This document shows, one piece after another, positions 1 to 64,000 of a DNA stretch of 64,000 nucleotides (position 1 is its first letter; the number at the start of each line of letters is the position of its first letter). Origin of the DNA: Deltaproteobacteria bacterium (GTDB lineage Bacteria; Desulfobacterota; Desulfobacteria; Desulfobacterales; Desulfosarcinaceae). The DNA lies in assembly GCA_021824175.1 (NCBI GenBank), contig JAKALP010000028.1, forward strand, positions 1 through 64,000, read 5' to 3'. Below the pieces are notes generated by a model. It did not search any database. It worked only from the letters and a program-made list of their open reading frames with translations, and had not been told where the DNA came from. The translations under genes were made by a program, and so were the position numbers.

Positions 1-33
1 CCTAACCCCCCAAAATTTAAGTCGCATTTCTCT

Positions 34-912
34 TTACTCCCCAGCAGTATGCTTCAGGAAAATTCTGGCCTTTTCAATTTCCTCATCAATTTGAGGCTTC
101 ATGGCCAGCACATCGCTCGCCTCGACGGGAATATGTTCGGCCAATGATCGCAGCAGACGTTCATCCACCAGGCCATCCCCCTCTTGAGCAGCATTCAAAT
201 GATGTGCCATCTGATTAGCAAAACTCAAGAAAAATAGCAAATTATCCGGTTCGCTGGCCTCAGCAAAAGGTTCATGGTGATGAACGATGGCGTTGAGCAT
301 TCTTTTGCTCAGTTTCCAGCGTGTACCGATCAGCATCCCGATATTGCAATGGTCGAATCCCATCTGCTCCCGCTCGGCTAAAAACAACAAAACACCATCT
401 TCATGGAAGCGTTGAATTGCCTGATTGTAGAGCTCGCCAAAGCAGGCCATCATGGGCAGCTTGCCAAGATCGTGCAACAAGCCGGCCACAAAGTACTCCT
501 CTTGTTCCGATGGTGAAGCTTTGCACATCCTGGCCATGAGCTTGGATGTGGTGCCGACGCAAAGGGAGTGCTCCCAAAAGGCATCCATGCGGGCACGGCC
601 GATGGAGCGGTTGCGCGCAAAGGTGGCCAGGACCGACGTGGCCAACACCAGATTTTTAACCGTATTGATGCCCAGCATGATGATGGCGCGGGTCAAGGAG
701 GTGACCCGGTTTGGGATGCCGTAATAGGCTGAGTTGATCAGGCGCAGCACTTGCCCGGTGAGGACCGGGTCCAGGGATATAACGCGGTTGAGATCATTGG
801 GGGAAGACACCGGGTTGTTACATATCTCCAACACCTTGGTCACGGTAGTCGACAGGCTTGGCATTCTGGAGATGTATGAGTGGAGCCTTTTTAGGCGAAC
901 CTCGGGTGTCAT
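34..912 (-). CDS. HDOD-domain signalling protein
   Basis: The 292-residue protein is almost entirely one HDOD domain, a family of HD-related output proteins in bacterial signalling. Visible are the N-terminal helical part (residues 10-95), a WEHS motif with His115, an HD pair at 147-148 inside GLLHDLGK, and a triple His at 211-213 (HHHEPF). Many HDOD proteins have lost the HD metal ligands; this one keeps several, so weak phosphohydrolase activity cannot be excluded. It is the last gene of a minus-strand run and starts 12 bp after the outer-membrane protein gene. A cyclase gene at the head of the same run suggests a role in nucleotide-linked signalling, which is inference. No target is evident. 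Confidence 0.85.
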   Translation of the reverse strand: MTPEVRLKRLHSYISRMPSLSTTVTKVLEICNNPVSSPNDLNRVISLDPVLTGQVLRLINSAYYGIPNRVTSLTRAIIMLGINTVKNLVLATSVLATFARNRSIGRARMDAFWEHSLCVGTTSKLMARMCKASPSEQEEYFVAGLLHDLGKLPMMACFGELYNQAIQRFHEDGVLLFLAEREQMGFDHCNIGMLIGTRWKLSKRMLNAIVHHHEPFAEASEPDNLLFFLSFANQMAHHLNAAQEGDGLVDERLLRSLAEHIPVEASDVLAMKPQIDEEIEKARIFLKHTAGE

Positions 913-924
913 GAAGTTTCCAGT

Positions 925-2187
925 TCAAAATTGATAGGCTGTGGCCAGGAATAATGAAAAATTCTGATACTCCACATCCTGAATGGAGGTGCTGGCCGCG
1001 ATCATTTGGGCTTCACCCTTGCCATAGCCATACGTCAGGCCGAGAGTGATGCTGGATGGACCATGAAATAGCGACACACTGGCACTCCCATTGTAGATAT
1101 CGATATGTTCGGGTTGATAGATCTGATCCCTGGCCAACGGTTTGGTATTGGCCATATCCGTATAAAAGGCAGCCCGCACAGCCAGATTGTCTTTGATGTA
1201 GTACTCAGAGCCAAGGGCAAAGTTTACGACCGACGATTTGCCTTCAACTGCTTCATAGTAAGCGCAATCCAATGAGAAGAGCAAGCGTGGCGATAGAAAA
1301 TAGGCCACCCCCAGCGTGGAGGTTAAAGGGTATTCTTCCTTCTGGTTGCCCGTGGCGGTGTTCACCAAAAGAGCATTGGTGTTCGCGTAATCAGGATCAG
1401 TGGTATCCCGAAACAAAAGTTGTTGCCGGTGATCACTCGAGGTGAGATAGATTTTGGACAAGGTCACTCCCAAAGCCACCTTTTCCACCGGCTCCCAAAT
1501 CACGCCAATAATTGGGCGAAAACCCCAATCCTCCTGGGTCTCATAGTAATTGCTCCAATAGTGTTCGCCATTTTGGAATAGCAACACCTGGTTGCGAATG
1601 ATTTGTTTGTCCCGGTAATGGGCGTACACCGTTGTACCGATGGAGAGATTTTCGCGCAGACGTAGAGAATAGGATGGCCCGAATTGATAGGTCTGATCCG
1701 AGTCATCCATGTTGATGATAAACTGTTCGATGGGGTTGCCGGCCTGAAAAGATTGAATATTGTTGAAGGTCTGATCCTGACGGCGCAGGATGGAATCCGG
1801 CACGGCATAGGAGAGCCCCAGCATGCCGGAGCCCATTTTTTTTACCACGCCAAAGTAATTGGGCAGCAGAATGGATGACTCCTGCACCCAATCCTGATGT
1901 TGTCCGCTGGTATCGACCAGGACATTCTTATAGGTCTTCTTGGACTTGTTGTAAGCATTCATGCTGGCGGAGACACTGGTGGCCGGGGTCATCGCAATCC
2001 CGCCAGGATTATAAAAACAGCCATCAGTATCATCGGAAAGGGCGGTGTAGGCACCTCCCAAACTCGCGGCGCGGCTGCCTACCAATGTGTTGCGGTAGTG
2101 ATATGGGTCGGCGCCGGCAATACCCGCTAAGGCCCAAACAACTGCTAAAACAAGAATTACCACCTTAATGATTAGACATTGTTTCAT
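925..2187 (-). CDS. FadL/PorV-like outer-membrane beta-barrel protein
   Basis: A secreted barrel protein of 420 residues. The chosen ATG at 2187 follows a good ribosome site (GAGGAGC); a longer frame to 2232 would add 15 residues before the signal peptide and lacks this site. A hydrophobic signal sequence (IIKVVILVLAVVWALAG) ends near ADPYHYRN. The mature start, with RAASLGGAYTALSDD and FYNPGGIA, is typical of the FadL/PorV (UPF0164-like) barrels whose N-terminus carries an NPGG-type loop. The remainder alternates short amphipathic strands and ends in an aromatic (YQF). It overlaps the upstream M48 protease by 23 bp, so the two are translationally linked. The transported substrate, if any, cannot be read from the sequence. 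Confidence 0.75.
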   Translation of the reverse strand: MKQCLIIKVVILVLAVVWALAGIAGADPYHYRNTLVGSRAASLGGAYTALSDDTDGCFYNPGGIAMTPATSVSASMNAYNKSKKTYKNVLVDTSGQHQDWVQESSILLPNYFGVVKKMGSGMLGLSYAVPDSILRRQDQTFNNIQSFQAGNPIEQFIINMDDSDQTYQFGPSYSLRLRENLSIGTTVYAHYRDKQIIRNQVLLFQNGEHYWSNYYETQEDWGFRPIIGVIWEPVEKVALGVTLSKIYLTSSDHRQQLLFRDTTDPDYANTNALLVNTATGNQKEEYPLTSTLGVAYFLSPRLLFSLDCAYYEAVEGKSSVVNFALGSEYYIKDNLAVRAAFYTDMANTKPLARDQIYQPEHIDIYNGSASVSLFHGPSSITLGLTYGYGKGEAQMIAASTSIQDVEYQNFSLFLATAYQF

Positions 2188-2998
2188 GCCACCGCTCCTC
2201 ACAACGGGCGCCGGAAAGGCCCGCCAATCCATTGGTTGATAAAATATTCTGAATCGCTGATAATCTCTCTTCGATCACTGGATGATCTTCAGAAGTATTT
2301 TGAGGCGCGACTTCGAACCGATCCACATGCTTTAAATAGTTGCCCAAGGCCGAGGGGGCATATCCGGCGCTGGCCGCGATCAGAATGCCGTCCCGATCGG
2401 CCGCCAGCTCATCTTCCAGCCGATATCCTCTTTCAAAAAGAATCATCGCGGCCTGATCTAAAGTGACTTCCAGAGAAGATCTTAGGCTGCCGGTGGCACC
2501 GCCGATCATTGCGGATAGTCCGCTGAAGGCCGATCCGTCCTGGGCATTCAGATTCAATTCGCGCACCATATGGCGTTCCACGACGTGGGCCATTTCATGA
2601 CCCAAAACCGCCGCCAGTTGTGCTTCATCCACCATTTGGGCCAGCGCCCCGCGGGTGATGAAAATGTAGCCCCCGGGCGTGGCAAAGGCATTGATGCGGT
2701 CAGAATCCAGCACGCCAAAAGTAAAAATCAACTCGCCGCGGCCGGCTTGAAATGACAAACTCTTCCCAACCAGGTTGACATAACGATTGATCTTCGGATT
2801 ATCCCACAGCGGATAGTTGCCCAAAATTCGCGCGGCCAAGTTACGCCCAAATAATACTTCGGCTTCAATATCCGCTTGACTGTATTGATGCGCCTGCATT
2901 GCGGAAATTCTTACCCGGCTTCTGCTGGCGCCAAGGGTGGCGCCGGCGATCAGCAACACCAGAACCACGCACAGGGCGCTACTTCTTCTTGGCTTCAT
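2165..2998 (-). CDS. M48-family periplasmic metalloprotease
   Basis: A 277-residue M48 peptidase with an N-terminal signal sequence (VVLVLLIAGATLGA, residues 11-24). The zinc-binding HEMAH motif lies at residues 134-138 and is followed by an acidic third-ligand region (LEDELAADRDG). NAFATPGGYIF at about 103-113 is the conserved substrate-side segment of the BepA/LoiP-type proteins. There is no TPR domain, so it resembles the short LoiP-like form rather than BepA. The start at 2998 has a strong upstream GGAGG. It overlaps the SH3 gene by 20 bp and the outer-membrane gene by 23 bp. Quality control of envelope proteins is the likely role, by family. Confidence 0.88.
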   Translation of the reverse strand: MKPRRSSALCVVLVLLIAGATLGASRSRVRISAMQAHQYSQADIEAEVLFGRNLAARILGNYPLWDNPKINRYVNLVGKSLSFQAGRGELIFTFGVLDSDRINAFATPGGYIFITRGALAQMVDEAQLAAVLGHEMAHVVERHMVRELNLNAQDGSAFSGLSAMIGGATGSLRSSLEVTLDQAAMILFERGYRLEDELAADRDGILIAASAGYAPSALGNYLKHVDRFEVAPQNTSEDHPVIEERLSAIQNILSTNGLAGLSGARCEERWHETMSNH

Positions 2999-3476
2999 GC
3001 TTGCTTCCCTCCGCTTTAAAATCCAAGGCCTGTTGATCGGTGGCGCGCCAGCTTTCCATTTTTTCCACGGCCTTGAAATCCAGTTTATGTTGTTGGCTGA
3101 ATCCTTCTTCCGTGTTCATCAGGCCCCTGGCCGCGGCCGTACTGGCAAAGGCCGAGGGGCGGCAACGGGCTCGTTCTTCGAGGGTCTGCATGGCCTGCTG
3201 ATCCGCGGTGGTCGGCGCTGGGGGCGCTGAGGTGGAAAGCATGAGTTTGAGCATCCAGCCGCGTTGTTGCCCGTAGCGCACGGAGACCCAGCCATTGCGC
3301 TCTTCTTCTGCTTGCACCTTGTCGCCTTGCATTAGGCGCCCCAGTTGCTTGGCTTGAAATGAGGGTGCTTCCCATAATGGTGCCGTTGGGCTGCCGACAA
3401 AATACTCCTCCGCTGTAGCTAACGCGGGCAAAAGAGCCCATAAAAAAAACATCCAAAGAATCATTATTCTACTCAT
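2979..3476 (-). CDS. Secreted SH3-domain protein
   Basis: The 165-residue product starts at the ATG at 3476, which has GGAGAG upstream; an in-frame extension to 3545 would place 23 polar residues before the signal peptide. The signal peptide (MILWMFFLWALLPALATA) is followed by one bacterial SH3 domain (about residues 23-75: YFVGSPTAPLWEAPSF through GWVSVRYGQQRGWML). The rest is a low-complexity, Ala/Gln/Lys-rich tail ending in KKK. Such domains usually bind peptidoglycan or protein ligands in the periplasm. The gene sits between the cyclase and the M48 protease genes and overlaps the latter. No enzymatic motif is visible. Confidence 0.72.
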   Translation of the reverse strand: MSRIMILWMFFLWALLPALATAEEYFVGSPTAPLWEAPSFQAKQLGRLMQGDKVQAEEERNGWVSVRYGQQRGWMLKLMLSTSAPPAPTTADQQAMQTLEERARCRPSAFASTAAARGLMNTEEGFSQQHKLDFKAVEKMESWRATDQQALDFKAEGSKHEAKKK

Positions 3477-3541
3477 GGCGCTCTCCACATTTCTTTTTTT
3501 GAGATAGCTTGTAGGCCAAAAGACATATTTGCGATGATGTG

Positions 3542-5752
3542 TCATTTATGATCCATGATGCATTCGCCTTCCCAATCCGATGCCGGAGGAACCTGGGCAT
3601 ACTTCTTAGATCGCTCGACAAATATCCGACTCAGCGTGTCCATAGGTTCCAGCTTCAGAATCTCTTCATAGCAGGTTAATGCATTGAGAAATTGGCGTTG
3701 AGAGTAAAAAGAAAAACCTTCATTGGTGAGTTGAACCATTCGCTGGCGCTTGTCATCCAAGGCATCGATATGATCGATGACTTCATAGATACGGGTGCAT
3801 TGCTCTTTGCCTTTGACCTTTACCTTGTCCACGACGCGGCAACATAGTGATTGCTCAACGGCTGCATAAGTTTGCTGCGAGATAAGGATTGGGCACTGAT
3901 AGGTTTTGGTTAGAGATTCCAACCGCGAAGTCAAATTGACCCCATCCCCGATCACAGTGTAGTCCAGCTTTTTCTGGGAACCAATATTGCCCAAAATCAC
4001 TTCAGCGGTATGAATGCCAACACCGGAGCGTAAGATTGGCAGCCCCGTGGATTGATTGCGATCGTTCAACCTCCTTAAAGCTTTTTGCATGTCCAGAGCA
4101 CAACTAACGGCGTTGTAGGCATGGGCTTCATCCACGATCGGTGCGCCCCAAAACGCCAGGATGGCATCACCGATGAATTTATCCAACGTGCCTTGATGGC
4201 TGAAGATTTCATCCACCATGGTGGCCAGGTAATCATTGAGCACGGCCACTACTTTTTCCACGGGGTACTGCTCGGCTATGGTCGTAAACCCCCGCAGGTC
4301 AGAAAATTGCAAGGTCAGCAGGCGGCGCTGGCCGACCTCGGCGCTGAGAAAGGATGCCTTATGGTTGCTCAATACTTCGGCAAGTATGGCCGGCGAAACA
4401 TATTGACCTAATATATTTCTAATTTTGCGCTTCTCTTTATGCGTGGAGAAGCTGACCCATGTAGACGAAGTCAAATAAGCACCCAATATGCCTGCGAGCG
4501 GCGGCACGCTTTGAATCAACCACCCCACGGCAAACGTTCCGAGACTAATAGCGCACACTACTGCCAGAACGCCAATGGCAAGAACGATGGATATCCATCT
4601 GCGACGGTTGAAAAAAATAGCTGCGGCCAATCCGGTGACCGTCATCACCAGCAACACCAGATTAAGCCACCAAGGCGCATGCCGGAGCATATCTTCGGCC
4701 ATAATATTTCCATAGATCGCCGCGTGCAGTAGAACTCCAGGGGTTAAGCGCCCAAGGCCCGTAGTCTTCAAATCTTCGACACCGGCCGCACTGGCGCCTA
4801 CAAATACTACTTTGTTCTTAAATTGGTCAGGGTGCACGGGCAGATCATTGACTTCCCCCTGCCGCAATCGCATATAGCTTAAGAATACGCCGCTGAACGA
4901 GTAGGCTTCATAATGCCCATAAAGATTGACCCAGTATCGGCTGCGGCCATCCAAGGGGATGAGGCGTTGAAAAGAAGGTGTCGAAAGGAAAATTTGGTGA
5001 GGTTGAATGCTGATCCGTGTATCATCGAAACGGCTTAGAATCGTAGCGAGGGACAAGCCCGGCAAGATTTGTTGAGGATGTTGGAAGAAAAGTTCGGCGC
5101 TGCGATAAACCCCATCACTATCTGGATCAAATGATGTCACACCGATGCCCAAAGCAGCACGACGCAGGGATTCAAAGGGCCAGTAGATTGTCGTGTATGG
5201 GTTTCCCCCCTGCCCTGCCACCCATTCAATCGGATATTGCTTACCTTTTTCTTCCTGGGTTAGTGCTGCGCGGGGAACTGAAGCTTTATGGAATGCATCC
5301 GCATCATCCCGGGCCGCCTGGCTGGCATGAATGACATTGGTCGCGGCTCGGGTTGCCTGCACCAGGCGCGCGTCCCCCAGTCCTAACTCTTCGGTGGAGG
5401 GTGAAGATAATTCAGTGAATAGGATATCAAATACGATCGTCCGTGCCCCCCCCAATCTCAGGAAATCAATCAGATCTGCAAACACCTCTCTGCGCCATGG
5501 CCAACGGCCGGTGTAGGATTCCATGGCAGTCAGGGAGGCCTCATCGATCAGGACAATGGCGATATCCTCGGGCATGTTTTTGTTTTGACGCCAGACGCGC
5601 GACTGAAAGTCAAAAATGTCGTATTCGTATGATTGAAATACGCCAAGACGCTGGAGGCAAAGAACCAAGGCAACCACCGCAATGGCAACAACCACGGTTC
5701 GTTTGATGCCTTGTATCACTTGGATTTCATCTTGATTGGATTTTAGCGGCAC
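3542..5752 (-). CDS. CHASE2-domain adenylate/guanylate cyclase
   Basis: A membrane receptor cyclase of 736 residues. Order: one TM helix (about 19-40), a periplasmic CHASE2 sensor (about 45-350, with DIAIVLIDEASL and VVFVGASAAGVED), three TM helices (about 358-435), then a class III cyclase domain (about 470-655) and a short helical tail. The metal-binding Asp residues are present (FSDLRGF and FIGDAILAFWG), as are the adenine-side Lys (LDKFIGD) and Asp (LDYTVIGD) and the Asn/Arg pair in VNLTSRLES. By family logic this favours cAMP as product. A GTG start at 5752 is assumed. It heads the run to the HDOD gene; its stop lies 65 bp before the SH3 gene. Confidence 0.9.
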   Translation of the reverse strand: MPLKSNQDEIQVIQGIKRTVVVAIAVVALVLCLQRLGVFQSYEYDIFDFQSRVWRQNKNMPEDIAIVLIDEASLTAMESYTGRWPWRREVFADLIDFLRLGGARTIVFDILFTELSSPSTEELGLGDARLVQATRAATNVIHASQAARDDADAFHKASVPRAALTQEEKGKQYPIEWVAGQGGNPYTTIYWPFESLRRAALGIGVTSFDPDSDGVYRSAELFFQHPQQILPGLSLATILSRFDDTRISIQPHQIFLSTPSFQRLIPLDGRSRYWVNLYGHYEAYSFSGVFLSYMRLRQGEVNDLPVHPDQFKNKVVFVGASAAGVEDLKTTGLGRLTPGVLLHAAIYGNIMAEDMLRHAPWWLNLVLLVMTVTGLAAAIFFNRRRWISIVLAIGVLAVVCAISLGTFAVGWLIQSVPPLAGILGAYLTSSTWVSFSTHKEKRKIRNILGQYVSPAILAEVLSNHKASFLSAEVGQRRLLTLQFSDLRGFTTIAEQYPVEKVVAVLNDYLATMVDEIFSHQGTLDKFIGDAILAFWGAPIVDEAHAYNAVSCALDMQKALRRLNDRNQSTGLPILRSGVGIHTAEVILGNIGSQKKLDYTVIGDGVNLTSRLESLTKTYQCPILISQQTYAAVEQSLCCRVVDKVKVKGKEQCTRIYEVIDHIDALDDKRQRMVQLTNEGFSFYSQRQFLNALTCYEEILKLEPMDTLSRIFVERSKKYAQVPPASDWEGECIMDHK

Positions 5753-6229
5753 CGATTACACTCTGAAATTCAGCTGACATTTCAGCCCTAAATTCAGGCC
5801 CCAATAGTGACTGCGGGGATAGCAGCCCTCTAAAATATTTAGATATCAGCAATATATGTGCCACGGCCGGACCGCGATGCCGTGATGACTACCCATTCAC
5901 CATTTCGTTTCAATGAATAATAAATTCATATAATATCAAATGGTTTTACAATTATTAAAAACCAATAGGGATCTGATTGAAGAATGCCGCTTTAAGTTTG
6001 GCTCAGGCTATAGTCTATCGCTTGACATCGTCAGCCAGTTGTCACCGGTTGCATAATGCAAAGCCATGACGACAAATTGCGGCTGTTTAGAGACGAAGGA
6101 AAGCGGCAAAATCATCAACCACTTGATTTCATAAGTTTATCAAAATAGCCGGTTACGGCATGGTTATTGATATGAATCTCAGAGGAGAGTTTTATCTCTC
6201 CAGTGACCTCAAGTCGGAAAGGAACGGTT
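5753..6229. other. 477-bp intergenic region upstream of the rod-like gene
   Basis: No convincing coding region. It lies between the divergently transcribed cyclase and rod-like genes and must hold both promoters. The middle (about 5905-5970) is AT-rich. Near the right end an inverted repeat GGAGAG/CTCTCC (6184-6201, six-base loop) sits 28 bp before the next start codon. The hexamers ATGCCG (near 5984) and CGGCAT (near 6161) could close a long 5' leader structure. I could not match it to a known riboswitch class. Confidence 0.4.
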
Positions 6230-6583
6230 ATGATATCTCCTGTGAGCTCTGCCCTGTCTGCGATTTCGGCCTATCAAAAGCGAATGGATGTGACCGCGGA
6301 TAATGTCGCCAATATTGAAACCGACCGGTTCAAGAAAAGCAGAGTCAACATGGAGGAGGGTGAAAACGGCGGCGTGAAAACCTCGATTCAGCGGATCGAT
6401 ACTCCGGGTATGACCAAAGAGGTTATGCGCGGCACCAGCCTGGATGAGACGGAATCCTCCAACGTGGACCTCGCTGAGGAGCTCACCGATATGATGACTA
6501 CCAAAGCGGGTTATACGGCCAACGCCAAGACCTTAAAAACCCAAAATGAAATGCTGGGAAATCTTTTCGATATCCTAGGATAG
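6230..6583 (+). CDS. Short flagellar basal-body rod-like protein
   Basis: A 117-residue protein that fuses the two conserved ends of flagellar rod/hook proteins with almost nothing between. The N-terminal rod motif spans residues about 7-35 (ALSAISAYQKRMDVTADNVA, then NIETDRFKK) and the C-terminal rod motif covers about 78-117 (SNVDLAEELTDMMTTKAGY, then ANAKTLKTQNEMLG). FlgB/FlgC are usually 130-150 residues with a longer centre. The ATG at 6230 is chosen because AAAGGAAC lies just upstream; an earlier in-frame start at 6203 lacks a site. No other flagellar gene is nearby, so it is an orphan. It may be an accessory rod protein or may have another axial role. Confidence 0.8.
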   Translation: MISPVSSALSAISAYQKRMDVTADNVANIETDRFKKSRVNMEEGENGGVKTSIQRIDTPGMTKEVMRGTSLDETESSNVDLAEELTDMMTTKAGYTANAKTLKTQNEMLGNLFDILG

Positions 6584-6904
6584 AGATAAGGGGTCTAATA
6601 CGATAGAGGAAGGTTTCTCATCTTCGAACCGAAATGGCAAAGGCGGCTGTAAGTACTCTTGAAATGACAGGCATTTATTTCGGCGCCGGCATTTTCGGCA
6701 CACGACCACTGGTTTTCGTGGCCTACCTTTAAAACCAGTGCATTCAATATAGATATGATTATCCGTAAAGAGAGTATTGCCGTTCTCATTGGTATGGGCC
6801 AATAATGGCTTCAAATAAATTACTTCCCTTTTTTCCCGTCCTCGTGAGCTTCTTCTTGCGATAAATTTGACACAAAGCTTGTTTCCAGCAATGGCTGGGG
6901 CCAA
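6575..6904 (-). CDS. Hypothetical protein with Cys-rich, zinc-ribbon-like centre
   Basis: Not recognised. The frame begins with a TTG at 6904, four bases after the IHF/HU stop codon. A shorter TTG start near 6810, preceded by AAGGGAAG, would give about 78 residues and is also plausible. The centre reads YIECTGFKGRPRKPVVVCRK followed by CRRRNKC: four Cys arranged as C-x15-C-x2-C-x5-C that could bind a metal. The tail is acidic and hydrophobic. It runs convergent to the rod-like gene and overlaps its end by 9 bp. Tight spacing to the IHF/HU gene favours a real, co-transcribed gene, but conservation cannot be tested here. Confidence 0.5.
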   Translation of the reverse strand: MAPAIAGNKLCVKFIARRSSRGREKREVIYLKPLLAHTNENGNTLFTDNHIYIECTGFKGRPRKPVVVCRKCRRRNKCLSFQEYLQPPLPFRFEDEKPSSIVLDPLSLS

Positions 6905-6907
6905 TCT

Positions 6908-7195
6908 TTAGGTAAAAGAATTTATCTTTTCACGCAATTTGCCTGAACACTTAAATGTCACGACCTTGCGCTGGGATAGAATGAGATCGTCACCGGTCGC
7001 GGGATTTCGGCCACGGCGTTCTCTTTTATTCTTCACGCAGAATTTCCCAAATCCGCTGATGAGAACATCTTCGCCGTCCTCCAAAGTCCTTTTGATGATT
7101 TCAATCAAGCCTTCAACCACTTCAGTGCTTTTGTTCTTGGGGAAAGGCAAGTCTTCATGAATGATATCAACTATTTGGGCTTTGGTCAGGGTCAT
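6908..7195 (-). CDS. ihfA: Integration host factor / HU-family DNA-binding protein
   Basis: A 95-residue nucleoid protein of the HU/IHF fold. Residues 1-45 form the helical dimerisation part (MTLTKAQIVDIIHEDLPFPK), 46-58 the signature strand (VLISGFGKFCVKNK), and the DNA-binding beta arm carries RRGRNPATGD with the Pro that intercalates in the minor groove. The pattern VLISGFGKFCVKNK...RRGRNP resembles IHF-alpha more than HU, so ihfA is my choice, but IHF and HU are hard to separate without alignment. AAAGGAG precedes the ATG. A promoter is visible at 7258-7286. IHF commonly assists sigma-54 promoters, of which one is present at pspA. Confidence 0.85.
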   Translation of the reverse strand: MTLTKAQIVDIIHEDLPFPKNKSTEVVEGLIEIIKRTLEDGEDVLISGFGKFCVKNKRERRGRNPATGDDLILSQRKVVTFKCSGKLREKINSFT

Positions 7196-7257
7196 GATCC
7201 GGCTGCTCCTTTATCATGAGAAATCGTGGTTCAACTAATATTGTAAGCAATTTCAAA

Positions 7258-7286
7258 TATCTAATCAGATAGCGGTTTTTTGTCAA
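7258..7286 (-). promoter_or_regulatory. Putative sigma-70 promoter of the IHF/HU gene
   Basis: On the minus strand a perfect -35 TTGACA (7281-7286) is followed after 17 bp by TAGATA (7258-7263). The start codon is at 7195, giving a 5' leader of about 55 bases. Confidence 0.5.
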
Positions 7287-7362
7287 GAAAATAAGTGCGT
7301 TATCATTTTAAAATTGGGTTGGGCCCAAATTCGAACTCACTACCCACCCGCAAATTGCATCT

Positions 7363-7398
7363 AAAAATAAAAAAGGGCTACGACCTGTCGCAACCCTT
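7363..7398 (-). terminator. Rho-independent terminator of tRNA-Pro
   Basis: Minus-strand hairpin with an 11-bp stem (7373-7383 with 7388-7398, two G-T pairs) and a four-base loop, followed by a T-rich run (7363-7372). It lies 13 bases after the tRNA 3' end. Confidence 0.85.
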
Positions 7399-7410
7399 TT
7401 TGATTTTCCT

Positions 7411-7487
7411 TGGTCGGGGCAGCTGGATTTGAACCAGCGACCCCAGCGTCCCGAACGCTGTGCTCTACCAGGCTGAGCCATGCCCCG
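7411..7487 (-). tRNA. tRNA-Pro (anticodon CGG)
   Basis: A complete cloverleaf of 77 bases including an encoded CCA (7411-7413). The acceptor stem is CGGGGCA/TGCCCCG with discriminator A. The D arm is GCTCAGCCTGGTAGAGC. The anticodon stem CAGCG/CGCTG encloses TTCGGGA, which gives CGG, and the T arm is GCTGGTTCAAATCCAGC. A terminator follows directly and a TTGACA promoter precedes it, so it appears to be its own unit between purA and the IHF/HU gene. Confidence 0.97.
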
Positions 7488-7499
7488 AATGAAGCGAGG

Positions 7500-7528
7500 T
7501 AAGTAGTTCAAGTTACCTTAAATGTCAA
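7500..7528 (-). promoter_or_regulatory. Putative promoter of tRNA-Pro
   Basis: TTGACA on the minus strand (7523-7528) with a 17-bp spacer to TACTTA (7500-7505), a poor -10 match. Its position would place the start about 6 bases before the tRNA 5' end, which suits a tRNA promoter. Confidence 0.4.
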
Positions 7529-7620
7529 TCAATTTTCCTAAGCCTCTTTCGTATTGCGGTCAGCGTTGATGGTCATTCAGCCCCATCCAATGCACCAGAG
7601 GACCTCATGGAAGCGGGCAA

Positions 7621-8919
<1,299 letters not shown>

Positions 8920-8956
8920 TCACTCCTTAACGATAGCTACATTCAGTTTAGAGGCC

Positions 8957-9448
8957 TCACCCACCATAACCACGTCGGGATGATTCTCTTTTGCCTTTAA
9001 AGAAACGTTGTATAAGCGCCCTGCACTCATCCGCGCAGACACCGGAAACGATCTCGACTCGATGGTTCAATCTGCGATCAAGGGCGAAATCATACAAAGA
9101 GCCCGCCGCTCCCCATTTGGGATCGTGGGCTCCAAAGACGAGTCGCGCCACTCTCGCATGGACAACTGCTCCCATGCACATAATGCAGGGCTCGATGGTA
9201 ACATATAAGGTAGTCGATAACAATCGATAGTTTTTCAGCTTCCGCGCGGCTTTTCGGAGAGCGGCCATCTCGGCGTGGGCCGATGGATCATTGTTGCCAA
9301 TGGTTTGATTGCGGCCTTTAGCCAAGATGCCATGTTCATGATCTACCAGAATAGCACCGACCGGCACCTCCCCCTCGGACTGCGCCTTATTGGCCTCATT
9401 TAAGGCCAGTCGCATGAAATGGCGATCGGTTTCTATGGCATCATCCAC
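8957..9448 (-). CDS. tadA: tRNA-specific adenosine deaminase TadA
   Basis: TadA deaminates A34 to inosine in tRNA-Arg(ACG). The zinc site is complete: SAHAEMAAL (His ligand and catalytic Glu) and IEPCIMCMGAVVHAR (two Cys ligands). The core begins at HFMRLALNEANKAQSEGEVPVGAI. The open frame extends to 9568, but that would run into the divergent tRNA-Arg gene. I therefore choose the GTG at 9448 (VDDAIETDRHFMRLAL), about 163 residues, close to the family length; the Met at about 9412 is an alternative. Its substrate tRNA-Arg(ACG) starts 92 bp away on the opposite strand, and purA follows. Confidence 0.93.
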   Translation of the reverse strand: MDDAIETDRHFMRLALNEANKAQSEGEVPVGAILVDHEHGILAKGRNQTIGNNDPSAHAEMAALRKAARKLKNYRLLSTTLYVTIEPCIMCMGAVVHARVARLVFGAHDPKWGAAGSLYDFALDRRLNHRVEIVSGVCADECRALIQRFFKGKRESSRRGYGG

Positions 9449-9540
9449 AAACAACCACCCATGATTTTCAATACAAAACAATCCATTGACAAGCGCGGAA
9501 CTATATCTTAAGAAGCACCCCTGTTCAATGGTTATCGCTC

Positions 9541-9617
9541 GCGCCCGTAGCTCAGCTGGATAGAGCACCGGACTACGAATCCGTAGGTCGCCTGTTCGAA
9601 TCAGGCCGGGCGCGCCA
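9541..9617 (+). tRNA. tRNA-Arg (anticodon ACG)
   Basis: 77 bases with encoded CCA. The acceptor GCGCCCG pairs with CGGGCGC and the discriminator is G. The D arm is GCTCAGCTGGATAGAGC. The anticodon loop CTACGAA gives ACG, whose A34 should be changed to inosine. The T arm is GCCTGTTCGAATCAGGC. The outermost anticodon-stem pair (C27-T43) is mismatched. A TTGACA at 9486-9491 may be its -35 element. Confidence 0.97.
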
Positions 9618-9629
9618 CGAAATTAAAAA

Positions 9630-9657
9630 GGGGTGCCTCACGGGCACCTCTTTTTTT
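9630..9657 (+). terminator. Rho-independent terminator of tRNA-Arg
   Basis: Stem GGGGTGCC/GGCACCTC (one G-T pair), five-base loop, then seven T (9651-9657). It starts 13 bases after the tRNA. Confidence 0.9.
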
Positions 9658-9834
9658 CGGCGAATTCAAGCTTAAGGCTTACGCTTATTGACCTTCCCGG
9701 CGAAAAAAAATAGCCCTTTAGCCCTCCTCTTCACAACCCTCATCAGCCGAGGAGAGGATCGGTGTGAGAGGGGCAAAATTACAGCCTAATTTGCAAAATT
9801 GATTAGTTGAGTCTACGACGAGTGGGTTGGCGAT

Positions 9835-12579
9835 TTATGCCTGCCCCTGGGAATCCGCACCCAAGGCGCGACGAATCGCTTCCCCGAGCTTTTGCAAAGT
9901 GACTGGCTTTTTGAGGTACTCCCGAATTCCCATGGCTTTGGCTTTCTCCTCATTGATCAGCTCGCTGAATCCCGTGCAAAGAATTATGGGGATACCCGGG
10001 TGCGCTTTCATTACATGTTCCGAAAGTTCCTGTCCGGTCATGCCGGGCATGGTTTGATCGGTAATGACCAGATCAAATCCATTGGGATTGGCTTTAAAGC
10101 ATGCCAATGCTTCCGTGGCTTCGGAAAAGGGGTGGACCTCGTAGCCCATCCGCGCCAACATCTGTTTGGAAACAGCAACTAGGGATGCTTCGTCATCGAC
10201 AAGCAGTATACGCCCCTGACCTCTGGGTAGCGAAATGGGTTGTGTTTTGGTCAGGGCAAACTGTTCGGCGCCAAAGGAACACTTAGGGATATAGACGGTG
10301 AATGTTGTTCCTCTTCCGACCACGGAACTCACATCGATGGTGCCCTCATAACTTTGAATAATGCCATGGACAGTGGCCAGCCCGAGGCCCGTACCAAGCC
10401 CTTTTTCTTTAGTAGTGAAGTAGGGTTCAAATATACGACCAATATCCTCCTGAGGTATCCCATGGCCGGTGTCACTGACCGTCAACTTCATATATTCTTT
10501 TTCTTTTAAAGCCGGGAAATGGAGTCGCGAATCAGCATTGATGCGGATTTCCTGCAATCCGATGCTCAGGATGCCGCCTTTCTCCCGCATGGCATGGGCC
10601 GAATTGGTACAAAGATTAAGAAGAACTTGATGGATTTGGGTCGGGTCTGCCAGAACAGTCCCCTTGGTCGGTTTGATATCTTTTTGGATCTCGATGGTGG
10701 TTGGAATAGATGCCCGGATCATCTTAATGGCCTCTTCCACCAGTGGCTCAAGCTTAAGGGGTTTCTTTTGTTGCTCGCTTTGACGGCTGAAGGCCAATAT
10801 TTGCTGGACTAGATCTTTGGCGCGTTGAGCGGATGCGAAGACATGGTTCAACCATTCCCTGATTTCACCCTCCTGAGTCACTTCCAGCAGCAGCAATTCC
10901 GTGTATCCTAATATTGCGCCCAAAATATTATTGAAGTCATGAGCGATGCCTCCAGCCAGAGTACCAATGGCCTCCATCTTCTGGGATTGATTGAGTTTGG
11001 TTTCAAGCATCTTGATTTGGGTAACGTCTCGAGCATTCAGCACGGAGCCAATAATTTTATCATCCCTGTCCTTATATGGATAGAACGCGACATCCATATA
11101 TCTTCTTCCGATTTCCGGGAAGTCAAACCATGTTTGAAAATTGACTTCTTCGTCGTTGCAACATTTTGTAAAATTGGGCTTAATAGCAACATTGAAAAAA
11201 GCTGCCCCCGCTATTTCCGCCATGGATTTGCCAATAATTTCAGGTTTGTTTTTCTTGAATAAAATCGTATGGGCATCATTAACGGCCGTATAAACGCAAT
11301 CTGTGTTCACGATAGCCATGAGATCTTTTGAAGCGGCCACAATGCTTTCATATTTACGTAATTGTTCTTCCGTTTTCACGCGCAGTTCAATCTCATGAGT
11401 CATCGCTTCATTCTTTTTACCGAGATCTTTGATCTTCTCCCGTATAGAGTCTCTCATTTTGATAAAACTTTGAGACAAAGCGGCTATTTCATCATCTCCT
11501 TGAACGCGGATTTCTTTATCCAAATCGCCTGAAGCGATAATCGCCGTGCTGCGTGTCAAATGTTGGATTGGCTTTGTGATTCTAACCCCGTATAGAGTGA
11601 CCAGTACACTGACTCCAATGACCAGTAAAGATAAAAGCCCCATTATACTTCCAAAGGATCGGACGTTGCTCACCACGGTCTCTTTCATCTTTGTGGTCTT
11701 GGTGGTGATGGTTTGTCGGACGGCCTCAACACGTGCAATGACCTTATCCTGGCTGGCATATAGATCCACGAGATTGGCCCGGAGCACGCGCATAGCGCCA
11801 TGAAGCGCCGCAATCTTCTCTTTCAAAGCTGCTACGAGCCCCATGGCTTCCTTACCAGATGGCGCCAGGTGTTCACCGGCAGTTGAAACAGCCGAAAGCG
11901 AGGACTCCATATCGGAGACCATTTCAAGCAAGCGCTCTTCGAAGCCGGTGATGGCCACCTCCCTTGTAAAATGGGCTCGTTCAGATTCATTGAGCGTGAT
12001 TTTGATTTTCAACAAAAGGAGTCTTAAGTCGGGTATTAAAGCACTGATCTGATTGATCGAGTTGATCTCATACTCTTTCCCATTGAGTTTGAGCTGTATT
12101 AATTCATTGGTCACAATGTCTTCTATGCGGTCCAACAGGTTTGTTAATTGATTTTCAATTGCGGTGATGCCTTGAATCTTTTCTTCAACTTGCGCGCATT
12201 GGCCCAGTAATGCTTTAAAAGCTGAAGCAAAGATTTTGAGGTCTTCACTAAAGCTTTCGTTGGGCTGAGCTGAGACGACAAAGTTATTCAGGTCGGTCAA
12301 CAAGCGCTCGGATTGCGCCTGCAAGTCCATTCCCTCAATGGCAAAACGTTTCACGAAAAAATGGATATCGGAAGACAATTGCTGAAGCTTGGCGCCTAAT
12401 TCTTGATTGGTGATAGCTTGGGAAACGCCATGATCCACGAGAGTAATCACCATATTCTTCATCTGGCTGGTCAATGCAAAGTTAACCAGTATCAGACAGC
12501 CAAAGGCCATGATGATGATTCCATTCAAAATAGTTAATTTGGATACAATGCTCTTTGCTTTGAGTATTGATTTGATCAT
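9835..12579 (-). CDS. Hybrid sensor histidine kinase (TM-HAMP-PAS-HisKA-HATPase-REC)
   Basis: A 914-residue membrane kinase. TM1 is near residues 14-36 and TM2 near 310-332, enclosing a long helical periplasmic sensor. A HAMP domain (ITKPIQHLTRSTAIIASGDL), a PAS domain and the phosphoacceptor box GGIAHDFNNILGAILGYTEL follow. The ATPase boxes are NLCTNSAHAM, DTGHGIP and GLGTGLGLATVHGI. A C-terminal receiver (about 790-905) has its Asp in DLVITDQTMPGM and its Lys in YLKKPVTL. The ATG at 12579 is preceded by AAAGGAAC; a GTG six codons earlier is less likely. The binding-protein gene just upstream (93 bp) may supply its ligand-sensing partner. No DNA-binding output is encoded nearby. Confidence 0.93.
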   Translation of the reverse strand: MIKSILKAKSIVSKLTILNGIIIMAFGCLILVNFALTSQMKNMVITLVDHGVSQAITNQELGAKLQQLSSDIHFFVKRFAIEGMDLQAQSERLLTDLNNFVVSAQPNESFSEDLKIFASAFKALLGQCAQVEEKIQGITAIENQLTNLLDRIEDIVTNELIQLKLNGKEYEINSINQISALIPDLRLLLLKIKITLNESERAHFTREVAITGFEERLLEMVSDMESSLSAVSTAGEHLAPSGKEAMGLVAALKEKIAALHGAMRVLRANLVDLYASQDKVIARVEAVRQTITTKTTKMKETVVSNVRSFGSIMGLLSLLVIGVSVLVTLYGVRITKPIQHLTRSTAIIASGDLDKEIRVQGDDEIAALSQSFIKMRDSIREKIKDLGKKNEAMTHEIELRVKTEEQLRKYESIVAASKDLMAIVNTDCVYTAVNDAHTILFKKNKPEIIGKSMAEIAGAAFFNVAIKPNFTKCCNDEEVNFQTWFDFPEIGRRYMDVAFYPYKDRDDKIIGSVLNARDVTQIKMLETKLNQSQKMEAIGTLAGGIAHDFNNILGAILGYTELLLLEVTQEGEIREWLNHVFASAQRAKDLVQQILAFSRQSEQQKKPLKLEPLVEEAIKMIRASIPTTIEIQKDIKPTKGTVLADPTQIHQVLLNLCTNSAHAMREKGGILSIGLQEIRINADSRLHFPALKEKEYMKLTVSDTGHGIPQEDIGRIFEPYFTTKEKGLGTGLGLATVHGIIQSYEGTIDVSSVVGRGTTFTVYIPKCSFGAEQFALTKTQPISLPRGQGRILLVDDEASLVAVSKQMLARMGYEVHPFSEATEALACFKANPNGFDLVITDQTMPGMTGQELSEHVMKAHPGIPIILCTGFSELINEEKAKAMGIREYLKKPVTLQKLGEAIRRALGADSQGQA

Positions 12580-12672
12580 GGCCCGTTCCTTTCGCACCCA
12601 CTCTGATCGCTGGTTAAGCTCACTCCATTTCGCGCCGCGTTACCTGCTTTGATAGGTAGGGGTGGAAATCAG

Positions 12673-13671
12673 CTATTGTTCAGTGCGAACCAATAACGCG
12701 CTTCGAATCAACTCCGGCTTGGGTTGAATGCCTAAGGACCTCATGACATCGATATTAATGATGCGTTGTCCGAACCGGTTTTGGGTTATGGGGATTTTAG
12801 CGACCGGCTTGCCGCGCATGGCGGACAGAAGCAATTCGGCGGCCATGCGGCCATGTTCTTCACCGGTTTTCACCACGGCGCTTAAGGCACCGTACTTGAC
12901 CCGATACAAAGCGTTGGTGATTACTGGTTTGCCAAAGGCATGTGCTATGACCGGCATTATCTCCTTGTCGGTGAGCGGATGCCCGTTTTCGTCCGGCAGT
13001 CCTTCCATGGTGACGTAAAGCAAGGCGTCACATTTTGATTTCAGTTCTTCGCTGACCACGCGCGCCTCTTTTAAGGTCTGAATGATTCGCGATCCAACAT
13101 ATTCTATGGGATATGACTCTTTTTCTTCGCTAAGCTGCAATTCAACGGCTTTATCCGTGGGACTGTTTTTTGAAATATAGCCAAAGCGCTTGACTGATGG
13201 CACCAGCTGTTGAAGAAGTAATAGAGACTGCTTCATTGGTTCACGTTCCAACAAACCAGTGACATTGGATGCCGGGTATCCATAGGCAGAGGCTTGGGCG
13301 TTTACGCCGCAAAAGACTACCGGCGTGGCCACGCGATTTTTTAAATAGGGAACCACAAACATGGCCTGGGCGTCATCGTCGGCAGCGATGACACCGTCTG
13401 GTTTGAAAGACTCGAATAGCGCCAATGCTTCCTTCGCTTTTTCAGGGCCACCTTGCCAGTTAGTTTTGGTATCCATGTAAAAATACTTGATTTGAGCCGC
13501 CTTGCTTAACGCTGGTTCAAGTCCATCGCGGATTTCCTTCACCCAGGGATAATCTTCTTCATAGCTCATGACCACCAGCACCTTAAAATTATCAGCGCGG
13601 GCCATCACGACCGATACATGCAGCATGAAACCCACAAGCAATGCACCGATGATCGTATTGTAAAACGCCAT
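12673..13671 (-). CDS. Periplasmic ABC-type substrate-binding protein (PF04392-like)
   Basis: A 332-residue secreted protein with a signal peptide (IIGALLVGFMLHVSVVMARA) and the two-lobed periplasmic-binding fold of the ABC_sub_bind family. Recognisable stretches are VLVVMSYEEDYPWVKEIRDG, KPDGVIAADDDAQAMFVVPY, TPVVFCGVNA and VTGLLEREPMKQSLLLLQQL, with a late HGRMAAELLLSAMRGKPVAKIP. The ATG at 13671 has AAGGAGG upstream. No permease or ATPase gene is adjacent; instead a hybrid kinase follows. That arrangement suggests the protein works as a ligand sensor for the kinase rather than for import. The ligand is unknown. Confidence 0.85.
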   Translation of the reverse strand: MAFYNTIIGALLVGFMLHVSVVMARADNFKVLVVMSYEEDYPWVKEIRDGLEPALSKAAQIKYFYMDTKTNWQGGPEKAKEALALFESFKPDGVIAADDDAQAMFVVPYLKNRVATPVVFCGVNAQASAYGYPASNVTGLLEREPMKQSLLLLQQLVPSVKRFGYISKNSPTDKAVELQLSEEKESYPIEYVGSRIIQTLKEARVVSEELKSKCDALLYVTMEGLPDENGHPLTDKEIMPVIAHAFGKPVITNALYRVKYGALSAVVKTGEEHGRMAAELLLSAMRGKPVAKIPITQNRFGQRIINIDVMRSLGIQPKPELIRSALLVRTEQ

Positions 13672-13893
13672 TCAGGCCTCCTTTTGGGCTCTTTGCGTCA
13701 ATATTGCAAGGTTCCTAATGGAGATATTGCCACCCTTTGCGTTCCTCGAAAGCAAGACGCAAAGATAATCACTAATCCACCACCCATACCGGGGAAGGTT
13801 TGCAACGAAACAATCAGCACTTCAATTCAGGAGGGGCGACGACGAACCAGAACTCGCTAATAGACACTTTCTATTGTCGTCGTGAACGCGATT

Positions 13894-15204
13894 TCAGTGC
13901 AATTTCAAACGCGGTTTGACACGCCGCGCTAAAGTGTCCATCAGCATCAGAATCAGCGTGCGATAGGAGCCATGTAAAACCCATTGATGAGAGCGATAAA
14001 GTGACAAATATATCACCCGCGCCAACCAACCTTCAATGAAATGACTACCGGTGAGGTTGCCCATCAGATTACCTACAAAGGATCGGCTTAACGACACCAA
14101 AGAACCGTAGTCTTTATACACATAATCCACAGGTGTGCCACCGTCAATACGTCGCACAATGCTTTGGGCCAGAACCGCGGCCTGCTGATGGGCGCTCTGG
14201 GCGCGCGGCGGCACGGGCAGGTCACTATTGGGTTGGGGACAGCTGGCGCAGTCGCCAATGGCAAAAATATCGGGATCTTTGGTAGTACAAAGATTTTGCC
14301 GCACCTGTAATTGGTTGAGACGATTGACTTCCAATCCTTCGAGTTGGCCGAAGAAATCCGGCGCCTTGATACCCGCGGCCCACACCTTGAGATGAGCGGG
14401 GACCAATCTTCCATCAGAGAGTAAGACCCCTTCAGCAGTGATTGTTTGGACCTTGCTGGAGGTCAGCATTTCGATATTGATCTTCTTCAACTGCTTTTCA
14501 GCCGCTGTGGCCAATTTTGCGGGCAAAGCCGCCAAAATCCGAGGAGCGGCTTCGATCAGGGTAATGTGCACCGGCTCGTATTCACCATAAGGCTCCAAAC
14601 CAAAGCCTTTGATTCGGGAAGCGACGTTGTGAAGCTCCGCGGCCAGCTCAACACCGGTGGCGCCCGCGCCGACAATGGCTACCCGGAGGGTCGGCCTTTG
14701 ATGGCTGGATGGCGCAATGGTGTATAATAGCTGCATGAACTTATTAAGCAGCATGGCATGGAATTGATCGGCTTGTTCCCGGCCATCCAGGAAAAAGCAA
14801 TGCTCCTTAACACCTGGTATGCCATAGTCATTGCTTTCGCTCCCCAACGCCAGCACGAGGGTATCATAAGCGATGTCTTCGGCGGGCAACACCGTCCCCC
14901 CTTTAGCATCCACCACCGCAGATAGGCGAATGGTCTTTGGGGTACGCTGCAGTCCGATCACCTTTCCCGGCCGGAACTGAAAACCATTTCGCCGCGCCAA
15001 TGCAAGGTAGTCAACCGCTTCTTCATGCGAATCCAAAGTGCCGGCTGCCACTTCATGAAGCAAAGGTTTCCACAAATGGGTCATATTGCGATCGATCAGC
15101 AAGACCGAGAATGTCTTTTTTTTTGACGCTTTTCTTCCCAATCGAATTGCCAGTTCCAGACCACCCACCCCGCCGCCGACAATCACCACCCGATGTAATT
15201 TCAT
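13894..15204 (-). CDS. ndh: Type II NADH:quinone dehydrogenase-like FAD oxidoreductase
   Basis: A 436-residue flavoprotein of the NDH-2 family, which passes electrons from NADH to quinone without pumping protons. The FAD-binding fold is at the N-terminus (VVIVGGGVGGLELAIRLG) and the NADH-binding fold near 160-190 (VAIVGAGATGVELAAEL). The second FAD motif DIFAIGDCASCPQP and the quinone-side AQSAHQQAAVLAQSI are present. The C-terminus has a hydrophobic, basic segment suited to membrane attachment. The ATG at 15204 begins exactly at the Rossmann strand; an extension to 15255 would overlap the HesB gene. HesB ends 10 bp upstream. The usual electron acceptor would be the menaquinone made by the mqn genes of this window. 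Confidence 0.87.
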   Translation of the reverse strand: MKLHRVVIVGGGVGGLELAIRLGRKASKKKTFSVLLIDRNMTHLWKPLLHEVAAGTLDSHEEAVDYLALARRNGFQFRPGKVIGLQRTPKTIRLSAVVDAKGGTVLPAEDIAYDTLVLALGSESNDYGIPGVKEHCFFLDGREQADQFHAMLLNKFMQLLYTIAPSSHQRPTLRVAIVGAGATGVELAAELHNVASRIKGFGLEPYGEYEPVHITLIEAAPRILAALPAKLATAAEKQLKKINIEMLTSSKVQTITAEGVLLSDGRLVPAHLKVWAAGIKAPDFFGQLEGLEVNRLNQLQVRQNLCTTKDPDIFAIGDCASCPQPNSDLPVPPRAQSAHQQAAVLAQSIVRRIDGGTPVDYVYKDYGSLVSLSRSFVGNLMGNLTGSHFIEGWLARVIYLSLYRSHQWVLHGSYRTLILMLMDTLARRVKPRLKLH

Positions 15205-15214
15205 TGAGGACCTT

Positions 15215-15550
15215 TCAAATCCGAATCGTGCTAATTCCGAATCCTTGCCACTCATTTAGGGGCTTGCGCGAGGTCATCACAAATCCTGCTTGGCCATTCC
15301 CAAAACGATAATCGATATTCACATCGCCAACCAACCCTAAGAGCTCACGGTCCATGATAAATTCGATGCCATTGGACTCCTGAACCAGGTCCGAGTCCCG
15401 GGCCGCGTCGAGTCGGAGCCCCAGCGATGAATCACAACAACCGCTGGATTGGATCTCAATGCGAACAGCCTTGGCCACCCCAAAATTTTTGATAAATATC
15501 TCAATTGCTTGGGATGCAGCCTGCGTAAGTGAAACAAATGACATCGCCAT
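15215..15550 (-). CDS. HesB/IscA-like protein, atypical cysteines
   Basis: A 111-residue protein with the fold pattern of A-type iron-sulfur carriers: VRIEIQSSGCCDSSLGLRLD, then GIEFIMDRELLGLVGDVNID. Classical IscA needs one mid Cys and a C-terminal CxC/CGC. Here there is a Cys pair at 38-39 and no C-terminal cysteine motif (it ends ...EWQGFGISTIRI). It resembles the HesB-like group common in anaerobes. It lies directly before the NDH-2 gene on the same strand. Cluster delivery should not be assumed with two of the usual ligands missing. Confidence 0.7.
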   Translation of the reverse strand: MAMSFVSLTQAASQAIEIFIKNFGVAKAVRIEIQSSGCCDSSLGLRLDAARDSDLVQESNGIEFIMDRELLGLVGDVNIDYRFGNGQAGFVMTSRKPLNEWQGFGISTIRI

Positions 15551-15633
15551 AGGATCGCCTTAACCGCGCGTCGATTTAATGCCATCAAGCTCGTGGATGC
15601 AATAATAAATCAATATTAGGGTGTGGCAAATGC

Positions 15634-15661
15634 TTGACTTGCATTGAATACCTATTGTAGA
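15634..15661 (+). promoter_or_regulatory. Putative promoter of the attenuated aro/phe operon
   Basis: TTGACT (15634-15639), 16-bp spacer, TGTAGA (15656-15661). It would start transcription near 15668, about 30 bases before the leader-peptide ATG. The -10 match is weak. Confidence 0.4.
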
Positions 15662-15699
15662 AATCAGCCGAATTCAGCATGAACGAGTTAAGAAGAGCC

Positions 15700-15783
15700 A
15701 TGAACCAAATATTCAAGACCACCACTTTATTTGACGGATGCTTCTGGTTTTTTAGCTTTAGGAGCATCCATCCGGTGGATTAG
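15700..15783 (+). CDS. Phe-rich leader peptide of a transcription attenuator
   Basis: A 27-codon frame (ATG 15700, TAG 15781-15783) with AGAAGAG just upstream. It contains six Phe (residues 5, 11, 15, 17, 18, 20) and one Trp (16), concentrated in CFWFFSF (codons 15739-15759). This composition is that of a phenylalanine leader peptide such as E. coli PheL. It is followed by a strong terminator (15802-15837) and by a gene for the first step of aromatic synthesis fused to prephenate dehydratase. Ribosome stalling at the Phe run when charged tRNA-Phe is scarce would control read-through. An in-frame ATG at 15679 is an alternative start without a ribosome site. Confidence 0.85.
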   Translation: MNQIFKTTTLFDGCFWFFSFRSIHPVD

Positions 15784-15837
15784 CGCCTTCCAATAGCTGA
15801 CAACCCCGGGTGGAGATAAACCTTCACCCGGGGTTTT
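15736..15837 (+). promoter_or_regulatory. Phenylalanine-type transcription attenuator
   Basis: Three mutually exclusive helices can be drawn. Pause hairpin 1:2: GGATGCTTC (15736-15744) with GGAGCATCC (15761-15769), enclosing the Phe/Trp codons. Antiterminator 2:3: CCATCCGG (15768-15775) with CCGGGTGG (15806-15813), one T-G pair. Terminator 3:4: 15802-15812 with 15825-15835. The antiterminator uses the left arm of the terminator. A ribosome stalled on the Phe codons covers region 1 and frees region 2. A ribosome at the stop codon (15781) covers region 2 and lets the terminator form. Confidence 0.82.
15802..15837 (+). terminator. Attenuator terminator
   Basis: Perfect 11-bp stem AACCCCGGGTG/CACCCGGGGTT with a 12-base loop, followed by TTTTGTGTTT. 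It lies 86 bp before the structural gene, so it must act as an attenuator and not as the end of a unit. Confidence 0.88.
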
Positions 15838-15844
15838 GTGTTTA

Positions 15845-15883
15845 AATGGCCTCGCGGAGAAGGGAACCCTTCGCGGGGCCATT
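15845..15883 (+). other. Second strong hairpin in the aro/phe leader
   Basis: AATGGCCTCGCG pairs with CGCGGGGCCATT (12 bp, one T-G), and inside it AAGGG pairs with CCCTT. No T run follows, so it is not a terminator. It sits 28 bases before the ribosome site of the next gene and may protect the mRNA or affect translation. Confidence 0.6.
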
Positions 15884-15923
15884 GCATTTAAGAGGAGGCG
15901 GTTTTCAAAGAAAGGAGAGTACC

Positions 15924-17792
15924 ATGATTATCGTTTTGAAAAAGGATCTGGATGAAGAAGTGAAGCAGCGCATCATGGCCGAACTGTACCAAAAAGGGTG
16001 TGTGGTGCGCGAGATTAATGGCACCGGCCAGAGCGCGATTGTGGCCATCGGCCGCGGCGATCTTGACTCCAAAGCCGTGGCGGCCATGGATGGCGTGGCC
16101 GAAGTGGTTCCCTTGACCGGCAAATTCAAACTGGTGGGCCGCCAGTGGCACCCACACAACTCTGAAGTCAAAGTCGGCCCTATCACCATCGGCGGCCAAC
16201 GCATCGTGCTCATCGCCGGCCCCTGCGCCATTGAGAGCTTGGACCAGGCCATGACCATTGCCCGCGAAGTAAAACGTTACGGCGCCGTGCTCTTCCGGGG
16301 CGGCGCATTTAAACCGCGCACATCGCCCTACTCCTTCCAGGGCTTGGAAGAAGAAGGCCTTAAAATCCTGGCCCAGGTGCGTCAGGAAACCGGCCTGCCG
16401 GTGGTCACCGAGATAACGTCGGTCAGTCAGGCCGATCTGATGGATCGATATGTGGATATGGTCCAGGTAGGGGCGCGCAATATGCAAAATTTCGAGCTTT
16501 TGAAGACCGTGGGCCGTCTGGGCAAGCCGGTCTTGCTCAAACGGGGTCTGGCCTCCACTATTGAGGAATGGCTCATGTCCGCGGAATACATTTTATCCGA
16601 AGGCAACGACCAGGTGGTGCTATGCGAGCGAGGTATCCGCACTTATGAGCCCTATACCCGTAACACGCTGGACCTATCGGCCATTCCGGTCTTGCGCAAT
16701 CTGACCCATCTGCCGATTGTGGTCGATCCCAGCCATGCTACCGGCATCCGTGAAAAGGTGGCTCCCATGGCCCGGGCCGCCATTGCCGCCGGCGCGGATG
16801 GATTGATGGTGGAAGTACACCACGATCCAGACAAGGCCCTGTCCGATGGCCCCCAGAGTCTCTATCCCCAGCAGTTCGGCCAGTTGGCCCGGGACATCTA
16901 TGTCATCGCACCGGTGGTGGGCAAACAATTGGATTACGATTATATTGAAAAAGCCGGCCGTCAAAAGCACCCTACCACCGGTTCGGCCGCCATGGCGGCT
17001 CACCTGGGTCACCCCGGCAGCTTCAGCCATTTGGCCACCATTCAATATTTGGGCAGCGACGCCCAGATGATCTCTAAAACCTCATTTCGCGCCATCTTTG
17101 ATGCCGTAGAAAACGATGAAGTCCAATACGGCGTCATACCGTTGGAAAATTCTTTAACCGGCAGCATTCATGAAAATTATGACCTGCTGCTGGAGTACAA
17201 TCTCAGTATTGTTGGAGAACTTTATCTACGCATCATCCACCACTTGATCTCAGTGCCGGGTACACGTCTGGAAGATATCCGACAAGTTTGGTCGAGTGAA
17301 GCCGCGATCCAACAGTGCAGGGCATTCCTCGACCAGCAGCCCCATTGGCAGATCAATACTGTCCATGCAACGGCCAGCGCCGTACGCCAACTCAATGATT
17401 TGCCCACTAGAGGGAATGCCGCCATCGGCAGTCGCGAAGCGGCCCAATACTACGGGATGCAGGTTATCGCGGAAAGCATCGAAACCAATCCACGCAATTT
17501 CACTCGTTTTGGGATTATCGGCAAACAGCCGCTTACCGGTCGCCCCAAGAAGAAATCTTCCGTAGTATTCTCCACAAAAAATCAGCCGGGGGCCCTATTC
17601 GACGTAATGAAGATCTTCGCCGACAGCCAAATCAACCTGGTAAAACTCGAATCTCGCCCCATCCACGGGCAGCCTTGGCAATACATGTTCTACGCGGATA
17701 TTGAAGCCGACATTCAGATGCCATCCATCAAAGAACCGATGGCGCGGCTCAAAGAGAAAACTGAATTTTTAAAGGTATTGGGGAGCTATTAA
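15924..17792 (+). CDS. Fused DAHP synthase - prephenate dehydratase (ACT)
   Basis: A 623-residue bifunctional enzyme. Residues 1-70 form a ferredoxin-like regulatory domain (MIIVLKKDLDEE) and about 75-335 a class I-beta DAHP synthase (VLIAGPCAIES, RGGAFKPRTSPYSFQGL, VGARNMQN, KRGLASTIEEW, VVDPSHATG), which condenses PEP and erythrose-4-phosphate. About 355-540 is prephenate dehydratase (GHPGSFSH, PLENSLTGSI, catalytic NFTRFG near 527). About 542-623 is an ACT domain with the Phe-binding motifs QPGALFDV and ESRP. The first and a late step of phenylalanine synthesis are thus on one chain. ATG at 15924 follows AAAGGAGAG. Control is likely double: Phe-sensitive attenuation and ACT-domain feedback. 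No chorismate mutase domain is present. Confidence 0.95.
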   Translation: MIIVLKKDLDEEVKQRIMAELYQKGCVVREINGTGQSAIVAIGRGDLDSKAVAAMDGVAEVVPLTGKFKLVGRQWHPHNSEVKVGPITIGGQRIVLIAGPCAIESLDQAMTIAREVKRYGAVLFRGGAFKPRTSPYSFQGLEEEGLKILAQVRQETGLPVVTEITSVSQADLMDRYVDMVQVGARNMQNFELLKTVGRLGKPVLLKRGLASTIEEWLMSAEYILSEGNDQVVLCERGIRTYEPYTRNTLDLSAIPVLRNLTHLPIVVDPSHATGIREKVAPMARAAIAAGADGLMVEVHHDPDKALSDGPQSLYPQQFGQLARDIYVIAPVVGKQLDYDYIEKAGRQKHPTTGSAAMAAHLGHPGSFSHLATIQYLGSDAQMISKTSFRAIFDAVENDEVQYGVIPLENSLTGSIHENYDLLLEYNLSIVGELYLRIIHHLISVPGTRLEDIRQVWSSEAAIQQCRAFLDQQPHWQINTVHATASAVRQLNDLPTRGNAAIGSREAAQYYGMQVIAESIETNPRNFTRFGIIGKQPLTGRPKKKSSVVFSTKNQPGALFDVMKIFADSQINLVKLESRPIHGQPWQYMFYADIEADIQMPSIKEPMARLKEKTEFLKVLGSY

Positions 17793-17901
17793 TCAATTGC
17801 AAAACGACCGGGGGCCGGCTGCGCCGGCCAGGTCTTTGCACTTCTCAACCGGCCGTGCTATGGAAAAGAATCGAATTGAGAGGTGCATGAAAGGTAGTAC
17901 C

Positions 17902-18654
17902 ATGCCGCAATATACTATTCATCCCATCGTGGTAGGCACCAAGCTCTTTGACCAATCCATGATGACCTATCAATACGGCCAGGGCAAACCTTACACAATC
18001 CCCATTTACTGCTGGTATCTGGAAGGTGGGGAGCGCACCGTGCTCGTGGACACCGGCGAGATGAATCCCATCCGGTCCGCGGATCGCGAGGCGGCCATCG
18101 GCGGGAAGATCTATACCTTTGAGCAGGGATTGGACCGTTGGGGGTTGAAGCCGGAAGATATCGAAGTGGTTATCCACACCCACCTGCATAACGACCATTG
18201 CGAAAACGACTACAAGTGCACCCGCGCCAAGATCTACGTGCACGAAAGGGAGCTAACCCAAATCCATAACCCCCATCCCTTGGATTTTCGCTATTTGGAA
18301 GATTATATCAGCGAAGTGGAAGAAAACGCTCAGATTCACGTGGTTACGAAGGATGGCCCCATTCTGCCGGGCATCGAGCTGATCCATACTCCGGCCCACA
18401 CCCCAGGCGGCCTATCCGTGGCAGTAACCACACCCAAGGGCAAGGCCATTATCACAGGTTGTTGCACCATCGATCAGAACTATTTCCCGCCCAAGGAGAT
18501 CACGGCCATGGAGATGGAGGTAATCCCGCCGGGAACCCACGTCAATGCCTATGAGTCCTACGATATTCTTATGAAGCTCAAAGCCATGGCCGACATACTC
18601 ATCCCCCTGCATGAACCGCGCTTTGCGGCCATTGACACCATTGGTCGGGATTGA
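17902..18654 (+). CDS. Metallo-beta-lactamase-fold hydrolase, lactonase-like
   Basis: A 250-residue MBL-fold enzyme. The dinuclear metal motif HTHLHNDHCEN, a downstream HTPAHTPGGLSV (His ligand), an Asp-equivalent segment TGCCTIDQN and a terminal LIPLHEPRF (last His) are visible. The overall layout (long N-terminal strand region, IPIYCWYLEGG, VLVDTGEMNP) resembles the N-acyl-homoserine-lactonase-like group, but substrate cannot be assigned from sequence. The ATG at 17902 follows AAAGGTAG; the frame stays open to 17797 without a better site. It is convergent with the flotillin gene and begins 109 bp after the aro/phe fusion. Confidence 0.82.
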   Translation: MPQYTIHPIVVGTKLFDQSMMTYQYGQGKPYTIPIYCWYLEGGERTVLVDTGEMNPIRSADREAAIGGKIYTFEQGLDRWGLKPEDIEVVIHTHLHNDHCENDYKCTRAKIYVHERELTQIHNPHPLDFRYLEDYISEVEENAQIHVVTKDGPILPGIELIHTPAHTPGGLSVAVTTPKGKAIITGCCTIDQNYFPPKEITAMEMEVIPPGTHVNAYESYDILMKLKAMADILIPLHEPRFAAIDTIGRD

Positions 18655-18741
18655 AGGAATCGAGCTTAAAATGATATATTAGCGCCCTTCCCGGAAATCT
18701 TCCAAACTCCGTCATGCGATTTTCTGGCGCGATTAGCTGCG

Positions 18742-20343
18742 TCATGCTTGACTTTTCTTTACTTCTACACTGGGTTTTTGCTTCTCGTCGGTCGCTGGTC
18801 CACCGGTTGATTCAGCCGCCCCCATGCGTCCGAGATACTTTGGAAGATCCAGCCCCGCCATTTCGGCGATGTCATGCAGCGGGGGCAGGCTTTTAACAAA
18901 ACCGGAAAGAAAGTTAGCGGTTGTAGTACCGTTCTTGCCGTCGCCACCCGAGCCCGAGTCCCAAACCGTAATTTTGTCGATCTTGAGGTTCTTGACCGCC
19001 TCCACTTGCATGGTAACCAACTGCTCGATTTTTTCGATCATCAACAACGTGGCGGCGGCCTTGGCGTCTCCCGCGCAGCTCTTTACCAATTCGGCGTAGC
19101 CGGCGGCCTTGCTTTCAAGCACTTGGCGCAAACCGCGCGCTTCGGCTTCATATTTGAGCAGAGTGGCATCAGCCGTGCCTTTTGCTTCGCGCCGGATCTT
19201 TTCGGCTTCGGCTTCGGCCGCGATTTCGATTTCTTTCTTTTGAATTTCTTTTCTGACGATATCTTCGGCATTCAATCGTTCCAGCTCCGAACGGTATTGG
19301 GCCTTCTGAATCTCCACCATGGCATCGCGCTTGGCCACTTCACCGCGGCGTTTGGCATCGGCTTTCTTGATATCCAATTCCGCTTCGGAATTGGCGATAT
19401 CTGCCTTGGCCGTATTCTCACCGGAAATAGCCTGGGCTTCTTGCTGCTGCACATAAATGCGCTTGTCCGCTTCGGCGCGTTTGCGGCCCTTTTCTGCTTC
19501 GGCCAGCTTTTCTGCGACTTTGATCTCTTTTTCTTTATCCGCATCCGCCTCGCCGATAGTTGCCATGGTCTCCTGTTGCTGGACAAATACCCGGCGGTCG
19601 GCCTCGGCTTTCTTCTTGCCTTTCTCGGCCTCGGCCACATTCTCGGCCACGCGGACATCTTTTTCTTTGGTAGCCTGGGCCTGGCCGATGGCCCCATGTT
19701 TTTCCTGTTCCGCCACGTCAATCTTGGCTTGGTTGATTGCTTCGGCAGCCGCTTTTTTGCCGATGCTTTCAATGTAGTCCGATGAATCGGTGATATCCGT
19801 GATGTTTACGTTGATCAGATAAAGGCCGATCTTGTTAAGCTCCGGGGCGACATTCTTGCGAATCTCAACCAAAAAGCTTTCCCGGTCCTGGTTGATCTGC
19901 TCGATGGTCAAGGAAGCAACGGTTAGTCTTAGTTGTCCAAAGATAATTTCTTTGGCCATCTCCTCGATTTCTTGCTGAGGAAGATTAAGCAACCTTTCAG
20001 CCGCGTTGTTCATGACGCCGGGTTCGGTGCTGATACCCACCGTAAATGTGCTGGGTACATTGATGCGGATATTCTGCTGAGAGAGCGCATTTTGCAGCGG
20101 AATGCTGATGGTCATGGGCGTCAGATCCATATAAGAGTAATCTTGGATCAAAGGCCAGATCAAGGCGCCGCCGCCATGAATACAATTGGCGGATTGACCG
20201 CCGCTGACTTTGCCGTAGACGACCAGAATCTTATCCGATGGGCATCGCTTGTATCTCGATGCGAGAAAGACCAGCGTCATGACGATTAGAATCACAAAAG
20301 CGATAATCACAAACACCCAGTACCCAAGACCAAGAGCTTGCAT
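18742..20343 (-). CDS. Flotillin-like SPFH protein
   Basis: A 533-residue membrane protein with one N-terminal TM helix (VFVIIAFVILIVMTLVFLAS), an SPFH/band-7 domain (about 38-200) and a very long Ala/Glu/Lys-rich coiled coil (about 200-430) before a GGDGKNG linker and a C-terminal helix. Flotillins scaffold membrane microdomains. The coiled coil contains a 44-residue tandem duplication (19408-19671). The ATG at 20343 has AAGGGATG upstream; an ATG six codons earlier lacks a site. It is third in the run pspA, NfeD-like, flotillin, with 47 bp between it and the NfeD-like gene. NfeD-like proteins are typical partners of flotillins. Confidence 0.9.
   Translation of the reverse strand: MQALGLGYWVFVIIAFVILIVMTLVFLASRYKRCPSDKILVVYGKVSGGQSANCIHGGGALIWPLIQDYSYMDLTPMTISIPLQNALSQQNIRINVPSTFTVGISTEPGVMNNAAERLLNLPQQEIEEMAKEIIFGQLRLTVASLTIEQINQDRESFLVEIRKNVAPELNKIGLYLINVNITDITDSSDYIESIGKKAAAEAINQAKIDVAEQEKHGAIGQAQATKEKDVRVAENVAEAEKGKKKAEADRRVFVQQQETMATIGEADADKEKEIKVAEKLAEAEKGRKRAEADKRIYVQQQEAQAISGENTAKADIANSEAELDIKKADAKRRGEVAKRDAMVEIQKAQYRSELERLNAEDIVRKEIQKKEIEIAAEAEAEKIRREAKGTADATLLKYEAEARGLRQVLESKAAGYAELVKSCAGDAKAAATLLMIEKIEQLVTMQVEAVKNLKIDKITVWDSGSGGDGKNGTTTANFLSGFVKSLPPLHDIAEMAGLDLPKYLGRMGAAESTGGPATDEKQKPSVEVKKSQA
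19408..19671 (-). repeat. 44-residue tandem duplication inside flotillin coiled coil
   Basis: Two adjacent 132-bp units encode nearly the same peptide. The first contains VAENVAEAEKGKKKAEADRR and the second VAEKLAEAEKGRKRAEADKR, each followed by VQQQE. The duplication keeps heptad phase poorly but lengthens the rod by one unit. Confidence 0.85.
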
Positions 20344-20390
20344 AAAGTCATCCCTTCCCATGTAATTTTAAGAAAGAATTCGACGGACGA

Positions 20391-20972
20391 TTAAATTGGT
20401 TCCACCACTAGTACATTGCCATCCACCCACACCACCCGGACCGGCACACCGGTGGCGATTTTCCGATTATCATGGGCCATGGCATCATATTCCCGCAGAC
20501 TGTTGTGGACACTAATCAGCACTCGGCCGCGCCCGTTTTCCGGGATCGTCAAGTAGACTTCACCTTTGGCACCGACCGTACTATCGATATGGATGGTTCC
20601 GCTCGATTGCAGCTTGATCACCAGCTTGAACATCTTGGCGATAATCCAGACCGAAGCCATACCCGCTGCCACCGCGCCTAACATGGAGATAACGATACCG
20701 GTTCGGCTCTGACTATAAAGCGCCATACCGACAAGACCGAACATCAGTAAAAAGGAAGTGATTCCTTGCAGCGAAAGCAGTTTAAAGCCTACGTCCGAGT
20801 CCGCATGGTGGCCGTCGAAATCGTGACCGGCACCGCTGAAGTCGCCATGCGCGCCGTGATCAATACCAATCAGCATCATGACAAACCGGACCAGCACAAA
20901 AAGTCCGCCTACAACGGCACAAATCAGGAAGAAGATTTCCACCCCGTTGAATTTGCTAAAAAATTCAGCCAT
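20391..20972 (-). CDS. NfeD-like membrane protein (YqiJ/YuaF type)
   Basis: A 193-residue protein with three or four TM helices (about 10-35, 65-85, 88-115) separated by a His/Asp-rich loop (DHGAHGDF and GHDFDGHHADSD). It ends in a small beta-rich OB-fold domain (about 125-193: VGAKGEVYLTIPENGRGRVL, then VPVRVVWVDGNVLVVEP). This is the short NfeD form that pairs with flotillins. It has no ClpP-like protease domain. The start at 20972 follows GGAAGGG. The His-rich loop might bind metal, which is speculation. Confidence 0.85.
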   Translation of the reverse strand: MAEFFSKFNGVEIFFLICAVVGGLFVLVRFVMMLIGIDHGAHGDFSGAGHDFDGHHADSDVGFKLLSLQGITSFLLMFGLVGMALYSQSRTGIVISMLGAVAAGMASVWIIAKMFKLVIKLQSSGTIHIDSTVGAKGEVYLTIPENGRGRVLISVHNSLREYDAMAHDNRKIATGVPVRVVWVDGNVLVVEPI

Positions 20973-21206
20973 GGCATACCCTTCCGCGCGACGATGATGG
21001 CCTGTTTTTGATTTCGATATATCGGAATGTGTGGTTGTTCAACTTGAATGCCAGCAACATATTTTAAAAGCAAATGGGTGTCAATTGGCAATGTTCTCCC
21101 CAAGCGGGCGGCGACCAAACGCCAACCAAAGACTTATCTTCGGCACACGATTAATTCCCTGACATCGCATTTATCGGTCTCGCGATTCGTGTCGATCCAA
21201 CGGTTC

Positions 21207-21890
21207 TTATACTTCCCCTGGCTTGATTTCGCTTTTCTCCAAAGAAGATTTCAAAGCTAACAATTCTTGTTCGAGTTCATCATCCATTCGCAAGCTTTCA
21301 AACTCATTCTCCAGCTTTGATTTGCGTGGCAGAGCGGCAAAATCCGCCTCAACCTCCATGCGCTCAATCCGATTCTCAAGTTCCTCGAATCGCATAATGG
21401 CATCATTGCTTTCAATGCGCCGGATCTCCTCTTGGCTTTTCAGCTTAGCGCTGGCCCGTGCCTGGCGTTGCACCAGCATCCGTTGTTTGTTACGGGCCGC
21501 ATCGAGTTTGTCCTGCAGCTGCTGGATATCCTCCTGATACTGTGCGACTAGGGCCTCGTGCTCATCATACTCCTTGCGCAACGCGGCGCAGCGATCAAGG
21601 GCATGCCGTTTTTCCAACAAAGCTTCGCGGGCCAATCCGTCCCTCTCCTTTTTTACGGCCAGTGAAGCTCTTTCGTGCCACTGCTTGGTCAGCGCTTCGG
21701 CTTGAAGTAACTGGCGTTGAACTTGTTTGCAATTGGCCATCACGCCGGCGCAGGAAGCTTTGAGTTCTACTAGGGTATCCTCCATTTCACGGATGATGAG
21801 CTTAATCAACTTCTCCGGGTTCTCCGCTTTGTCCAACATGGCGTTGATGTTGGAACTGACAATATCTCTGAAACGCGTAAAAATTCCCAT
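21207..21890 (-). CDS. pspA: Phage shock protein A
   Basis: A 227-residue, almost wholly helical PspA/IM30 protein. It begins MGIFTRFRDIVSSNINAMLD, the amphipathic membrane-binding helix, followed by AENPEKLIKLIIREMEDTL and long coiled coils rich in Glu/Lys/Gln. PspA guards inner-membrane integrity and, in enterobacteria, also inhibits PspF. GGAGGG precedes the ATG. A sigma-54 promoter lies 40-55 bp upstream, and pspF is divergent. Downstream are the NfeD-like and flotillin genes (gap 234 bp), so this Psp module lacks pspB/pspC in the window. Confidence 0.95.
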   Translation of the reverse strand: MGIFTRFRDIVSSNINAMLDKAENPEKLIKLIIREMEDTLVELKASCAGVMANCKQVQRQLLQAEALTKQWHERASLAVKKERDGLAREALLEKRHALDRCAALRKEYDEHEALVAQYQEDIQQLQDKLDAARNKQRMLVQRQARASAKLKSQEEIRRIESNDAIMRFEELENRIERMEVEADFAALPRKSKLENEFESLRMDDELEQELLALKSSLEKSEIKPGEV

Positions 21891-21929
21891 TGTTCATGCC
21901 CTCCATTTGAGTTTTTCAACATTTAGAAG

Positions 21930-21945
21930 AGCATTTAAGATGCCA
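21930..21945 (-). promoter_or_regulatory. Sigma-54 promoter of pspA
   Basis: Read on the minus strand: TGGCAT, five bases, ATGCT. The invariant GG and GC are exactly 12 bp apart as required for -24/-12 elements. It lies 40 bp upstream of pspA and faces it, with the gene for the PspF enhancer-binding protein on the other side. Confidence 0.82.
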
Positions 21946-22077
21946 CTTCACCCTTACCATACGAATCACCATATATTTCAATGAATTGTATAAATATTTA
22001 AATTTGACGCACCACTTAAATAAATGGTACTATAAACCAAAAATTTAAAATCATGCCAAATATTGGCGGAATAAACC

Positions 22078-23121
22078 ATGATACCCGACACCACTACCCC
22101 GTTTGGGGGGCAATCTTTCCAATTACCCGAAGCACTGGGACAATCAGAACGGTTCCTGGAATTTCAACAACGTCTTTCGCGAGTGGCACCGGTGGACCGG
22201 CCGGTTCTGATCCTGGGAGAGCGTGGTACCGGCAAGGAGTTGGCGGCGGCAAGAGTCCATTTTCTTTCCAAACGCTGGCAAGGACCGCTGGTAACGCTCA
22301 ATTGCGCCGCTCTTAATCCCGCACTGATCGAAACGGAGTTATTTGGACATGAAAAGGGGGCCTTTACTGGTGCGGATTCTCGCCGCAGAGGCCGCTTTGA
22401 AGCGGCTGACCGCGGTACCCTGTTTTTAGATGAAATCGGCGCCATTCCCTTGGAAGCTCAGGCCAAGATCCTGCGCGTGGTTGAATACGGAACCTTTGAA
22501 AGGGTCGGCAGCACTGAATGCATTGAAGTCGATGTCCGCATTATCGCCGCCACCAACGAGGATTTGCCCGCATTGGCAGCCGAAGGCCGTTTTAAGCAGG
22601 ACCTGCTCGACCGACTTTCCTTTGAAGTGTTATTCCTGCCTCCCTTGCGGGAGCGGCGCGAGGATATCATGTTGCTGGCCAACCATTTTGCGGGCTGTAT
22701 GGCCCTGGAAATCGGCCGCTCCACTGCTCCGCGCTTCAGCGCTGAAGCCAAGGCGGCTTTAGAATCCTATTCTTGGCCCGGCAATATCCGCGAACTGAAA
22801 AACCTGGTTGAACGATCTGTCTATCGGACCGACCATGAAATTATTCATGAAATTGACTTTCACCCGTTTGGCGAACAGCCATTACGATTGACGCTGCCCA
22901 GCTCTAACGGGATCGCACGCCCAACCGGCCAATCTTCTTCCACGGCCGACCTGCTGGAACTTCCCATGGAAGAAGCCATCGACGAATTAAAGATCCGACA
23001 TTTGAAAAATGCCCTAACCGCCTGCCGCTTCAATCAGCAAAAAGCAGCGCGCCAGCTTGGCTTGTCCTACGACCAATTCCGCGGTTTATATCGAAAATTT
23101 AAGAGCAAACTATCCGCGTAG
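22078..23121 (+). CDS. pspF: PspF-like sigma-54 activator
   Basis: A 347-residue enhancer-binding protein without a receiver domain. The AAA+ domain spans about 15-245: Walker A GERGTGKELAA, the sigma-54 contact loop GAFTGAD, Walker B GTLFLDEIG and the R-fingers in FKQDLLDRLSF and LPPLRERREDI. It ends in a Fis-type helix-turn-helix (about 300-345: NQQKAARQLGLSYDQFRGLY). The lack of a receiver and the FRxLYRKF-type end match PspF, which is restrained by PspA binding. It is divergent from pspA; the 187-bp gap holds the sigma-54 promoter. A weak ribosome site (GGCGGAAT) suggests low expression. Confidence 0.92.
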   Translation: MIPDTTTPFGGQSFQLPEALGQSERFLEFQQRLSRVAPVDRPVLILGERGTGKELAAARVHFLSKRWQGPLVTLNCAALNPALIETELFGHEKGAFTGADSRRRGRFEAADRGTLFLDEIGAIPLEAQAKILRVVEYGTFERVGSTECIEVDVRIIAATNEDLPALAAEGRFKQDLLDRLSFEVLFLPPLRERREDIMLLANHFAGCMALEIGRSTAPRFSAEAKAALESYSWPGNIRELKNLVERSVYRTDHEIIHEIDFHPFGEQPLRLTLPSSNGIARPTGQSSSTADLLELPMEEAIDELKIRHLKNALTACRFNQQKAARQLGLSYDQFRGLYRKFKSKLSA

Positions 23122-23175
23122 AATCCATTTGGCCCATTTTCCGATAAATCAGGCCACGCTGCCATCGCGCATTTT

Positions 23176-23229
23176 TTCAAGACCTTTTCATACAGCTTTC
23201 ATTTTCGATTCATCATGGGATGTCATAAC
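23176..23229 (+). promoter_or_regulatory. CreB-type operator and promoter of the VIT-exosortase-creBC operon
   Basis: Direct repeats with an exact 11-bp period: TTCAA (23176), TTCAT (23187), TTCAT (23198), TTCAT (23209). The E. coli CreB site is TTCAC-N6-TTCAC, the same architecture. Fifteen bases after the start of the last repeat is CATAAC (23224-23229), a -10-like hexamer. The ATG is 62 bp after the start of that hexamer. The same arrangement occurs upstream of creD. Confidence 0.8.
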
Positions 23230-23285
23230 GGCACCAGATCAATGCTGTTGGTTATTTTTGACAACCCTTAAAAAGAGAGGCCCCC

Positions 23286-25283
23286 ATGATGCGTAATGAC
23301 TTGCGTGCTGTCTTTTGCTTAACCGTCTGCTTCTTCATTGTTCTTTGTCTGCCCCAGGCGTCCCAGGCAGAAGGCAAAGATAAAACTTTGTCGCCCTATT
23401 TCTTCATCGAAAATGGTGAAGAAGGCGTAGATCAGCTGCCGCTGAAATCCACCCAGGTGGAGGTCAAAATCAATGCAAGCATCGCCCAGATCAAAGTGAT
23501 GCAGCAGTATGCCAATGAAGGGACGCGGCCGATCCATGCCCGCTATGTCTTTCCTGCCTCGACGCGCGCGGCCGTGCACGGCATGCGCATGCAAGTAGGA
23601 GAGCAGGTGGTGGTGGCCAAAATTCAAGAACGCCAGGCTGCCAAGCAAACTTTTGAAACCGCCAAAAAGGAGGGCAAAAGCGCCTCTTTGCTGACCGAGG
23701 AACGGGCTAATGTCTTCACCATGCAAGTGGCCAATATACTACCGGGAGATACGATCCGTATCGAACTGGACTACACCGAACTGCTGGTGCCCACCGACGG
23801 CATCTATGAATTTGTCTACCCCACGGTGGTGGGGCCGCGTTATTCCACCGTGCCCGAAGCTGGCGCTGGAGATCAGCAACAATGGTTGAAAAATCCCTAT
23901 CTAAAAGAAGGAATGCCGCCAGTCACTACATTTGATATCGATGTTCAAATTGCCGCCGGCCTCAATATTTCAGATATGGCGTGCCCTTCCCACAAAACCG
24001 ATATCACCTGGCAAGATGGAGCACAGGCCACGGTGCAACTGGCAGCCACGGAAACCGATGGCGGCAACCGGGATTATATTCTTCGCTATCGCCTGGCCGA
24101 CGAAGAGATTCAATCCGGTTTGATGCTCTTTAAAGGAGAAAAGGAGAATTTCTTCCTGATGATGCTTCAGCCGCCGAAACGAATCTCCCCGCAAGCAATT
24201 GTGGCCCGGGAATATATCTTCGTGGTGGATGTCTCCGGTTCCATGAATGGATTCCCGCTGGATGTGTCCAAAGCTTTGCTGCGGGATTTAATCGGCAGCC
24301 TGCGGCCGGTGGACCGCTTCAATGTGGTGCTCTTCGCGGGCAGTGCCCGGGTGTTGGCGCCCCAATCCTTTCCGGCCGATGACAACCACCTGGCCCAGGC
24401 CATTGCTCTGATCGACCGGCAGCAGGGTGGCGGCGGTACCGAACTGCGCAATGCCCTGGCCACGGCGCTGCGATTACCGCGCGCCAACGGCATGGCCCGC
24501 AGCATGGTGGTGGTGACCGATGGATATATCGATGTGGAACAAGAGGTTTTTGCTCTGATCGACCAAAACCTGAGCAACACCAATTTCTTTGCCTTTGGTA
24601 TCGGCAATAGCGTGAACCGTCTGCTCATCGAGGGTCTGGCTCATGTAGGTCAGGGCGAGCCCTTTGTGGTGACCAACCCGGCCGAGGCGCCCGCCGTGGC
24701 CGAACGTTTCAAAAAATACATCGAAGCGCCTGTTCTCAGCGGGATCACGATTCAATATGAGGACTGGGATGTCTACGACCTTGAACCGCGGCAGGTGCCT
24801 GATCTATTTGCCCAGCGGCCCATCATGGTTTGCGGTAAGTGGCGTGGCCAGGCCAACGGCCGCATCCACCTGAGCGGCGTCAGCGGCCAAGGCAGCTATA
24901 GTCAGGTATTAGATCTGGCCCATCTCACACCGCTGGAAAGCAATAGCGCCCTACCCTATTTGTGGGCTCGCACCCGGCTGTCGCGCTTAACCGATTTCAA
25001 TCCAGACGGCGAGGCTGAAGCCACCCGTGCTGAAGTGGTCTCCCTTGGATTGACCTATCATTTGCTGACGCCCCATACCGCCTTTGTGGCTGTGGACGAA
25101 ACCGTGCGCAATCCCGACGGCGCGGGCGATGATGTCAACCATCCTTCACCGTTGCCCAAAGGGGTGTCCAATTTAGCGGTGGGTGGCGGGCATAATGTTC
25201 CTGAGCCTGGCTTGGTGTTCATGGGAGCTCTGCTCTGCCTGGGGGCACTGGCCTCATGGGTGCGGCGGCGGTCGAATCGGTGA
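23286..25283 (+). CDS. VIT/VWA protein with PEP-CTERM-like sorting signal
   Basis: A 665-residue exported protein. Signal peptide about 9-29, then a VIT domain (about 45-175: VMQQYANEGTRPIHARYVFP, IQERQAAKQTFETAKKEGKS). A VWA domain follows (about 310-480) with a full MIDAS start DVSGSMNG, and then a beta-rich region. It ends with VPEPG, a hydrophobic helix (LVFMGALLCLGALASW) and VRRRSNR: an exosortase-type tripartite signal. The exosortase is the next gene. By family the VIT-VWA part binds metal-dependent ligands, perhaps matrix or surface partners. ATG at 23286 with GAGAGG upstream. First gene of the Cre-controlled unit. Confidence 0.9.
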   Translation: MMRNDLRAVFCLTVCFFIVLCLPQASQAEGKDKTLSPYFFIENGEEGVDQLPLKSTQVEVKINASIAQIKVMQQYANEGTRPIHARYVFPASTRAAVHGMRMQVGEQVVVAKIQERQAAKQTFETAKKEGKSASLLTEERANVFTMQVANILPGDTIRIELDYTELLVPTDGIYEFVYPTVVGPRYSTVPEAGAGDQQQWLKNPYLKEGMPPVTTFDIDVQIAAGLNISDMACPSHKTDITWQDGAQATVQLAATETDGGNRDYILRYRLADEEIQSGLMLFKGEKENFFLMMLQPPKRISPQAIVAREYIFVVDVSGSMNGFPLDVSKALLRDLIGSLRPVDRFNVVLFAGSARVLAPQSFPADDNHLAQAIALIDRQQGGGGTELRNALATALRLPRANGMARSMVVVTDGYIDVEQEVFALIDQNLSNTNFFAFGIGNSVNRLLIEGLAHVGQGEPFVVTNPAEAPAVAERFKKYIEAPVLSGITIQYEDWDVYDLEPRQVPDLFAQRPIMVCGKWRGQANGRIHLSGVSGQGSYSQVLDLAHLTPLESNSALPYLWARTRLSRLTDFNPDGEAEATRAEVVSLGLTYHLLTPHTAFVAVDETVRNPDGAGDDVNHPSPLPKGVSNLAVGGGHNVPEPGLVFMGALLCLGALASWVRRRSNR

Positions 25284-25289
25284 GGGGTT

Positions 25290-25313
25290 GGTTGATTGGT
25301 TTATTGGTTGATT
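25290..25313 (+). repeat. 8-bp tandem repeat between target and exosortase genes
   Basis: Three adjacent units GGTTGATT, GGTTTATT, GGTTGATT directly after the VIT gene stop codon. The surrounding 25284-25360 is unusually rich in GGTT. It may be a slippage-prone spacer. Confidence 0.6.
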
Positions 25314-25414
25314 GGGTGTCCGGTTCATCGGTTAATGGTTCACTGGGGGAGGGATTGGTGGTGGGACGGCTATCAAAATGTGGATGCAGGGATCTCTTCA
25401 ATAAGGACGGCTTC

Positions 25415-26197
25415 GTGAAAAATCCGCGGACCGTCACTCCCACGCAGGCGCGAGTCCAGAAAAGCATACAACTAGTGTTTTATCTACTGGCGGCCTGTAT
25501 GATGTTCGCTTTAAAGCAGCATTACAGCACAGCTTCCGCTGACCAGCTCCTATGGATGCTGCGGCCCGTGGCCTGGCTGGTAGAGGGTTGGGATGGATCA
25601 GCCTACAGCTGGCAACCTGGTGTGGGCTTCGTGCGTTCCGACTACTTCATCACCATTGCCCCGGCCTGCGCCGGAATCAACTTCTTTATCATGGCCTATG
25701 GATTGAGCATCTTTGCTTTTATGCGCCATCTGAGCACCCTTGGGCGCCAAGCTGTCTGGCTCTTCGGTGCATTGGCCGGCGCGTATGGACTGAGCGTGGT
25801 AGTGAATGCCCTGCGTATCATTTTGACCATCGTCCTTTACGAGCACCAGGCTGGTTGGGGCTGGCTGACGCCCGAGCGGCTGCACTGTGCTACCGGCATT
25901 GGGGTCTATTTCACTGGTTTGGGCTTGTATTATGCGGTGCTGCACCGCATAATATTGAACAGCAGTCGCGGCACCGGAAGCCTCAACCACCTCTTGCTGC
26001 CATGGGCATGGTATATTGCCGGTGCCGTGGCGGTGCCGGTGGTTCACCAGCTCTATCGCAGCCATGAATGGCCGGCAATGGAATATTGCCTGATGGTGAT
26101 CGGGATCAGCGCCCTGCTGTGGGCAATCTTTGCTGCCGGTACGAAGATAATAAGAAAGGAATTCCATGCGCCCCAGAATTCTAATTGTGGAAGATGA
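25415..26197 (+). CDS. Exosortase (membrane transpeptidase-like)
   Basis: An integral membrane protein with about seven hydrophobic helices. From the GTG at 25415 (after AAGGACGG) it has 260 residues; an ATG at 25256 keeps frame but overlaps the VIT gene and adds a repeat-derived, non-conserved leader. The proposed catalytic triad of exosortases is visible: Cys85 in APACAGINFF, Arg134 in VVNALRII, His157 in ERLHCATGIGVYF. It is expected to cleave the C-terminal signal of the adjacent VIT protein, the only PEP-CTERM-like protein I see in the window. The subfamily (K, N or other) cannot be set by eye. creB starts inside its last 32 bases. Confidence 0.88.
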   Translation: MKNPRTVTPTQARVQKSIQLVFYLLAACMMFALKQHYSTASADQLLWMLRPVAWLVEGWDGSAYSWQPGVGFVRSDYFITIAPACAGINFFIMAYGLSIFAFMRHLSTLGRQAVWLFGALAGAYGLSVVVNALRIILTIVLYEHQAGWGWLTPERLHCATGIGVYFTGLGLYYAVLHRIILNSSRGTGSLNHLLLPWAWYIAGAVAVPVVHQLYRSHEWPAMEYCLMVIGISALLWAIFAAGTKIIRKEFHAPQNSNCGR

Positions 26198-26849
26198 GCC
26201 GGCCATTGCCGATACAATACAGTATGCTCTGGAAACCGATGGCTGTGAACCGGTGGTAGTGAATGCCGGCGCGCCGGCCTTGGAGCGCATTGCCCGCGAG
26301 AGAATCGACTTAATCGTCCTCGATGTAGGTTTGCCGGATATCAACGGGTTTGAAGTATGCAAGCGTATCCGTCAAAGTACTTCGGTGCCCATCATCTTCC
26401 TCACGGCCCGGGGTGAAGAAATCGACCGGGTGGTGGGCCTGGAGATCGGCGGCGATGATTATGTGGTCAAACCCTTTAGTCCGAGGGAACTCGCCGCGCG
26501 GGTTAAGGCCGTGCTGCGCCGCGGCCAAAATGGCGCCCAACCGTCATGCGCCAAAACTCAGGCATTTGAAGTCAACTCCGACAAACGCCAAATCCGCTAT
26601 TGCAATGTACCGCTGGATTTGAGCCGCTATGAATATGACATTTTATCCACTTTTATCCGCCACCCCGGCCATGTCTTCACCCGCGAGCAGATCATGCAAA
26701 TGGTCTGGGAATCGCCCGAAGCCAGCATGGACCGCACCGTCGATGCCCATATCAAAAACATTCGCGCCAAACTCAAAGCCATCAAAGCTGATCCTGACCC
26801 CATCGTCACCCACCGCGGCACGGGCTACGCGCTGAGGGAAAATTTATGA
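26166..26849 (+). CDS. creB: OmpR-family response regulator, CreB-like
   Basis: A 227-residue regulator. Receiver about 1-120 with phosphoacceptor Asp in LIVLDVGLPDING, acidic pocket VEDEP, the Thr of FLTARG and Lys in VVKPFSPREL. A winged helix for DNA binding lies about 130-225 (LSRYEYDILSTFIRHPGHVF, RTVDAHIKNIRAKLK, HRGTGYAL). Pairing with a CreC-like kinase and presence of CreB-type repeats upstream of both this unit and creD support CreB. It overlaps the exosortase by 32 bp and creC by 4 bp (ATGA), so the four genes are one unit. OmpR-type regulators bind direct repeats with an 11-bp period, as seen here. Confidence 0.88.
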   Translation: MRPRILIVEDEPAIADTIQYALETDGCEPVVVNAGAPALERIARERIDLIVLDVGLPDINGFEVCKRIRQSTSVPIIFLTARGEEIDRVVGLEIGGDDYVVKPFSPRELAARVKAVLRRGQNGAQPSCAKTQAFEVNSDKRQIRYCNVPLDLSRYEYDILSTFIRHPGHVFTREQIMQMVWESPEASMDRTVDAHIKNIRAKLKAIKADPDPIVTHRGTGYALRENL

Positions 26850-28273
26850 AACTGGGACTGCGCATATTCTTCTGCTCTCTCGTCATCTTTTTGCTTTGTT
26901 TTGCCTACCCTATCAGTTGGGTGATGAATAATGCCCGCATGCGATATCTGGAAGGCGTGGAAGACCCTTTGGCCGACCATGCCAACATTTTGGCCGAGAT
27001 AGTGGGAGGCCAGATGGCCGCGGGCACTTTTCACATAGAAGAACTCCAAAGCATTTTTGAACGAGTGTATGCGCGGCAACTGGACAGCCAAATCTACAGC
27101 TTGAATAAACAGCGGGTGGATCTTCAAGTTTACTTGACGGATACCAAAGGCACGATCCTCTTTCATTCCAAGCACCCTGATCAAACCGGTCAAAACTACA
27201 CCCATTGGCGGGATGTGGCCCTGGCTCTCGAAGGTCGGTACGGGGCGCGCACTTCTTTGGATAACCCGAAGGACCCCACCAGCTCCGTACTGTATGTGGC
27301 CGCGCCGGTCATGGTCCACGGCCAAATGGCCGGTGTGCTCACCGTGGCCAAACCCACCACCAATATCAATCACTTTCTGAAAGCGGCCAAACCCAAATTC
27401 CTGGCGGTTACGGCCACGGCCGCGGTTGCAGCCGTGGCCCTGAGCTACCTGGCGGCCCTGTGGATTGCCAGCCCCATCCGACGCCTGACCGCCTACGCCG
27501 ATGCCATCCGCGCCGGTCAACGCCCGGTTTTCCCAAAACTGGATCGCACTGAAATTGGTGGACTGGGCCGGGCTCTGCAACGCATGCAAGAGCGCCTGGA
27601 GGGCAAAGCCTATGTGGAGCAGTACGTTCAGAAGTTGACCCATGAAGTCAAAAGCCCCTTATCGGCCATTCGAGGGGCAGCTGAACTCTTGGAAGAGGAT
27701 ATGCCCGCCGCCAACAAACAACGCTTTCTGGCCAATATCCGCGCGGAAGCCGATCGCATTCAGGTAATCGTGGATTGCATGTTAGAACTGGCCAGCCTCG
27801 AATTCAAGAAGCAATTGCCCACCCGCAAGCCAGTCAATTTACAGGCCTTGAGCAAAACTGTGTTGGAGAGCAAAGCGCCCATGCTGATCGCCAAAAAAAT
27901 CGCCGTAGCCACGGACATCGATTCCCAGATGGAAGTATATGGTGATCCCTTTTTACTGCACCAGGCCCTGGCCAACTTGGTACAGAACGCCATTGACTTC
28001 TGCGAGCGCGAAGGGGTGATCACACTATCTGCCAGAAATGAGGATCATCACATCCTGTTTAAGGTGGAAGATAATGGTGCCAGCATACCCGATTATGCCA
28101 TTGAAAAGATCTTCGATAAATTCTACTCCCTGCAACGACCCGACAGCGGTAAAAAATCCACCGGATTGGGCCTCAATCTGGTTCGGGAGGTGGCCCAACT
28201 CCATCAAGGCACAATCCACCTGGAGAACATCGCGCCCCAGGGCGTGAGGGCCACATTCATCCTGCCGCGATAA
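26846..28273 (+). CDS. creC: Sensor histidine kinase, CreC-like
   Basis: A 475-residue membrane kinase. TM1 about 5-25, a CreC-type periplasmic sensor (about 30-170: VYLTDTKGTILFHSK, then HWRDVALALEGRYGARTS and SVLYVAAPVMVHG), TM2 about 185-208 and a HAMP domain (SPIRRLTAYADAIRAGQRP). The phosphoacceptor box is LTHEVKSPLSAIRGAAEL and the ATPase domain has NLVQNAIDF, VEDNGASIP and STGLGLNLVREV. The sensor sequence is strongly like E. coli CreC. It is the last gene of the operon and ends in a 323-bp gap. Confidence 0.9.
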   Translation: MKLGLRIFFCSLVIFLLCFAYPISWVMNNARMRYLEGVEDPLADHANILAEIVGGQMAAGTFHIEELQSIFERVYARQLDSQIYSLNKQRVDLQVYLTDTKGTILFHSKHPDQTGQNYTHWRDVALALEGRYGARTSLDNPKDPTSSVLYVAAPVMVHGQMAGVLTVAKPTTNINHFLKAAKPKFLAVTATAAVAAVALSYLAALWIASPIRRLTAYADAIRAGQRPVFPKLDRTEIGGLGRALQRMQERLEGKAYVEQYVQKLTHEVKSPLSAIRGAAELLEEDMPAANKQRFLANIRAEADRIQVIVDCMLELASLEFKKQLPTRKPVNLQALSKTVLESKAPMLIAKKIAVATDIDSQMEVYGDPFLLHQALANLVQNAIDFCEREGVITLSARNEDHHILFKVEDNGASIPDYAIEKIFDKFYSLQRPDSGKKSTGLGLNLVREVAQLHQGTIHLENIAPQGVRATFILPR

Positions 28274-28596
28274 CCTCCAATATTAATTTAACATATTGTC
28301 ATCAAATTTTTTTTAATGCTTGATGGCCGTTGTTTCCCAAATTCGCTTTCATTGATAGCGTCCATCGTGAAAGCTATCTTGAACACATTACTTGAAGCAG
28401 CAGATTCCCGCCCAGTACTGTTGATAGAAAATACCATATTCCTTAAATTCCGGCCCCACCATCCCCCTTGACAACTGCCCTGGCCAGCGCTTATAGCACG
28501 GTGCACTTTTCAATCTGACGGAGCGCCTGGATCGCACATGCATCCCTTCGACCGCCCCCTTACCGCCACAACCCATGAATTATCAGGAGAAGCCTA
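28274..28596. other. 323-bp gap between creC and tex
   Basis: No coding region seen. A run of eight T (28309-28316) after a weak repeat could contribute to termination after creC. The right part carries the tex promoter at 28468-28497. Confidence 0.5.
28468..28497 (+). promoter_or_regulatory. Putative sigma-70 promoter of tex
   Basis: Perfect -35 TTGACA (28468-28473), 17-18 bp spacer, TTATAG/TATAGC (28491-28497). The tex ATG is about 100 bp downstream. Confidence 0.55.
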
Positions 28597-30888
28597 ATGA
28601 ATAGCCAGCACATTGGCACCATCAGCATCGAGCTGGGTATTTTACCCCAACAAATTGAGGCCGTAGCCGCTCTTTTGGCCGAAGACGCCACGGTTCCATT
28701 TATCGCCCGCTACCGCAAGGAGGCCACCGGCAGCCTGGACGAAGTCCAGATTACGGCCATCCGTGACCGTTTAAGCCAGCTGGCCGAATTGGACGCCCGC
28801 AAGGCGGCCATTCTGGAGAGCCTTGAAAAACACGGCCACCTCAACGATGAGCTCAAGGCCAAAGTTCTGGCAGCCGAAACCATGACCGTGCTTGAAGATA
28901 TCTACCTCCCCTACCGGCCCAAACGCCGTACCAAAGCCACGATCGCCAAGGAAAAAGGTCTGGAACCACTGGCACTCATTTTGATGGCCCAGGAGGGTGT
29001 GGACCCCCAGTCTGCGGCGCAGCCGTATGTGGACGCTGAAAAGGGGGTGGCCTCGGTGGAAGAGGCATTGGAGGGTGCGCGTCATATTTTGGCGGAGATG
29101 ATCAACGAGGATGAAAAAGCCCGTGCACGCTTGCGAGCTTATTTTACCGAGAAGGCCGTTATTCAAAGCAAAGTGATCGAGGGCAAGGAGACCGAGGGCG
29201 CCAAATTCAAGGATTATTTCGACTGGCAGGAGCCGTCGGCCACCGTCCCCTCCCATCGCATGCTGGCCATGCGCCGGGGTGAGCGTGAAGAGATATTGAA
29301 CCTGACCATCTTGCCGCCGGAAGCCGAAGCCCTGGAAATACTGGAAGGCCTATTTGTCAAAGGCCCAGGCGCTGACAGCGCGCAGGTAAAACTGGCCGCT
29401 CAGGATTGTTATAAACGCTTGTTATCGCGTTCGCTGGAGACCGAATTGCGCCTGAGCCTCAAGGAGCGCGCCGACGCTGAAGCCATCCGCGTATTTGCCG
29501 ACAACCTGCGCGAGCTGCTACTGGCCTCGCCTTTAGGAGCCAAACGGGTCATGGGTATTGATCCCGGATTTCGCACCGGGTGCAAGGTGGTTTGCCTGGA
29601 TGCCCAAGGCAAACTGCTACATCACACCGCCATCTTTCCCCACACCGGCGAGGGGCAGGCCCGCCAAGCGGCTGAAACCGTGCGCCAGTTAGTGGAGCAG
29701 TACAAAATTGAAGCCGTAGCCATCGGCAACGGCACCGCCGGGCGCGAAACCGAAACCTTTGTCCGGGGATTGGGTTTGAGCGAAGGGGTGGTGATCCTGA
29801 TGGTCAACGAGAGCGGCGCATCAGTGTATTCCGCCTCGGAAGTGGCCCGTCAAGAATTTCCCGATCATGATGTCACCGTACGCGGCTCGGTCTCCATTGG
29901 CCGCAGGCTGATGGACCCCCTGGCCGAACTGGTCAAGATCGACCCTAAGTCCATCGGAGTGGGCCAATACCAGCATGATGTGGACCAGGGAGCTTTAAAA
30001 GCCGCCCTGGACGACATGGTCATCAGTTGCGTCAATGCCGTGGGGGTGGATCTTAACCGCGCCAGCTCTCAACTGCTGACTTATGTCTCCGGGCTGGGCC
30101 CGCAACTGGCCCGCAACATTGTGGCTCATCGCGACGCCAACGGCCCGTTTGCCAATCGGAGCAAAATCAGGGACGTCCCTCGCCTGGGGCCCAAGGCCTT
30201 TGAACAGGCCGCCGGCTTCCTGCGCATTTCCAATGGTGACAACCCATTGGACGCAAGCGCCGTGCACCCCGAAAGCTACGCCATCGTGGACGCCATGGCC
30301 GCGGATTTGGGCTGTACGGTACAGGATTTGATTCAGAGCGCCGAATTGCGCCGGCGCATCGATATTAAAAAATATGTCACCGACAAGGTGGGCTTGCCTA
30401 CCCTCAACGATATCATGGCGGAATTGGCCAAACCGGGTCGGGACCCTCGCAAAACGTTTGAAGTATTCTCATTCGGCCAGGCCACTGAAATGAAGGATCT
30501 GCAACCGGGCATGAAATTGCCCGGCATTGTCACCAATGTCACCAAATTTGGCGCCTTTGTGGATATCGGCGTGCATCAGGATGGCTTGGTGCATGTGAGC
30601 GAATTGGCCGACCGCTTTGTCAAAGACCCTGCTGAAGTAGTCAAAGTGCAGCAAAAGGTAAGCGTAACCGTGCTGGAAGTAGACCTGGGGCGCAAACGCA
30701 TCAGCTTGTCCATGCGCACGGGAAGCAAACCTGCGGATTCGGTCCGGAATGGCGAACCGAAGAAAGCTCCCCAGCAGAAAAATAACTCGTTCGCGGGCAA
30801 GCCCGCGGGCCGTAAACCGCGGCCGGCCGATCACCCATTTCACAATCCATTGGCGGATGCATTGGGCAAGTGGAGTAAAAAGCGTTAA
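28597..30888 (+). CDS. tex: Tex-family RNA-binding transcription accessory protein
   Basis: A 763-residue Tex protein of usual length. Order: N-terminal helical Tex domain (ATVPFIARYRKEATGSLDEV), the YqgF-like domain (about 315-440: VMGIDPGFRTGCKVVCLD, AIGNGTAGRETE), helix-hairpin-helix motifs (about 480-560: LTYVSGLGPQLARNIVAHRD, then VPRLGPKAFEQAAGFLRI) and a C-terminal S1 domain (about 632-705: GIVTNVTKFGAFVDIGVHQD). A basic low-complexity tail follows. AGGAGAAG precedes the ATG. Tex binds RNA and affects transcription; the exact role is unsettled in most bacteria. dtd follows after 90 bp with a palindrome between. Confidence 0.96.
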   Translation: MNSQHIGTISIELGILPQQIEAVAALLAEDATVPFIARYRKEATGSLDEVQITAIRDRLSQLAELDARKAAILESLEKHGHLNDELKAKVLAAETMTVLEDIYLPYRPKRRTKATIAKEKGLEPLALILMAQEGVDPQSAAQPYVDAEKGVASVEEALEGARHILAEMINEDEKARARLRAYFTEKAVIQSKVIEGKETEGAKFKDYFDWQEPSATVPSHRMLAMRRGEREEILNLTILPPEAEALEILEGLFVKGPGADSAQVKLAAQDCYKRLLSRSLETELRLSLKERADAEAIRVFADNLRELLLASPLGAKRVMGIDPGFRTGCKVVCLDAQGKLLHHTAIFPHTGEGQARQAAETVRQLVEQYKIEAVAIGNGTAGRETETFVRGLGLSEGVVILMVNESGASVYSASEVARQEFPDHDVTVRGSVSIGRRLMDPLAELVKIDPKSIGVGQYQHDVDQGALKAALDDMVISCVNAVGVDLNRASSQLLTYVSGLGPQLARNIVAHRDANGPFANRSKIRDVPRLGPKAFEQAAGFLRISNGDNPLDASAVHPESYAIVDAMAADLGCTVQDLIQSAELRRRIDIKKYVTDKVGLPTLNDIMAELAKPGRDPRKTFEVFSFGQATEMKDLQPGMKLPGIVTNVTKFGAFVDIGVHQDGLVHVSELADRFVKDPAEVVKVQQKVSVTVLEVDLGRKRISLSMRTGSKPADSVRNGEPKKAPQQKNNSFAGKPAGRKPRPADHPFHNPLADALGKWSKKR

Positions 30889-30907
30889 TCAACCGAATAA
30901 CCGTCTG

Positions 30908-30957
30908 CAAGCCATCTCAAAAAAATGTTATGACCCAAAATTCTATGAGATGGCTTG
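30908..30957. repeat. 12-bp perfect inverted repeat upstream of dtd
   Basis: CAAGCCATCTCA (30908-30919) and TGAGATGGCTTG (30946-30957) with a 26-base, AT-rich loop. It ends 21 bp before the dtd ATG. No T run follows in either direction, so it is not a clear terminator; an operator or mRNA structure is possible. Confidence 0.7.
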
Positions 30958-30978
30958 TAACTTATATTGGAGTAAACG

Positions 30979-31422
30979 ATGATTGCCGTGGTTCAACGCG
31001 TCACTGAAAGCTCGGTTACGGTGGATGGAGAAGTTGTGGGCGCTATTGGCCACGGAGTAATGGTACTGCTCGGTGTGGCCCAGGAGGATACTGAAAAGGA
31101 CGGCGACTATCTGGTGGATAAAGTAGTCAATCTGCGGATCTTCGAAGATGAGGCCGGCAAGTTAAACCGCTCGCTATTAGAGACCGGTGGCGCCCTGCTG
31201 GTAGTGTCGCAATTTACCTTGCTCGGGGACGGCCGCAAGGGCCGGCGCCCCTCCTTCGCGGGAGCGGCACCGCCAGATAAAGCCGAAGCACTTTATCTTC
31301 GTTTTGCCGAAAACGCCCGCGCCCAAGGCATTACCGTGGCCACGGGCCGGTTTCGCGCCATGATGAAAGTCGCCCTCGTCAACGACGGACCGGTGACCTT
31401 GATCATTGATAGCAAGGCATAG
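30979..31422 (+). CDS. dtd: D-aminoacyl-tRNA deacylase
   Basis: DTD removes D-amino acids (and Gly from mischarged tRNA-Ala) from tRNA. The 147-residue length is typical. It begins [18 protein letters not shown]. The two active-site signatures are present: [17 protein letters not shown] (the SQFTL motif) and the cross-subunit Gly-cisPro segment VNDGPVT near the end. GGAGTAAACG sits before the ATG. It is co-oriented with tex. Confidence 0.96.
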
Positions 31423-31564
31423 AAGAAAAAAATTTAAGGTTAAAGATTTAAGATAAAAGCTACGTAAGCGCGCCATTTGTGTGGGCTCGCTCCGTCACTT
31501 CATCACCAATCAAATGATAGAATACCGCCACATAAAACTTTAAACTTACAGCTTTAAACTATCC

Positions 31565-32938
31565 CTATAAATTATACTGCTTCAACTTCCGATACAACGT
31601 CGCCTCACCAATGCCTAGCAACAACGCCGCTTTTTTACGGTTATTATTGCATTTGTTCAAGGCGTTGCGGATGGCGGCCTGCTCGTAGGCTTCAAACGAA
31701 TCATTGGCGATGGCAGGCGTAGCGCCCTGGGAAGTATTATGCATACCGGGAGGCGTATAAACGTTTTCCGGAAGGTCCTGAAGAAGTATTTGCTCGCCCT
31801 GCCCAATGGCCGCGGCCCGGCGCATCACATTCTCAAGTTCTCGTACATTACCTGGCCATTCGTAGGTCATCAAGCAGGCCAGTGCATCTTTGGAAATGCT
31901 TGGCGCGGGTTTTGTACCATTGTTGGATTGATGGATAAAATGCCGGATCAGTAACGGGATGTCTTCCAAACGCTCGCGCAGCGGCGGCGCGGTCATCACC
32001 ACCACGTTAAGCCGGTAGAACAAATCCTGCCGGAATCTTCCCTGGGCCACCTCTTCTTCCAAATTGCGGTTGGTGGCGGCCAGGAAGCGCACATCGACTG
32101 GATAGCTACGGCTGGCGCCCACGGGCCGCACCTCTTTTTCCTGGATGGCGCGCAGCAGTTTAACCTGCATGGAAATAGAGAGCTCCCCCACTTCGTCCAA
32201 AAAGACGGTGCCTTTATCGGCAGCTCGAATTAAACCCGGCGTATTTTCATGGGCGCCAGTAAAGGCGCCCTTCACATGGCCGAATAACTCGCTGCCCATC
32301 ACGGTCTCATTGATTCCAGCGCAATCCACGGGCACAAACGGGTGACTCTTGCGCGGACTATGAAAATGAATGGCCTGAGCCACAAGTTCCTTGCCGGTGC
32401 CGGTTTCGCCTTGAATCAAAATGGAAGCCTCAGACTGGGCCACCTGCAATATCATGCGCTTCAAATTTAATATGGCGTTGGAGGTGCCAATCAACTGCTC
32501 GAATCCAAAACTGAACTGCATCTGTTCCTTGAGTTGCCGGTTCTCCCGCTCCAGCAGCCACAACTGGTGAAGCTGATCGATGCGCGCCCGCAAACTCTCA
32601 TCTTCAAAGGGCTTTTCCAGGAAATCAACCGCGCCCAGCTTGATGGCCGCCACAGCATCGCGAACGCCGCCGTAACCAGTCAGAATGATGACCCTTATTG
32701 CGGGATACTTGGCGCGAATTTGGGACAATAGCTCCATGCCATCCATCTGGGGCATTTTAAGATCCACCAGGGCCGCATCCACAACTGTCTGATGCAACAG
32801 CTCCAATGCGGCTGCTCCGCTTTCGGCAGCCCAAAGATCATAGGGCGCGTTTCGAAACACCCTTTTTAACGAAGACAAAATGGTGGGTTCATCATCCACC
32901 AGGAGCAATGAAAAGCGGCGTTCAGACGTGTTCTCCAT
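31565..32938 (-). CDS. NtrC-family sigma-54 response regulator
   Basis: A 457-residue regulator. The receiver (about 8-125) has its Asp in DAALVDLKMPQMDGM and Lys in FLEKPFEDE. The AAA+ domain (about 145-375) has Walker A GETGTGKELVAQAI, the loop VKGAFTGAHE and Walker B GTVFLDEVGEL. A Fis-type helix-turn-helix ends the protein (NKCNNNRKKAALLLGIGEAT). It is an orphan here: no histidine kinase gene is adjacent, though hybrid and CreC-type kinases occur elsewhere in the window. The 142-bp convergent gap with dtd is AT-rich with no clear terminator. Target genes are not evident. Confidence 0.93.
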   Translation of the reverse strand: MENTSERRFSLLLVDDEPTILSSLKRVFRNAPYDLWAAESGAAALELLHQTVVDAALVDLKMPQMDGMELLSQIRAKYPAIRVIILTGYGGVRDAVAAIKLGAVDFLEKPFEDESLRARIDQLHQLWLLERENRQLKEQMQFSFGFEQLIGTSNAILNLKRMILQVAQSEASILIQGETGTGKELVAQAIHFHSPRKSHPFVPVDCAGINETVMGSELFGHVKGAFTGAHENTPGLIRAADKGTVFLDEVGELSISMQVKLLRAIQEKEVRPVGASRSYPVDVRFLAATNRNLEEEVAQGRFRQDLFYRLNVVVMTAPPLRERLEDIPLLIRHFIHQSNNGTKPAPSISKDALACLMTYEWPGNVRELENVMRRAAAIGQGEQILLQDLPENVYTPPGMHNTSQGATPAIANDSFEAYEQAAIRNALNKCNNNRKKAALLLGIGEATLYRKLKQYNL

Positions 32939-33167
32939 TCGCCATCACCTTTTTATTCTGGCAATTCACCGCGCCAGGAAAACATTATTGATCATCAGAT
33001 TCACCAGCGCTGGTCTAATTCTGTATCGGTCATCAAGTGGCGAATCTTGAAAAAAAATCCGGTCCATGCCAAAAAAACCATGGCCCTGAAAAAAAGAATC
33101 ATAGAATCAGGAAATGACTTATCGTACCAAAATAATTAATAAATTGATTCCCATGCGTGGAGGGTTA

Positions 33168-34430
33168 ATGTCCCAGCAAATAATCCGACGGACAGGCAAA
33201 TGGATGCGGGGTGTTTGGCGGGTTTCGTGTTTTTCATGGATGGTGCTCCTATTTGGACTTTTTGGATGGGCTCAGGCCGCTTCCATCCAGACTCCTCAAA
33301 TTCCGATTCAACTCGAAAAAAAGTTGTCTTCCCTTCTCGGCCCCCAGGATGCCGCTGTGGTAGCCGCACCAGATGGCCGGATATTGGCGTCCATTCACGG
33401 CGACAAGTTGCTCACGCCAGCATCAACCCTCAAAGTATTGACCGCTCTGGCAGCCTTGCGCCATCTAGGCGCCGATTACCGCTATCCAACCGATATATTT
33501 CACAGCCCCAAGGGCGATCTCATCATTAAAGGATATGGGGACCCTTTGTTACTTTCGGAGAATTTAGATGCCATTGCCCGGCAACTGGCAGGACAAATTA
33601 AAGAGGTGGGAGCGCTGGTATTGGATGACAGCTATTTTGCCTATCCCATCGACATCCCCGGCCGCAAACGCTCATTTGAGCCTTACGATGCCCCCAACGG
33701 CGCTCTGTGCGTCAATTTCAACACCGTGTATTTTAAAAAGGAGAATGGCCACTGGGCCAGTGCCGAACCCCAAACACCGCTGCTGCCATCAATCATACCC
33801 AAAATTGAAGCGTCCGGACTGACTACCGGGCGCATGACCTTGGCGGCTGACCGTGATGAGAGTTTGCGTTATACGGGTGAATTGTTCGGCCATTTCCTGA
33901 ACAAGGCGGGAATCTTGGTTAAAGGGCCGATTGTTTTAGGCTCACTGGAAAACGGTGAGGATCAGTTGCTGGAGCACTATCTATCACCTCAACGGCTGAC
34001 CGATGTGATTGCCAACCTTATGGCCTTTTCCAACAATTTCATCGCCAATCAATTGATGCTCACCATGGGCGCCCAAGTCGGGGGCGCGCCGGCCACTGTG
34101 GACAAAGGCGTAAAAGTGTTGCAACACTTTTATCATGAAATTTTGGGCATTCAAACCGGTCAGATCGTGGAAGGATCGGGTCTTTCGCGCGGCAACCAGG
34201 TTTCGGCGCGCACCATGCTGCTGCTGCTGGAGAAGTTTGCGCCGTACGCCAACCTCCTGCGTCATAACGGCCGTCAATGGTATAAAACCGGAACCCTCAA
34301 GGATGTTCACACCCGGGTGGGCTATTTGGAATCAGTCAATGGCGATTACTACCGATTCGTCGTAATGCTCAACACTCCCGGCAAAACCACCGACCGTGTA
34401 ATGAAAGCATTAGAGAGAGAACTGAAGTAA
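33168..34430 (+). CDS. dacB: D-alanyl-D-alanine carboxypeptidase/endopeptidase (PBP4 type)
   Basis: A 420-residue peptidase S13 enzyme that trims cell-wall peptide stems. After a signal peptide (VLLFGLFGWAQAAS) the three active-site motifs appear: SxxK in TPASTLKVLTAL, SxN in FSNNFIANQ and KTG in WYKTGTLKDV. A large insertion between SxxK and SxN is family-typical. The ATG at 33168 directly follows GGAGGGTTA; the frame is open back to 33114 without a site. The protein is shorter than E. coli PBP4 (477) but all motifs are intact. The gene ends in a strong bidirectional terminator. Confidence 0.93.
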   Translation: MSQQIIRRTGKWMRGVWRVSCFSWMVLLFGLFGWAQAASIQTPQIPIQLEKKLSSLLGPQDAAVVAAPDGRILASIHGDKLLTPASTLKVLTALAALRHLGADYRYPTDIFHSPKGDLIIKGYGDPLLLSENLDAIARQLAGQIKEVGALVLDDSYFAYPIDIPGRKRSFEPYDAPNGALCVNFNTVYFKKENGHWASAEPQTPLLPSIIPKIEASGLTTGRMTLAADRDESLRYTGELFGHFLNKAGILVKGPIVLGSLENGEDQLLEHYLSPQRLTDVIANLMAFSNNFIANQLMLTMGAQVGGAPATVDKGVKVLQHFYHEILGIQTGQIVEGSGLSRGNQVSARTMLLLLEKFAPYANLLRHNGRQWYKTGTLKDVHTRVGYLESVNGDYYRFVVMLNTPGKTTDRVMKALERELK

Positions 34431-34475
34431 AAAGATTTGAGAATTCTTCCGCAGGGAGAATTCTCAAATCTTTTT
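34429..34475. terminator. Bidirectional terminator between dacB and folE2
   Basis: A perfect 19-bp stem (34429-34447 with 34457-34475) with a nine-base loop. A-run and T-run flank it, so it works in both directions. Its edges include the last two bases of the dacB stop codon and the first two of the folE2 stop codon. Confidence 0.93.
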
Positions 34476-35268
34476 ATGGGGTTTCCCGAACCGGCCACGG
34501 CCCGCTGGTGATATGGGCATAGGCGCTGTGGTTATGTATGGATTCAAAATTTTCGGCGCTAACCGAAAACCAGGTGATATTTTCGTCCTGCATGAGCCTG
34601 GAGGCCACATCCCGGACGATATCTTCCACGAATTTGGGATTGGCAAAACTCTTTTCGGTAACCTGTTTTTCATCCACGCGCTTGAGCACGGAGAAGACAT
34701 CACATGAGGCGCAGGACTCCACGAGCTCAATCATATCTTCCAGCCAGATAAAGCGGTTGAACCGTGTTTTCAGCTTGACCATGCCGCGCTGATTATGAGC
34801 CCCCTCATCGCTGATCTCCTTGGAGCAAGGGCAGACCGAGCAGATGGGCACATTGACCTCGGAAATCAGATCGACCTCGTTTTGAGCATTGCTGATGCCG
34901 ATGATGCTGCAAGTGTAATCCATGAGCCCCGGCGCTCCGCTGATAGGTGCTTTCTTTTCGATGAAATAGGGGAAGGTCATTTCAATGTGGGCTGAAGCCG
35001 CGTTGAGGTGCTGCTTCATCTGGTCCAACAGCTCGGCAAAACGTTTGAGCGAGACTTCAGTCCTGAGCAGGTGCAGCATCTCCACGAAACGACTCATGTG
35101 CGTGCCCTTGTATTCATGGGGCAGATCCACATACATGTTGATGGAGGCCACCGTGGCCTGGCGCCCTTCCCGGCGGTCGCGCACGGTGACTGGATATCTC
35201 AGATTTTTGATCCCCACTTTATCAATGGGAATATTACGATTGTCGCGTTGGCTTTGAACATCTTTCAT
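34474..35268 (-). CDS. folE2: GTP cyclohydrolase FolE2
   Basis: FolE2 (GTP cyclohydrolase IB) makes 7,8-dihydroneopterin triphosphate for folate or queuosine using varied metals instead of Zn. 264 residues from the ATG at 35268 (after GGAGGAACC). Conserved parts: GTHMSRFVEML, the metal-Cys segment VPICSVCPCSKEISDEGAHN, and FESIHNHSAYAH near the C-terminus. It replaces the zinc enzyme FolE, which I do not see here. Monocistronic in this view, bounded by the terminator on its left. Confidence 0.95.
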   Translation of the reverse strand: MKDVQSQRDNRNIPIDKVGIKNLRYPVTVRDRREGRQATVASINMYVDLPHEYKGTHMSRFVEMLHLLRTEVSLKRFAELLDQMKQHLNAASAHIEMTFPYFIEKKAPISGAPGLMDYTCSIIGISNAQNEVDLISEVNVPICSVCPCSKEISDEGAHNQRGMVKLKTRFNRFIWLEDMIELVESCASCDVFSVLKRVDEKQVTEKSFANPKFVEDIVRDVASRLMQDENITWFSVSAENFESIHNHSAYAHITSGPWPVRETP

Positions 35269-35468
35269 AATTGGTTCCTCCAGATCGTTCGGGCAGCAGT
35301 TCCCGCATGGCCCTGGAGAAGTCATGCGTGGTTTGTCCGTCCAGGTTTATTTTCGATCATTGTCTGTACCAAACGATCGCCCCTTTGATAGCAGTCGAAT
35401 TGCCATAACGCAATATGGAATGGACTGACCGCCTTGAATGTCCATGACCAGGACAATGACCCTGATGC

Positions 35469-36200
35469 CTATTTCAGCAGATATTCAGATCTTATATTTC
35501 GCATCGCATTGAAAATATTACCTTTAACCTTACAATTATCGCGGTAAAGACCCTGCAGGATTTCCTTGACCTCACCCCGGCGCGAATGACCTGCACTTGG
35601 GCATGGGTTGGTGACAATGGGCCAAGCCATCTGCCTGGAAAATCGGATCAAATCTTCTTCATTGGCATAGGCCAACGGCCGGATCACTGTTAATCGCCCG
35701 TTGAAAAAGGGCTGACGTGGCATCATCGTGCTTAGCTCACCAGCATAGAAGATATTTATAAAGAGGGTCTCAATGAGGTCGTCTTTGTTATGGCCCAACG
35801 CCAGCTTCGTACATCCCAGTTCATCAGCGACTTCGAACAATCGTTGTCGCCGCCTGCGCGCGCATAAAAAACAGGGGTTTTCTCGGTTTACATCAGAATG
35901 GGCCACTACACCGAAATCGGTATACTCCACCCGTACCGTCCATCCCATACTTTGGGCATGTTCGCGGATGATGTCGCTGGCACTGCGATCGAAGCCAAGA
36001 TCAATATGAATCGGGAAAAGCGTGTACTTTACAGGTATACGGGTGAGCCGTTCGGATAGAAGATACAAAAGCGCCCAACTGTCCTTGCCGCCAGAGAGTC
36101 CTACTGCAATGCGATCACCGTCTTGAATCATGCCATAGGCGTGCAGTGCTTTTCCCAGCGACCTGTTGAGCGCCCGGTATATGCTGTTTGATTTTGGCAA
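35469..36200 (-). CDS. TtcA-family tRNA 2-thiocytidine synthetase-like protein
   Basis: A 243-residue PP-loop ATPase. The ATP motif is VGLSGGKDSWALL (about 33-45). The TtcA-type Cys pair is in NPCFLCARRRRQRLFEVA and a later Cys in TNPCPSAGHSRRGEV; these could hold a 4Fe-4S cluster for C32 thiolation. LALGHNKDDLIETLF is typical of the TtcA group. The protein is shorter than E. coli TtcA (311), as in many anaerobes, so a different tRNA target is possible. It follows rpoZ by 18 bp and probably shares its mRNA with greA and rpoZ. Confidence 0.85.
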   Translation of the reverse strand: MPKSNSIYRALNRSLGKALHAYGMIQDGDRIAVGLSGGKDSWALLYLLSERLTRIPVKYTLFPIHIDLGFDRSASDIIREHAQSMGWTVRVEYTDFGVVAHSDVNRENPCFLCARRRRQRLFEVADELGCTKLALGHNKDDLIETLFINIFYAGELSTMMPRQPFFNGRLTVIRPLAYANEEDLIRFSRQMAWPIVTNPCPSAGHSRRGEVKEILQGLYRDNCKVKGNIFNAMRNIRSEYLLK

Positions 36201-36218
36201 TTTACTGCCTGCGGCGGC

Positions 36219-36425
36219 CTACTCCAGCTGAGGCGGGTTTTGTTTGACCATGACTTTGCCGGCCGCCACCTCACGCAGGGCAACAACGATATCCTCATTT
36301 TTCGGGGAATTGACCAGATACTCGGAGCCTTCCCGGATCTGACGCACGCGGGCCGCCGCCATATGGACCAACTTGAATCGATTGTGGGTTCGCTTTAGGC
36401 AATCTTCAATAGTAATTCGAGCCAC
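36219..36425 (-). CDS. rpoZ: RNA polymerase omega subunit
   Basis: Starts with GTG at 36425 (preceded by GGAGGAGAAT), giving 68 residues with the standard N-terminus ARITIEDCLKRTHNRFKLVH, then AAARVRQIREGS and NEDIVVALREVAAGKV. A longer open frame to 36548 would run into greA and has no site. Omega aids assembly of RNA polymerase. Its placement 43 bp after greA puts two polymerase-associated factors together. Confidence 0.95.
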   Translation of the reverse strand: MARITIEDCLKRTHNRFKLVHMAAARVRQIREGSEYLVNSPKNEDIVVALREVAAGKVMVKQNPPQLE

Positions 36426-36468
36426 ATTCTCCTCCGACGTTAAAGTAAAAAAAAGATCGCAATGTTCG

Positions 36469-36936
36469 TTAAAGAATTTCCACCAATTCATACACTCTTT
36501 TACCACCAGGCGCTTCAAGTGTGATTTCATCACCTGGTTTACGGCCAAGGATGGCCTTACCCAAGGGAGATGCGACCGAAATGCGCCCCTCGTTCACATT
36601 GGATTCATCCGGGCCCACCAACTGGTATCGAACATCTTCACCCGTATCAACGTTGGACAATAAAACCCGGCTAGCAAATACGGCGCGATCCTTGGGCAAA
36701 GTCGCCGGATCTATAATTTGGGCATTACCGATTTTATATTTGAGTTCATTGACACGCCCCTCAATAAACGCTTGTCGCTCCTTAGCTGCTTCGTACTCTG
36801 CGTTTTCCGATAGATCGCCATGGGAACGGGCCTCTTCAATCGCTTTGATCACATTGGGGCGCTCAACGGACATCAAGTGGCTCAGCTCTTTTTTCAAAGA
36901 TTCATAACCTTGGGGCGTAATGGGTACCTTGTCCAA
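36469..36936 (-). CDS. greA: Transcription elongation factor GreA
   Basis: A 155-residue factor that reactivates backtracked polymerase. The N-terminal coiled-coil with acidic tip (GDLSENAEYEAAKERQ, with Asp/Glu for cleavage) and the C-terminal FKBP-like domain (about 80-155: VGPDESNVNEGRISVASPLG, then GKRVYELVEIL) are intact. It precedes rpoZ and the TtcA-like gene. Confidence 0.96.
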   Translation of the reverse strand: MDKVPITPQGYESLKKELSHLMSVERPNVIKAIEEARSHGDLSENAEYEAAKERQAFIEGRVNELKYKIGNAQIIDPATLPKDRAVFASRVLLSNVDTGEDVRYQLVGPDESNVNEGRISVASPLGKAILGRKPGDEITLEAPGGKRVYELVEIL

Positions 36937-37306
36937 TGTCGTCTCCTTTTTTACAGCAAAATAAGGGCGGCCCCGCAGGGCCGCATTTGCGCCTTTAAAT
37001 CAAAAACCAACCCTCACCCTTGCCTTGTCATATCAAGGGGAGATTGGTTTCAATTTCTGTTTTGGATTGGTACGATGAGGCAGGCTCTTGCCAATCGTTG
37101 CTCCTTTAGAATTTCACCAGAGCCGCCTATCTGATTTGTAATTTCCTCCAGTAGCGCTGTTGGGGCAATTGTCGATTCATTTGAAGAACCGCCCCCCCTC
37201 CTGATAGAACGCGCAAGGATTAGCATTTCACTTTGAGCTTATTTTGATCTTTGCAAATATCCATTTTCATTGAAGTTGTCAATAAACATCTTCGCAACTT
37301 GGTATC
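36937..37306. other. 370-bp gap between tsaB and greA
   Basis: No coding region seen. It contains the terminator-like hairpin at 36967-36984 and must hold the greA promoter. The rest shows no repeat or structure that I can support. Confidence 0.5.
36967..36984 (-). terminator. Putative terminator after lon-tsaB
   Basis: GCGGCCC/GGGCCGC with a four-base loop. On the minus strand it is followed by CCTTATTTTG, a short T-rich stretch. It lies 30 bp upstream of greA, so it could also affect greA transcription. Confidence 0.55.
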
Positions 37307-38002
37307 CTACCCTTCATAAACCATTTTACCACTTGGTTGGGCATCGGATGGACGAATATAGATTGGCCCAAACAAGGACGGGTCATCCAACAATTCTGAC
37401 TCAAATTGCGGCAAAGCCAACGTCGCCAGGGTTCCAGCCCTCAGGGTGTTCAACCCATCTTCGGCGAACGCGACCTTATCACTGGCCTTTGCTTTGATCT
37501 CCGTCGCGTAACGTTGTGCGCCATTACCAATGAGCAGGCAGGGCTCTTTCAACTTGGGTAGTACCTGATCAATCTTGCCAACCTGTTCAGCGTTTAAGCT
37601 GACCAAACCGACGTCTGCGCGTTCATATAATGACCAATAGACCTCACCGCGGCGGGCATCGATCATGGGACAAATCAGACGGGTGGTGACAGGCGCCTGG
37701 TGGGCCAGGGCTGCCAGGGTAGAAATTCCCACTATGGGTTTGCCCGTCGCCGTCGCTATGCCCTTGACGGTGCTGATCCCGATGCGCAACCCTGTAAAAC
37801 TGCCCGGACCTCTACTGACTGCCAAACCATCTACCTCCGCCAAATCCAGACCGGCCTCTATCAGGAGGGATTGGATACTCATCATCAGAGTCCGGGTGTG
37901 AGTTAACCCCTGGGAGATGATTTGTTCTACAGCGATCTGTCCATCGATCAGCAGGGCCACGCCGCACACCTCGGTGGCGGTGTCCACCGCAAGGATTCGC
38001 AT
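37307..38002 (-). CDS. tsaB: tRNA threonylcarbamoyladenosine protein TsaB
   Basis: TsaB supports TsaD in t6A37 formation on ANN-decoding tRNAs. From the ATG at 38002 the product has 231 residues. It opens with ILAVDTATEVCGVALL and has GPGSFTGLRIGISTVKG and VGISTLAALA, the conserved family motifs. The C-terminal half (SLYERADVGLVSLN) is variable as usual. The start lies inside the last codons of lon (overlap or near-overlap), so translation is coupled to lon. A TTG at 38014 is a less likely start. Confidence 0.93.
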   Translation of the reverse strand: MRILAVDTATEVCGVALLIDGQIAVEQIISQGLTHTRTLMMSIQSLLIEAGLDLAEVDGLAVSRGPGSFTGLRIGISTVKGIATATGKPIVGISTLAALAHQAPVTTRLICPMIDARRGEVYWSLYERADVGLVSLNAEQVGKIDQVLPKLKEPCLLIGNGAQRYATEIKAKASDKVAFAEDGLNTLRAGTLATLALPQFESELLDDPSLFGPIYIRPSDAQPSGKMVYEG

Positions 38003-38010
38003 GGCCCGGC

Positions 38011-40446
38011 TCAAGCTCTTCTGACCGCTCTGGATCGGCCCTTGGCGCCGTTGCCTTTTGAACTTCTGCGCAAGGGCGCATGCAAGGCGAGCTTCAAGAC
38101 TTCATCCATGTTTTTCACGGCCACAAATTTGAGCTTACGTTTGATTGCGGATGGAATCTCCACCAGGTCCTTGTCATTTTTTGCCGGAATAATGACGGTT
38201 TTAATGCCGGCTCGCAGTGCACCTAAAGATTTCTCCTTAAGTCCGCCGATTGGCAGCACCCGACCACGCAAAGTGATTTCACCTGTCATAGCCACATCTT
38301 TATCCACCGGCCTTCGAGTGATAGCTGACACCAGCGCCGTCGCCATGGCAATACCGGCTGAAGGTCCATCTTTGGGGATGGCACCTGCCGGCACATGAAT
38401 ATGAATATCCACATTTTCCAATGTTGCGGGCTTAACCCCTTCTGAGTCGAGGTAAGATCGGGTATAGCTCAGCGCCGCTCGCGCTGATTCCTGCATCACC
38501 TCTCCGATTTGCCCGGTGATGATTAACTCCCCCTTGCCCCGGATCAAGCTGGCTTCCACATAGAGTACTTCGCCGCCGGCCTGAGTCCAGGCTAAACCGG
38601 TGGAAAGTCCGACCTGACTAGCCTCCTGATCAAGCTCAGGAAAAAATTTTGGAACTCCCAGGAATTTTTCCAAATTACTTCTGGTGATATTGAATGGCCC
38701 CTTGTCACTTTCCGCGATTTTACGGGCAACCTTGCGGCATAATGCGGCAATTTCACGCTCCAGATTACGCAAGCCGGCCTCGGAAGTGTATTCGTTGATA
38801 ATGGCGGTCATGGCATTGGGGCTGACGGTGAGCTGCTTGGGCTTGAGGCCATTTTCTCTCAACTGTCGCGGCAGCAGATAGTTATAGGCAATGTCTTTCT
38901 TTTCATCTTCAGTATATCCCGACAGATGAATGACCTCCATGCGATCAAGCAAGGCTGAAGGGATAGTGTCGGTAACATTGGCGGTGAGGATGAACATAAC
39001 CTGTGAAAGGTCAAACGGCAGATTTAAATAGTGGTCGGAAAAGGCATTGTTCTGCTCTGGGTCCAAAGCTTCCAGCAGAGCCGATGATGGATCGCCGCGG
39101 AAATCGGAACCGATTTTGTCGATCTCATCCATCATGAAAACGGGGTTGCGCGCACCGCAGCTCTTCAACCCCTGTAAAATTCGTCCGGGCATGGCGCCGA
39201 TATATGTTCGCCGGTGCCCGCGAATTTCCGCCTCATCACGAATTCCGCCCAACGATATACGGATGAACTTGCGTCGCATGGCTTTGGCAATCGCCTGGCC
39301 CAGGGAAGTTTTACCTACTCCAGGCGGGCCGACAAAGCACAGAATCGAACCTTTGGAGTTTGGATTGAGTTTGCGGACGCTCAGGTACTCCAAGATGCGA
39401 TCCTTTATCTTTTCAAGACCGTAATGATCACGATCCAAAATGGCTTTAGCTTGTTGGATGTCGATGATATCCTTTTTGGATTTTTGCCAGGGCAGATCGG
39501 TCAACCAGTCAAGATAGTTGCGCACCACCGATGATTCGGCCGCATCGGGATGCATTTGCTCCAAACGCCGCAATTGACGGGCGGCTTCATCAAGAGCTTC
39601 CTTGGGCATGTGGGCCCGTTTAATCCGCGCCCGATAGCTCTCGATTTCCTGGCCTTTTTCATCCAGCTCGCCCAGCTCTTTATGGATAGCGCGCACCTGC
39701 TCGCGTAAAAAGTAGTCCCGCTGGCTTTTGGAAATCTCATCTTTGACATCCGATTGGATTTTAGCCTGCATGGTGGAGAGTTCCACTTCGCGGGAGAGCA
39801 GGTCATGCACCTTATGCAACCGCTGTACGGGATCTATGAGCTCAATGACCTGCTGAGCCTCCTCGATTTTCAACCGCAGATTGGAGGCCACCAGATCAGC
39901 CAGCTTGCCAGGGCTGTCGATGCTTTCCAAGATGGCACCCACATCACCGGTCATCTCGCCGCGCAGGGCCAAAATTTTTTCGGAATAGTCCCGCACGTTG
40001 CGCATCAGCGCTTCTACTTCGAGGTCAGAAGGCAGGATCTCGGGCTCTTCGAGGATTTGAACCTCAACCCGATAAAAAGACCGTCTTTGAATGAATTTGA
40101 GAATGCGCGCCTTGGCAAACCCCTGAACCAATGCCTTCACGCGGCCATCGGGCAACTTCAAGACCCGCAAAATCCGGCTGACGGTTCCCACGGTAAAGAT
40201 GTCACTGGCGGTGGGATTCTCCGTGGCAGGGTCTTTTTGCGTGGCTACAAATAGAAAGCGATCTTTAGACAACGCCGCTTCCACCGCGCGAACTGATTTT
40301 TCCCGTCCCACAAAAAGAGGCAACAGCATATCCGTAAAGAGCACCACATCCCGGACGGGCAGCAGAGGCAATGTAGTGGGGATCTCGGCATCGCCGATAT
40401 CCTCTTCGATAATACTTATCAGGTCGTCCTTATCTGTTTCAGCCAT
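38011..40446 (-). CDS. lon: ATP-dependent protease Lon
   Basis: An 811-residue LonA. N-terminal substrate domain (about 22-215: LPLLPVRDVVLFTDMLLPLF), then coiled-coil, AAA+ domain with Walker A GPPGVGKTSLGQA near 370 and Walker B VFMMDEIDKIG. The C-terminal protease has Ser in PKDGPSAGIAMA (about 695) and Lys in GLKEKSLGALR (about 737). The tail is basic (RRSSKGNGAKGRSR). tsaB follows with overlap. The upstream region (40447-40600) has an 8-bp palindrome but no CIRCE element; heat-shock control cannot be decided. Confidence 0.97.
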   Translation of the reverse strand: MAETDKDDLISIIEEDIGDAEIPTTLPLLPVRDVVLFTDMLLPLFVGREKSVRAVEAALSKDRFLFVATQKDPATENPTASDIFTVGTVSRILRVLKLPDGRVKALVQGFAKARILKFIQRRSFYRVEVQILEEPEILPSDLEVEALMRNVRDYSEKILALRGEMTGDVGAILESIDSPGKLADLVASNLRLKIEEAQQVIELIDPVQRLHKVHDLLSREVELSTMQAKIQSDVKDEISKSQRDYFLREQVRAIHKELGELDEKGQEIESYRARIKRAHMPKEALDEAARQLRRLEQMHPDAAESSVVRNYLDWLTDLPWQKSKKDIIDIQQAKAILDRDHYGLEKIKDRILEYLSVRKLNPNSKGSILCFVGPPGVGKTSLGQAIAKAMRRKFIRISLGGIRDEAEIRGHRRTYIGAMPGRILQGLKSCGARNPVFMMDEIDKIGSDFRGDPSSALLEALDPEQNNAFSDHYLNLPFDLSQVMFILTANVTDTIPSALLDRMEVIHLSGYTEDEKKDIAYNYLLPRQLRENGLKPKQLTVSPNAMTAIINEYTSEAGLRNLEREIAALCRKVARKIAESDKGPFNITRSNLEKFLGVPKFFPELDQEASQVGLSTGLAWTQAGGEVLYVEASLIRGKGELIITGQIGEVMQESARAALSYTRSYLDSEGVKPATLENVDIHIHVPAGAIPKDGPSAGIAMATALVSAITRRPVDKDVAMTGEITLRGRVLPIGGLKEKSLGALRAGIKTVIIPAKNDKDLVEIPSAIKRKLKFVAVKNMDEVLKLALHAPLRRSSKGNGAKGRSRAVRRA

Positions 40447-40810
40447 TTATGGTACCTATCTCTCAAACACATGATCGCAATGCACGATTTGAACTTGATC
40501 CATTTTTAGTAGAAATTCCGGCGAGATGCCGGAATAAACCTTATCCAATATTTTTTCAAATAAGATCAATCACATATTATAAAGCAAATGTTGGTTTTGA
40601 CAACATCTAACTTGCTTTTTTTACCAAACAAACTTACAGAGTCCACTTCGAAAAAAAGCGTCTCGGGCTCAGCGGCTACCATGCTTTTGTGCATTTCACA
40701 ATATATGAGATTAAGTATCCGACCTCCGCGGTCGATATTTCGAGTATTATCGTACATAAAAGCCCAACAGTGCGCTACCGCGAAGCACGGCGTGAAAGGG
40801 GAAAGGCAGA
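40447..40810. other. 364-bp divergent region between lon and pilD
   Basis: It must hold promoters for both genes. Seen: the palindrome ATTCCGGC/GCCGGAAT (40515-40535) in the lon leader and an AT-rich stretch at 40545-40625. No reliable reading frame. Confidence 0.45.
40515..40535. repeat. 8-bp inverted repeat in the lon leader
   Basis: ATTCCGGC, GAGAT, GCCGGAAT. It lies about 70 bp upstream of the lon ATG. No T run, so an operator or mRNA hairpin rather than a terminator. Confidence 0.55.
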
Positions 40811-41593
40811 ATGCCCAAGGTGTTCATCGATGTGTATGTCTTTATCATTGGGTTGTGCGTTGGCAGCTTTCTCAATGTCTGCATTTACCGTTTGCCAGCT
40901 GGAAGATCCATTGTGCGTCCGGCATCGGCTTGCGGCAAGTGTGGAACCGCCATCCGCTGGTACGATAACCTGCCCATCGTCAGCTACATCATTCTAAGGG
41001 GCCGCTGTCGTGCATGTGGGGCCTCTTTTTCCATTCGCTATCCTCTGGTGGAACTGCTCACTGGACTCAGCGCGCTGGCAGTCTGGCAGCATATGGGCGG
41101 CCAACCCCAGTCCGTGATTTATTTTTTGTTCATTGCGGCGTTATTGACCATTACCTTTATTGACATCGACCACCGCATCATCCCTGATAGCATCAGCTTG
41201 CCCGGTATTCCCATCGGTCTTTTGTTCTGCTTGTTCCAGCTCATCCCTTCCATGCGATGGCTCGATTCACTGCTGGGTATCCTATGCGGTGGGGGATCGC
41301 TCTTTGTGGTGGCCTGGACCTATCAGTTGCTGACCGGGAAGGAAGGCATGGGGGGGGGAGACATCAAATTGCTGGCCATGATCGGCGCGTTCATCGGCTG
41401 GAAAGGAGTGTTATTCACAATAATGGCCTCCTCCTTTATCGGCACACTGGTGGGCGTGGCTGTAATGTTATCGACCCGTCAGGGGATGAAATTGGCGGTT
41501 CCATTCGGGCCTTTCCTGGCCATGGGGGCGGTTCTATATCTGTTTTTTGGTCCCCAGCTGATCGGCTGGTATCTGAATGGTTTCTCACGGTGA
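40811..41593 (+). CDS. pilD: Type IV prepilin peptidase / methyltransferase
   Basis: A 260-residue membrane aspartic peptidase that cleaves and N-methylates type IV pilins and type II secretion pseudopilins. N-terminal GSFLNVCIYRLPAGRSIVRP and the zinc-binding CxxC pairs (CGKCG and CRACG). The two catalytic Asp are in TFIDIDHRIIPD and GMGGGDIKLLAM. About seven to eight TM helices. No pilin gene is adjacent. The phosphoesterase gene begins 36 bp later on the same strand. Confidence 0.95.
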   Translation: MPKVFIDVYVFIIGLCVGSFLNVCIYRLPAGRSIVRPASACGKCGTAIRWYDNLPIVSYIILRGRCRACGASFSIRYPLVELLTGLSALAVWQHMGGQPQSVIYFLFIAALLTITFIDIDHRIIPDSISLPGIPIGLLFCLFQLIPSMRWLDSLLGILCGGGSLFVVAWTYQLLTGKEGMGGGDIKLLAMIGAFIGWKGVLFTIMASSFIGTLVGVAVMLSTRQGMKLAVPFGPFLAMGAVLYLFFGPQLIGWYLNGFSR

Positions 41594-41629
41594 TCACAGA
41601 TTAGGCCAGGATTAGATCAAGGCGGTCCA

Positions 41630-42355
41630 ATGAAAATTGCTATTATGTCCGACATCCATGGGAACCTCGATGCCTTCCAGCGAGTGCTGGCTGATGTAGA
41701 AGAGCATCAGATCAGCTCTATGGTTTGTCTGGGAGACTGCATTGGGTATGGACCAGAACCCGAAGCAGTGATCACCGAAGTGCGACGTAGGGAGATTCCC
41801 AGCATTATCGGCAACCACGAGATGGCGGTGTGCGACCGGCTGCATCTGAATTGGTTCAACCCTCTAGCCCGCAGCTCTTTGGAAAAGACTCTCACCATGC
41901 TCAGCCCGGAGTCCATGGCCTATATCAAAACCCTGCCATACAGTCGGGTTTTGTACAATGCCCGTTTTGTGCACGGCTATCCTCCGGATTCGGCCCGCAC
42001 CTATCTTTTTCGAAAAGCTGGGCACGAGCTTCGCAATACTTTTGAAACCATGGCCGAACCCATCTGTTTTGTTGGGCATACCCATGATCTGGAGATGATC
42101 CAGTTCGACGACCGCCACCTGGAACGCTGGGCGCTCCCCCAGGGCGTCACAAGCTTGGATGCGAAGAAGCGGTATATCATCAATATCGGCAGTGTCGGCC
42201 AGCCCAGGGATGGCACCAATCATGCTAAATTCGTAATTTGGGACACTGAATATCGGCAGGTCGAGGTGCGCTTCATCCGCTATGATATCGCGGCAACGGT
42301 AGCAAAGATTAAGGCCGCGGGGCTGCCGGAAACCCATGCGGAAAGATTGTGGTGA
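41630..42355 (+). CDS. YfcE-like metallophosphoesterase
   Basis: A 241-residue calcineurin-like phosphoesterase. Metal ligands appear in order: MSDIHGNLDAF (D-x-H), CLGDCIGYGPEP (GD), IIGNHEMAV (GNHE), FVHGYPP and VGHTHDLEM (GHTH). INIGSVGQPRDG is the conserved end motif of the bacterial subgroup. Substrate is unknown. It follows pilD by 36 bp. Confidence 0.88.
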   Translation: MKIAIMSDIHGNLDAFQRVLADVEEHQISSMVCLGDCIGYGPEPEAVITEVRRREIPSIIGNHEMAVCDRLHLNWFNPLARSSLEKTLTMLSPESMAYIKTLPYSRVLYNARFVHGYPPDSARTYLFRKAGHELRNTFETMAEPICFVGHTHDLEMIQFDDRHLERWALPQGVTSLDAKKRYIINIGSVGQPRDGTNHAKFVIWDTEYRQVEVRFIRYDIAATVAKIKAAGLPETHAERLW

Positions 42356-42462
42356 AACTGACCGGATATCCTCCATCAAGCGGCCTTTGATGCTACAAGC
42401 CATCCCCAAAAAAAAGAGCTCGATTCAAAATCGCCCGCTATAGGTCAGCAGGATAAATCTCT

Positions 42463-42522
42463 GGAGGCAAATTTTAACCCGCAGATATACTAAAGTATTT
42501 CGAGGATTTAAAATTTGCCTCC
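42463..42522. repeat. 15-bp perfect inverted repeat before the Ser/Thr kinase gene
   Basis: GGAGGCAAATTTTAA (42463-42477) and TTAAAATTTGCCTCC (42508-42522) enclose a 30-base segment that itself contains ATACT/AGTAT. It is 72 bp before the kinase start. No T run follows. It could be an intergenic palindromic element or an operator. Confidence 0.75.
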
Positions 42523-42593
42523 CACAAAGAGTTTGGGCCAAAAGGCCTTTTTAGATGGATTGTAATTATTCGGTTTCTTCTTAAAACGAATCC

Positions 42594-43961
42594 ATGAAGC
42601 AGATCGGACGTTATATCATTCGCGGATTGCTTGGCCAAGGCGGTATGGGCAAAGTCTACCGCGTAGAACTGCCGCCTATTGGAAAGATAGCGGCCCTTAA
42701 GCTTCTCCGTCCCGACCCATTGCTGGTGAAACTGCTTGGCATAAGCCGGCTGACCGATCAGTTTACTTCCGAAGCCCGTACCCTGGCGGGTTTACAACAC
42801 CCCCACATTGTATCGATCCATGACTTTGATCACTGGCGGTCTATGCCCTTTTATGTGATGGATTATTATGCAAACAATATAGGCGCTATAATCGGTGAAT
42901 CTTATACTACCGAAAGCCCCTCACGGGTGCTCCCCGTGGATCGCGCCTTGGAGTATACACGCCAAATTCTGGAAGCATTGGCCGCTCTTCATGATGCCGG
43001 CATTATTCACCGGGATATCAAACCATTCAACTTACTGATCACGGCCCAAGATCGATTAAAACTCTGTGATTTCGGGTTATCCAAACTGCGCGGCGAGATC
43101 TACAGCGGCCCTCGCAATTTGAATGTGGGGTCACCTTACTATGCCGCACCCGAGCAAGAGAAAAATCCCGACATCGTTGATCAAAGCGCTGATCTGTATT
43201 CGGTGGGGGTCACCCTTTATCGCCTGCTCACCGGCCATCTGCCCGAAGCCTCTCCCGGTGCGCCACAATACCTCCCGCCAAGCCACCTTAATTCGGATTT
43301 GGATCAAATATGGGATGACTTTTTGGCCCAATCCATGGCCTTTTCTCCCCAGGAACGTTTCACCAGTGCTATTTCCATGCGCCATGCCCTGGATAAACTG
43401 GTAGATCATTGGCAAAGCCAGAAAAACAAAACTTGCGCCCTGCCCCCAGCTGACAAAGAAACGACTTGGACCATGACACAAAGATTGCCGCTGCGGGCCG
43501 AGCCGCTTAAACTCACCCCCGAGGAGATCGCGCCGCAACTGGATCTCGACACCCTCTGGCGACCGAAAAAGTATTTCAAGAATGATTTTGAAGTACAAGA
43601 TGATGCGATCATAATCGATCGAGCCAACAGTCTGGTTTGGCAAAGACAGGGGAGCAACTTACCGCTGGCCTGGGAGAGTGCCCATAGTTATGTGACCCAG
43701 TTGAACAAAACACAATTTGGCGGCCAAACCACCTGGCGGTTGCCCACTATGGCCGAATTGGTCACATTGCTGCGCCCCAGCCCTCAAGCCAGTGATTTGT
43801 GCTTACCGTCGCTCTTCGGGCTTACTCAGCGCCACCTCTGGAGTGCAGACCGGCGCTCCTATATCGCAGCCTATTTTGTTGAAGCCCAGATGGGATTCGT
43901 CGGATGGAGTGACATCAGCGCGCCTCACTATGTCAGAGCGGTCAGCTCTGTAAACTTCTAA
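42594..43961 (+). CDS. Ser/Thr protein kinase with C-terminal DUF1566 domain
   Basis: 455 residues, cytoplasmic. Residues 6-270 form an eukaryotic-type kinase: P-loop LLGQGGMGKVYR, Lys in AALKLLRP, catalytic HRDIKPFNLL, DFGLSKL and the activation segment ending GSPYYAAPE. There is no TM helix or PASTA domain. Residues about 335-455 form a DUF1566 (Lcl C-terminal) domain: SLVWQRQGSNLPLAWESAH, then TTWRLPTMAELVTLL and HYVRAVSS. DUF1566 is normally found in secreted or surface proteins, often as a ligand-binding or diversifying C-type-lectin-like fold. Its fusion to a soluble kinase is unusual. Neighbours give no pathway. Confidence 0.88.
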   Translation: MKQIGRYIIRGLLGQGGMGKVYRVELPPIGKIAALKLLRPDPLLVKLLGISRLTDQFTSEARTLAGLQHPHIVSIHDFDHWRSMPFYVMDYYANNIGAIIGESYTTESPSRVLPVDRALEYTRQILEALAALHDAGIIHRDIKPFNLLITAQDRLKLCDFGLSKLRGEIYSGPRNLNVGSPYYAAPEQEKNPDIVDQSADLYSVGVTLYRLLTGHLPEASPGAPQYLPPSHLNSDLDQIWDDFLAQSMAFSPQERFTSAISMRHALDKLVDHWQSQKNKTCALPPADKETTWTMTQRLPLRAEPLKLTPEEIAPQLDLDTLWRPKKYFKNDFEVQDDAIIIDRANSLVWQRQGSNLPLAWESAHSYVTQLNKTQFGGQTTWRLPTMAELVTLLRPSPQASDLCLPSLFGLTQRHLWSADRRSYIAAYFVEAQMGFVGWSDISAPHYVRAVSSVNF

Positions 43962-44121
43962 AACAAGTGGGCTCTTGGGTTTTACTATAGTTCTTCAGAT
44001 TTTATAAGGATGGCGAGCGCATCGGCGCTCTCCGTAATCTTAGGCAATTTAATCGCCCGCGCTGCGGATCAAATGCCTGCTCTGGAAACAATTAAAACAT
44101 GGTAGCCGGTTGCGGATGCAT

Positions 44122-44970
44122 CTACCCCATAGAACCGGCCAACATCTTTTTGGCAATCTGCGCGTATGCAACGGTAACCGCGGATTGCGGATACTTTTCC
44201 TGGTAGGCGACGCCAGCATCCCCGCATGCCACCATTTCAGGATCAAAAGGAATTCGTCCCAGGAAAGTGAGGCCCATGGCATTAGCGGTGCGCTCTCCAC
44301 CACCTGTGCCGAAAAGATCGAGCACAGAATTGCAATGGGGGCAGACCAACCCACTCATATTCTCCACCAGACCAAAAATCTTCATCTTGACTGTATGGCA
44401 AAAATTGATGGACTTACGCACATCCGCCAGGGAAACTTCCTGGGGCGTCGTGACAATTACAGCTTGGGCATCTTTGATGACCTGCGCCACGGTCAAAGGC
44501 TCATCGCCTGTACCTGGAGGTGCGTCCACGACAAGAAAGTCAAGTTCTCCCCAAGCCACCAGTCCGATGAATTGCTGAATCATGGAGTGCTTCACCGGAC
44601 CCCGCCAAATGATGGCGTCATCTTTGCCTTCCATCAGTGCTTCAATTGAAATGGCCCGCAAATTCTCGCCATATTTCATGGGCACCAGCTTGTTTTCCTG
44701 ATTCATATCCACGATACCATGATAGCCCAACATCCGAGGCACGTCAGGGCCGTGCAGATCCACATCAATCAGGCCTACCCTGGCACCCTGGCGGGCCAGG
44801 GCCATGGAAAGATTCACTGCTGTACTCGTTTTGCCCACCCCCCCTTTGCCGCTCATCACAATGAATTTATGTTTGATGCGTGCCAGTGAGGCTTGCACCG
44901 CCGCTTCCAGTGCTGCCTTTGGATTGGCTTTATTCTGGGCGGATTCCATATTGTCATGAATGATTGCCAT
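44122..44970 (-). CDS. Mrp/NBP35-family P-loop ATPase (Fe-S carrier)
   Basis: A 282-residue ATPase of the Mrp/ApbC group, scaffold or carrier for iron-sulfur clusters. The deviant Walker A is VMSGKGGVGKTSTAVNL and Walker B is DFLVVDAPPGTGDEPLTV. The cluster-binding CxxC is in GLVCPHCNSVLDLFG. The N-terminal FSCA domain seen in E. coli Mrp is absent, which is common in anaerobes. ATG at 44970 has AAGGAG eight bases upstream. Monocistronic; the kinase gene is convergent with a 160-bp gap containing a GAGCGC/GCGCTC hairpin. Confidence 0.92.
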   Translation of the reverse strand: MAIIHDNMESAQNKANPKAALEAAVQASLARIKHKFIVMSGKGGVGKTSTAVNLSMALARQGARVGLIDVDLHGPDVPRMLGYHGIVDMNQENKLVPMKYGENLRAISIEALMEGKDDAIIWRGPVKHSMIQQFIGLVAWGELDFLVVDAPPGTGDEPLTVAQVIKDAQAVIVTTPQEVSLADVRKSINFCHTVKMKIFGLVENMSGLVCPHCNSVLDLFGTGGGERTANAMGLTFLGRIPFDPEMVACGDAGVAYQEKYPQSAVTVAYAQIAKKMLAGSMG

Positions 44971-45116
44971 GATGATCACTCCTTTTTGAAATGCAGCAAC
45001 CTATGGAGTTCACAAAGTGTTGTCAACAGAAAGACGGAATGGAACAAAAAATGATGCCGGCCACCCACGCGGATAACCGGCAATTATTCTTCTGCTTGGT
45101 TTTAATCTTTAAAAAA

Positions 45117-45884
45117 TTAAAATTTCAATCCGACCTCGGCAAAGGGGCCTTGGATGGTCAGGTTAACCTTGACATCCTGCTCGTCCACATCGACTTTGTC
45201 ATAGCGATAGCCAGCGGCAATAAACGCTGGCCCAAACACATTGAAACGCGCGCGGCCGATCACTGTGTATAAGTTGTTGCCACTATATGTGATTCCAAGT
45301 CCTTCAGCTTCGATAGCCAGCCATTTCAGGGGAGTTACTTGGACACTGGCAAAAATTAAGGGGACACCAATAGTTCGGTCGTGTTTTTCATATATATCCG
45401 TTCCTTGGCTGAGGATTGCCTCCATTTGCAAAATGCGCGCATCGAGACCTAAATCAACATTCAAGATGCCGGCGGTTGCCGTCTTCAAGAAAGGCAAACC
45501 GTAGTAAAGACCGACGTCGTATTGGTTATAGGTCAATTTCGAATAAAAGGCTGTATTGGCATGGATGGTGGAATCGCCAAAAGTGAAATCCGCGGCCTTT
45601 TGTCCTGTTGCCTCAAACTGGGTTGGCGCCGCCATCAAGTAGATATTGGGAAGTAAAGAAGGCAGTTCAATTTTAGCGCGGCCGAGCAGTTGATTTTTGG
45701 TGTCATATTTCAAGTCCCGGTCCACATCGAGTAAATCATTGGAAGTAAGGGCCTTATACCCCAGATCGCCGCCAGGATCTTGCTGCCACCCACCCAATGC
45801 TACTTCCAAACCCATGGCATGGGCCGCTGTACAGGTAAGGGTCAAAACCACCAAAATCATCAAAAAGGTTCTCTGTACCGGCAT
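45117..45884 (-). CDS. Small outer-membrane beta-barrel protein (TIGR04219-like)
   Basis: A 255-residue secreted protein. The ATG at 45884 follows GGGAGGAAT; upstream frame to 45947 is not supported. Signal peptide: FLMILVVLTLTCTAAHA. The mature part starts MGLEVALGGWQQDPGGDLGY, which fits the TIGR04219 outer-membrane family, and alternating strands end with a Phe (GPFAEVGLKF) as barrels do. It lies 64 bp after the LysM protein gene on the same strand. Function unknown. Confidence 0.78.
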   Translation of the reverse strand: MPVQRTFLMILVVLTLTCTAAHAMGLEVALGGWQQDPGGDLGYKALTSNDLLDVDRDLKYDTKNQLLGRAKIELPSLLPNIYLMAAPTQFEATGQKAADFTFGDSTIHANTAFYSKLTYNQYDVGLYYGLPFLKTATAGILNVDLGLDARILQMEAILSQGTDIYEKHDRTIGVPLIFASVQVTPLKWLAIEAEGLGITYSGNNLYTVIGRARFNVFGPAFIAAGYRYDKVDVDEQDVKVNLTIQGPFAEVGLKF

Positions 45885-45948
45885 AAATTCCTCCCTTAAG
45901 GTCACAATTATTTCAATGTGGGCTAACATCGGAATGAATAATAGCAAC

Positions 45949-46629
45949 TTACTCTGTCTGCCCTTTGCTCACTATGAGCTTCTGACCGACCTTTAACACG
46001 CTTTTTTCTTCCAATTGATTCAATTTGAGCAGCTCGCTCACGGAAAGGTTATAACGTTTGCTGATGTTGAAGAAGGTGTCACCAGCTTCAACAGTGTGAT
46101 ATTGGACCTTTGGTGCGGCTTTGGGAGCTGGTTGCGGCGTTTCTGCCTTAGTTTCGGATGCAATGGGCGTCGCCGGAGCCTTAACAACAGTGCCAGGCTG
46201 TTTCTGCAATGCCTCCAAGCTCATGGTCAAATGATCCATGCGCAGCGACATGGAGGCTTCGGAACGGTCGAAACGTTCTTTGAATTTTTCGAAAGATTTG
46301 GCCTCCTCCCAAATACGAGTGACCTTTTCATCAATAGCCTCATACTTATCCAAGCGCTCTTCCACCTTTTGAATTCTTCCCTCCAGGGTGGCCAACTGTT
46401 CACTTGTCACTCCGCCTCCCTTGGGGGTGAGCAAGATCATAAGCAGCGACGCCACCGAGGTCACGATAGCTAAACCAAGTAGAATAAAAATTACGGAAAT
46501 CTTGGAAAGCTTTCCGGTGCCCTCACCGGCCGTGGGTCTGGCCCAAGGGGAGTATTGCTCTTCATCGAAATACTCCTCTTTATTCGGCTCTTCCTTTTCG
46601 GCCGGATCTCCACCGTCCTTCCATTTCAT
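45949..46629 (-). CDS. Membrane-anchored coiled-coil LysM protein
   Basis: 226 residues from the ATG at 46629 (after GGGAGGTGAACG). Acidic cytoplasmic N-terminus (residues 1-40), one TM helix (VIFILLGLAIVTSVASLLMI), a periplasmic coiled coil (about 70-140), a Pro/Ala-rich linker and a single C-terminal LysM domain (HTVEAGDTFFNISKRYNLSV). It should tether the inner membrane to peptidoglycan. The outer-membrane protein gene follows, so the two may act together on the envelope; that is inference. Confidence 0.85.
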   Translation of the reverse strand: MKWKDGGDPAEKEEPNKEEYFDEEQYSPWARPTAGEGTGKLSKISVIFILLGLAIVTSVASLLMILLTPKGGGVTSEQLATLEGRIQKVEERLDKYEAIDEKVTRIWEEAKSFEKFKERFDRSEASMSLRMDHLTMSLEALQKQPGTVVKAPATPIASETKAETPQPAPKAAPKVQYHTVEAGDTFFNISKRYNLSVSELLKLNQLEEKSVLKVGQKLIVSKGQTE

Positions 46630-47129
46630 TCGTTCACCTCCCTGAGGTCCAGTGGTCCACATAGAACCGATATAACATTATTATTGTTGCTTTATATAAA
46701 CCAATTGATTCAATTCCATCAAGCACAATTGACTGACCTATTCCAAACCGTTGCACGGTAGCGGAATGCGAAATTGAGCACAGGTACTCAGTTCATTGGC
46801 GTCTGCCGTTTGTTTTCTCGTATGGTGCGCTATAACCCACTGACTACCAGGCGGTTCTTTACTCAGCGATACTTTTCAAGTATCTAATGCTTGAATGAAG
46901 ACTCACATTTCCCTTAAATTAGCGTTGAGGCCAATCTCAAAAACACTCCGGGCATTTCGGGTCTCTGGCGGAATTGAAAATTAACGACCGGCTTCCTGAT
47001 CCGCCCACTCTAGGCGGGAAATTTTAGGGAAATATGAACGTGGCCTTCGCGCACGGTCGGTCGCTGGTTCGGAGAAGTTGGCCGGGTCTGAGCGCTTTGG
47101 AAATTCATCAATCTGACTAAGGAGCAGCA
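46630..47129. other. 500-bp gap upstream of a small cytoplasmic protein gene
   Basis: No convincing coding region. Short repeats seen are GATACTT/AAGTATC (about 46868-46884) and CCGCC/GGCGG (about 47002-47018). None is a clear terminator. It holds the promoters for the LysM gene and for the gene at 47130. Confidence 0.4.
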
Positions 47130-47390
47130 ATGGCAAAACACGCACACACCTTCGTGGAAACATACCAAGAGCTGGTGGGCTTTGGATTGAACCGCACAAT
47201 GGATGAAAATGCGGTGATTTTTTATCTACAAAAATTCTCAGACGATGCTCTCATGGCGGTCATGAGAAACCGTTTGACGGATGATGAGCTGTCGACATTG
47301 TTTGATCTCATTTCTGGATTGCTGCGGAAGCATTTGAATGAAGCGGAGTACCACCATCTTTTTCTAAAAGAAGATGATAAAAGGTCTTAA
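47130..47390 (+). CDS. Small conserved-looking cytoplasmic protein
   Basis: 86 residues with no signal peptide, TM helix or Cys. Helical and acidic, ending HLNEAEYHHLFLKEDDKRS; predicted helices at about 8-20, 26-45, 48-75. AAGGAGCAGC precedes the ATG, strong support for translation. I do not recognise a named family. It stands alone, between the LysM gene (divergent) and a single-domain response regulator (convergent). Confidence 0.7.
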   Translation: MAKHAHTFVETYQELVGFGLNRTMDENAVIFYLQKFSDDALMAVMRNRLTDDELSTLFDLISGLLRKHLNEAEYHHLFLKEDDKRS

Positions 47391-47668
47391 TTAGAATTTT
47401 TGGCGGTCCCCAGGGCAATGGCAATCATGAGACACTGGATCTTTGAGATAAAGGTTTCTGGGCAATTCTTGTTCAGCAGGATATGAGCTGTCGCTTCACT
47501 TGAACTTCAATAATGCTGCTCTGCGAGGGGACCTAAAGATGACGAAGCGCAGGTAGTCACTCGTCGGCTATTCCGGCATTGGTCCACAATTTACGAAACA
47601 GTTTGTTCGTTATTCATACGCTCGGGGAGTCAATTCCCCGGGCGACCGCCAAACTTAATTACACTTGA

Positions 47669-48061
47669 TCAGAAGCTTCCGACCGCAGCTGGCAGTGGCC
47701 TGTCGGCACTCTCCGTCATTTTAGTCAAATCACGTACTTTTTCGATGAGGGACTGAATGGCAAAAGGCTTGGAAAAAACCTCGTCGAAATCGCCGTTCTG
47801 AAGCAGCCAGGGGGTACCCGAGACTCCGATTACGGGTGTTTTATCCCGTTTTGATTTTCGAATGTGATGCACCACAGTATGGCCATCCACCCCGGGCATC
47901 CGCACATCGGTAATCACCAAGTCATAGTCCCCATTTTCAAATTGGTGAATCCCGCCCATGGCATTCTCGGCCGTGTCCACACTAATGTCCAACCGTCCTA
48001 ATGCCTGTTTAATCAGATCACAGATCATTCGTTCGTCATCAATCACCAAAACATTGGGCAC
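47669..48061 (-). CDS. Single-domain response regulator
   Basis: 130 residues, one receiver domain. Acid pocket VIDDERM, phosphoacceptor Asp in DLVITDVRMPGVDGH, Ser/Thr in VIGVSGTP and Lys in VFSKPFAI. GTG start at 48061 with GGAGGAACTGG upstream. There is no output domain, so it works by protein interaction, like CheY or Spo0F-type relays. No kinase is next to it. Confidence 0.88.
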   Translation of the reverse strand: MPNVLVIDDERMICDLIKQALGRLDISVDTAENAMGGIHQFENGDYDLVITDVRMPGVDGHTVVHHIRKSKRDKTPVIGVSGTPWLLQNGDFDEVFSKPFAIQSLIEKVRDLTKMTESADRPLPAAVGSF

Positions 48062-48575
48062 GCCAGTTCCTCCGTATATGGGTGATGAAGGGGTGAATAC
48101 GCTGCATGAACCCCATTATATAGTGCCGGGATTGGCTGTCAAGCACAATATGTAGGATAATTTTTCAGCCCAACCAATGTTGCCGCGCTGCCGCCCTAAC
48201 GAAGACACCATGGCAGTGAAGCTGGGCTGACCCTATTGAAGCCTGAAACCGTTGTCAAAGGCAGGAAATATCTTTGGTTGCCGTCTTTAAAACAGCACCG
48301 AAAATGAGCGTCTTATTCTTCTGAATTTATTAATTAATTAGCATCAAGGCCCAGAAAAGGCCCATACTTAAAGTGCTTTGGAAAACAAAAAAAGATCAAA
48401 TGTTATGGCGGGATATGAAGTTATGAACATTTTATCAACAAATCCAAAACTCCTGATTTCGCTTGAAAGGTCATTCTTTTGATTGTTGGTCATCAGCCAC
48501 AGTCTGAATATAACCAAACAATGGTCGATATCGAATTCTAACGGGCGGCAATAGAGGGATTAGACTTTAGAGGGA
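48062..48575. other. 514-bp gap between a response regulator and the DUF151 gene
   Basis: No coding region supported. The left part holds the promoter of the response regulator gene. The right end carries a 16-bp tandem duplication (48552-48583) that reaches into the DUF151 stop codon. I see no tRNA or terminator of note. Confidence 0.4.
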
Positions 48576-48583
48576 TTAGACTT
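48552..48583. repeat. 16-bp tandem duplication at the DUF151 stop codon
   Basis: TAGAGGGATTAGACTT occurs twice in direct succession. The right copy contains the last codons and stop of the DUF151 gene; the left copy is non-coding. Confidence 0.85.
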
Positions 48584-49070
48584 TATATTTACCGAAATCT
48601 TCAGGTGAAAGGCTCGCCAAGTAATCAGCCCATTTTTTACCCTCTTCGCTTTGATCCAAGACTTCAATTTCGCCCTCGCCCCGTTTGGATTTTTCGATAA
48701 CTTTATCATCCACATAGATGGGAGCTTCAAAACGCAATGCGATGGCGATGGCATCGCTGGGGCGGGCATCTAAGGTGAATTGGGCGTCGCCATCAAAATG
48801 GATCAAGGCATAAAACGTATTGTCACGAAGATCGCACACCTCGATTTTGGCCACTTTGATGTGTAGATATTCGCTGAAATTTTTAAACAGGTCATGGGTC
48901 ATAGGACGATCAAACTTGATGTCTTGCAGGGCGGAAGCAATGGAGGTGGCCTCCAACAACCCGATCCAAATGGGAATGGCTTGATCGCCGGATTCGGTCT
49001 TAAGGATGATGATAGGCGTATTGGAAGCAGGGTCCATGGTCAGCCCCGCTACGTTGGCTTTATGCAGCAT
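48576..49070 (-). CDS. Bifunctional-nuclease family protein (DUF151)
   Basis: 164 residues from the ATG at 49070 (AAAGGAGAAG upstream). The family core is VAGLTMDPASNTPIIILK, IPIWIGLLEATSIA, then RPMTHDLFKNF and FTLDARPSDAIAIALR. A C-terminal acidic extension precedes the stop. Some relatives have nuclease activity, others are uncharacterised. It overlaps the miaB stop by 11 bp, so the two are coupled. Confidence 0.88.
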   Translation of the reverse strand: MLHKANVAGLTMDPASNTPIIILKTESGDQAIPIWIGLLEATSIASALQDIKFDRPMTHDLFKNFSEYLHIKVAKIEVCDLRDNTFYALIHFDGDAQFTLDARPSDAIAIALRFEAPIYVDDKVIEKSKRGEGEIEVLDQSEEGKKWADYLASLSPEDFGKYKV

Positions 49071-50490
49071 AGTTATCTTCTCCTTTCCCCTCGGATACAA
49101 GAGGCGTGTTGAAGATGCGCCCCCATAGGCTGTGGGGCATTGCTCGTTCTATCATGATCTCCAGGATTCGCCCTGTCAACATTTGATTCTTTTCTTGCCC
49201 AGGGTTTTCATGGAGGAAATGAACGATCTTATTGGTGCCGGTCCTCCCGGACCATTGAGCATCAGGGAATGATTCCTCTGAGGACGTGTCCTCCAGCGTT
49301 TGGGAGAGGTGTTTGCTCAATCCATCTACGAGCACTGAATATACCCTTCCCACCATCTGGTTGCATCTTTTGGTGTTGAATTGCTCCTGGCACTCCAAGA
49401 CTCGCCGCAAACGCTCTTTTTTTAAAGATTCACCAACCTTTTGATCAAAACGTACCGCCGGAGCATTGGGACGGTCCGAATAGACAAAAGCAAAAAGGCC
49501 GTCAAACCCAACTTGTTCTATCAGCCGGAGCGTGGCTTCAAAGTCCTCATTTGTCTCTCCGGGAAAGCCCACAATGATATCGGAGGTAATGGCGATATCC
49601 GGTCGAACTTGGCGCAGATGACGAACTTTTTTCAAGTAGTGTTGATGGCCATAATGACGATTCATGCGTTTTAACACTGAGTCAGATCCCGATTGGACCG
49701 GTAAATGAATATGTGGGCATAGCTTTTCTATACGGCCAAAGCATTCCACCAGCTCCTCGGAGAGATCCTTTGGATGGGAAGTGGTAAACCGAATTCGAGC
49801 CAACCCGTCTACATCATTGATCTTCGCCAAGAGTTGAGCGAAGGTGCAATGCCCCTCTTTCAAGCCGTAGCTGTTGACGTTTTGGCCTAGTAAAGTCACC
49901 TCTCGCACTCCTTGGGCCGCCAACTGGCGAATTTCAGAGAGGATCTCCTCCGGCGAGCGGCTCGATTCCCGGCCCCTGACATACGGCACCACGCAATAAG
50001 TGCAGTAATTATCACAACCACGCATGATCGTCACAAATGCAGACACATCGGAAGAAATATGGGGTCCGGTAGTAAAATCATCCGGGGAAAGCGATTGCGC
50101 CATCTCCACATCCACAAGACGGCAGCGCTTGGCTGCAACGCGCTGGAGCAATTGTGGCAAGCGTCGGATAGCATGCGTACCGAACACCAGATCCACATGG
50201 GGCATGCGCGATAATATCTTTTGCCCCTCCTGTTGGGCCACGCATCCGCCAATGGCGACAATCAGCTTGGGATTTTGTTCTTTGAGGGCCGCTAAACGGC
50301 CCAAGAAGCTGAAGGCCTTCTGTTCAGCCTTGGAACGGATGGCGCAGGTATTGACAATAATCAAATCCGCCACGGTCAGATCAGTGGTGGCTTCGTACCC
50401 AATGGGAGCCAAACGGTGCAGGATCTGTCCCGAATCATACACATTCATCTGACAGCCCATGGTGTTGATAAATACTTTCTTTGCTTCCAC
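49060..50490 (-). CDS. miaB: tRNA-2-methylthio-N6-isopentenyladenosine synthase MiaB
   Basis: A 476-residue radical-SAM methylthiotransferase. The N-terminal cluster Cys residues are in NTMGCQMNVYDS, IVNTCAIR and AIGGCVAQ. The radical-SAM motif is RGCDNYCTYCVVPYVRGRE (about 155-173). A C-terminal TRAM-like domain ends the protein (about 385-450: RVYSVLVDGLSK...GRTGTNKIVHF). The TRAM part suits tRNA binding at A37. DUF4911 gene is 6 bp upstream and DUF151 overlaps downstream. Whether it acts on A37 of Phe or other tRNAs follows from family knowledge. Confidence 0.95.
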   Translation of the reverse strand: MEAKKVFINTMGCQMNVYDSGQILHRLAPIGYEATTDLTVADLIIVNTCAIRSKAEQKAFSFLGRLAALKEQNPKLIVAIGGCVAQQEGQKILSRMPHVDLVFGTHAIRRLPQLLQRVAAKRCRLVDVEMAQSLSPDDFTTGPHISSDVSAFVTIMRGCDNYCTYCVVPYVRGRESSRSPEEILSEIRQLAAQGVREVTLLGQNVNSYGLKEGHCTFAQLLAKINDVDGLARIRFTTSHPKDLSEELVECFGRIEKLCPHIHLPVQSGSDSVLKRMNRHYGHQHYLKKVRHLRQVRPDIAITSDIIVGFPGETNEDFEATLRLIEQVGFDGLFAFVYSDRPNAPAVRFDQKVGESLKKERLRRVLECQEQFNTKRCNQMVGRVYSVLVDGLSKHLSQTLEDTSSEESFPDAQWSGRTGTNKIVHFLHENPGQEKNQMLTGRILEIMIERAMPHSLWGRIFNTPLVSEGKGEDNYAA

Positions 50491-50496
50491 GTTGAT

Positions 50497-50745
50497 TCAC
50501 CCGTATATCTTCTCAGAGCCTTGAGGCAGCATCGCGCTGCAAGGTTCAATTAAAAAATTTCGCCCAAGATCCGCCATGACTTCCTCAACGATGGGCTCAC
50601 AGCCAGGCGCGATGGCCAACACGATCAGTCCTTTTTCAGGATCCAATGTGGTTACCACCGCAACCCCTTCATATGCTTCCAAGGTAAAGCGCAGCATGTT
50701 GATGCGGCGGCGATCTACGCGAAAATATTTTAAAATAGTCCTCAT
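50497..50745 (-). CDS. DUF4911-like small protein
   Basis: 82 residues. It carries the pattern RTILKYFRVDRRRINMLRFT, then EGVAVVTTLDPEKGLIVLAI and a single Cys in APGCEPIVEEVM. This fits DUF4911, a family usually next to miaB in Desulfobacterota. Function is unknown. It precedes miaB by 6 bp. Confidence 0.8.
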   Translation of the reverse strand: MRTILKYFRVDRRRINMLRFTLEAYEGVAVVTTLDPEKGLIVLAIAPGCEPIVEEVMADLGRNFLIEPCSAMLPQGSEKIYG

Positions 50746-50913
50746 CGGATCAAGCGCTACCCAATACTATGGTTATCTCTGAGTCACAAGGGGGGCTTGG
50801 GACACCTGCGCAATAATATCAGCCTTGAGCCATTTTTAAAAACCTTAGCTGCAATCTTCTATCTCCGGTTTTTTCTCCTTGTCCCGCTCTTTGATATAGG
50901 ATATGGCCCCATC

Positions 50914-52623
50914 ATGCAAATGCAATGGAAAATATTGCAGCCGGATCGTACTTTGGTCCGGGAGATCCAGCAGCGCCTCCAATGCCATCCCATTACCGCC
51001 ACGGTATTGGCCAACCGACAAATCGGCTCTATCGATGAGGCCCAGCATTTCATCCAGCCTGGGTTAGACAAACTTCCTGCACCCGCCACGCTCAAGGGCC
51101 TCGAACGCGCCGTGGAACGCATTGTCCACGCCATCCGAGCCAAAGAGCGAATTCTGGTCTTTGGCGATTACGACGCCGATGGTATAACGGCCACCTCGGT
51201 GCTATATAATTTTCTTTTGTCGGCCGGCGCCGATGTCTTTTATCATCTGCCCCATCGCGCACAGGAAGGGTATGGCCTCAAGCCCGTACATATCACCCAA
51301 TTGGCAGTACCCAAGCGCGCAAGCCTCATTATTACAGTGGATTGCGGTTCCAGCAGCTTCGAAGCCGTTGCAACGGCTAATAAATTCAACATCGATGTAA
51401 TCATCACCGATCACCACAATCTGGATAAAAATCTACCGCTAGCTTTCACCATCCTAAACCCAAAGATGGAGGGTCAACCTGATGCGCTGTTTGATCTGGC
51501 GGGTGTGGGCGTTGCGTTCTATCTGATAATCGCCCTGCGTAGCGCATTGCGCTCCATCGGCTGGTGGAATGGTCGGGGCGAACCCAACCTAAAGGCTTAT
51601 TGCGATTTGGTGGCCATCGGTACGGTGGCCGACATGGTCTCTCTCAAAGGGGTCAACCGGGTGTTGACCCGGACCGGACTGGATCAGATTTGCAACGCAC
51701 CCCGGCCCGGTATTCAAGCCCTGCTGGCTGCCAGTGGCATCCAGCATCACTGTATCAGCTCGGAAGATATCGCCTTCAAACTGGCTCCCCGAGTCAATGC
51801 CGCCGGCCGCATGGCTCACGCCCAACTGGCCTTTGATCTGCTCAACTCCATTGATGAGGAAAGCGCGAACACATTAGCCCAGGACCTCAACCTGCTTAAC
51901 CGCCACCGTCAGGAAACCGAAAACCGTATCTATCAATATATCGTCGACAATCTCGATCGAAGACCCGATTTTCTTAGCCGAAAAACCATTGTTCTGGCCG
52001 GCACCGATTGGCACCAAGGGGTCCTGGGGGTCGTGGCCGCCAAGCTCGTGGCCCGCTATCATCGGCCGGCCATTGTGCTTTCGGCCAGCGATGATGGGGC
52101 CAAAGGTTCGGGACGCAGTGTGCCCCAGCTCGATATGTATGCAGCCGTGGAACGCTGCGCCCATCTGCTCCAAACCTTCGGCGGGCATCGTATGGCCGCC
52201 GGGCTCAGTCTTCGGACCGAGAATATTGGCCAATTTCAGACCGCCTTTGAAAATGCGGTTACTGAAATGTCTGGCAGCCCAATGATCCCGGAGCTGGAAA
52301 TCGACTGCGAAATTGATCTGGATCAGATTAACGGACAACTCATCGATGAATTGGAGAATCTATCCCCGTTCGGCATGGACAATCCCCAGCCTTTATTTAT
52401 GGCCCGGGATGTACGGGTAATGAAGGCGGCCATCGTTGGTCAACATCACCGGCGCATGCAGGTTTGCCAGCCCCATCAAGTGGCGATGCCTATGACGGCC
52501 ATGCAGTTCAACATCCCGCCGGATGCGCCGCGTCCCGGTACTTTTGAACGCTTGGCGTTTCACCTGCAATGGAATCGCTACCGCAGCAAGAAAGAAGCAC
52601 AACTAGTGGTCGAAGCGTGGTAA
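50914..52623 (+). CDS. recJ: Single-stranded-DNA exonuclease RecJ
   Basis: 569 residues from the ATG at 50914 (another in-frame ATG lies two codons on). The frame is open to 50797 but the extra segment looks like an untranslated leader. DHH-family motifs: LVFGDYDADGITATSVL, IITVDCGSSS, VIITDHHNL and the C-terminal DHHA1 domain with KGSGRSVPQLDMY and FGGHRMAAGLSL. RecJ degrades 5' ends in recombination repair. Alone on its strand, divergent from the DUF4911-miaB-DUF151 group. Confidence 0.94.
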   Translation: MQMQWKILQPDRTLVREIQQRLQCHPITATVLANRQIGSIDEAQHFIQPGLDKLPAPATLKGLERAVERIVHAIRAKERILVFGDYDADGITATSVLYNFLLSAGADVFYHLPHRAQEGYGLKPVHITQLAVPKRASLIITVDCGSSSFEAVATANKFNIDVIITDHHNLDKNLPLAFTILNPKMEGQPDALFDLAGVGVAFYLIIALRSALRSIGWWNGRGEPNLKAYCDLVAIGTVADMVSLKGVNRVLTRTGLDQICNAPRPGIQALLAASGIQHHCISSEDIAFKLAPRVNAAGRMAHAQLAFDLLNSIDEESANTLAQDLNLLNRHRQETENRIYQYIVDNLDRRPDFLSRKTIVLAGTDWHQGVLGVVAAKLVARYHRPAIVLSASDDGAKGSGRSVPQLDMYAAVERCAHLLQTFGGHRMAAGLSLRTENIGQFQTAFENAVTEMSGSPMIPELEIDCEIDLDQINGQLIDELENLSPFGMDNPQPLFMARDVRVMKAAIVGQHHRRMQVCQPHQVAMPMTAMQFNIPPDAPRPGTFERLAFHLQWNRYRSKKEAQLVVEAW

Positions 52624-52806
52624 ATGGACCTAACCGAAAACCCGCCACGCACATAAACATAAAGGCAATGGTTTCCGGTTGGATTTTTGCTTGAAAACAG
52701 GGTCACTTACCATTATGATGTTTTTTTACTATTTGATTTGAAAGAGGCGGTTTTAGTCCAAACCCCTTCGTCAAATGAACCAATTGATATATGAGGACGG
52801 TATTCT

Positions 52807-53226
52807 ATGGGCAAAGTATTTCGACCGAGCAATCGTGAATCCAGCATCTTGTCTAAAATTGAATCCTCAAAGGAACACGCTCGACGTCGATCTATCGTGG
52901 CGGCCCGCGACCATGTCGATGCGTTGGGCAATGCCATTGCCATGAAACTCGTGGAAGATCACCTGGTGGAAACCACCAACAAAAATACCTTGGAAGAGCA
53001 AATCGTCAAATGCATTGAAGCGCTATGCAGAGCTGATGATTTTGATATCGATTACATGGTGGCGCCCTATCGCCAAGTGGTGCAACATCCCAATGTGGTC
53101 AGTCTCTATGTCACCGCCTTTTTGCTGGAAAAACTGATCACCCACCAGGCCGTGGTGGACATCTTTGGATCAGACAGCGAAATCTACGGGTGCATTAACA
53201 AGCAGGTTGCCAAAATCCTGCCCTGA
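52807..53226 (+). CDS. Hypothetical cytoplasmic protein
   Basis: 139 residues, not recognised. Basic N-terminus (MGKVFRPSNRESSILSKIES), then mostly helical with a regular hydrophobic pattern (VDALGNAIAMKLVEDHLVE, then FDIDYMVAPYRQVVQHPNVV). Two Cys near the middle (KCIEALC) and one near the end. No signal or TM segment. The RNase Z-like gene starts 11 bp later, so co-transcription is likely. The ribosome site is poor (GAGGACGG further upstream). Confidence 0.6.
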   Translation: MGKVFRPSNRESSILSKIESSKEHARRRSIVAARDHVDALGNAIAMKLVEDHLVETTNKNTLEEQIVKCIEALCRADDFDIDYMVAPYRQVVQHPNVVSLYVTAFLLEKLITHQAVVDIFGSDSEIYGCINKQVAKILP

Positions 53227-53237
53227 AATCGGCAGTC

Positions 53238-54242
53238 ATGCGCCCTTCCTTTCAACCCCGGTTGATCAACGGACCGTTTCACGACCCCGGCCTGCTGGTT
53301 CACCTTACCTTTCAAAGGCGGGCTTTGCTTTTTGATATGGGGGATCTCGGCGCCCTCGCCCCCAACGACCTGGTAAAAATCGAGCACGTTTTTATCAGCC
53401 ACACCCACATGGACCATTTCATCGGGTTTGACCATTTGTTGCGGTCGCTGCTTGGCCGGGACAAAACCCTCTATCTTTATGGCCCTAAAGGATTTCTGGA
53501 CAATGTGGCCGGCAAGATGCGGGCCTACACCTGGAATTTGGTGCAAAACTACGCTGAAGCATTGACAGTGCGAGTCACGGAAATTGATGAAGACGAAGTA
53601 ATCCAGAAGACTTTTGATTGTCGTGCCGGCTTTATGCCTTCCCAACCCAAAATCACTCCGCGGGAGGGCAATACTATCTATCGTTGCCCAGCATTCACCG
53701 TTCAAACCACTATTCTGGATCATCAAATTCCCTGCCTGGCTTTCAGCCTCCAGGAGCAGTTTCATGTCAACATCCTTAAGCCCCAGCTGGACGCGATGGG
53801 TTTGACGGTTGGTCCCTGGCTGACCTCTTTTAAGCATCTGCTTTTTGGAAATGCTGATCCAGCCACGGAAGTAGACGTGACCACCGCCGACGGCGACCAT
53901 CTAAAGCGGTCCTATGGCCTGGGAGAATTGCGTGACCGTATTGCGAGCATCACCCGAGGCCAGAAAATAGTCTATGTAGCCGATGCTCTTTACAGCCCGG
54001 ACAACGAAGAGAAAATCGTGGCCCTGGCCAGAAACGCCGATCACTTATATATCGAAGCCGCCTTTCTTGAATCCGAAGCTGACATTGCCCGCGCTAAATT
54101 TCATCTCACCGCCCGCCAAGCCGGCCTGCTGGCTCGTAAAGCCAACGCTGCACAGATGTCCATTTTTCACCACTCCCCGCGCTATTTCGGCCAAGCCCAT
54201 CTGCTGGAAACTGAAGCGCGGCAGGCGTTCGAGGCGAGATAG
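53238..54242 (+). CDS. RNase Z-like metallo-beta-lactamase protein
   Basis: 334 residues, MBL fold. Metal motif FISHTHMDHFIGFD, a middle His segment QTTILDHQIPCLAFSL, the Asp in IVYVADALYSPDN and a final His in IFHHSPRYFG. The order and spacing match the RNase Z/ElaC tRNA 3' endonuclease superfamily, though the flexible exosite arm is short or absent. Substrate may be tRNA or another phosphodiester. It is linked to the hypothetical gene upstream and precedes creD by 155 bp. Confidence 0.78.
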   Translation: MRPSFQPRLINGPFHDPGLLVHLTFQRRALLFDMGDLGALAPNDLVKIEHVFISHTHMDHFIGFDHLLRSLLGRDKTLYLYGPKGFLDNVAGKMRAYTWNLVQNYAEALTVRVTEIDEDEVIQKTFDCRAGFMPSQPKITPREGNTIYRCPAFTVQTTILDHQIPCLAFSLQEQFHVNILKPQLDAMGLTVGPWLTSFKHLLFGNADPATEVDVTTADGDHLKRSYGLGELRDRIASITRGQKIVYVADALYSPDNEEKIVALARNADHLYIEAAFLESEADIARAKFHLTARQAGLLARKANAAQMSIFHHSPRYFGQAHLLETEARQAFEAR

Positions 54243-54300
54243 CGCCCACCGATTGCTCCGCCATAATTGAATGGCCTGAGCCCAAAGATCGTGACCCCAT

Positions 54301-54343
54301 TTCATTTCGATTTCATCCCTCGTTCATCGCCGTTACATATTCT
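54301..54343 (+). promoter_or_regulatory. CreB-type operator and promoter of creD
   Basis: TTCAT at 54301, 54312 and 54323 and TACAT at 54334: four direct repeats with exact 11-bp period. A -10-like TATTCT (54338-54343) begins 15 bp after the start of the third repeat. The creD ATG is 60 bp after the start of that hexamer. All these distances match those upstream of the VIT-exosortase-creBC operon. Confidence 0.82.
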
Positions 54344-54397
54344 AGAAGTAAATTGACACAAGATCATCCTGATAGCCAATTCAACAAGGAGTGAAAT

Positions 54398-55777
54398 ATG
54401 GATTTCAATGCAACGCTTCGCGAAACACGACACACCCTTGGAAAATCAGCCACCTTGAAACTCTTCGTTATCTCAGGGCTTGCCCTCGCCCTATTGATCC
54501 CCATCACCATGGTTAAAGCGCTGATCGATGAACGGGAGCAGCGCAAGGAAGAAGTCATCGAAGAAATCAGCGGCAAGTGGGGACGACCGCAAACCATCAC
54601 CGGCCCGGTGATCTCCATTCCCTACAAAAAATATTTCACCGATCAGGATGGCCGAAAACATCATACCACTGAATATTTTCATCTCATGCCGGATTCGCTG
54701 GACATCAAAAGCACGATGACTCCCGAGATCCGGTACCGGGGCATGTATGAAGCAGTTTTATATGCTTCAGAATTGCTCCTGTTATGCTCATTCAAAGCGC
54801 CGGAGTTGCAGGACCTGGAGATCTCTCCGGAAGATGTGGTCTGGTCCGGAGCGATGATCGGCGTAGGCATCAGTGATATGGGCGGCATCAAAGAACGCAT
54901 CGTAGCGCTCCACGAAAGCGAAAGTATTGAAATAAATCCCGGTCATACGATTTCTACACTGATCCATTCCGGCGTCAGCGCTCATATTCGCATGGACGGC
55001 GTGGGAACCCATCACTTTTCAATCCTGCTCAAACTCAACGGCAGTCAGCAAATTCAATTTGCTCCAGTGGGAAAAAGCACGACGGTCATGGTCAAATCCA
55101 CCTGGCAGGCTCCCAGCTTTGTTGGCGATTTTTTACCCGTGGCACGCCAAATCGGCAAAGAGGGATTTGAAGCCAGATGGAATGTTCTTTATCTCAACCG
55201 CAATTACCCTCAACAATGGAAGGGCGATGCGTACAACCTTGACCAGTCGCTCTTCGGCGTCAAACTCTACAAACAGGTGGATGTCTATCAAAAATCAATG
55301 CGCACGGCCAAGTATGCCCTGCTCTTCATAGCTTTTACCTTTTATGCCTTCTTTTTATCGGAGATATTGAGCCAGCTCAGTGTTCATCCGGTGCAATATC
55401 TCTTGATCGGCTTTGCCATGATTATCTTCTATACGCTTTTGCTTTCATTTTCCGAACAGATTGGCTTCAATAGGGCTTATATGATTTCTTCCACAGCCGT
55501 AATTATTCTCATCATGTCCTACACGCGAAGTATTTCCCGGCGCAAAAGCGTCACGCTGATGGTCGGCTGCACCTTGGGGCTTCTCTACGGGTATTGCTTT
55601 ATCCTGTTGCAGCTTGAAGATTATGCCCTACTTATGGGCAGCATCGGCTTGTTCGCCGCGCTGGCTGTCATCATGTATTTAACCCGCAAAGTGAACTGGT
55701 ACGCTCTATGTCAAAGGATAAAACCGGAAGCACCCCAAGCGAATGAAACTATTGACAGCCGTTCGGTCCCGGCCTAG
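54398..55777 (+). CDS. creD: Inner-membrane protein CreD
   Basis: A 459-residue membrane protein. TM1 about 22-42, a large periplasmic domain (about 45-300: WGRPQTITGPVISIPYKK, LFGVKLYKQVDVYQKSMRT), then six or so TM helices (about 305-440: YALLFIAFTFYAFFLSEIL, VHPVQYLLIGFAMIIFYTLL). The phrases GPVISIPY and VHPVQYLLIGFAMIIFYTLL are the CreD signature. CreD belongs to the CreBC regulon in enterobacteria and affects envelope integrity and beta-lactam response. Here it is 26 kb from creBC but has the same operator. Confidence 0.93.
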   Translation: MDFNATLRETRHTLGKSATLKLFVISGLALALLIPITMVKALIDEREQRKEEVIEEISGKWGRPQTITGPVISIPYKKYFTDQDGRKHHTTEYFHLMPDSLDIKSTMTPEIRYRGMYEAVLYASELLLLCSFKAPELQDLEISPEDVVWSGAMIGVGISDMGGIKERIVALHESESIEINPGHTISTLIHSGVSAHIRMDGVGTHHFSILLKLNGSQQIQFAPVGKSTTVMVKSTWQAPSFVGDFLPVARQIGKEGFEARWNVLYLNRNYPQQWKGDAYNLDQSLFGVKLYKQVDVYQKSMRTAKYALLFIAFTFYAFFLSEILSQLSVHPVQYLLIGFAMIIFYTLLLSFSEQIGFNRAYMISSTAVIILIMSYTRSISRRKSVTLMVGCTLGLLYGYCFILLQLEDYALLMGSIGLFAALAVIMYLTRKVNWYALCQRIKPEAPQANETIDSRSVPA

Positions 55778-55834
55778 AACAAATTAGCGTCGATCAAACC
55801 ACCTAACCCAATTTATGCCAAAGGAGTCACCCTT

Positions 55835-56617
55835 ATGGAACTCAAGCAAGCCGTGGCCATCGTCACTGGGTCCTCATCGGGCATCGGGGCGGCCATCGCC
55901 ACTCAACTGGCTGCTAAAGGATGCCGCGTGGCCATCAACTATAACCGCAACAGCCAAGGGGCCCAGGCCGTGGCCCAAGCATGTCAGGATATGGGGGCAG
56001 AGCCGCTGGTCTGGCGGGCCGATGTGGCGGTTGACAGCGATTGCCGCGCCTTGGTGGATGCCACCTTGAAGCGCTTCGGCCGCCTGGATATTTTGGTCAA
56101 CAACGCCGGAACCACTAAATTTTGCGGCCATCAGAATTTGGCCGGGTTGAGCACTGAAGATTTTTTAAATATTTATGCCGTCAACACCGTTGGGCCATTT
56201 TTGATGACCCGGGCCGCTGAGCAGGCCCTGCGCCAACAGCCCGTGGCCCACATCGTAAACATGGCCTCCATTGCCGCCATTACTGGCGTGGGCAGTTCCA
56301 TCGCTTATGCGGCCTCCAAGGGAGCTTTGGTCACGATGACCATGTCGCTTGCTCGGGTGCTGGGCCCCCAAATCCGTGTCAACGCCATCTGTCCGGGGTT
56401 TGTGGCTGGTGAGTGGTTGAAAAATGGTCTGGGAGAATCAATCTATACGGCCATGCAAAAGCACTACATGGAGATTTCACCCTTGAAAAATACGGCCACA
56501 CCCGAAACCGTAGCCCAAACTGTTTTGGCGCTGGTGGGTGGCGCGGATTGGACCACTGGCGAAACCATCATTGTGGATGGCGGCGCTCACCTGCATACGG
56601 CGCCGATGAGAAGATAA
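55835..56617 (+). CDS. Short-chain dehydrogenase (3-oxoacyl-ACP-reductase-like)
   Basis: A 260-residue classical SDR. Cofactor motif VTGSSSGIGAAIA (TGxxxGIG), NNAGTT, and catalytic Ser in NMASIAAITG with YAASK (Tyr-x3-Lys). NICPGFVAGE-like segment (AICPGFVAGEW) and C-terminal GGADWTTGETIIVDGGAHL are typical FabG-like features. Substrate cannot be set. It runs convergent to mqnC, 14 bp apart. Confidence 0.88.
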   Translation: MELKQAVAIVTGSSSGIGAAIATQLAAKGCRVAINYNRNSQGAQAVAQACQDMGAEPLVWRADVAVDSDCRALVDATLKRFGRLDILVNNAGTTKFCGHQNLAGLSTEDFLNIYAVNTVGPFLMTRAAEQALRQQPVAHIVNMASIAAITGVGSSIAYAASKGALVTMTMSLARVLGPQIRVNAICPGFVAGEWLKNGLGESIYTAMQKHYMEISPLKNTATPETVAQTVLALVGGADWTTGETIIVDGGAHLHTAPMRR

Positions 56618-56631
56618 AAGAATTATCGAAT

Positions 56632-57741
56632 TCAACCAATGGCATCGTTGAGCGTACCCAATGGTTCAGGTCCCTCAAATGTCTTTAAAATAGAATAGAA
56701 TGAATCCCGCTGGGCTGGAGTAAAACCGGCCCGGCGGATGATGGTTTTGACGTTCTCCACGGTGGTGGTGCGTTCGTGTCCGGCTTGGCGGTGTACGTTT
56801 TCTTCCACCAGTACGCCGCCGAAATCGTCAGCCCCAGCCAGCAGACCCAATTGTCCGGCGCCGATATTTTCACTGAACCAGGAAGACTGAATGTGGTCGA
56901 AATTATCCAGCACCAGCCGGGCCACGGCGATGATGCGGACATATTTGGCCGGGTGAACCGTGCGTTCCAATTCCTTGCCCAAGGCGGTATCGCCCGGCTT
57001 GAAGGACCAGGGAATAAAGCTGGCAAAGCCACCGGTACGATCTTGCAGCTCGCGCAACAGCAAAAGATGATCGATAATATCTTCATCGCTTTCCACATGC
57101 CCGTACATCATGGTGGCCGTAGTACGAAAGCCGATCTGATGAGCTGCTTCACATACCTCCAGCCACTGTTGGGTATCGGCCTTATGGGGCGCGATGCGCT
57201 GCCTGACGCGCTCGCTTAAGATCTCGGCCCCGCCGCCGGGAATGGTACGGATGCCTTCGGCGTAGATGGCTTCAAGAATGGCGCGCACATTGCTTTTCTC
57301 CTGGCGCGCCATGAAGAGATATTCGGCTGGACTGAAGGGATGGACATGAATCTGGGGACAAGTCACCCGGATAGCGCGGATATAGGCCAGCCAATCCTTC
57401 AGACCAATCTTGGGGTTATGGCCGCCTTGAAGTAAAACCGTTGTTGCGCCCAATCGATGGGCGGCTGCGACTCGCTCAGCCACCTCCTGGGGAGACAAGG
57501 TGTAAGCATCAGCCTCATTGGGTTGCCGGCAAAAGGCGCAAAAGCGGCAGCGGGTCACGCAAATATTGGTGTAATTGGGATTGGTGTCGAAGACAAAACT
57601 CACCAACTCATTTGGATGCCGCGCCATGCGCGCTTCATGGGCCCGGGCCATCAACTCTCCCATGGGGGTGCGCACCAGAAGCTCAAATGCTTGGGCGCGG
57701 TCGATGCGAGCTTGGGAAGGCCGAGTGTTCTTGTCATTCAT
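56632..57741 (-). CDS. mqnC: Cyclic dehypoxanthine futalosine synthase MqnC
   Basis: A radical-SAM enzyme of 369 residues that cyclises dehypoxanthine futalosine in menaquinone synthesis. The cluster motif is NYTNICVTRCRFCAFCRQ (CxxxCxxC). VLLQGGHNPKIGLKDWLAYI, HPFSPAEYLFMARQ and IPGGGAEILSERVRQRI distinguish MqnC from its paralogue MqnE, which has different equivalents. It overlaps mqnA by 8 bp. It is the last gene of the five-gene unit 56632-62019. Confidence 0.93.
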   Translation of the reverse strand: MNDKNTRPSQARIDRAQAFELLVRTPMGELMARAHEARMARHPNELVSFVFDTNPNYTNICVTRCRFCAFCRQPNEADAYTLSPQEVAERVAAAHRLGATTVLLQGGHNPKIGLKDWLAYIRAIRVTCPQIHVHPFSPAEYLFMARQEKSNVRAILEAIYAEGIRTIPGGGAEILSERVRQRIAPHKADTQQWLEVCEAAHQIGFRTTATMMYGHVESDEDIIDHLLLLRELQDRTGGFASFIPWSFKPGDTALGKELERTVHPAKYVRIIAVARLVLDNFDHIQSSWFSENIGAGQLGLLAGADDFGGVLVEENVHRQAGHERTTTVENVKTIIRRAGFTPAQRDSFYSILKTFEGPEPLGTLNDAIG

Positions 57742-58576
57742 GGGAATGGGTCCTGGTCATGGAAGTATATGCTTCGGAAGCAAACCAGACTTCGGCGCGG
57801 CTGCTGCCATGTCGCCGCCACTCTGCAAGAAACTTCTCCTGACCGGCTTGATCCTCTTTGGTGAGACAACGGCGAATGACTTTCAGGTAACGCGTCACAT
57901 AATCATGGGGTAGATCGAGGCGTTGGGCCACCTTGGGCGCCGATAGCGAAATGAGAGCGGATTCCTGCTCCTCGAATCGCGCCAGCCAATGTTCCAAATT
58001 CAGCCTAACCTGGGCGGGCGCGTCCACCCGCACCACCCAGCGGGCAAAGACAAATGGCAGATGATGCCAGCGTTCCCATTCAGCGGCCATGTCCGTGACA
58101 TGGGCGAAGCCTTTTACTTCTCCTTTGGCTTCCCATAGATGTAGCCACTTCAAGGCCGCGTCACCGATCAGCAGCTCGCCATTGGCCTGCGTGCCTGCTC
58201 CGGCCAAGGGAGGAATCATTTCAAAACCATTTTGATATCCCAGCAACAGATAAAGCAGACGCACGCTGGAGGCCGATTCGCCGGTAAGCCGAACGCTCTG
58301 TGGGGCTTTGAATTGATCAAAGGGGCGATCCGAGAAAAAAAGCACGCTCATCACTTCGCGATAAGCGGCAATGCCAAAAACTCCCACCGGTTCAACGACA
58401 CCTTCCAGGGCCGCAAGTCCTCCCACGGGTACAGCCGCGGCCCATACCGCGCCGGTCTTAAGCGCTTCAATGCTGTTACGCGGCGCACAATGTACAAAGT
58501 AGCACCCCTCTGGCGGCCCTAAAGCTTCATAAGGAGCCATGTTGGCGTAAGGGATCATGGCGATGGGATGGTTCAT
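57734..58576 (-). CDS. mqnA: Chorismate dehydratase MqnA
   Basis: A 280-residue MqnA/MqnD-family protein with a periplasmic-binding-like fold. Features: IPYANMAPYEAL, AAVPVGGLAALEGVVEPVG and LIGDAALKWLH, and LTGESASSVRLLYLLL, which fit MqnA (chorismate to 3-enolpyruvylbenzoate). The MqnD paralogue is not in the window. It overlaps mqnE by 4 bp and mqnC by 8 bp. It draws on chorismate, so its flux competes with phenylalanine synthesis, which starts at the fusion gene 15924-17792. Confidence 0.88.
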   Translation of the reverse strand: MNHPIAMIPYANMAPYEALGPPEGCYFVHCAPRNSIEALKTGAVWAAAVPVGGLAALEGVVEPVGVFGIAAYREVMSVLFFSDRPFDQFKAPQSVRLTGESASSVRLLYLLLGYQNGFEMIPPLAGAGTQANGELLIGDAALKWLHLWEAKGEVKGFAHVTDMAAEWERWHHLPFVFARWVVRVDAPAQVRLNLEHWLARFEEQESALISLSAPKVAQRLDLPHDYVTRYLKVIRRCLTKEDQAGQEKFLAEWRRHGSSRAEVWFASEAYTSMTRTHSHE

Positions 58577-59664
58577 CTTTCCTCTTTTACTTCCTCAAAG
58601 CGACCGTTTCGCTCCACCGGCTCAAAGCCAGCCATGCGGATCGTTTCGGTCATGCGATCGCGCGCCAACCCCTTGGGTGTTGTGGCACCAGCCAAGTGGG
58701 CGATCTTCTCTTCTGAGATGGTGCCATCCATATCGTCGGCGCCCCAGCTCAGACCGGCGGCTGCTGTCTCCACACCGCTCATTGGCCAGTAGGATTTTAG
58801 ATGGGGGATATTGTCCAGCACCAAACGGGAAATGGACAGGAGCGCCAGCGTCTCTAAAGGTGTGGGGCCATGGGTGACAAAGCGCCCCTCGCCCGGCTGG
58901 AACGCCAAGGGGATAAAACAGGCAAATCCTTGGGACGCATCCTGAGCCTGGCGCAGAATCAATAAATGTTCTATGCGCTCGGCCCAGGTGTCGCCAAAGC
59001 CAAACAGCATGGTGGCATTGGTGGTCAAGCCCACACGGTGAGCCAGCTGATGGATGCGCACCCACTCCTGGGGGCCGATCTTATTCTTCCAGTGCTGCTG
59101 CCAGAGACGTTCGGAGAAGATTTCCGCGCCGCCGCCGGGTAGTGCTTCTACTCCCGCGCTTTTTAATTCTTCCAGTATTTGCTGTTCGCTCTTGCGGGTG
59201 GTATTTGCAAAGTAGGCGATCTCCACCGCTGTAAATGCCTTGATGTGCAATCCGGGATACTCTGCGCGCAACCGCCGCACCAGCTCCAGATTGCGTTCAT
59301 AGGGCCACACCTGATTCAAGCCGCCCACGATGTGCGCCTCGGTGGGCTGTAACTGCGCCACCTTATCCAGGATCTCTTCTTCGCTCATCACATAGGCATG
59401 GGGATCGTTCTTGGAAGCCGCATAGTTGCAAAAAGTACAGCGCGCACCGCAGATATTGGCCGGGTTTATCTGCAGGTTGAAGACATAGGTGGCTTTGGCG
59501 TCGTAGCGCATGCGGCGGTTGGCTAAGGCGGCCCGGCCCAAGGCATGCAGTCGCTCCGGCGTGATCCGCGCCGCCAGGGCCAAGGCCTCATCGCGATCCA
59601 GACGTTGGCATTTGGCACCTTTATCCAGGGCCTGCCCGAAGAACTTATCAACTACTTCAGCCAT
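58573..59664 (-). CDS. mqnE: Aminofutalosine synthase MqnE
   Basis: A 363-residue radical-SAM enzyme that joins 3-enolpyruvylbenzoate to SAM-derived adenosine. The cluster motif is NPANICGARCTFCNYAASKN, followed by AHIVGGLNQVWPYERNLELV, IKAFTAVEIAYFANTT and ALPGGGAEIFSERLWQQHW. These are MqnE-type versions of the motifs in mqnC. It overlaps mqnA by 4 bp and the ubiD-like gene by 8 bp. Confidence 0.93.
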   Translation of the reverse strand: MAEVVDKFFGQALDKGAKCQRLDRDEALALAARITPERLHALGRAALANRRMRYDAKATYVFNLQINPANICGARCTFCNYAASKNDPHAYVMSEEEILDKVAQLQPTEAHIVGGLNQVWPYERNLELVRRLRAEYPGLHIKAFTAVEIAYFANTTRKSEQQILEELKSAGVEALPGGGAEIFSERLWQQHWKNKIGPQEWVRIHQLAHRVGLTTNATMLFGFGDTWAERIEHLLILRQAQDASQGFACFIPLAFQPGEGRFVTHGPTPLETLALLSISRLVLDNIPHLKSYWPMSGVETAAAGLSWGADDMDGTISEEKIAHLAGATTPKGLARDRMTETIRMAGFEPVERNGRFEEVKEER

Positions 59665-61432
59665 GCGTTATTCCATATTCCTTCCAGCGCCCATTGACCC
59701 GCCGCTCCACCGCCGGATCGAACGCCACGGGCCGTGGATAGCCTTTTTTCCAACGGGCGTCAATGGTGATGGGAAACTCCAACAGCAAGCGGTTGCCTTG
59801 AATGCTTCGGCCAGCCGGATGCGAGTCCGCCGCAGGATCAAAGCGGGTGAACCAGCCCCATAGCATCATTACTGGATCATCCAGAATCACATCGGCACTC
59901 ACAACCACTTGAAAGAGGTATTGACGCGCGGCTTCATTGCGCCGCAGGATCTCGCACAATGCTTCCCACTGCTCAAACCCATCTTGCACCTGCACCATTA
60001 GAAAAGCCGGTCCGCAAGCAGCCACCGCCCGCACCTGGGGGTGCAAATCACCGGCAGACGGCACCGGGGGCGGCGGCTGGATTCGGACCGATCCGCCTTG
60101 GCCATTGACGGCCAGTAGAATTAAACGGCTGCCGGTATTCATGGCCGGTCCAGTAAAATCCAATGTGTCCTGGGCCGTGGGTGACAGCAAGTGGACGCCT
60201 TCGGGGGTCAGGTAACGCCAGAGCGCGGTGCTCACCTGGCGAAAATCGCGCACATTGACCTCGGGTTCCACCGTGATCATCACCTTGGTTAGGGAAACCT
60301 GGCCTTCTCCCAGCATGCCCAGCGTCAGCTTGAGCGCCTCGCGGGCGTAACGCTGCCGCACCGCCATGACCGCCAAGGCATGAAAGCCGGTTTCTGGATA
60401 GGCCCACAAATCGACAATGGCCGGCTTCAGCATGCGAAGCAAAGGCAAGGTCATCTCCTGGAGGGCTTCACCGATATAGTAATCTTCCTGCACCGGTTTG
60501 CCTACCACGGTGGCTGGATAAATGGCATCTTTTCTGGACAGAATGCGACGGACCCGGAAGACCGGATAATCGGCGGCCGCGGAGTAATGGCCGAAATGGT
60601 CGCCAAAGGGGCCTTCCCGGCGCACATCGCCGGCGCGTACCTCCCCTTCCAATATAAACTCCGCCGACGCGGGGATGCGATGCCCGCTTTGGGGCCGCGC
60701 CACAACGTCCAGGGGCTGGCCCATGAGATAGGCCGCCAGCAAGCGTTCATCGACCCCTTCGGGCAGTGGTGCTACGGCCGCAATAATCAAAGACGGCGGC
60801 CCGCCCAGAACCACGCTCACCGGCAATGGTCTTCCCAAGCGACACGCCTGGTGAAAATGAAAACCGCCGCCCTTCTCGATCTGCCAATGCATGCCCGTGA
60901 TCGTGGCGTCAAAGCGCTGCAATCGGTATATGCCCAAATTACCCTGGCCGGTCTGGGGATCGACGGTATGCACCAATGGCAATGTAAAAAAAGCCCCACC
61001 ATCTTCTGGCCAGCAGGTGAGCACTGGTAACTGGTTCAAATCGGGCGGCTCCTGGCACTGATCCAGTACGGGTCCGCTTTGCACCCGGCGCAGGCGCATG
61101 GGGAACAGCCGTCGCAGGTCATGACGCAACCGCCATAAATTCGAAACGCTGGGCGGCATCAACTGATGGGCGACCCGCACGACGCGTTCCCCCAATTCAG
61201 CCGGTGATGAACCGCAGACCATGGCCACTCGCCGGGGGGTGCCGAATAAATTGCTGACAATGGGATGGCGCGAGCCCTTGACCTTTTCAAAGAGCAGGGC
61301 CGGACCGCCTGCGGCGATCACCCGATGCTGGATAATGGTGATCTCCTGATTGGGGTCCACCTCGGCTTTTACTCGCACCAAATCACCTCGGCGCTCCAGA
61401 TCGGCGATAAAAGAGCGGAGATCGGGGTACAT
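59657..61432 (-). CDS. UbiD-family decarboxylase (menaquinone)
   Basis: 591 residues from the ATG at 61432, which shares its A with the ubiX-like stop codon (TGATG); an ATG six codons earlier is less likely. UbiD motifs: GGPALLFEKVKGSRHPIVSN, GIYRLQRFDATITGMHWQ, EGPFGDHFGHYSAAADYPVF (the E-x-x-F/D segment for prFMN) and VEPEVNVRDFRQV. Such enzymes need prenylated FMN made by UbiX, encoded just upstream. In the mqn context it probably acts as the MqnL decarboxylase. Confidence 0.9.
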   Translation of the reverse strand: MYPDLRSFIADLERRGDLVRVKAEVDPNQEITIIQHRVIAAGGPALLFEKVKGSRHPIVSNLFGTPRRVAMVCGSSPAELGERVVRVAHQLMPPSVSNLWRLRHDLRRLFPMRLRRVQSGPVLDQCQEPPDLNQLPVLTCWPEDGGAFFTLPLVHTVDPQTGQGNLGIYRLQRFDATITGMHWQIEKGGGFHFHQACRLGRPLPVSVVLGGPPSLIIAAVAPLPEGVDERLLAAYLMGQPLDVVARPQSGHRIPASAEFILEGEVRAGDVRREGPFGDHFGHYSAAADYPVFRVRRILSRKDAIYPATVVGKPVQEDYYIGEALQEMTLPLLRMLKPAIVDLWAYPETGFHALAVMAVRQRYAREALKLTLGMLGEGQVSLTKVMITVEPEVNVRDFRQVSTALWRYLTPEGVHLLSPTAQDTLDFTGPAMNTGSRLILLAVNGQGGSVRIQPPPPVPSAGDLHPQVRAVAACGPAFLMVQVQDGFEQWEALCEILRRNEAARQYLFQVVVSADVILDDPVMMLWGWFTRFDPAADSHPAGRSIQGNRLLLEFPITIDARWKKGYPRPVAFDPAVERRVNGRWKEYGITHG

Positions 61433-62019
61433 CAGCGCAGATCCTCCCAAGTTTTTGGCATGGGGTGGCCCAGCACGGAAAGCACACGGTCCGCGTAAGC
61501 CTCCATCAAGTCGTGCAACGTGATCTGATCAGCAGTCTTACCTTTAAACATGAAAAAAGGCGGCGAAAGAGGCATTATCACAGCCCCGGCATGAGCAACT
61601 CGGACGGCATTCTCCAGATCGATGCTGGTCAAGGGGGTCTCTCGTAATCCCAGAATCAAAGACCGGCGCTCTTTAAGATGGCAGTGGGCCGCCCTTGTGA
61701 TCAGATTGTCGGCCAGGCCGGCCGCGATCTGCCCCAAAGTGTTGATGGAACAAGGCGCGACCACCATTCCCACGGTTGGCGTGGAGCCGGATGAGGGTGG
61801 TGCGGCCATGTCCTCCGGATCATAGGTCACAGTGGCCATGTGGGCCAGCTCATCAAACGAGCCACACTCCTGGGCATAAATCTCCCGCGCCCAGCGGCTG
61901 GCAATAAGGACTGTGGGCCAAGGCGATTTAGCCAAAATCAACCGGGTGACATAAACGCCCGAAGCGCCGGCCATGGCCACGATCAGCGGCCGTTGCCTGG
62001 GTGCTTTCCTGGTCTTCAT
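61432..62019 (-). CDS. UbiX-family flavin prenyltransferase
   Basis: 195 residues from the ATG at 62019 (AAGGATGG upstream); frame open to 62061. UbiX features: LIVAMAGASGVYVTRLIL (flavin loop), MVVAPCSINTLGQIAAGLADN, LKERRSLILGLRETPLTSID and HAGAVIMPLSPPFF. It makes the prenyl-FMN cofactor for the UbiD partner whose start overlaps its stop. First gene of the mqn unit; counted as MqnM in the futalosine pathway. Confidence 0.92.
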   Translation of the reverse strand: MKTRKAPRQRPLIVAMAGASGVYVTRLILAKSPWPTVLIASRWAREIYAQECGSFDELAHMATVTYDPEDMAAPPSSGSTPTVGMVVAPCSINTLGQIAAGLADNLITRAAHCHLKERRSLILGLRETPLTSIDLENAVRVAHAGAVIMPLSPPFFMFKGKTADQITLHDLMEAYADRVLSVLGHPMPKTWEDLR

Positions 62020-62260
62020 GATCCCATCCTTCGCTGATTTAAATACCCGCTTCATCATCAAGCCGCACCGGCCTAGTTACCAGATTCCAAAGGGCAATTA
62101 AAGCAAGGATCTCATTTCCCTTTTTATAATAAGGTTACCAAAAAAAAATATTGTAACGGCTTGTGTCCTTCGAAAAAGAGCGTTACAAGGGACGACCAGT
62201 CAGCTCTCATTTCGCGAGCGATCGCGATCGGCCTTCACCCATTCAACAAAGGAGTACCCC

Positions 62261-63112
62261 GTGATTTCCAAAGCCAAACCCATCCTTCTTATGCTGCTGT
62301 GCCTTGCATTATGCGCAGGTTACGCGAACGCGGAAATTGAAACCAACGTTCTCAACACCCTCAAGCTTGATCACCCGGCCATTGCCATGGAAGTCTCGCT
62401 CAGCGGTCAAATGATTTTTGTCCTCAATGACCAAGGGCAACTGCTGGTCTATAATGCCTCGGGCCGTCTCTTGGACACCTTGAAAGTCGGACCCGAAATC
62501 AACCAGGTCAAAATCGGTCCCCGCGACGATGTTTTATATCTGAGCAACAGTAAAACCAACTCCATCCAAATTCTCAGCTTATCTTTTATTCAGGATATCA
62601 ATATCCAGGGGTCGCCCTTCAAAGGTCCCAAAAATGCGCCCGTGACCATGGTGCTTTTCAGCGACTTCCAGTGCCCCTATTGCTCCAGAATCGGCGCCAT
62701 CACCGATGAAGTACTTAAGAAATATCCTAAAGACGTGAAGCTGGTCTTTAAAAACTTCCCCCTGCCCATGCACCCCTTTGCGATGAAGGCCTCCCAGGCG
62801 GCCATGGCCGCCGACGCCCAAGGCAAATTCTGGGAATACCATGATCTGCTGTTCAGCAATCAAAGCATGTTCAGCGACGCTAAATTTGAAGAGTTCAGAC
62901 AAACCCTCAAGCTGGATAAAGCCAAATTCGATAAGGTGATGAATTCGCCTGAAACCATCGCCAAGATCAATACGGACAAAGCCGCGGGCGAGGAAGCCGG
63001 CGTGCGCGGCACCCCCACCCTCTATGTCAACGGCCGCATGGTGCGCCCCGCCACCGTGGAAGCCATCAGCGCCCTCATAGACAAAGCATTAGCAGATGCA
63101 AAGAAGAAGTAA
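62261..63112 (+). CDS. DsbA-like thioredoxin-fold protein, periplasmic
   Basis: 283 residues with a signal peptide (LLMLLCLALCAGYANA). Residues about 25-110 carry a beta-propeller-like segment (MIFVLNDQGQLLVYNASGRL). Residues about 120-280 form a DsbA/DSBA-like thioredoxin domain: VTMVLFSDFQCPYCSRIGAI (CPYC active site), FKNFPLPMHPFAMKASQAAM and cis-Pro GVRGTPTLYVNG. Likely disulfide chemistry or reductive work in the periplasm. It is divergent from ubiX (gap 241 bp) and has its own terminator. Confidence 0.9.
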   Translation: MISKAKPILLMLLCLALCAGYANAEIETNVLNTLKLDHPAIAMEVSLSGQMIFVLNDQGQLLVYNASGRLLDTLKVGPEINQVKIGPRDDVLYLSNSKTNSIQILSLSFIQDINIQGSPFKGPKNAPVTMVLFSDFQCPYCSRIGAITDEVLKKYPKDVKLVFKNFPLPMHPFAMKASQAAMAADAQGKFWEYHDLLFSNQSMFSDAKFEEFRQTLKLDKAKFDKVMNSPETIAKINTDKAAGEEAGVRGTPTLYVNGRMVRPATVEAISALIDKALADAKKK

Positions 63113-63396
63113 TCCATTCCAACAATAATTCCCAAAGGCCCCGCGCTGCCGCGGGGCCTGAATTTTCACGCCCCTTCTCGAAACTACCGATCCCCCCAAA
63201 AAACAAATTCAAACATTGGGGAGTAATTTCGGTTATACCTACCCCGCATGAATACGCGATAAACTGCGAAACGCATTCGGCTGGTTTATGGATTTGGCTA
63301 CGGGCGATTTCCACCTGTCGCAATTGGATCAACAGGAAGAAAAAAATCACTCCCGTTCGGCGCAAAGCATAACATAACAGCGGCGGAGATTCGATA
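63113..63396. other. 284-bp gap between DsbA-like gene and MBL fragment
   Basis: Contains the terminator at 63137-63162. The rest (63163-63396) shows no supportable coding frame; it adjoins the decayed MBL gene. Confidence 0.4.
63137..63162 (+). terminator. Rho-independent terminator after the DsbA-like gene
   Basis: GGCCCCGCG/CGCGGGGCC with a four-base loop (63137-63158), then TGAATTTT. It begins 25 bp after the stop codon. Confidence 0.85.
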
Positions 63397-63771
63397 TTAT
63401 GCAACTGAGTAATAGACAATCCCCTCGCGAAGGAACTTGTCCACCTCTCCACGCCCCGCCATCTCCTCCAAATGGGCCATAACCTCGGTGATAGCCAGCC
63501 GCTGATCAAATGCACGCAGGCTCACCCACGGAGCCACTTGGCCCTTGGCATACCAGGTCATGGCTTTGGCCAAAGAAAAAGCATTCAGTGGTCCGGCTTG
63601 CGGGGTCATAATCCGGGGAATCTCCTCCTTGCGTTTCTGGTGGTGGGCCAAGGTTTGTTGGATCATGCGCCCGAATCCTTTCACCGGCGGGCCATGGGAC
63701 GGCAGCATCAGGTTTACTTCCAGGGATTGAAGGCGATGCATGGAAGACAAGTAATCATTATTCTAACAGGT
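63397..63771 (-). pseudogene. C-terminal fragment of a metallo-beta-lactamase-fold hydrolase
   Basis: The frame gives NDYLSSMHRLQSLEVNLMLP followed by SHGPPVKGFGRMIQQTLAHHQ and ends in a winged-helix-like part (AITEVMAHLEEMAGRGEVDK). This is the last ~120 residues of MBL proteins of the LACTB2/RNase-like group (SHGPP for the final His). A stop (TAG at 63774-63772) lies directly before the conserved start of the fragment and no ribosome site precedes the first ATG (63750). The N-terminal HxHxDH half is missing, so I call it a truncated pseudogene. A frameshift in the sequence is the alternative. Confidence 0.65.
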
Positions 63772-63867
63772 CTGCATGAAAAGAATATGGCAAAGACATG
63801 CCTTCAGTCATTTCTCCGTCGGTGAAGCATCGTTGGAGAAAATTTTGCTCGCGACCTTTTCGCGCGC

Positions 63868-64000
63868 TCAAGGCCAAACCAGGCAGTCAGCCACCAGTTC
63901 CCAGAGGTATTTGACGCTTAGATCGGGTAGGCCGTACTTGGCCTTGATGTTGTTGAACTGGCCGTGGCAACTGTGGCAGGGCACGACCATCATCCGGGCG
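63868..64000 (-). CDS. Partial HdrD/TmcB-like iron-sulfur protein (C-terminus)
   Basis: The last 43 codons of a gene that enters from the right edge. It reads MMVVPCHSCHGQFNNIKAKY, then DLSVKYLWELVADCLVWP and stops. CHSCHG with KYLWELVADC is the end of a CCG domain (PF02754) of HdrD/TmcB-like subunits, which take part in quinol- or thiol-linked electron transfer in sulfate reducers. Only the C-terminus is here, so size and partners are unknown. Confidence 0.7.
   Translation of the reverse strand, partial: ARMMVVPCHSCHGQFNNIKAKYGLPDLSVKYLWELVADCLVWP

Follow-up and report, generated by a model that had tools for sequence, protein, structure and literature searches.

Four-repeat TTCAY arrays before a VIT-exosortase K-creBC operon and before creD suggest control of both by CreB

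We analyzed a 64,000-nucleotide stretch of a Desulfosarcinaceae genome (hereafter, the window), in which genes for a VIT/VWA protein, exosortase K (XrtK), CreB, and CreC stand behind four TTCAY-like repeats set at 11-bp steps and in which a second array of the same kind precedes creD. Our main reading, to which we give a probability of roughly 0.8, is that phosphorylated CreB binds the four repeats as a substitute for a −35 element and activates both VIT-xrtK-creB-creC and creD; we infer binding and activation alike from the sequence. The original prediction, that CreB controls its own operon and with it an exosortase and its substrate, is supported in that the array follows CreBC across genomes and also precedes creD. 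The genome holds what marks a cre-tag promoter, namely 11-bp TTCAC-like repeats, CreB together with CreC, and the same site before creD. The repeats and the regulator are of known kinds; what is new is the proposed exosortase target, together with an autoregulated layout of four repeats.

The gene calls behind the predicted VIT-exosortase-creB-creC unit hold (Table 1): the exosortase, the response regulator, and the kinase exceed the cut-offs of TIGR04287, NF008296, and NF008312, and the first protein carries PF08487 and a VWA domain. Because the start of creB falls within the last part of xrtK and creC in turn overlaps creB, the four genes are likely read as a single transcript. The VIT/VWA protein is likely a dedicated exosortase substrate; as in an exosortase K system, it is a neighboring protein with a PEP-like motif, a membrane helix, and a basic end. 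Across the window and 25 related loci, the C termini of the VIT proteins carry PEP in 25 of 26 cases and AEP in one (L047). The protein scored 404 bits against TIGR03788, below the cut-off of 551.65, and gave no match to TIGR02595 (PEP-CTERM) at an E value of 0.5; the eight TIGR02595 matches in the genome lie elsewhere and exclude it. A Cys, an Arg, and a His of XrtK (C66, R115, and H138 of the aligned stretch), which we take to be the catalytic residues, were invariant in 21 aligned stretches. The upstream neighbor is pspF, which ends at 23121, 54 bp short of the array, and the region beside the operon (18742 to 23121) is an envelope-stress neighborhood comprising flotillin/SPFH, NfeD-like, PspA, and pspF genes.

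Table 1. Genes and predicted regulatory sites, in positions of the window
Feature	Position	Strand	Basis and remarks
Four-repeat operator (predicted CreB site)	23176..23213	+	TTCAA 23176, TTCAT 23187, 23198, 23209; 11-bp steps; direct sequence reading
−10-like CATAAC	23224..23229	+	Starts 15 bp past the start of the last repeat
VIT + VWA protein	23286..25283	+	PF08487 114 bits + VWA; tail ...NVPEPG-(hydrophobic)-RRR
Exosortase K (XrtK)	25256..26197	+	TIGR04287 110 bits, cut-off 55; start codon uncertain, 25256 or 25337
CreB response regulator	26166..26849	+	NF008296 324.7 bits, cut-off 273; overlaps xrtK end
CreC sensor kinase	26846..28273	+	NF008312 564.8 bits, cut-off 356
Second operator (predicted)	54301..54338	+	TTCAT/TTCAT/TTCAT/TACAT at 54301, 54312, 54323, 54334; upstream of creD
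CreD inner-membrane protein	54398..55777	+	PF06123 506.8 bits

Direct reading placed the three TTCAT repeats, the TTCAA before them, and the −10-like CATAAC after them exactly where the original prediction had them. Its comparison with the E. coli CreB site stood in part: the TTCAC core and the 11-bp step match, but what had been described as one changed base is a natural alternation of C and T at the fifth position, TTCAC and TTCAT being mixed within one array in relatives. A sigma-70 promoter with a −35 element of its own was rejected, as no −35/−10 pair was found in 23050 to 23330, a weak negative given a chance expectation of only 0.5.

We next compared the locus with those of relatives. 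A phylum sample of 395 genomes gave 5 with XrtK over the cut-off and an order sample of 194 gave 23, both figures including the window genome, and 26 XrtK loci besides the window made up the set. VIT, xrtK, creB, and creC were consecutive in 20 of these 26; creBC lay off the piece or was absent from it in three (L052, L060, and L063), was left only as remnants in L053, and was inverted in L058, and L061 had no VIT. Promoters were scored for the window and 25 loci (n = 26), L046 being cut by the contig end and L061 being represented by the region before xrtK. The repeats recur at orthologous loci: 25 of the 26 promoters carry the four-repeat array at no more than 2 mismatches of 20 (0 in 14 promoters, 1 in 10, and 2 in 1), and in the exception, L051, a run of N interrupts the sequence immediately before VIT. 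Simulated promoters (n = 5,200) had a mean of 7.3 mismatches and none fewer than 3, and at alternative spacings of 9, 10, 12, and 13 bp none of the 26 promoters scored fewer than 4 mismatches. When 25 promoters were aligned on the last repeat, a TATAAT-like element appeared from +15 (A at +16 in 24 of 25 and T at +20 in 19 of 25). The CATAAC of the window occupies the same offset, so that the −10 position first proposed for this promoter is conserved in the alignment.

Several relatives show variants of the locus. In L058 (G414), where creBC is on the opposite strand, two opposed arrays lie upstream of VIT. L117, from a genome of the window's genus (G530), is an operon remnant in which the array is followed by the start of VIT fused to a middle part of CreC; profile searches of that genome matched neither XrtK nor CreC. 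L138 (G476:C116) carries a second VIT copy, short at 244 aa, together with a four-repeat array of its own.

The array before creD was not part of the original prediction and is central to the finding. Its exact triple (54301 to 54327) lies about 70 bp before the creD open reading frame and 31 kb from the array of the VIT-xrtK-creB-creC operon, and creD itself lies 26 kb beyond creC. The gene creD is the classic CreB target. According to an excerpt of PMC4689548, the TTCAC-N6-TTCAC tag before it is critical for the binding of CreB/BlrA. In the E. coli creA-creD stretch, we found a single exact pair on the coding strand, immediately ahead of creD. Among the 194 genomes of the order sample, 19 have creD, 10 of them with CreC and 9 without. 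Where CreC is present, at least three perfect repeats of four stand before a creD in 8 of the 10 genomes; where it is absent, they do so in 0 of the 9. The two exceptions with CreC are G507, with a weak array (2 mismatches of 15), and G476, with no array (5 mismatches). G525 and G563 each hold a second creD copy that also lacks an array. Three creD genomes without CreC (G389, G036, and G491, with 1, 3, and 2 mismatches of 15, respectively) have a more distant CreB-like neighbor, and their creD-side repeats include TGCAC forms.

We propose that CreC phosphorylates CreB on some signal and that two CreB dimers, arranged head to tail, would then occupy the four TTCAY half-sites along a single face of the helix. 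The last of these sites falls at about the −35 position, so CreB could recruit RNA polymerase to the −10 element at 23224, with a predicted transcription start near 23235. VIT-xrtK-creB-creC would thus be driven as one autoregulated, self-amplifying operon, the second site would switch on creD, and XrtK would process the VPEP-CTERM tail of the VIT/VWA protein. PhoB acts as an activator that replaces the −35 contact. Because the array ends at about the −35 position and the offset to the −10 element is fixed, CreB most likely acts here as such an activator rather than as a repressor. The sign could be the opposite, because CreBC lowers creD expression in Stenotrophomonas maltophilia (PMC4689548, excerpt). 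That CreB binds but represses the operon, creD, or both is nevertheless unlikely: the position of the array end and its conserved spacing to the −10 element are as expected of an activator replacing the −35 contact, the missing −35/−10 pair argues weakly in the same direction, and in E. coli, Aeromonas, and P. aeruginosa the regulation of creD is positive, as stated in the same excerpt.

We also evaluated how the array and CreBC are associated across genomes. CreC exceeded its cut-off in 29 of the 194 order-sample genomes. At least one exact triple array was present anywhere in the genome in 23 of these 29, compared with 24 of the 165 genomes without CreC (Fisher test, P value = 7.7 × 10−12), a value that, like the others given here, overstates independence because the genomes share ancestry; the backward pattern was found in 3 of 29 and 13 of 165, respectively (P value = 0.44). 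XrtK was present in 21 of the 29 CreC genomes compared with 2 of the 165 others. The motif by itself does not single out CreB: exact triples occur in 24 of the 165 genomes without CreC, against 13 of 165 for the backward pattern, and some of them stand before Rieske or RND-efflux genes.

For a tally by locus, a single XrtK protein as the query gave no match against the genome contigs, and an alignment of 21 XrtK stretches gave 44 loci. These include Desulfosarcina widdelii (L278), an Olavius algarvensis endosymbiont (L273), and Desulfatitalea sp. BRH_c12 (L291), as well as Acidobacteria (L289 and L296), Thermoanaerobaculia (L294), Anaeromyxobacter (L288), and Myxococcales (L298). With duplicates, L300, and L301 removed, there were 49 distinct XrtK loci (the window; L258 to L299; L054, L061, L063, L064, L069, and L070), of which six had an unreadable upstream region (L262, L263, L266, L284, L289, and L297), leaving 43. 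An array was called at no more than 3 mismatches of 20, a limit chosen after seeing the null (10 of 5,200 simulations reach 3), and L271 was scored as positive for an array about 430 bp upstream, beyond the 300-bp scan. Loci with CreBC include partial cases, namely L272 (creB cut by the contig end), L299 (creB, no creC being detected at this locus), L275 and L063 (CreC encoded on a different contig), and L265 of G468 (remnants of both only). Counted in this way, the array was present in 37 of the 38 XrtK loci with CreBC, whole or in part, and in 1 of the 5 without (n = 43, P value = 2.0 × 10−4); with L265 recounted as lacking CreBC, the figures were 36 of 37 versus 2 of 6 (P value = 5.8 × 10−4). 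Four VIT-XrtK loci from genomes without CreC over the cut-off (Anaeromyxobacter L288, Acidobacteriota L296, Myxococcales L298, and L277) lack the array and are a natural control. L261 (G411) has the array in a genome that is 79% complete and shows no CreC over the cut-off, and L283 has CreBC with a degenerate array (5 mismatches of 20). Outside the Desulfobacterota and unassigned 'Proteobacteria' records, the array is seen at one locus, Thermoanaerobaculia L294 (2 mismatches).

PhoB-family regulators use 11-bp direct repeats, and the array could on that account be a Pho box, with the operon under PhoB or some other OmpR/PhoB-family regulator instead of CreB; TTCAC arrays before Rieske genes, beside another kinase and in genomes without CreC, speak for this too. 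We hold it to be very unlikely, since the array tracks the presence of CreBC, is absent from the four control loci, and also stands before creD. Moreover, a TTCAY triple within 3 mismatches of 15 was found at 0 of 30 pstS-like loci from 14 genomes (13 of the 30 over the family cut-off, one of those in the window genome), where the scan covered 500 bp of sequence ahead of the family match, possibly not the true promoter; PhoB as the binder was rejected on this result. Arg201 of PhoB hydrogen-bonds a guanine (PMC3973317, excerpt), and the equivalent residue is Asn in the window CreB and in 20 of the 21 relatives; E. coli CreB has Thr there. This replacement fits a preference for TTCAY instead of TGTCA and is not proof of it.

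Furthermore, we counted the repeats in the window and in the whole genome (6,074,036 bp). TTCAY-N6-TTCAY occurs five times in the window against 0.86 expected, a number reached by 0 of 100 shuffles; two of the five pairs belong to the array at 23176, two to the one at 54301 to 54327, and one (36593) lies within a coding open reading frame. Exact three-repeat arrays are found at three sites in the genome and the backward pattern at none, where base composition predicts 0.07 and a first-order Markov model 0.19, each parameterized from the window. Four repeats at no more than 3 mismatches gave nine hits, some of them shifted registers of one site, against one for the backward control; the best, with 1 mismatch each, are the sites before VIT-xrtK-creB-creC and before creD. 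The third exact triple, of TTCAT repeats (L003 1501 to 1527; G000:C55:173851-173877, minus strand), lies about 120 bp before murA. Of 12 genomes compared, only that of the window has an exact array before murA, neither congener having one, and murA was rejected as a third member of the regulon; we leave this array as chance or lineage specific, and its lack of conservation shows that single arrays can be chance. That the repeats at 23176 to 23213 arose by chance or from local T-rich sequence of low complexity, as their T-rich flanks and the murA case might suggest, has a negligible probability in view of the genome-wide excess over expectation and control, the simulated promoters, the failure of the other spacings, and the conservation in relatives.

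Arrays of this kind also stand before other genes. In G436, which has CreC and no XrtK over the cut-off, an exact TTCAY triple precedes an XrtO gene (405 bits) followed by one for a VIT-domain PEP-CTERM protein (TIGR02921, 840 bits; PF08487, 34.8 bits), the whole arrangement lying at L302 7017 to 11542. XrtO occurs in only one more of the 194 genomes, G474, which is without CreC and shows no array over the 12 kb read. With one case each way, the placement of XrtO under a CreB array is suggestive only. We examined 46 further triple-array regions, several of which prove to be simple tandem repeats or fall within reading frames; the recurrent targets were creD, HlyD-type genes, and Rieske genes. 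TTCAC arrays precede HlyD-type genes in L109, L111, L113, L120, and L125, from genomes G525, G563, G447, and G436, which have CreC, and G499, which lacks it, and an RND pump gene follows the HlyD-type gene in L109 (G525). It is possible that CreB controls efflux through these sites, and other regulators may do so equally well. In L131 (G504) and L136 (G415), from genomes without CreC, four TTCAC repeats precede a gene for a Rieske protein, and a histidine kinase gene lies immediately upstream; these arrays are probably the site of another PhoB-family regulator. In L303 (G569, with CreC; 259 to 10504), a four-repeat array lies upstream of MoxR-type ATPase, DUF58, and BatA/VWA genes.

Among known systems, the proteobacterial dedicated sortase system encodes its VIT/VWA target together with a transpeptidase and a two-component system. 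The operon described here shares that plan with the TIGR03788 target, TIGR03785 kinase, and TIGR03787 regulator, but exosortase K replaces the sortase and CreB/CreC replace the regulator pair; the sortase-system regulator and kinase models scored 144.1 and 149 bits here, below their cut-offs of 335.7 and 612.2, which sets the operon outside that system. The PEP-CTERM/EpsH system likewise places an exosortase and a PEP-CTERM-type substrate under a two-component system, PrsK/PrsR, of which PrsR is reportedly linked to sigma-54; here the exosortase is of the XrtK class, a VIT substrate adjoins it, and CreB stands in place of the sigma-54 regulator. XrtO with its TIGR02921 VIT-domain PEP-CTERM protein also pairs an exosortase with a VIT-domain substrate, in G436 with an array as well, but it belongs to another exosortase class, and in G436 creBC is outside the 13 kb around it. 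In comparison with the CreBC (BlrAB) regulon of E. coli, Aeromonas, and Pseudomonas as excerpted from PMC4689548, we found in common CreB and CreC over their cut-offs, the core, the 11-bp step, and the creD target; the present system differs in having four repeats instead of two, C or T as the fifth base, and creBC downstream of the VIT-exosortase pair, within its own target operon, with creD elsewhere.

In the open-licence part of PubMed Central, we found no literature linking an exosortase with CreBC, XrtK, or 'VIT domain' and no papers on exosortase K, in keeping with the original remark that no description of exosortase control by a Cre system was known. The same excerpt of PMC4689548 notes that the CreBC signal differs between species and that the job of CreD is little studied. 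We suggest, as a doubtful extension, that CreBC may serve envelope surveillance around VIT-domain surface proteins, with XrtK and XrtO under CreB arrays, the VIT/VWA protein reporting to CreC in a feedback loop, and CreD as an inner-membrane partner. Because the array is kept in relatives and also stands before creD, the known stress regulator CreB probably controls the sorting of protein to the cell surface here. The cre-tag is thereby extended to the Desulfobacterota in a four-repeat form, and the conserved −10 element lets the regulon be predicted. Moreover, given the link between CreBC and the exosortase, whatever condition or gene switches creD should have the same effect on the exosortase and its adjoining substrate.
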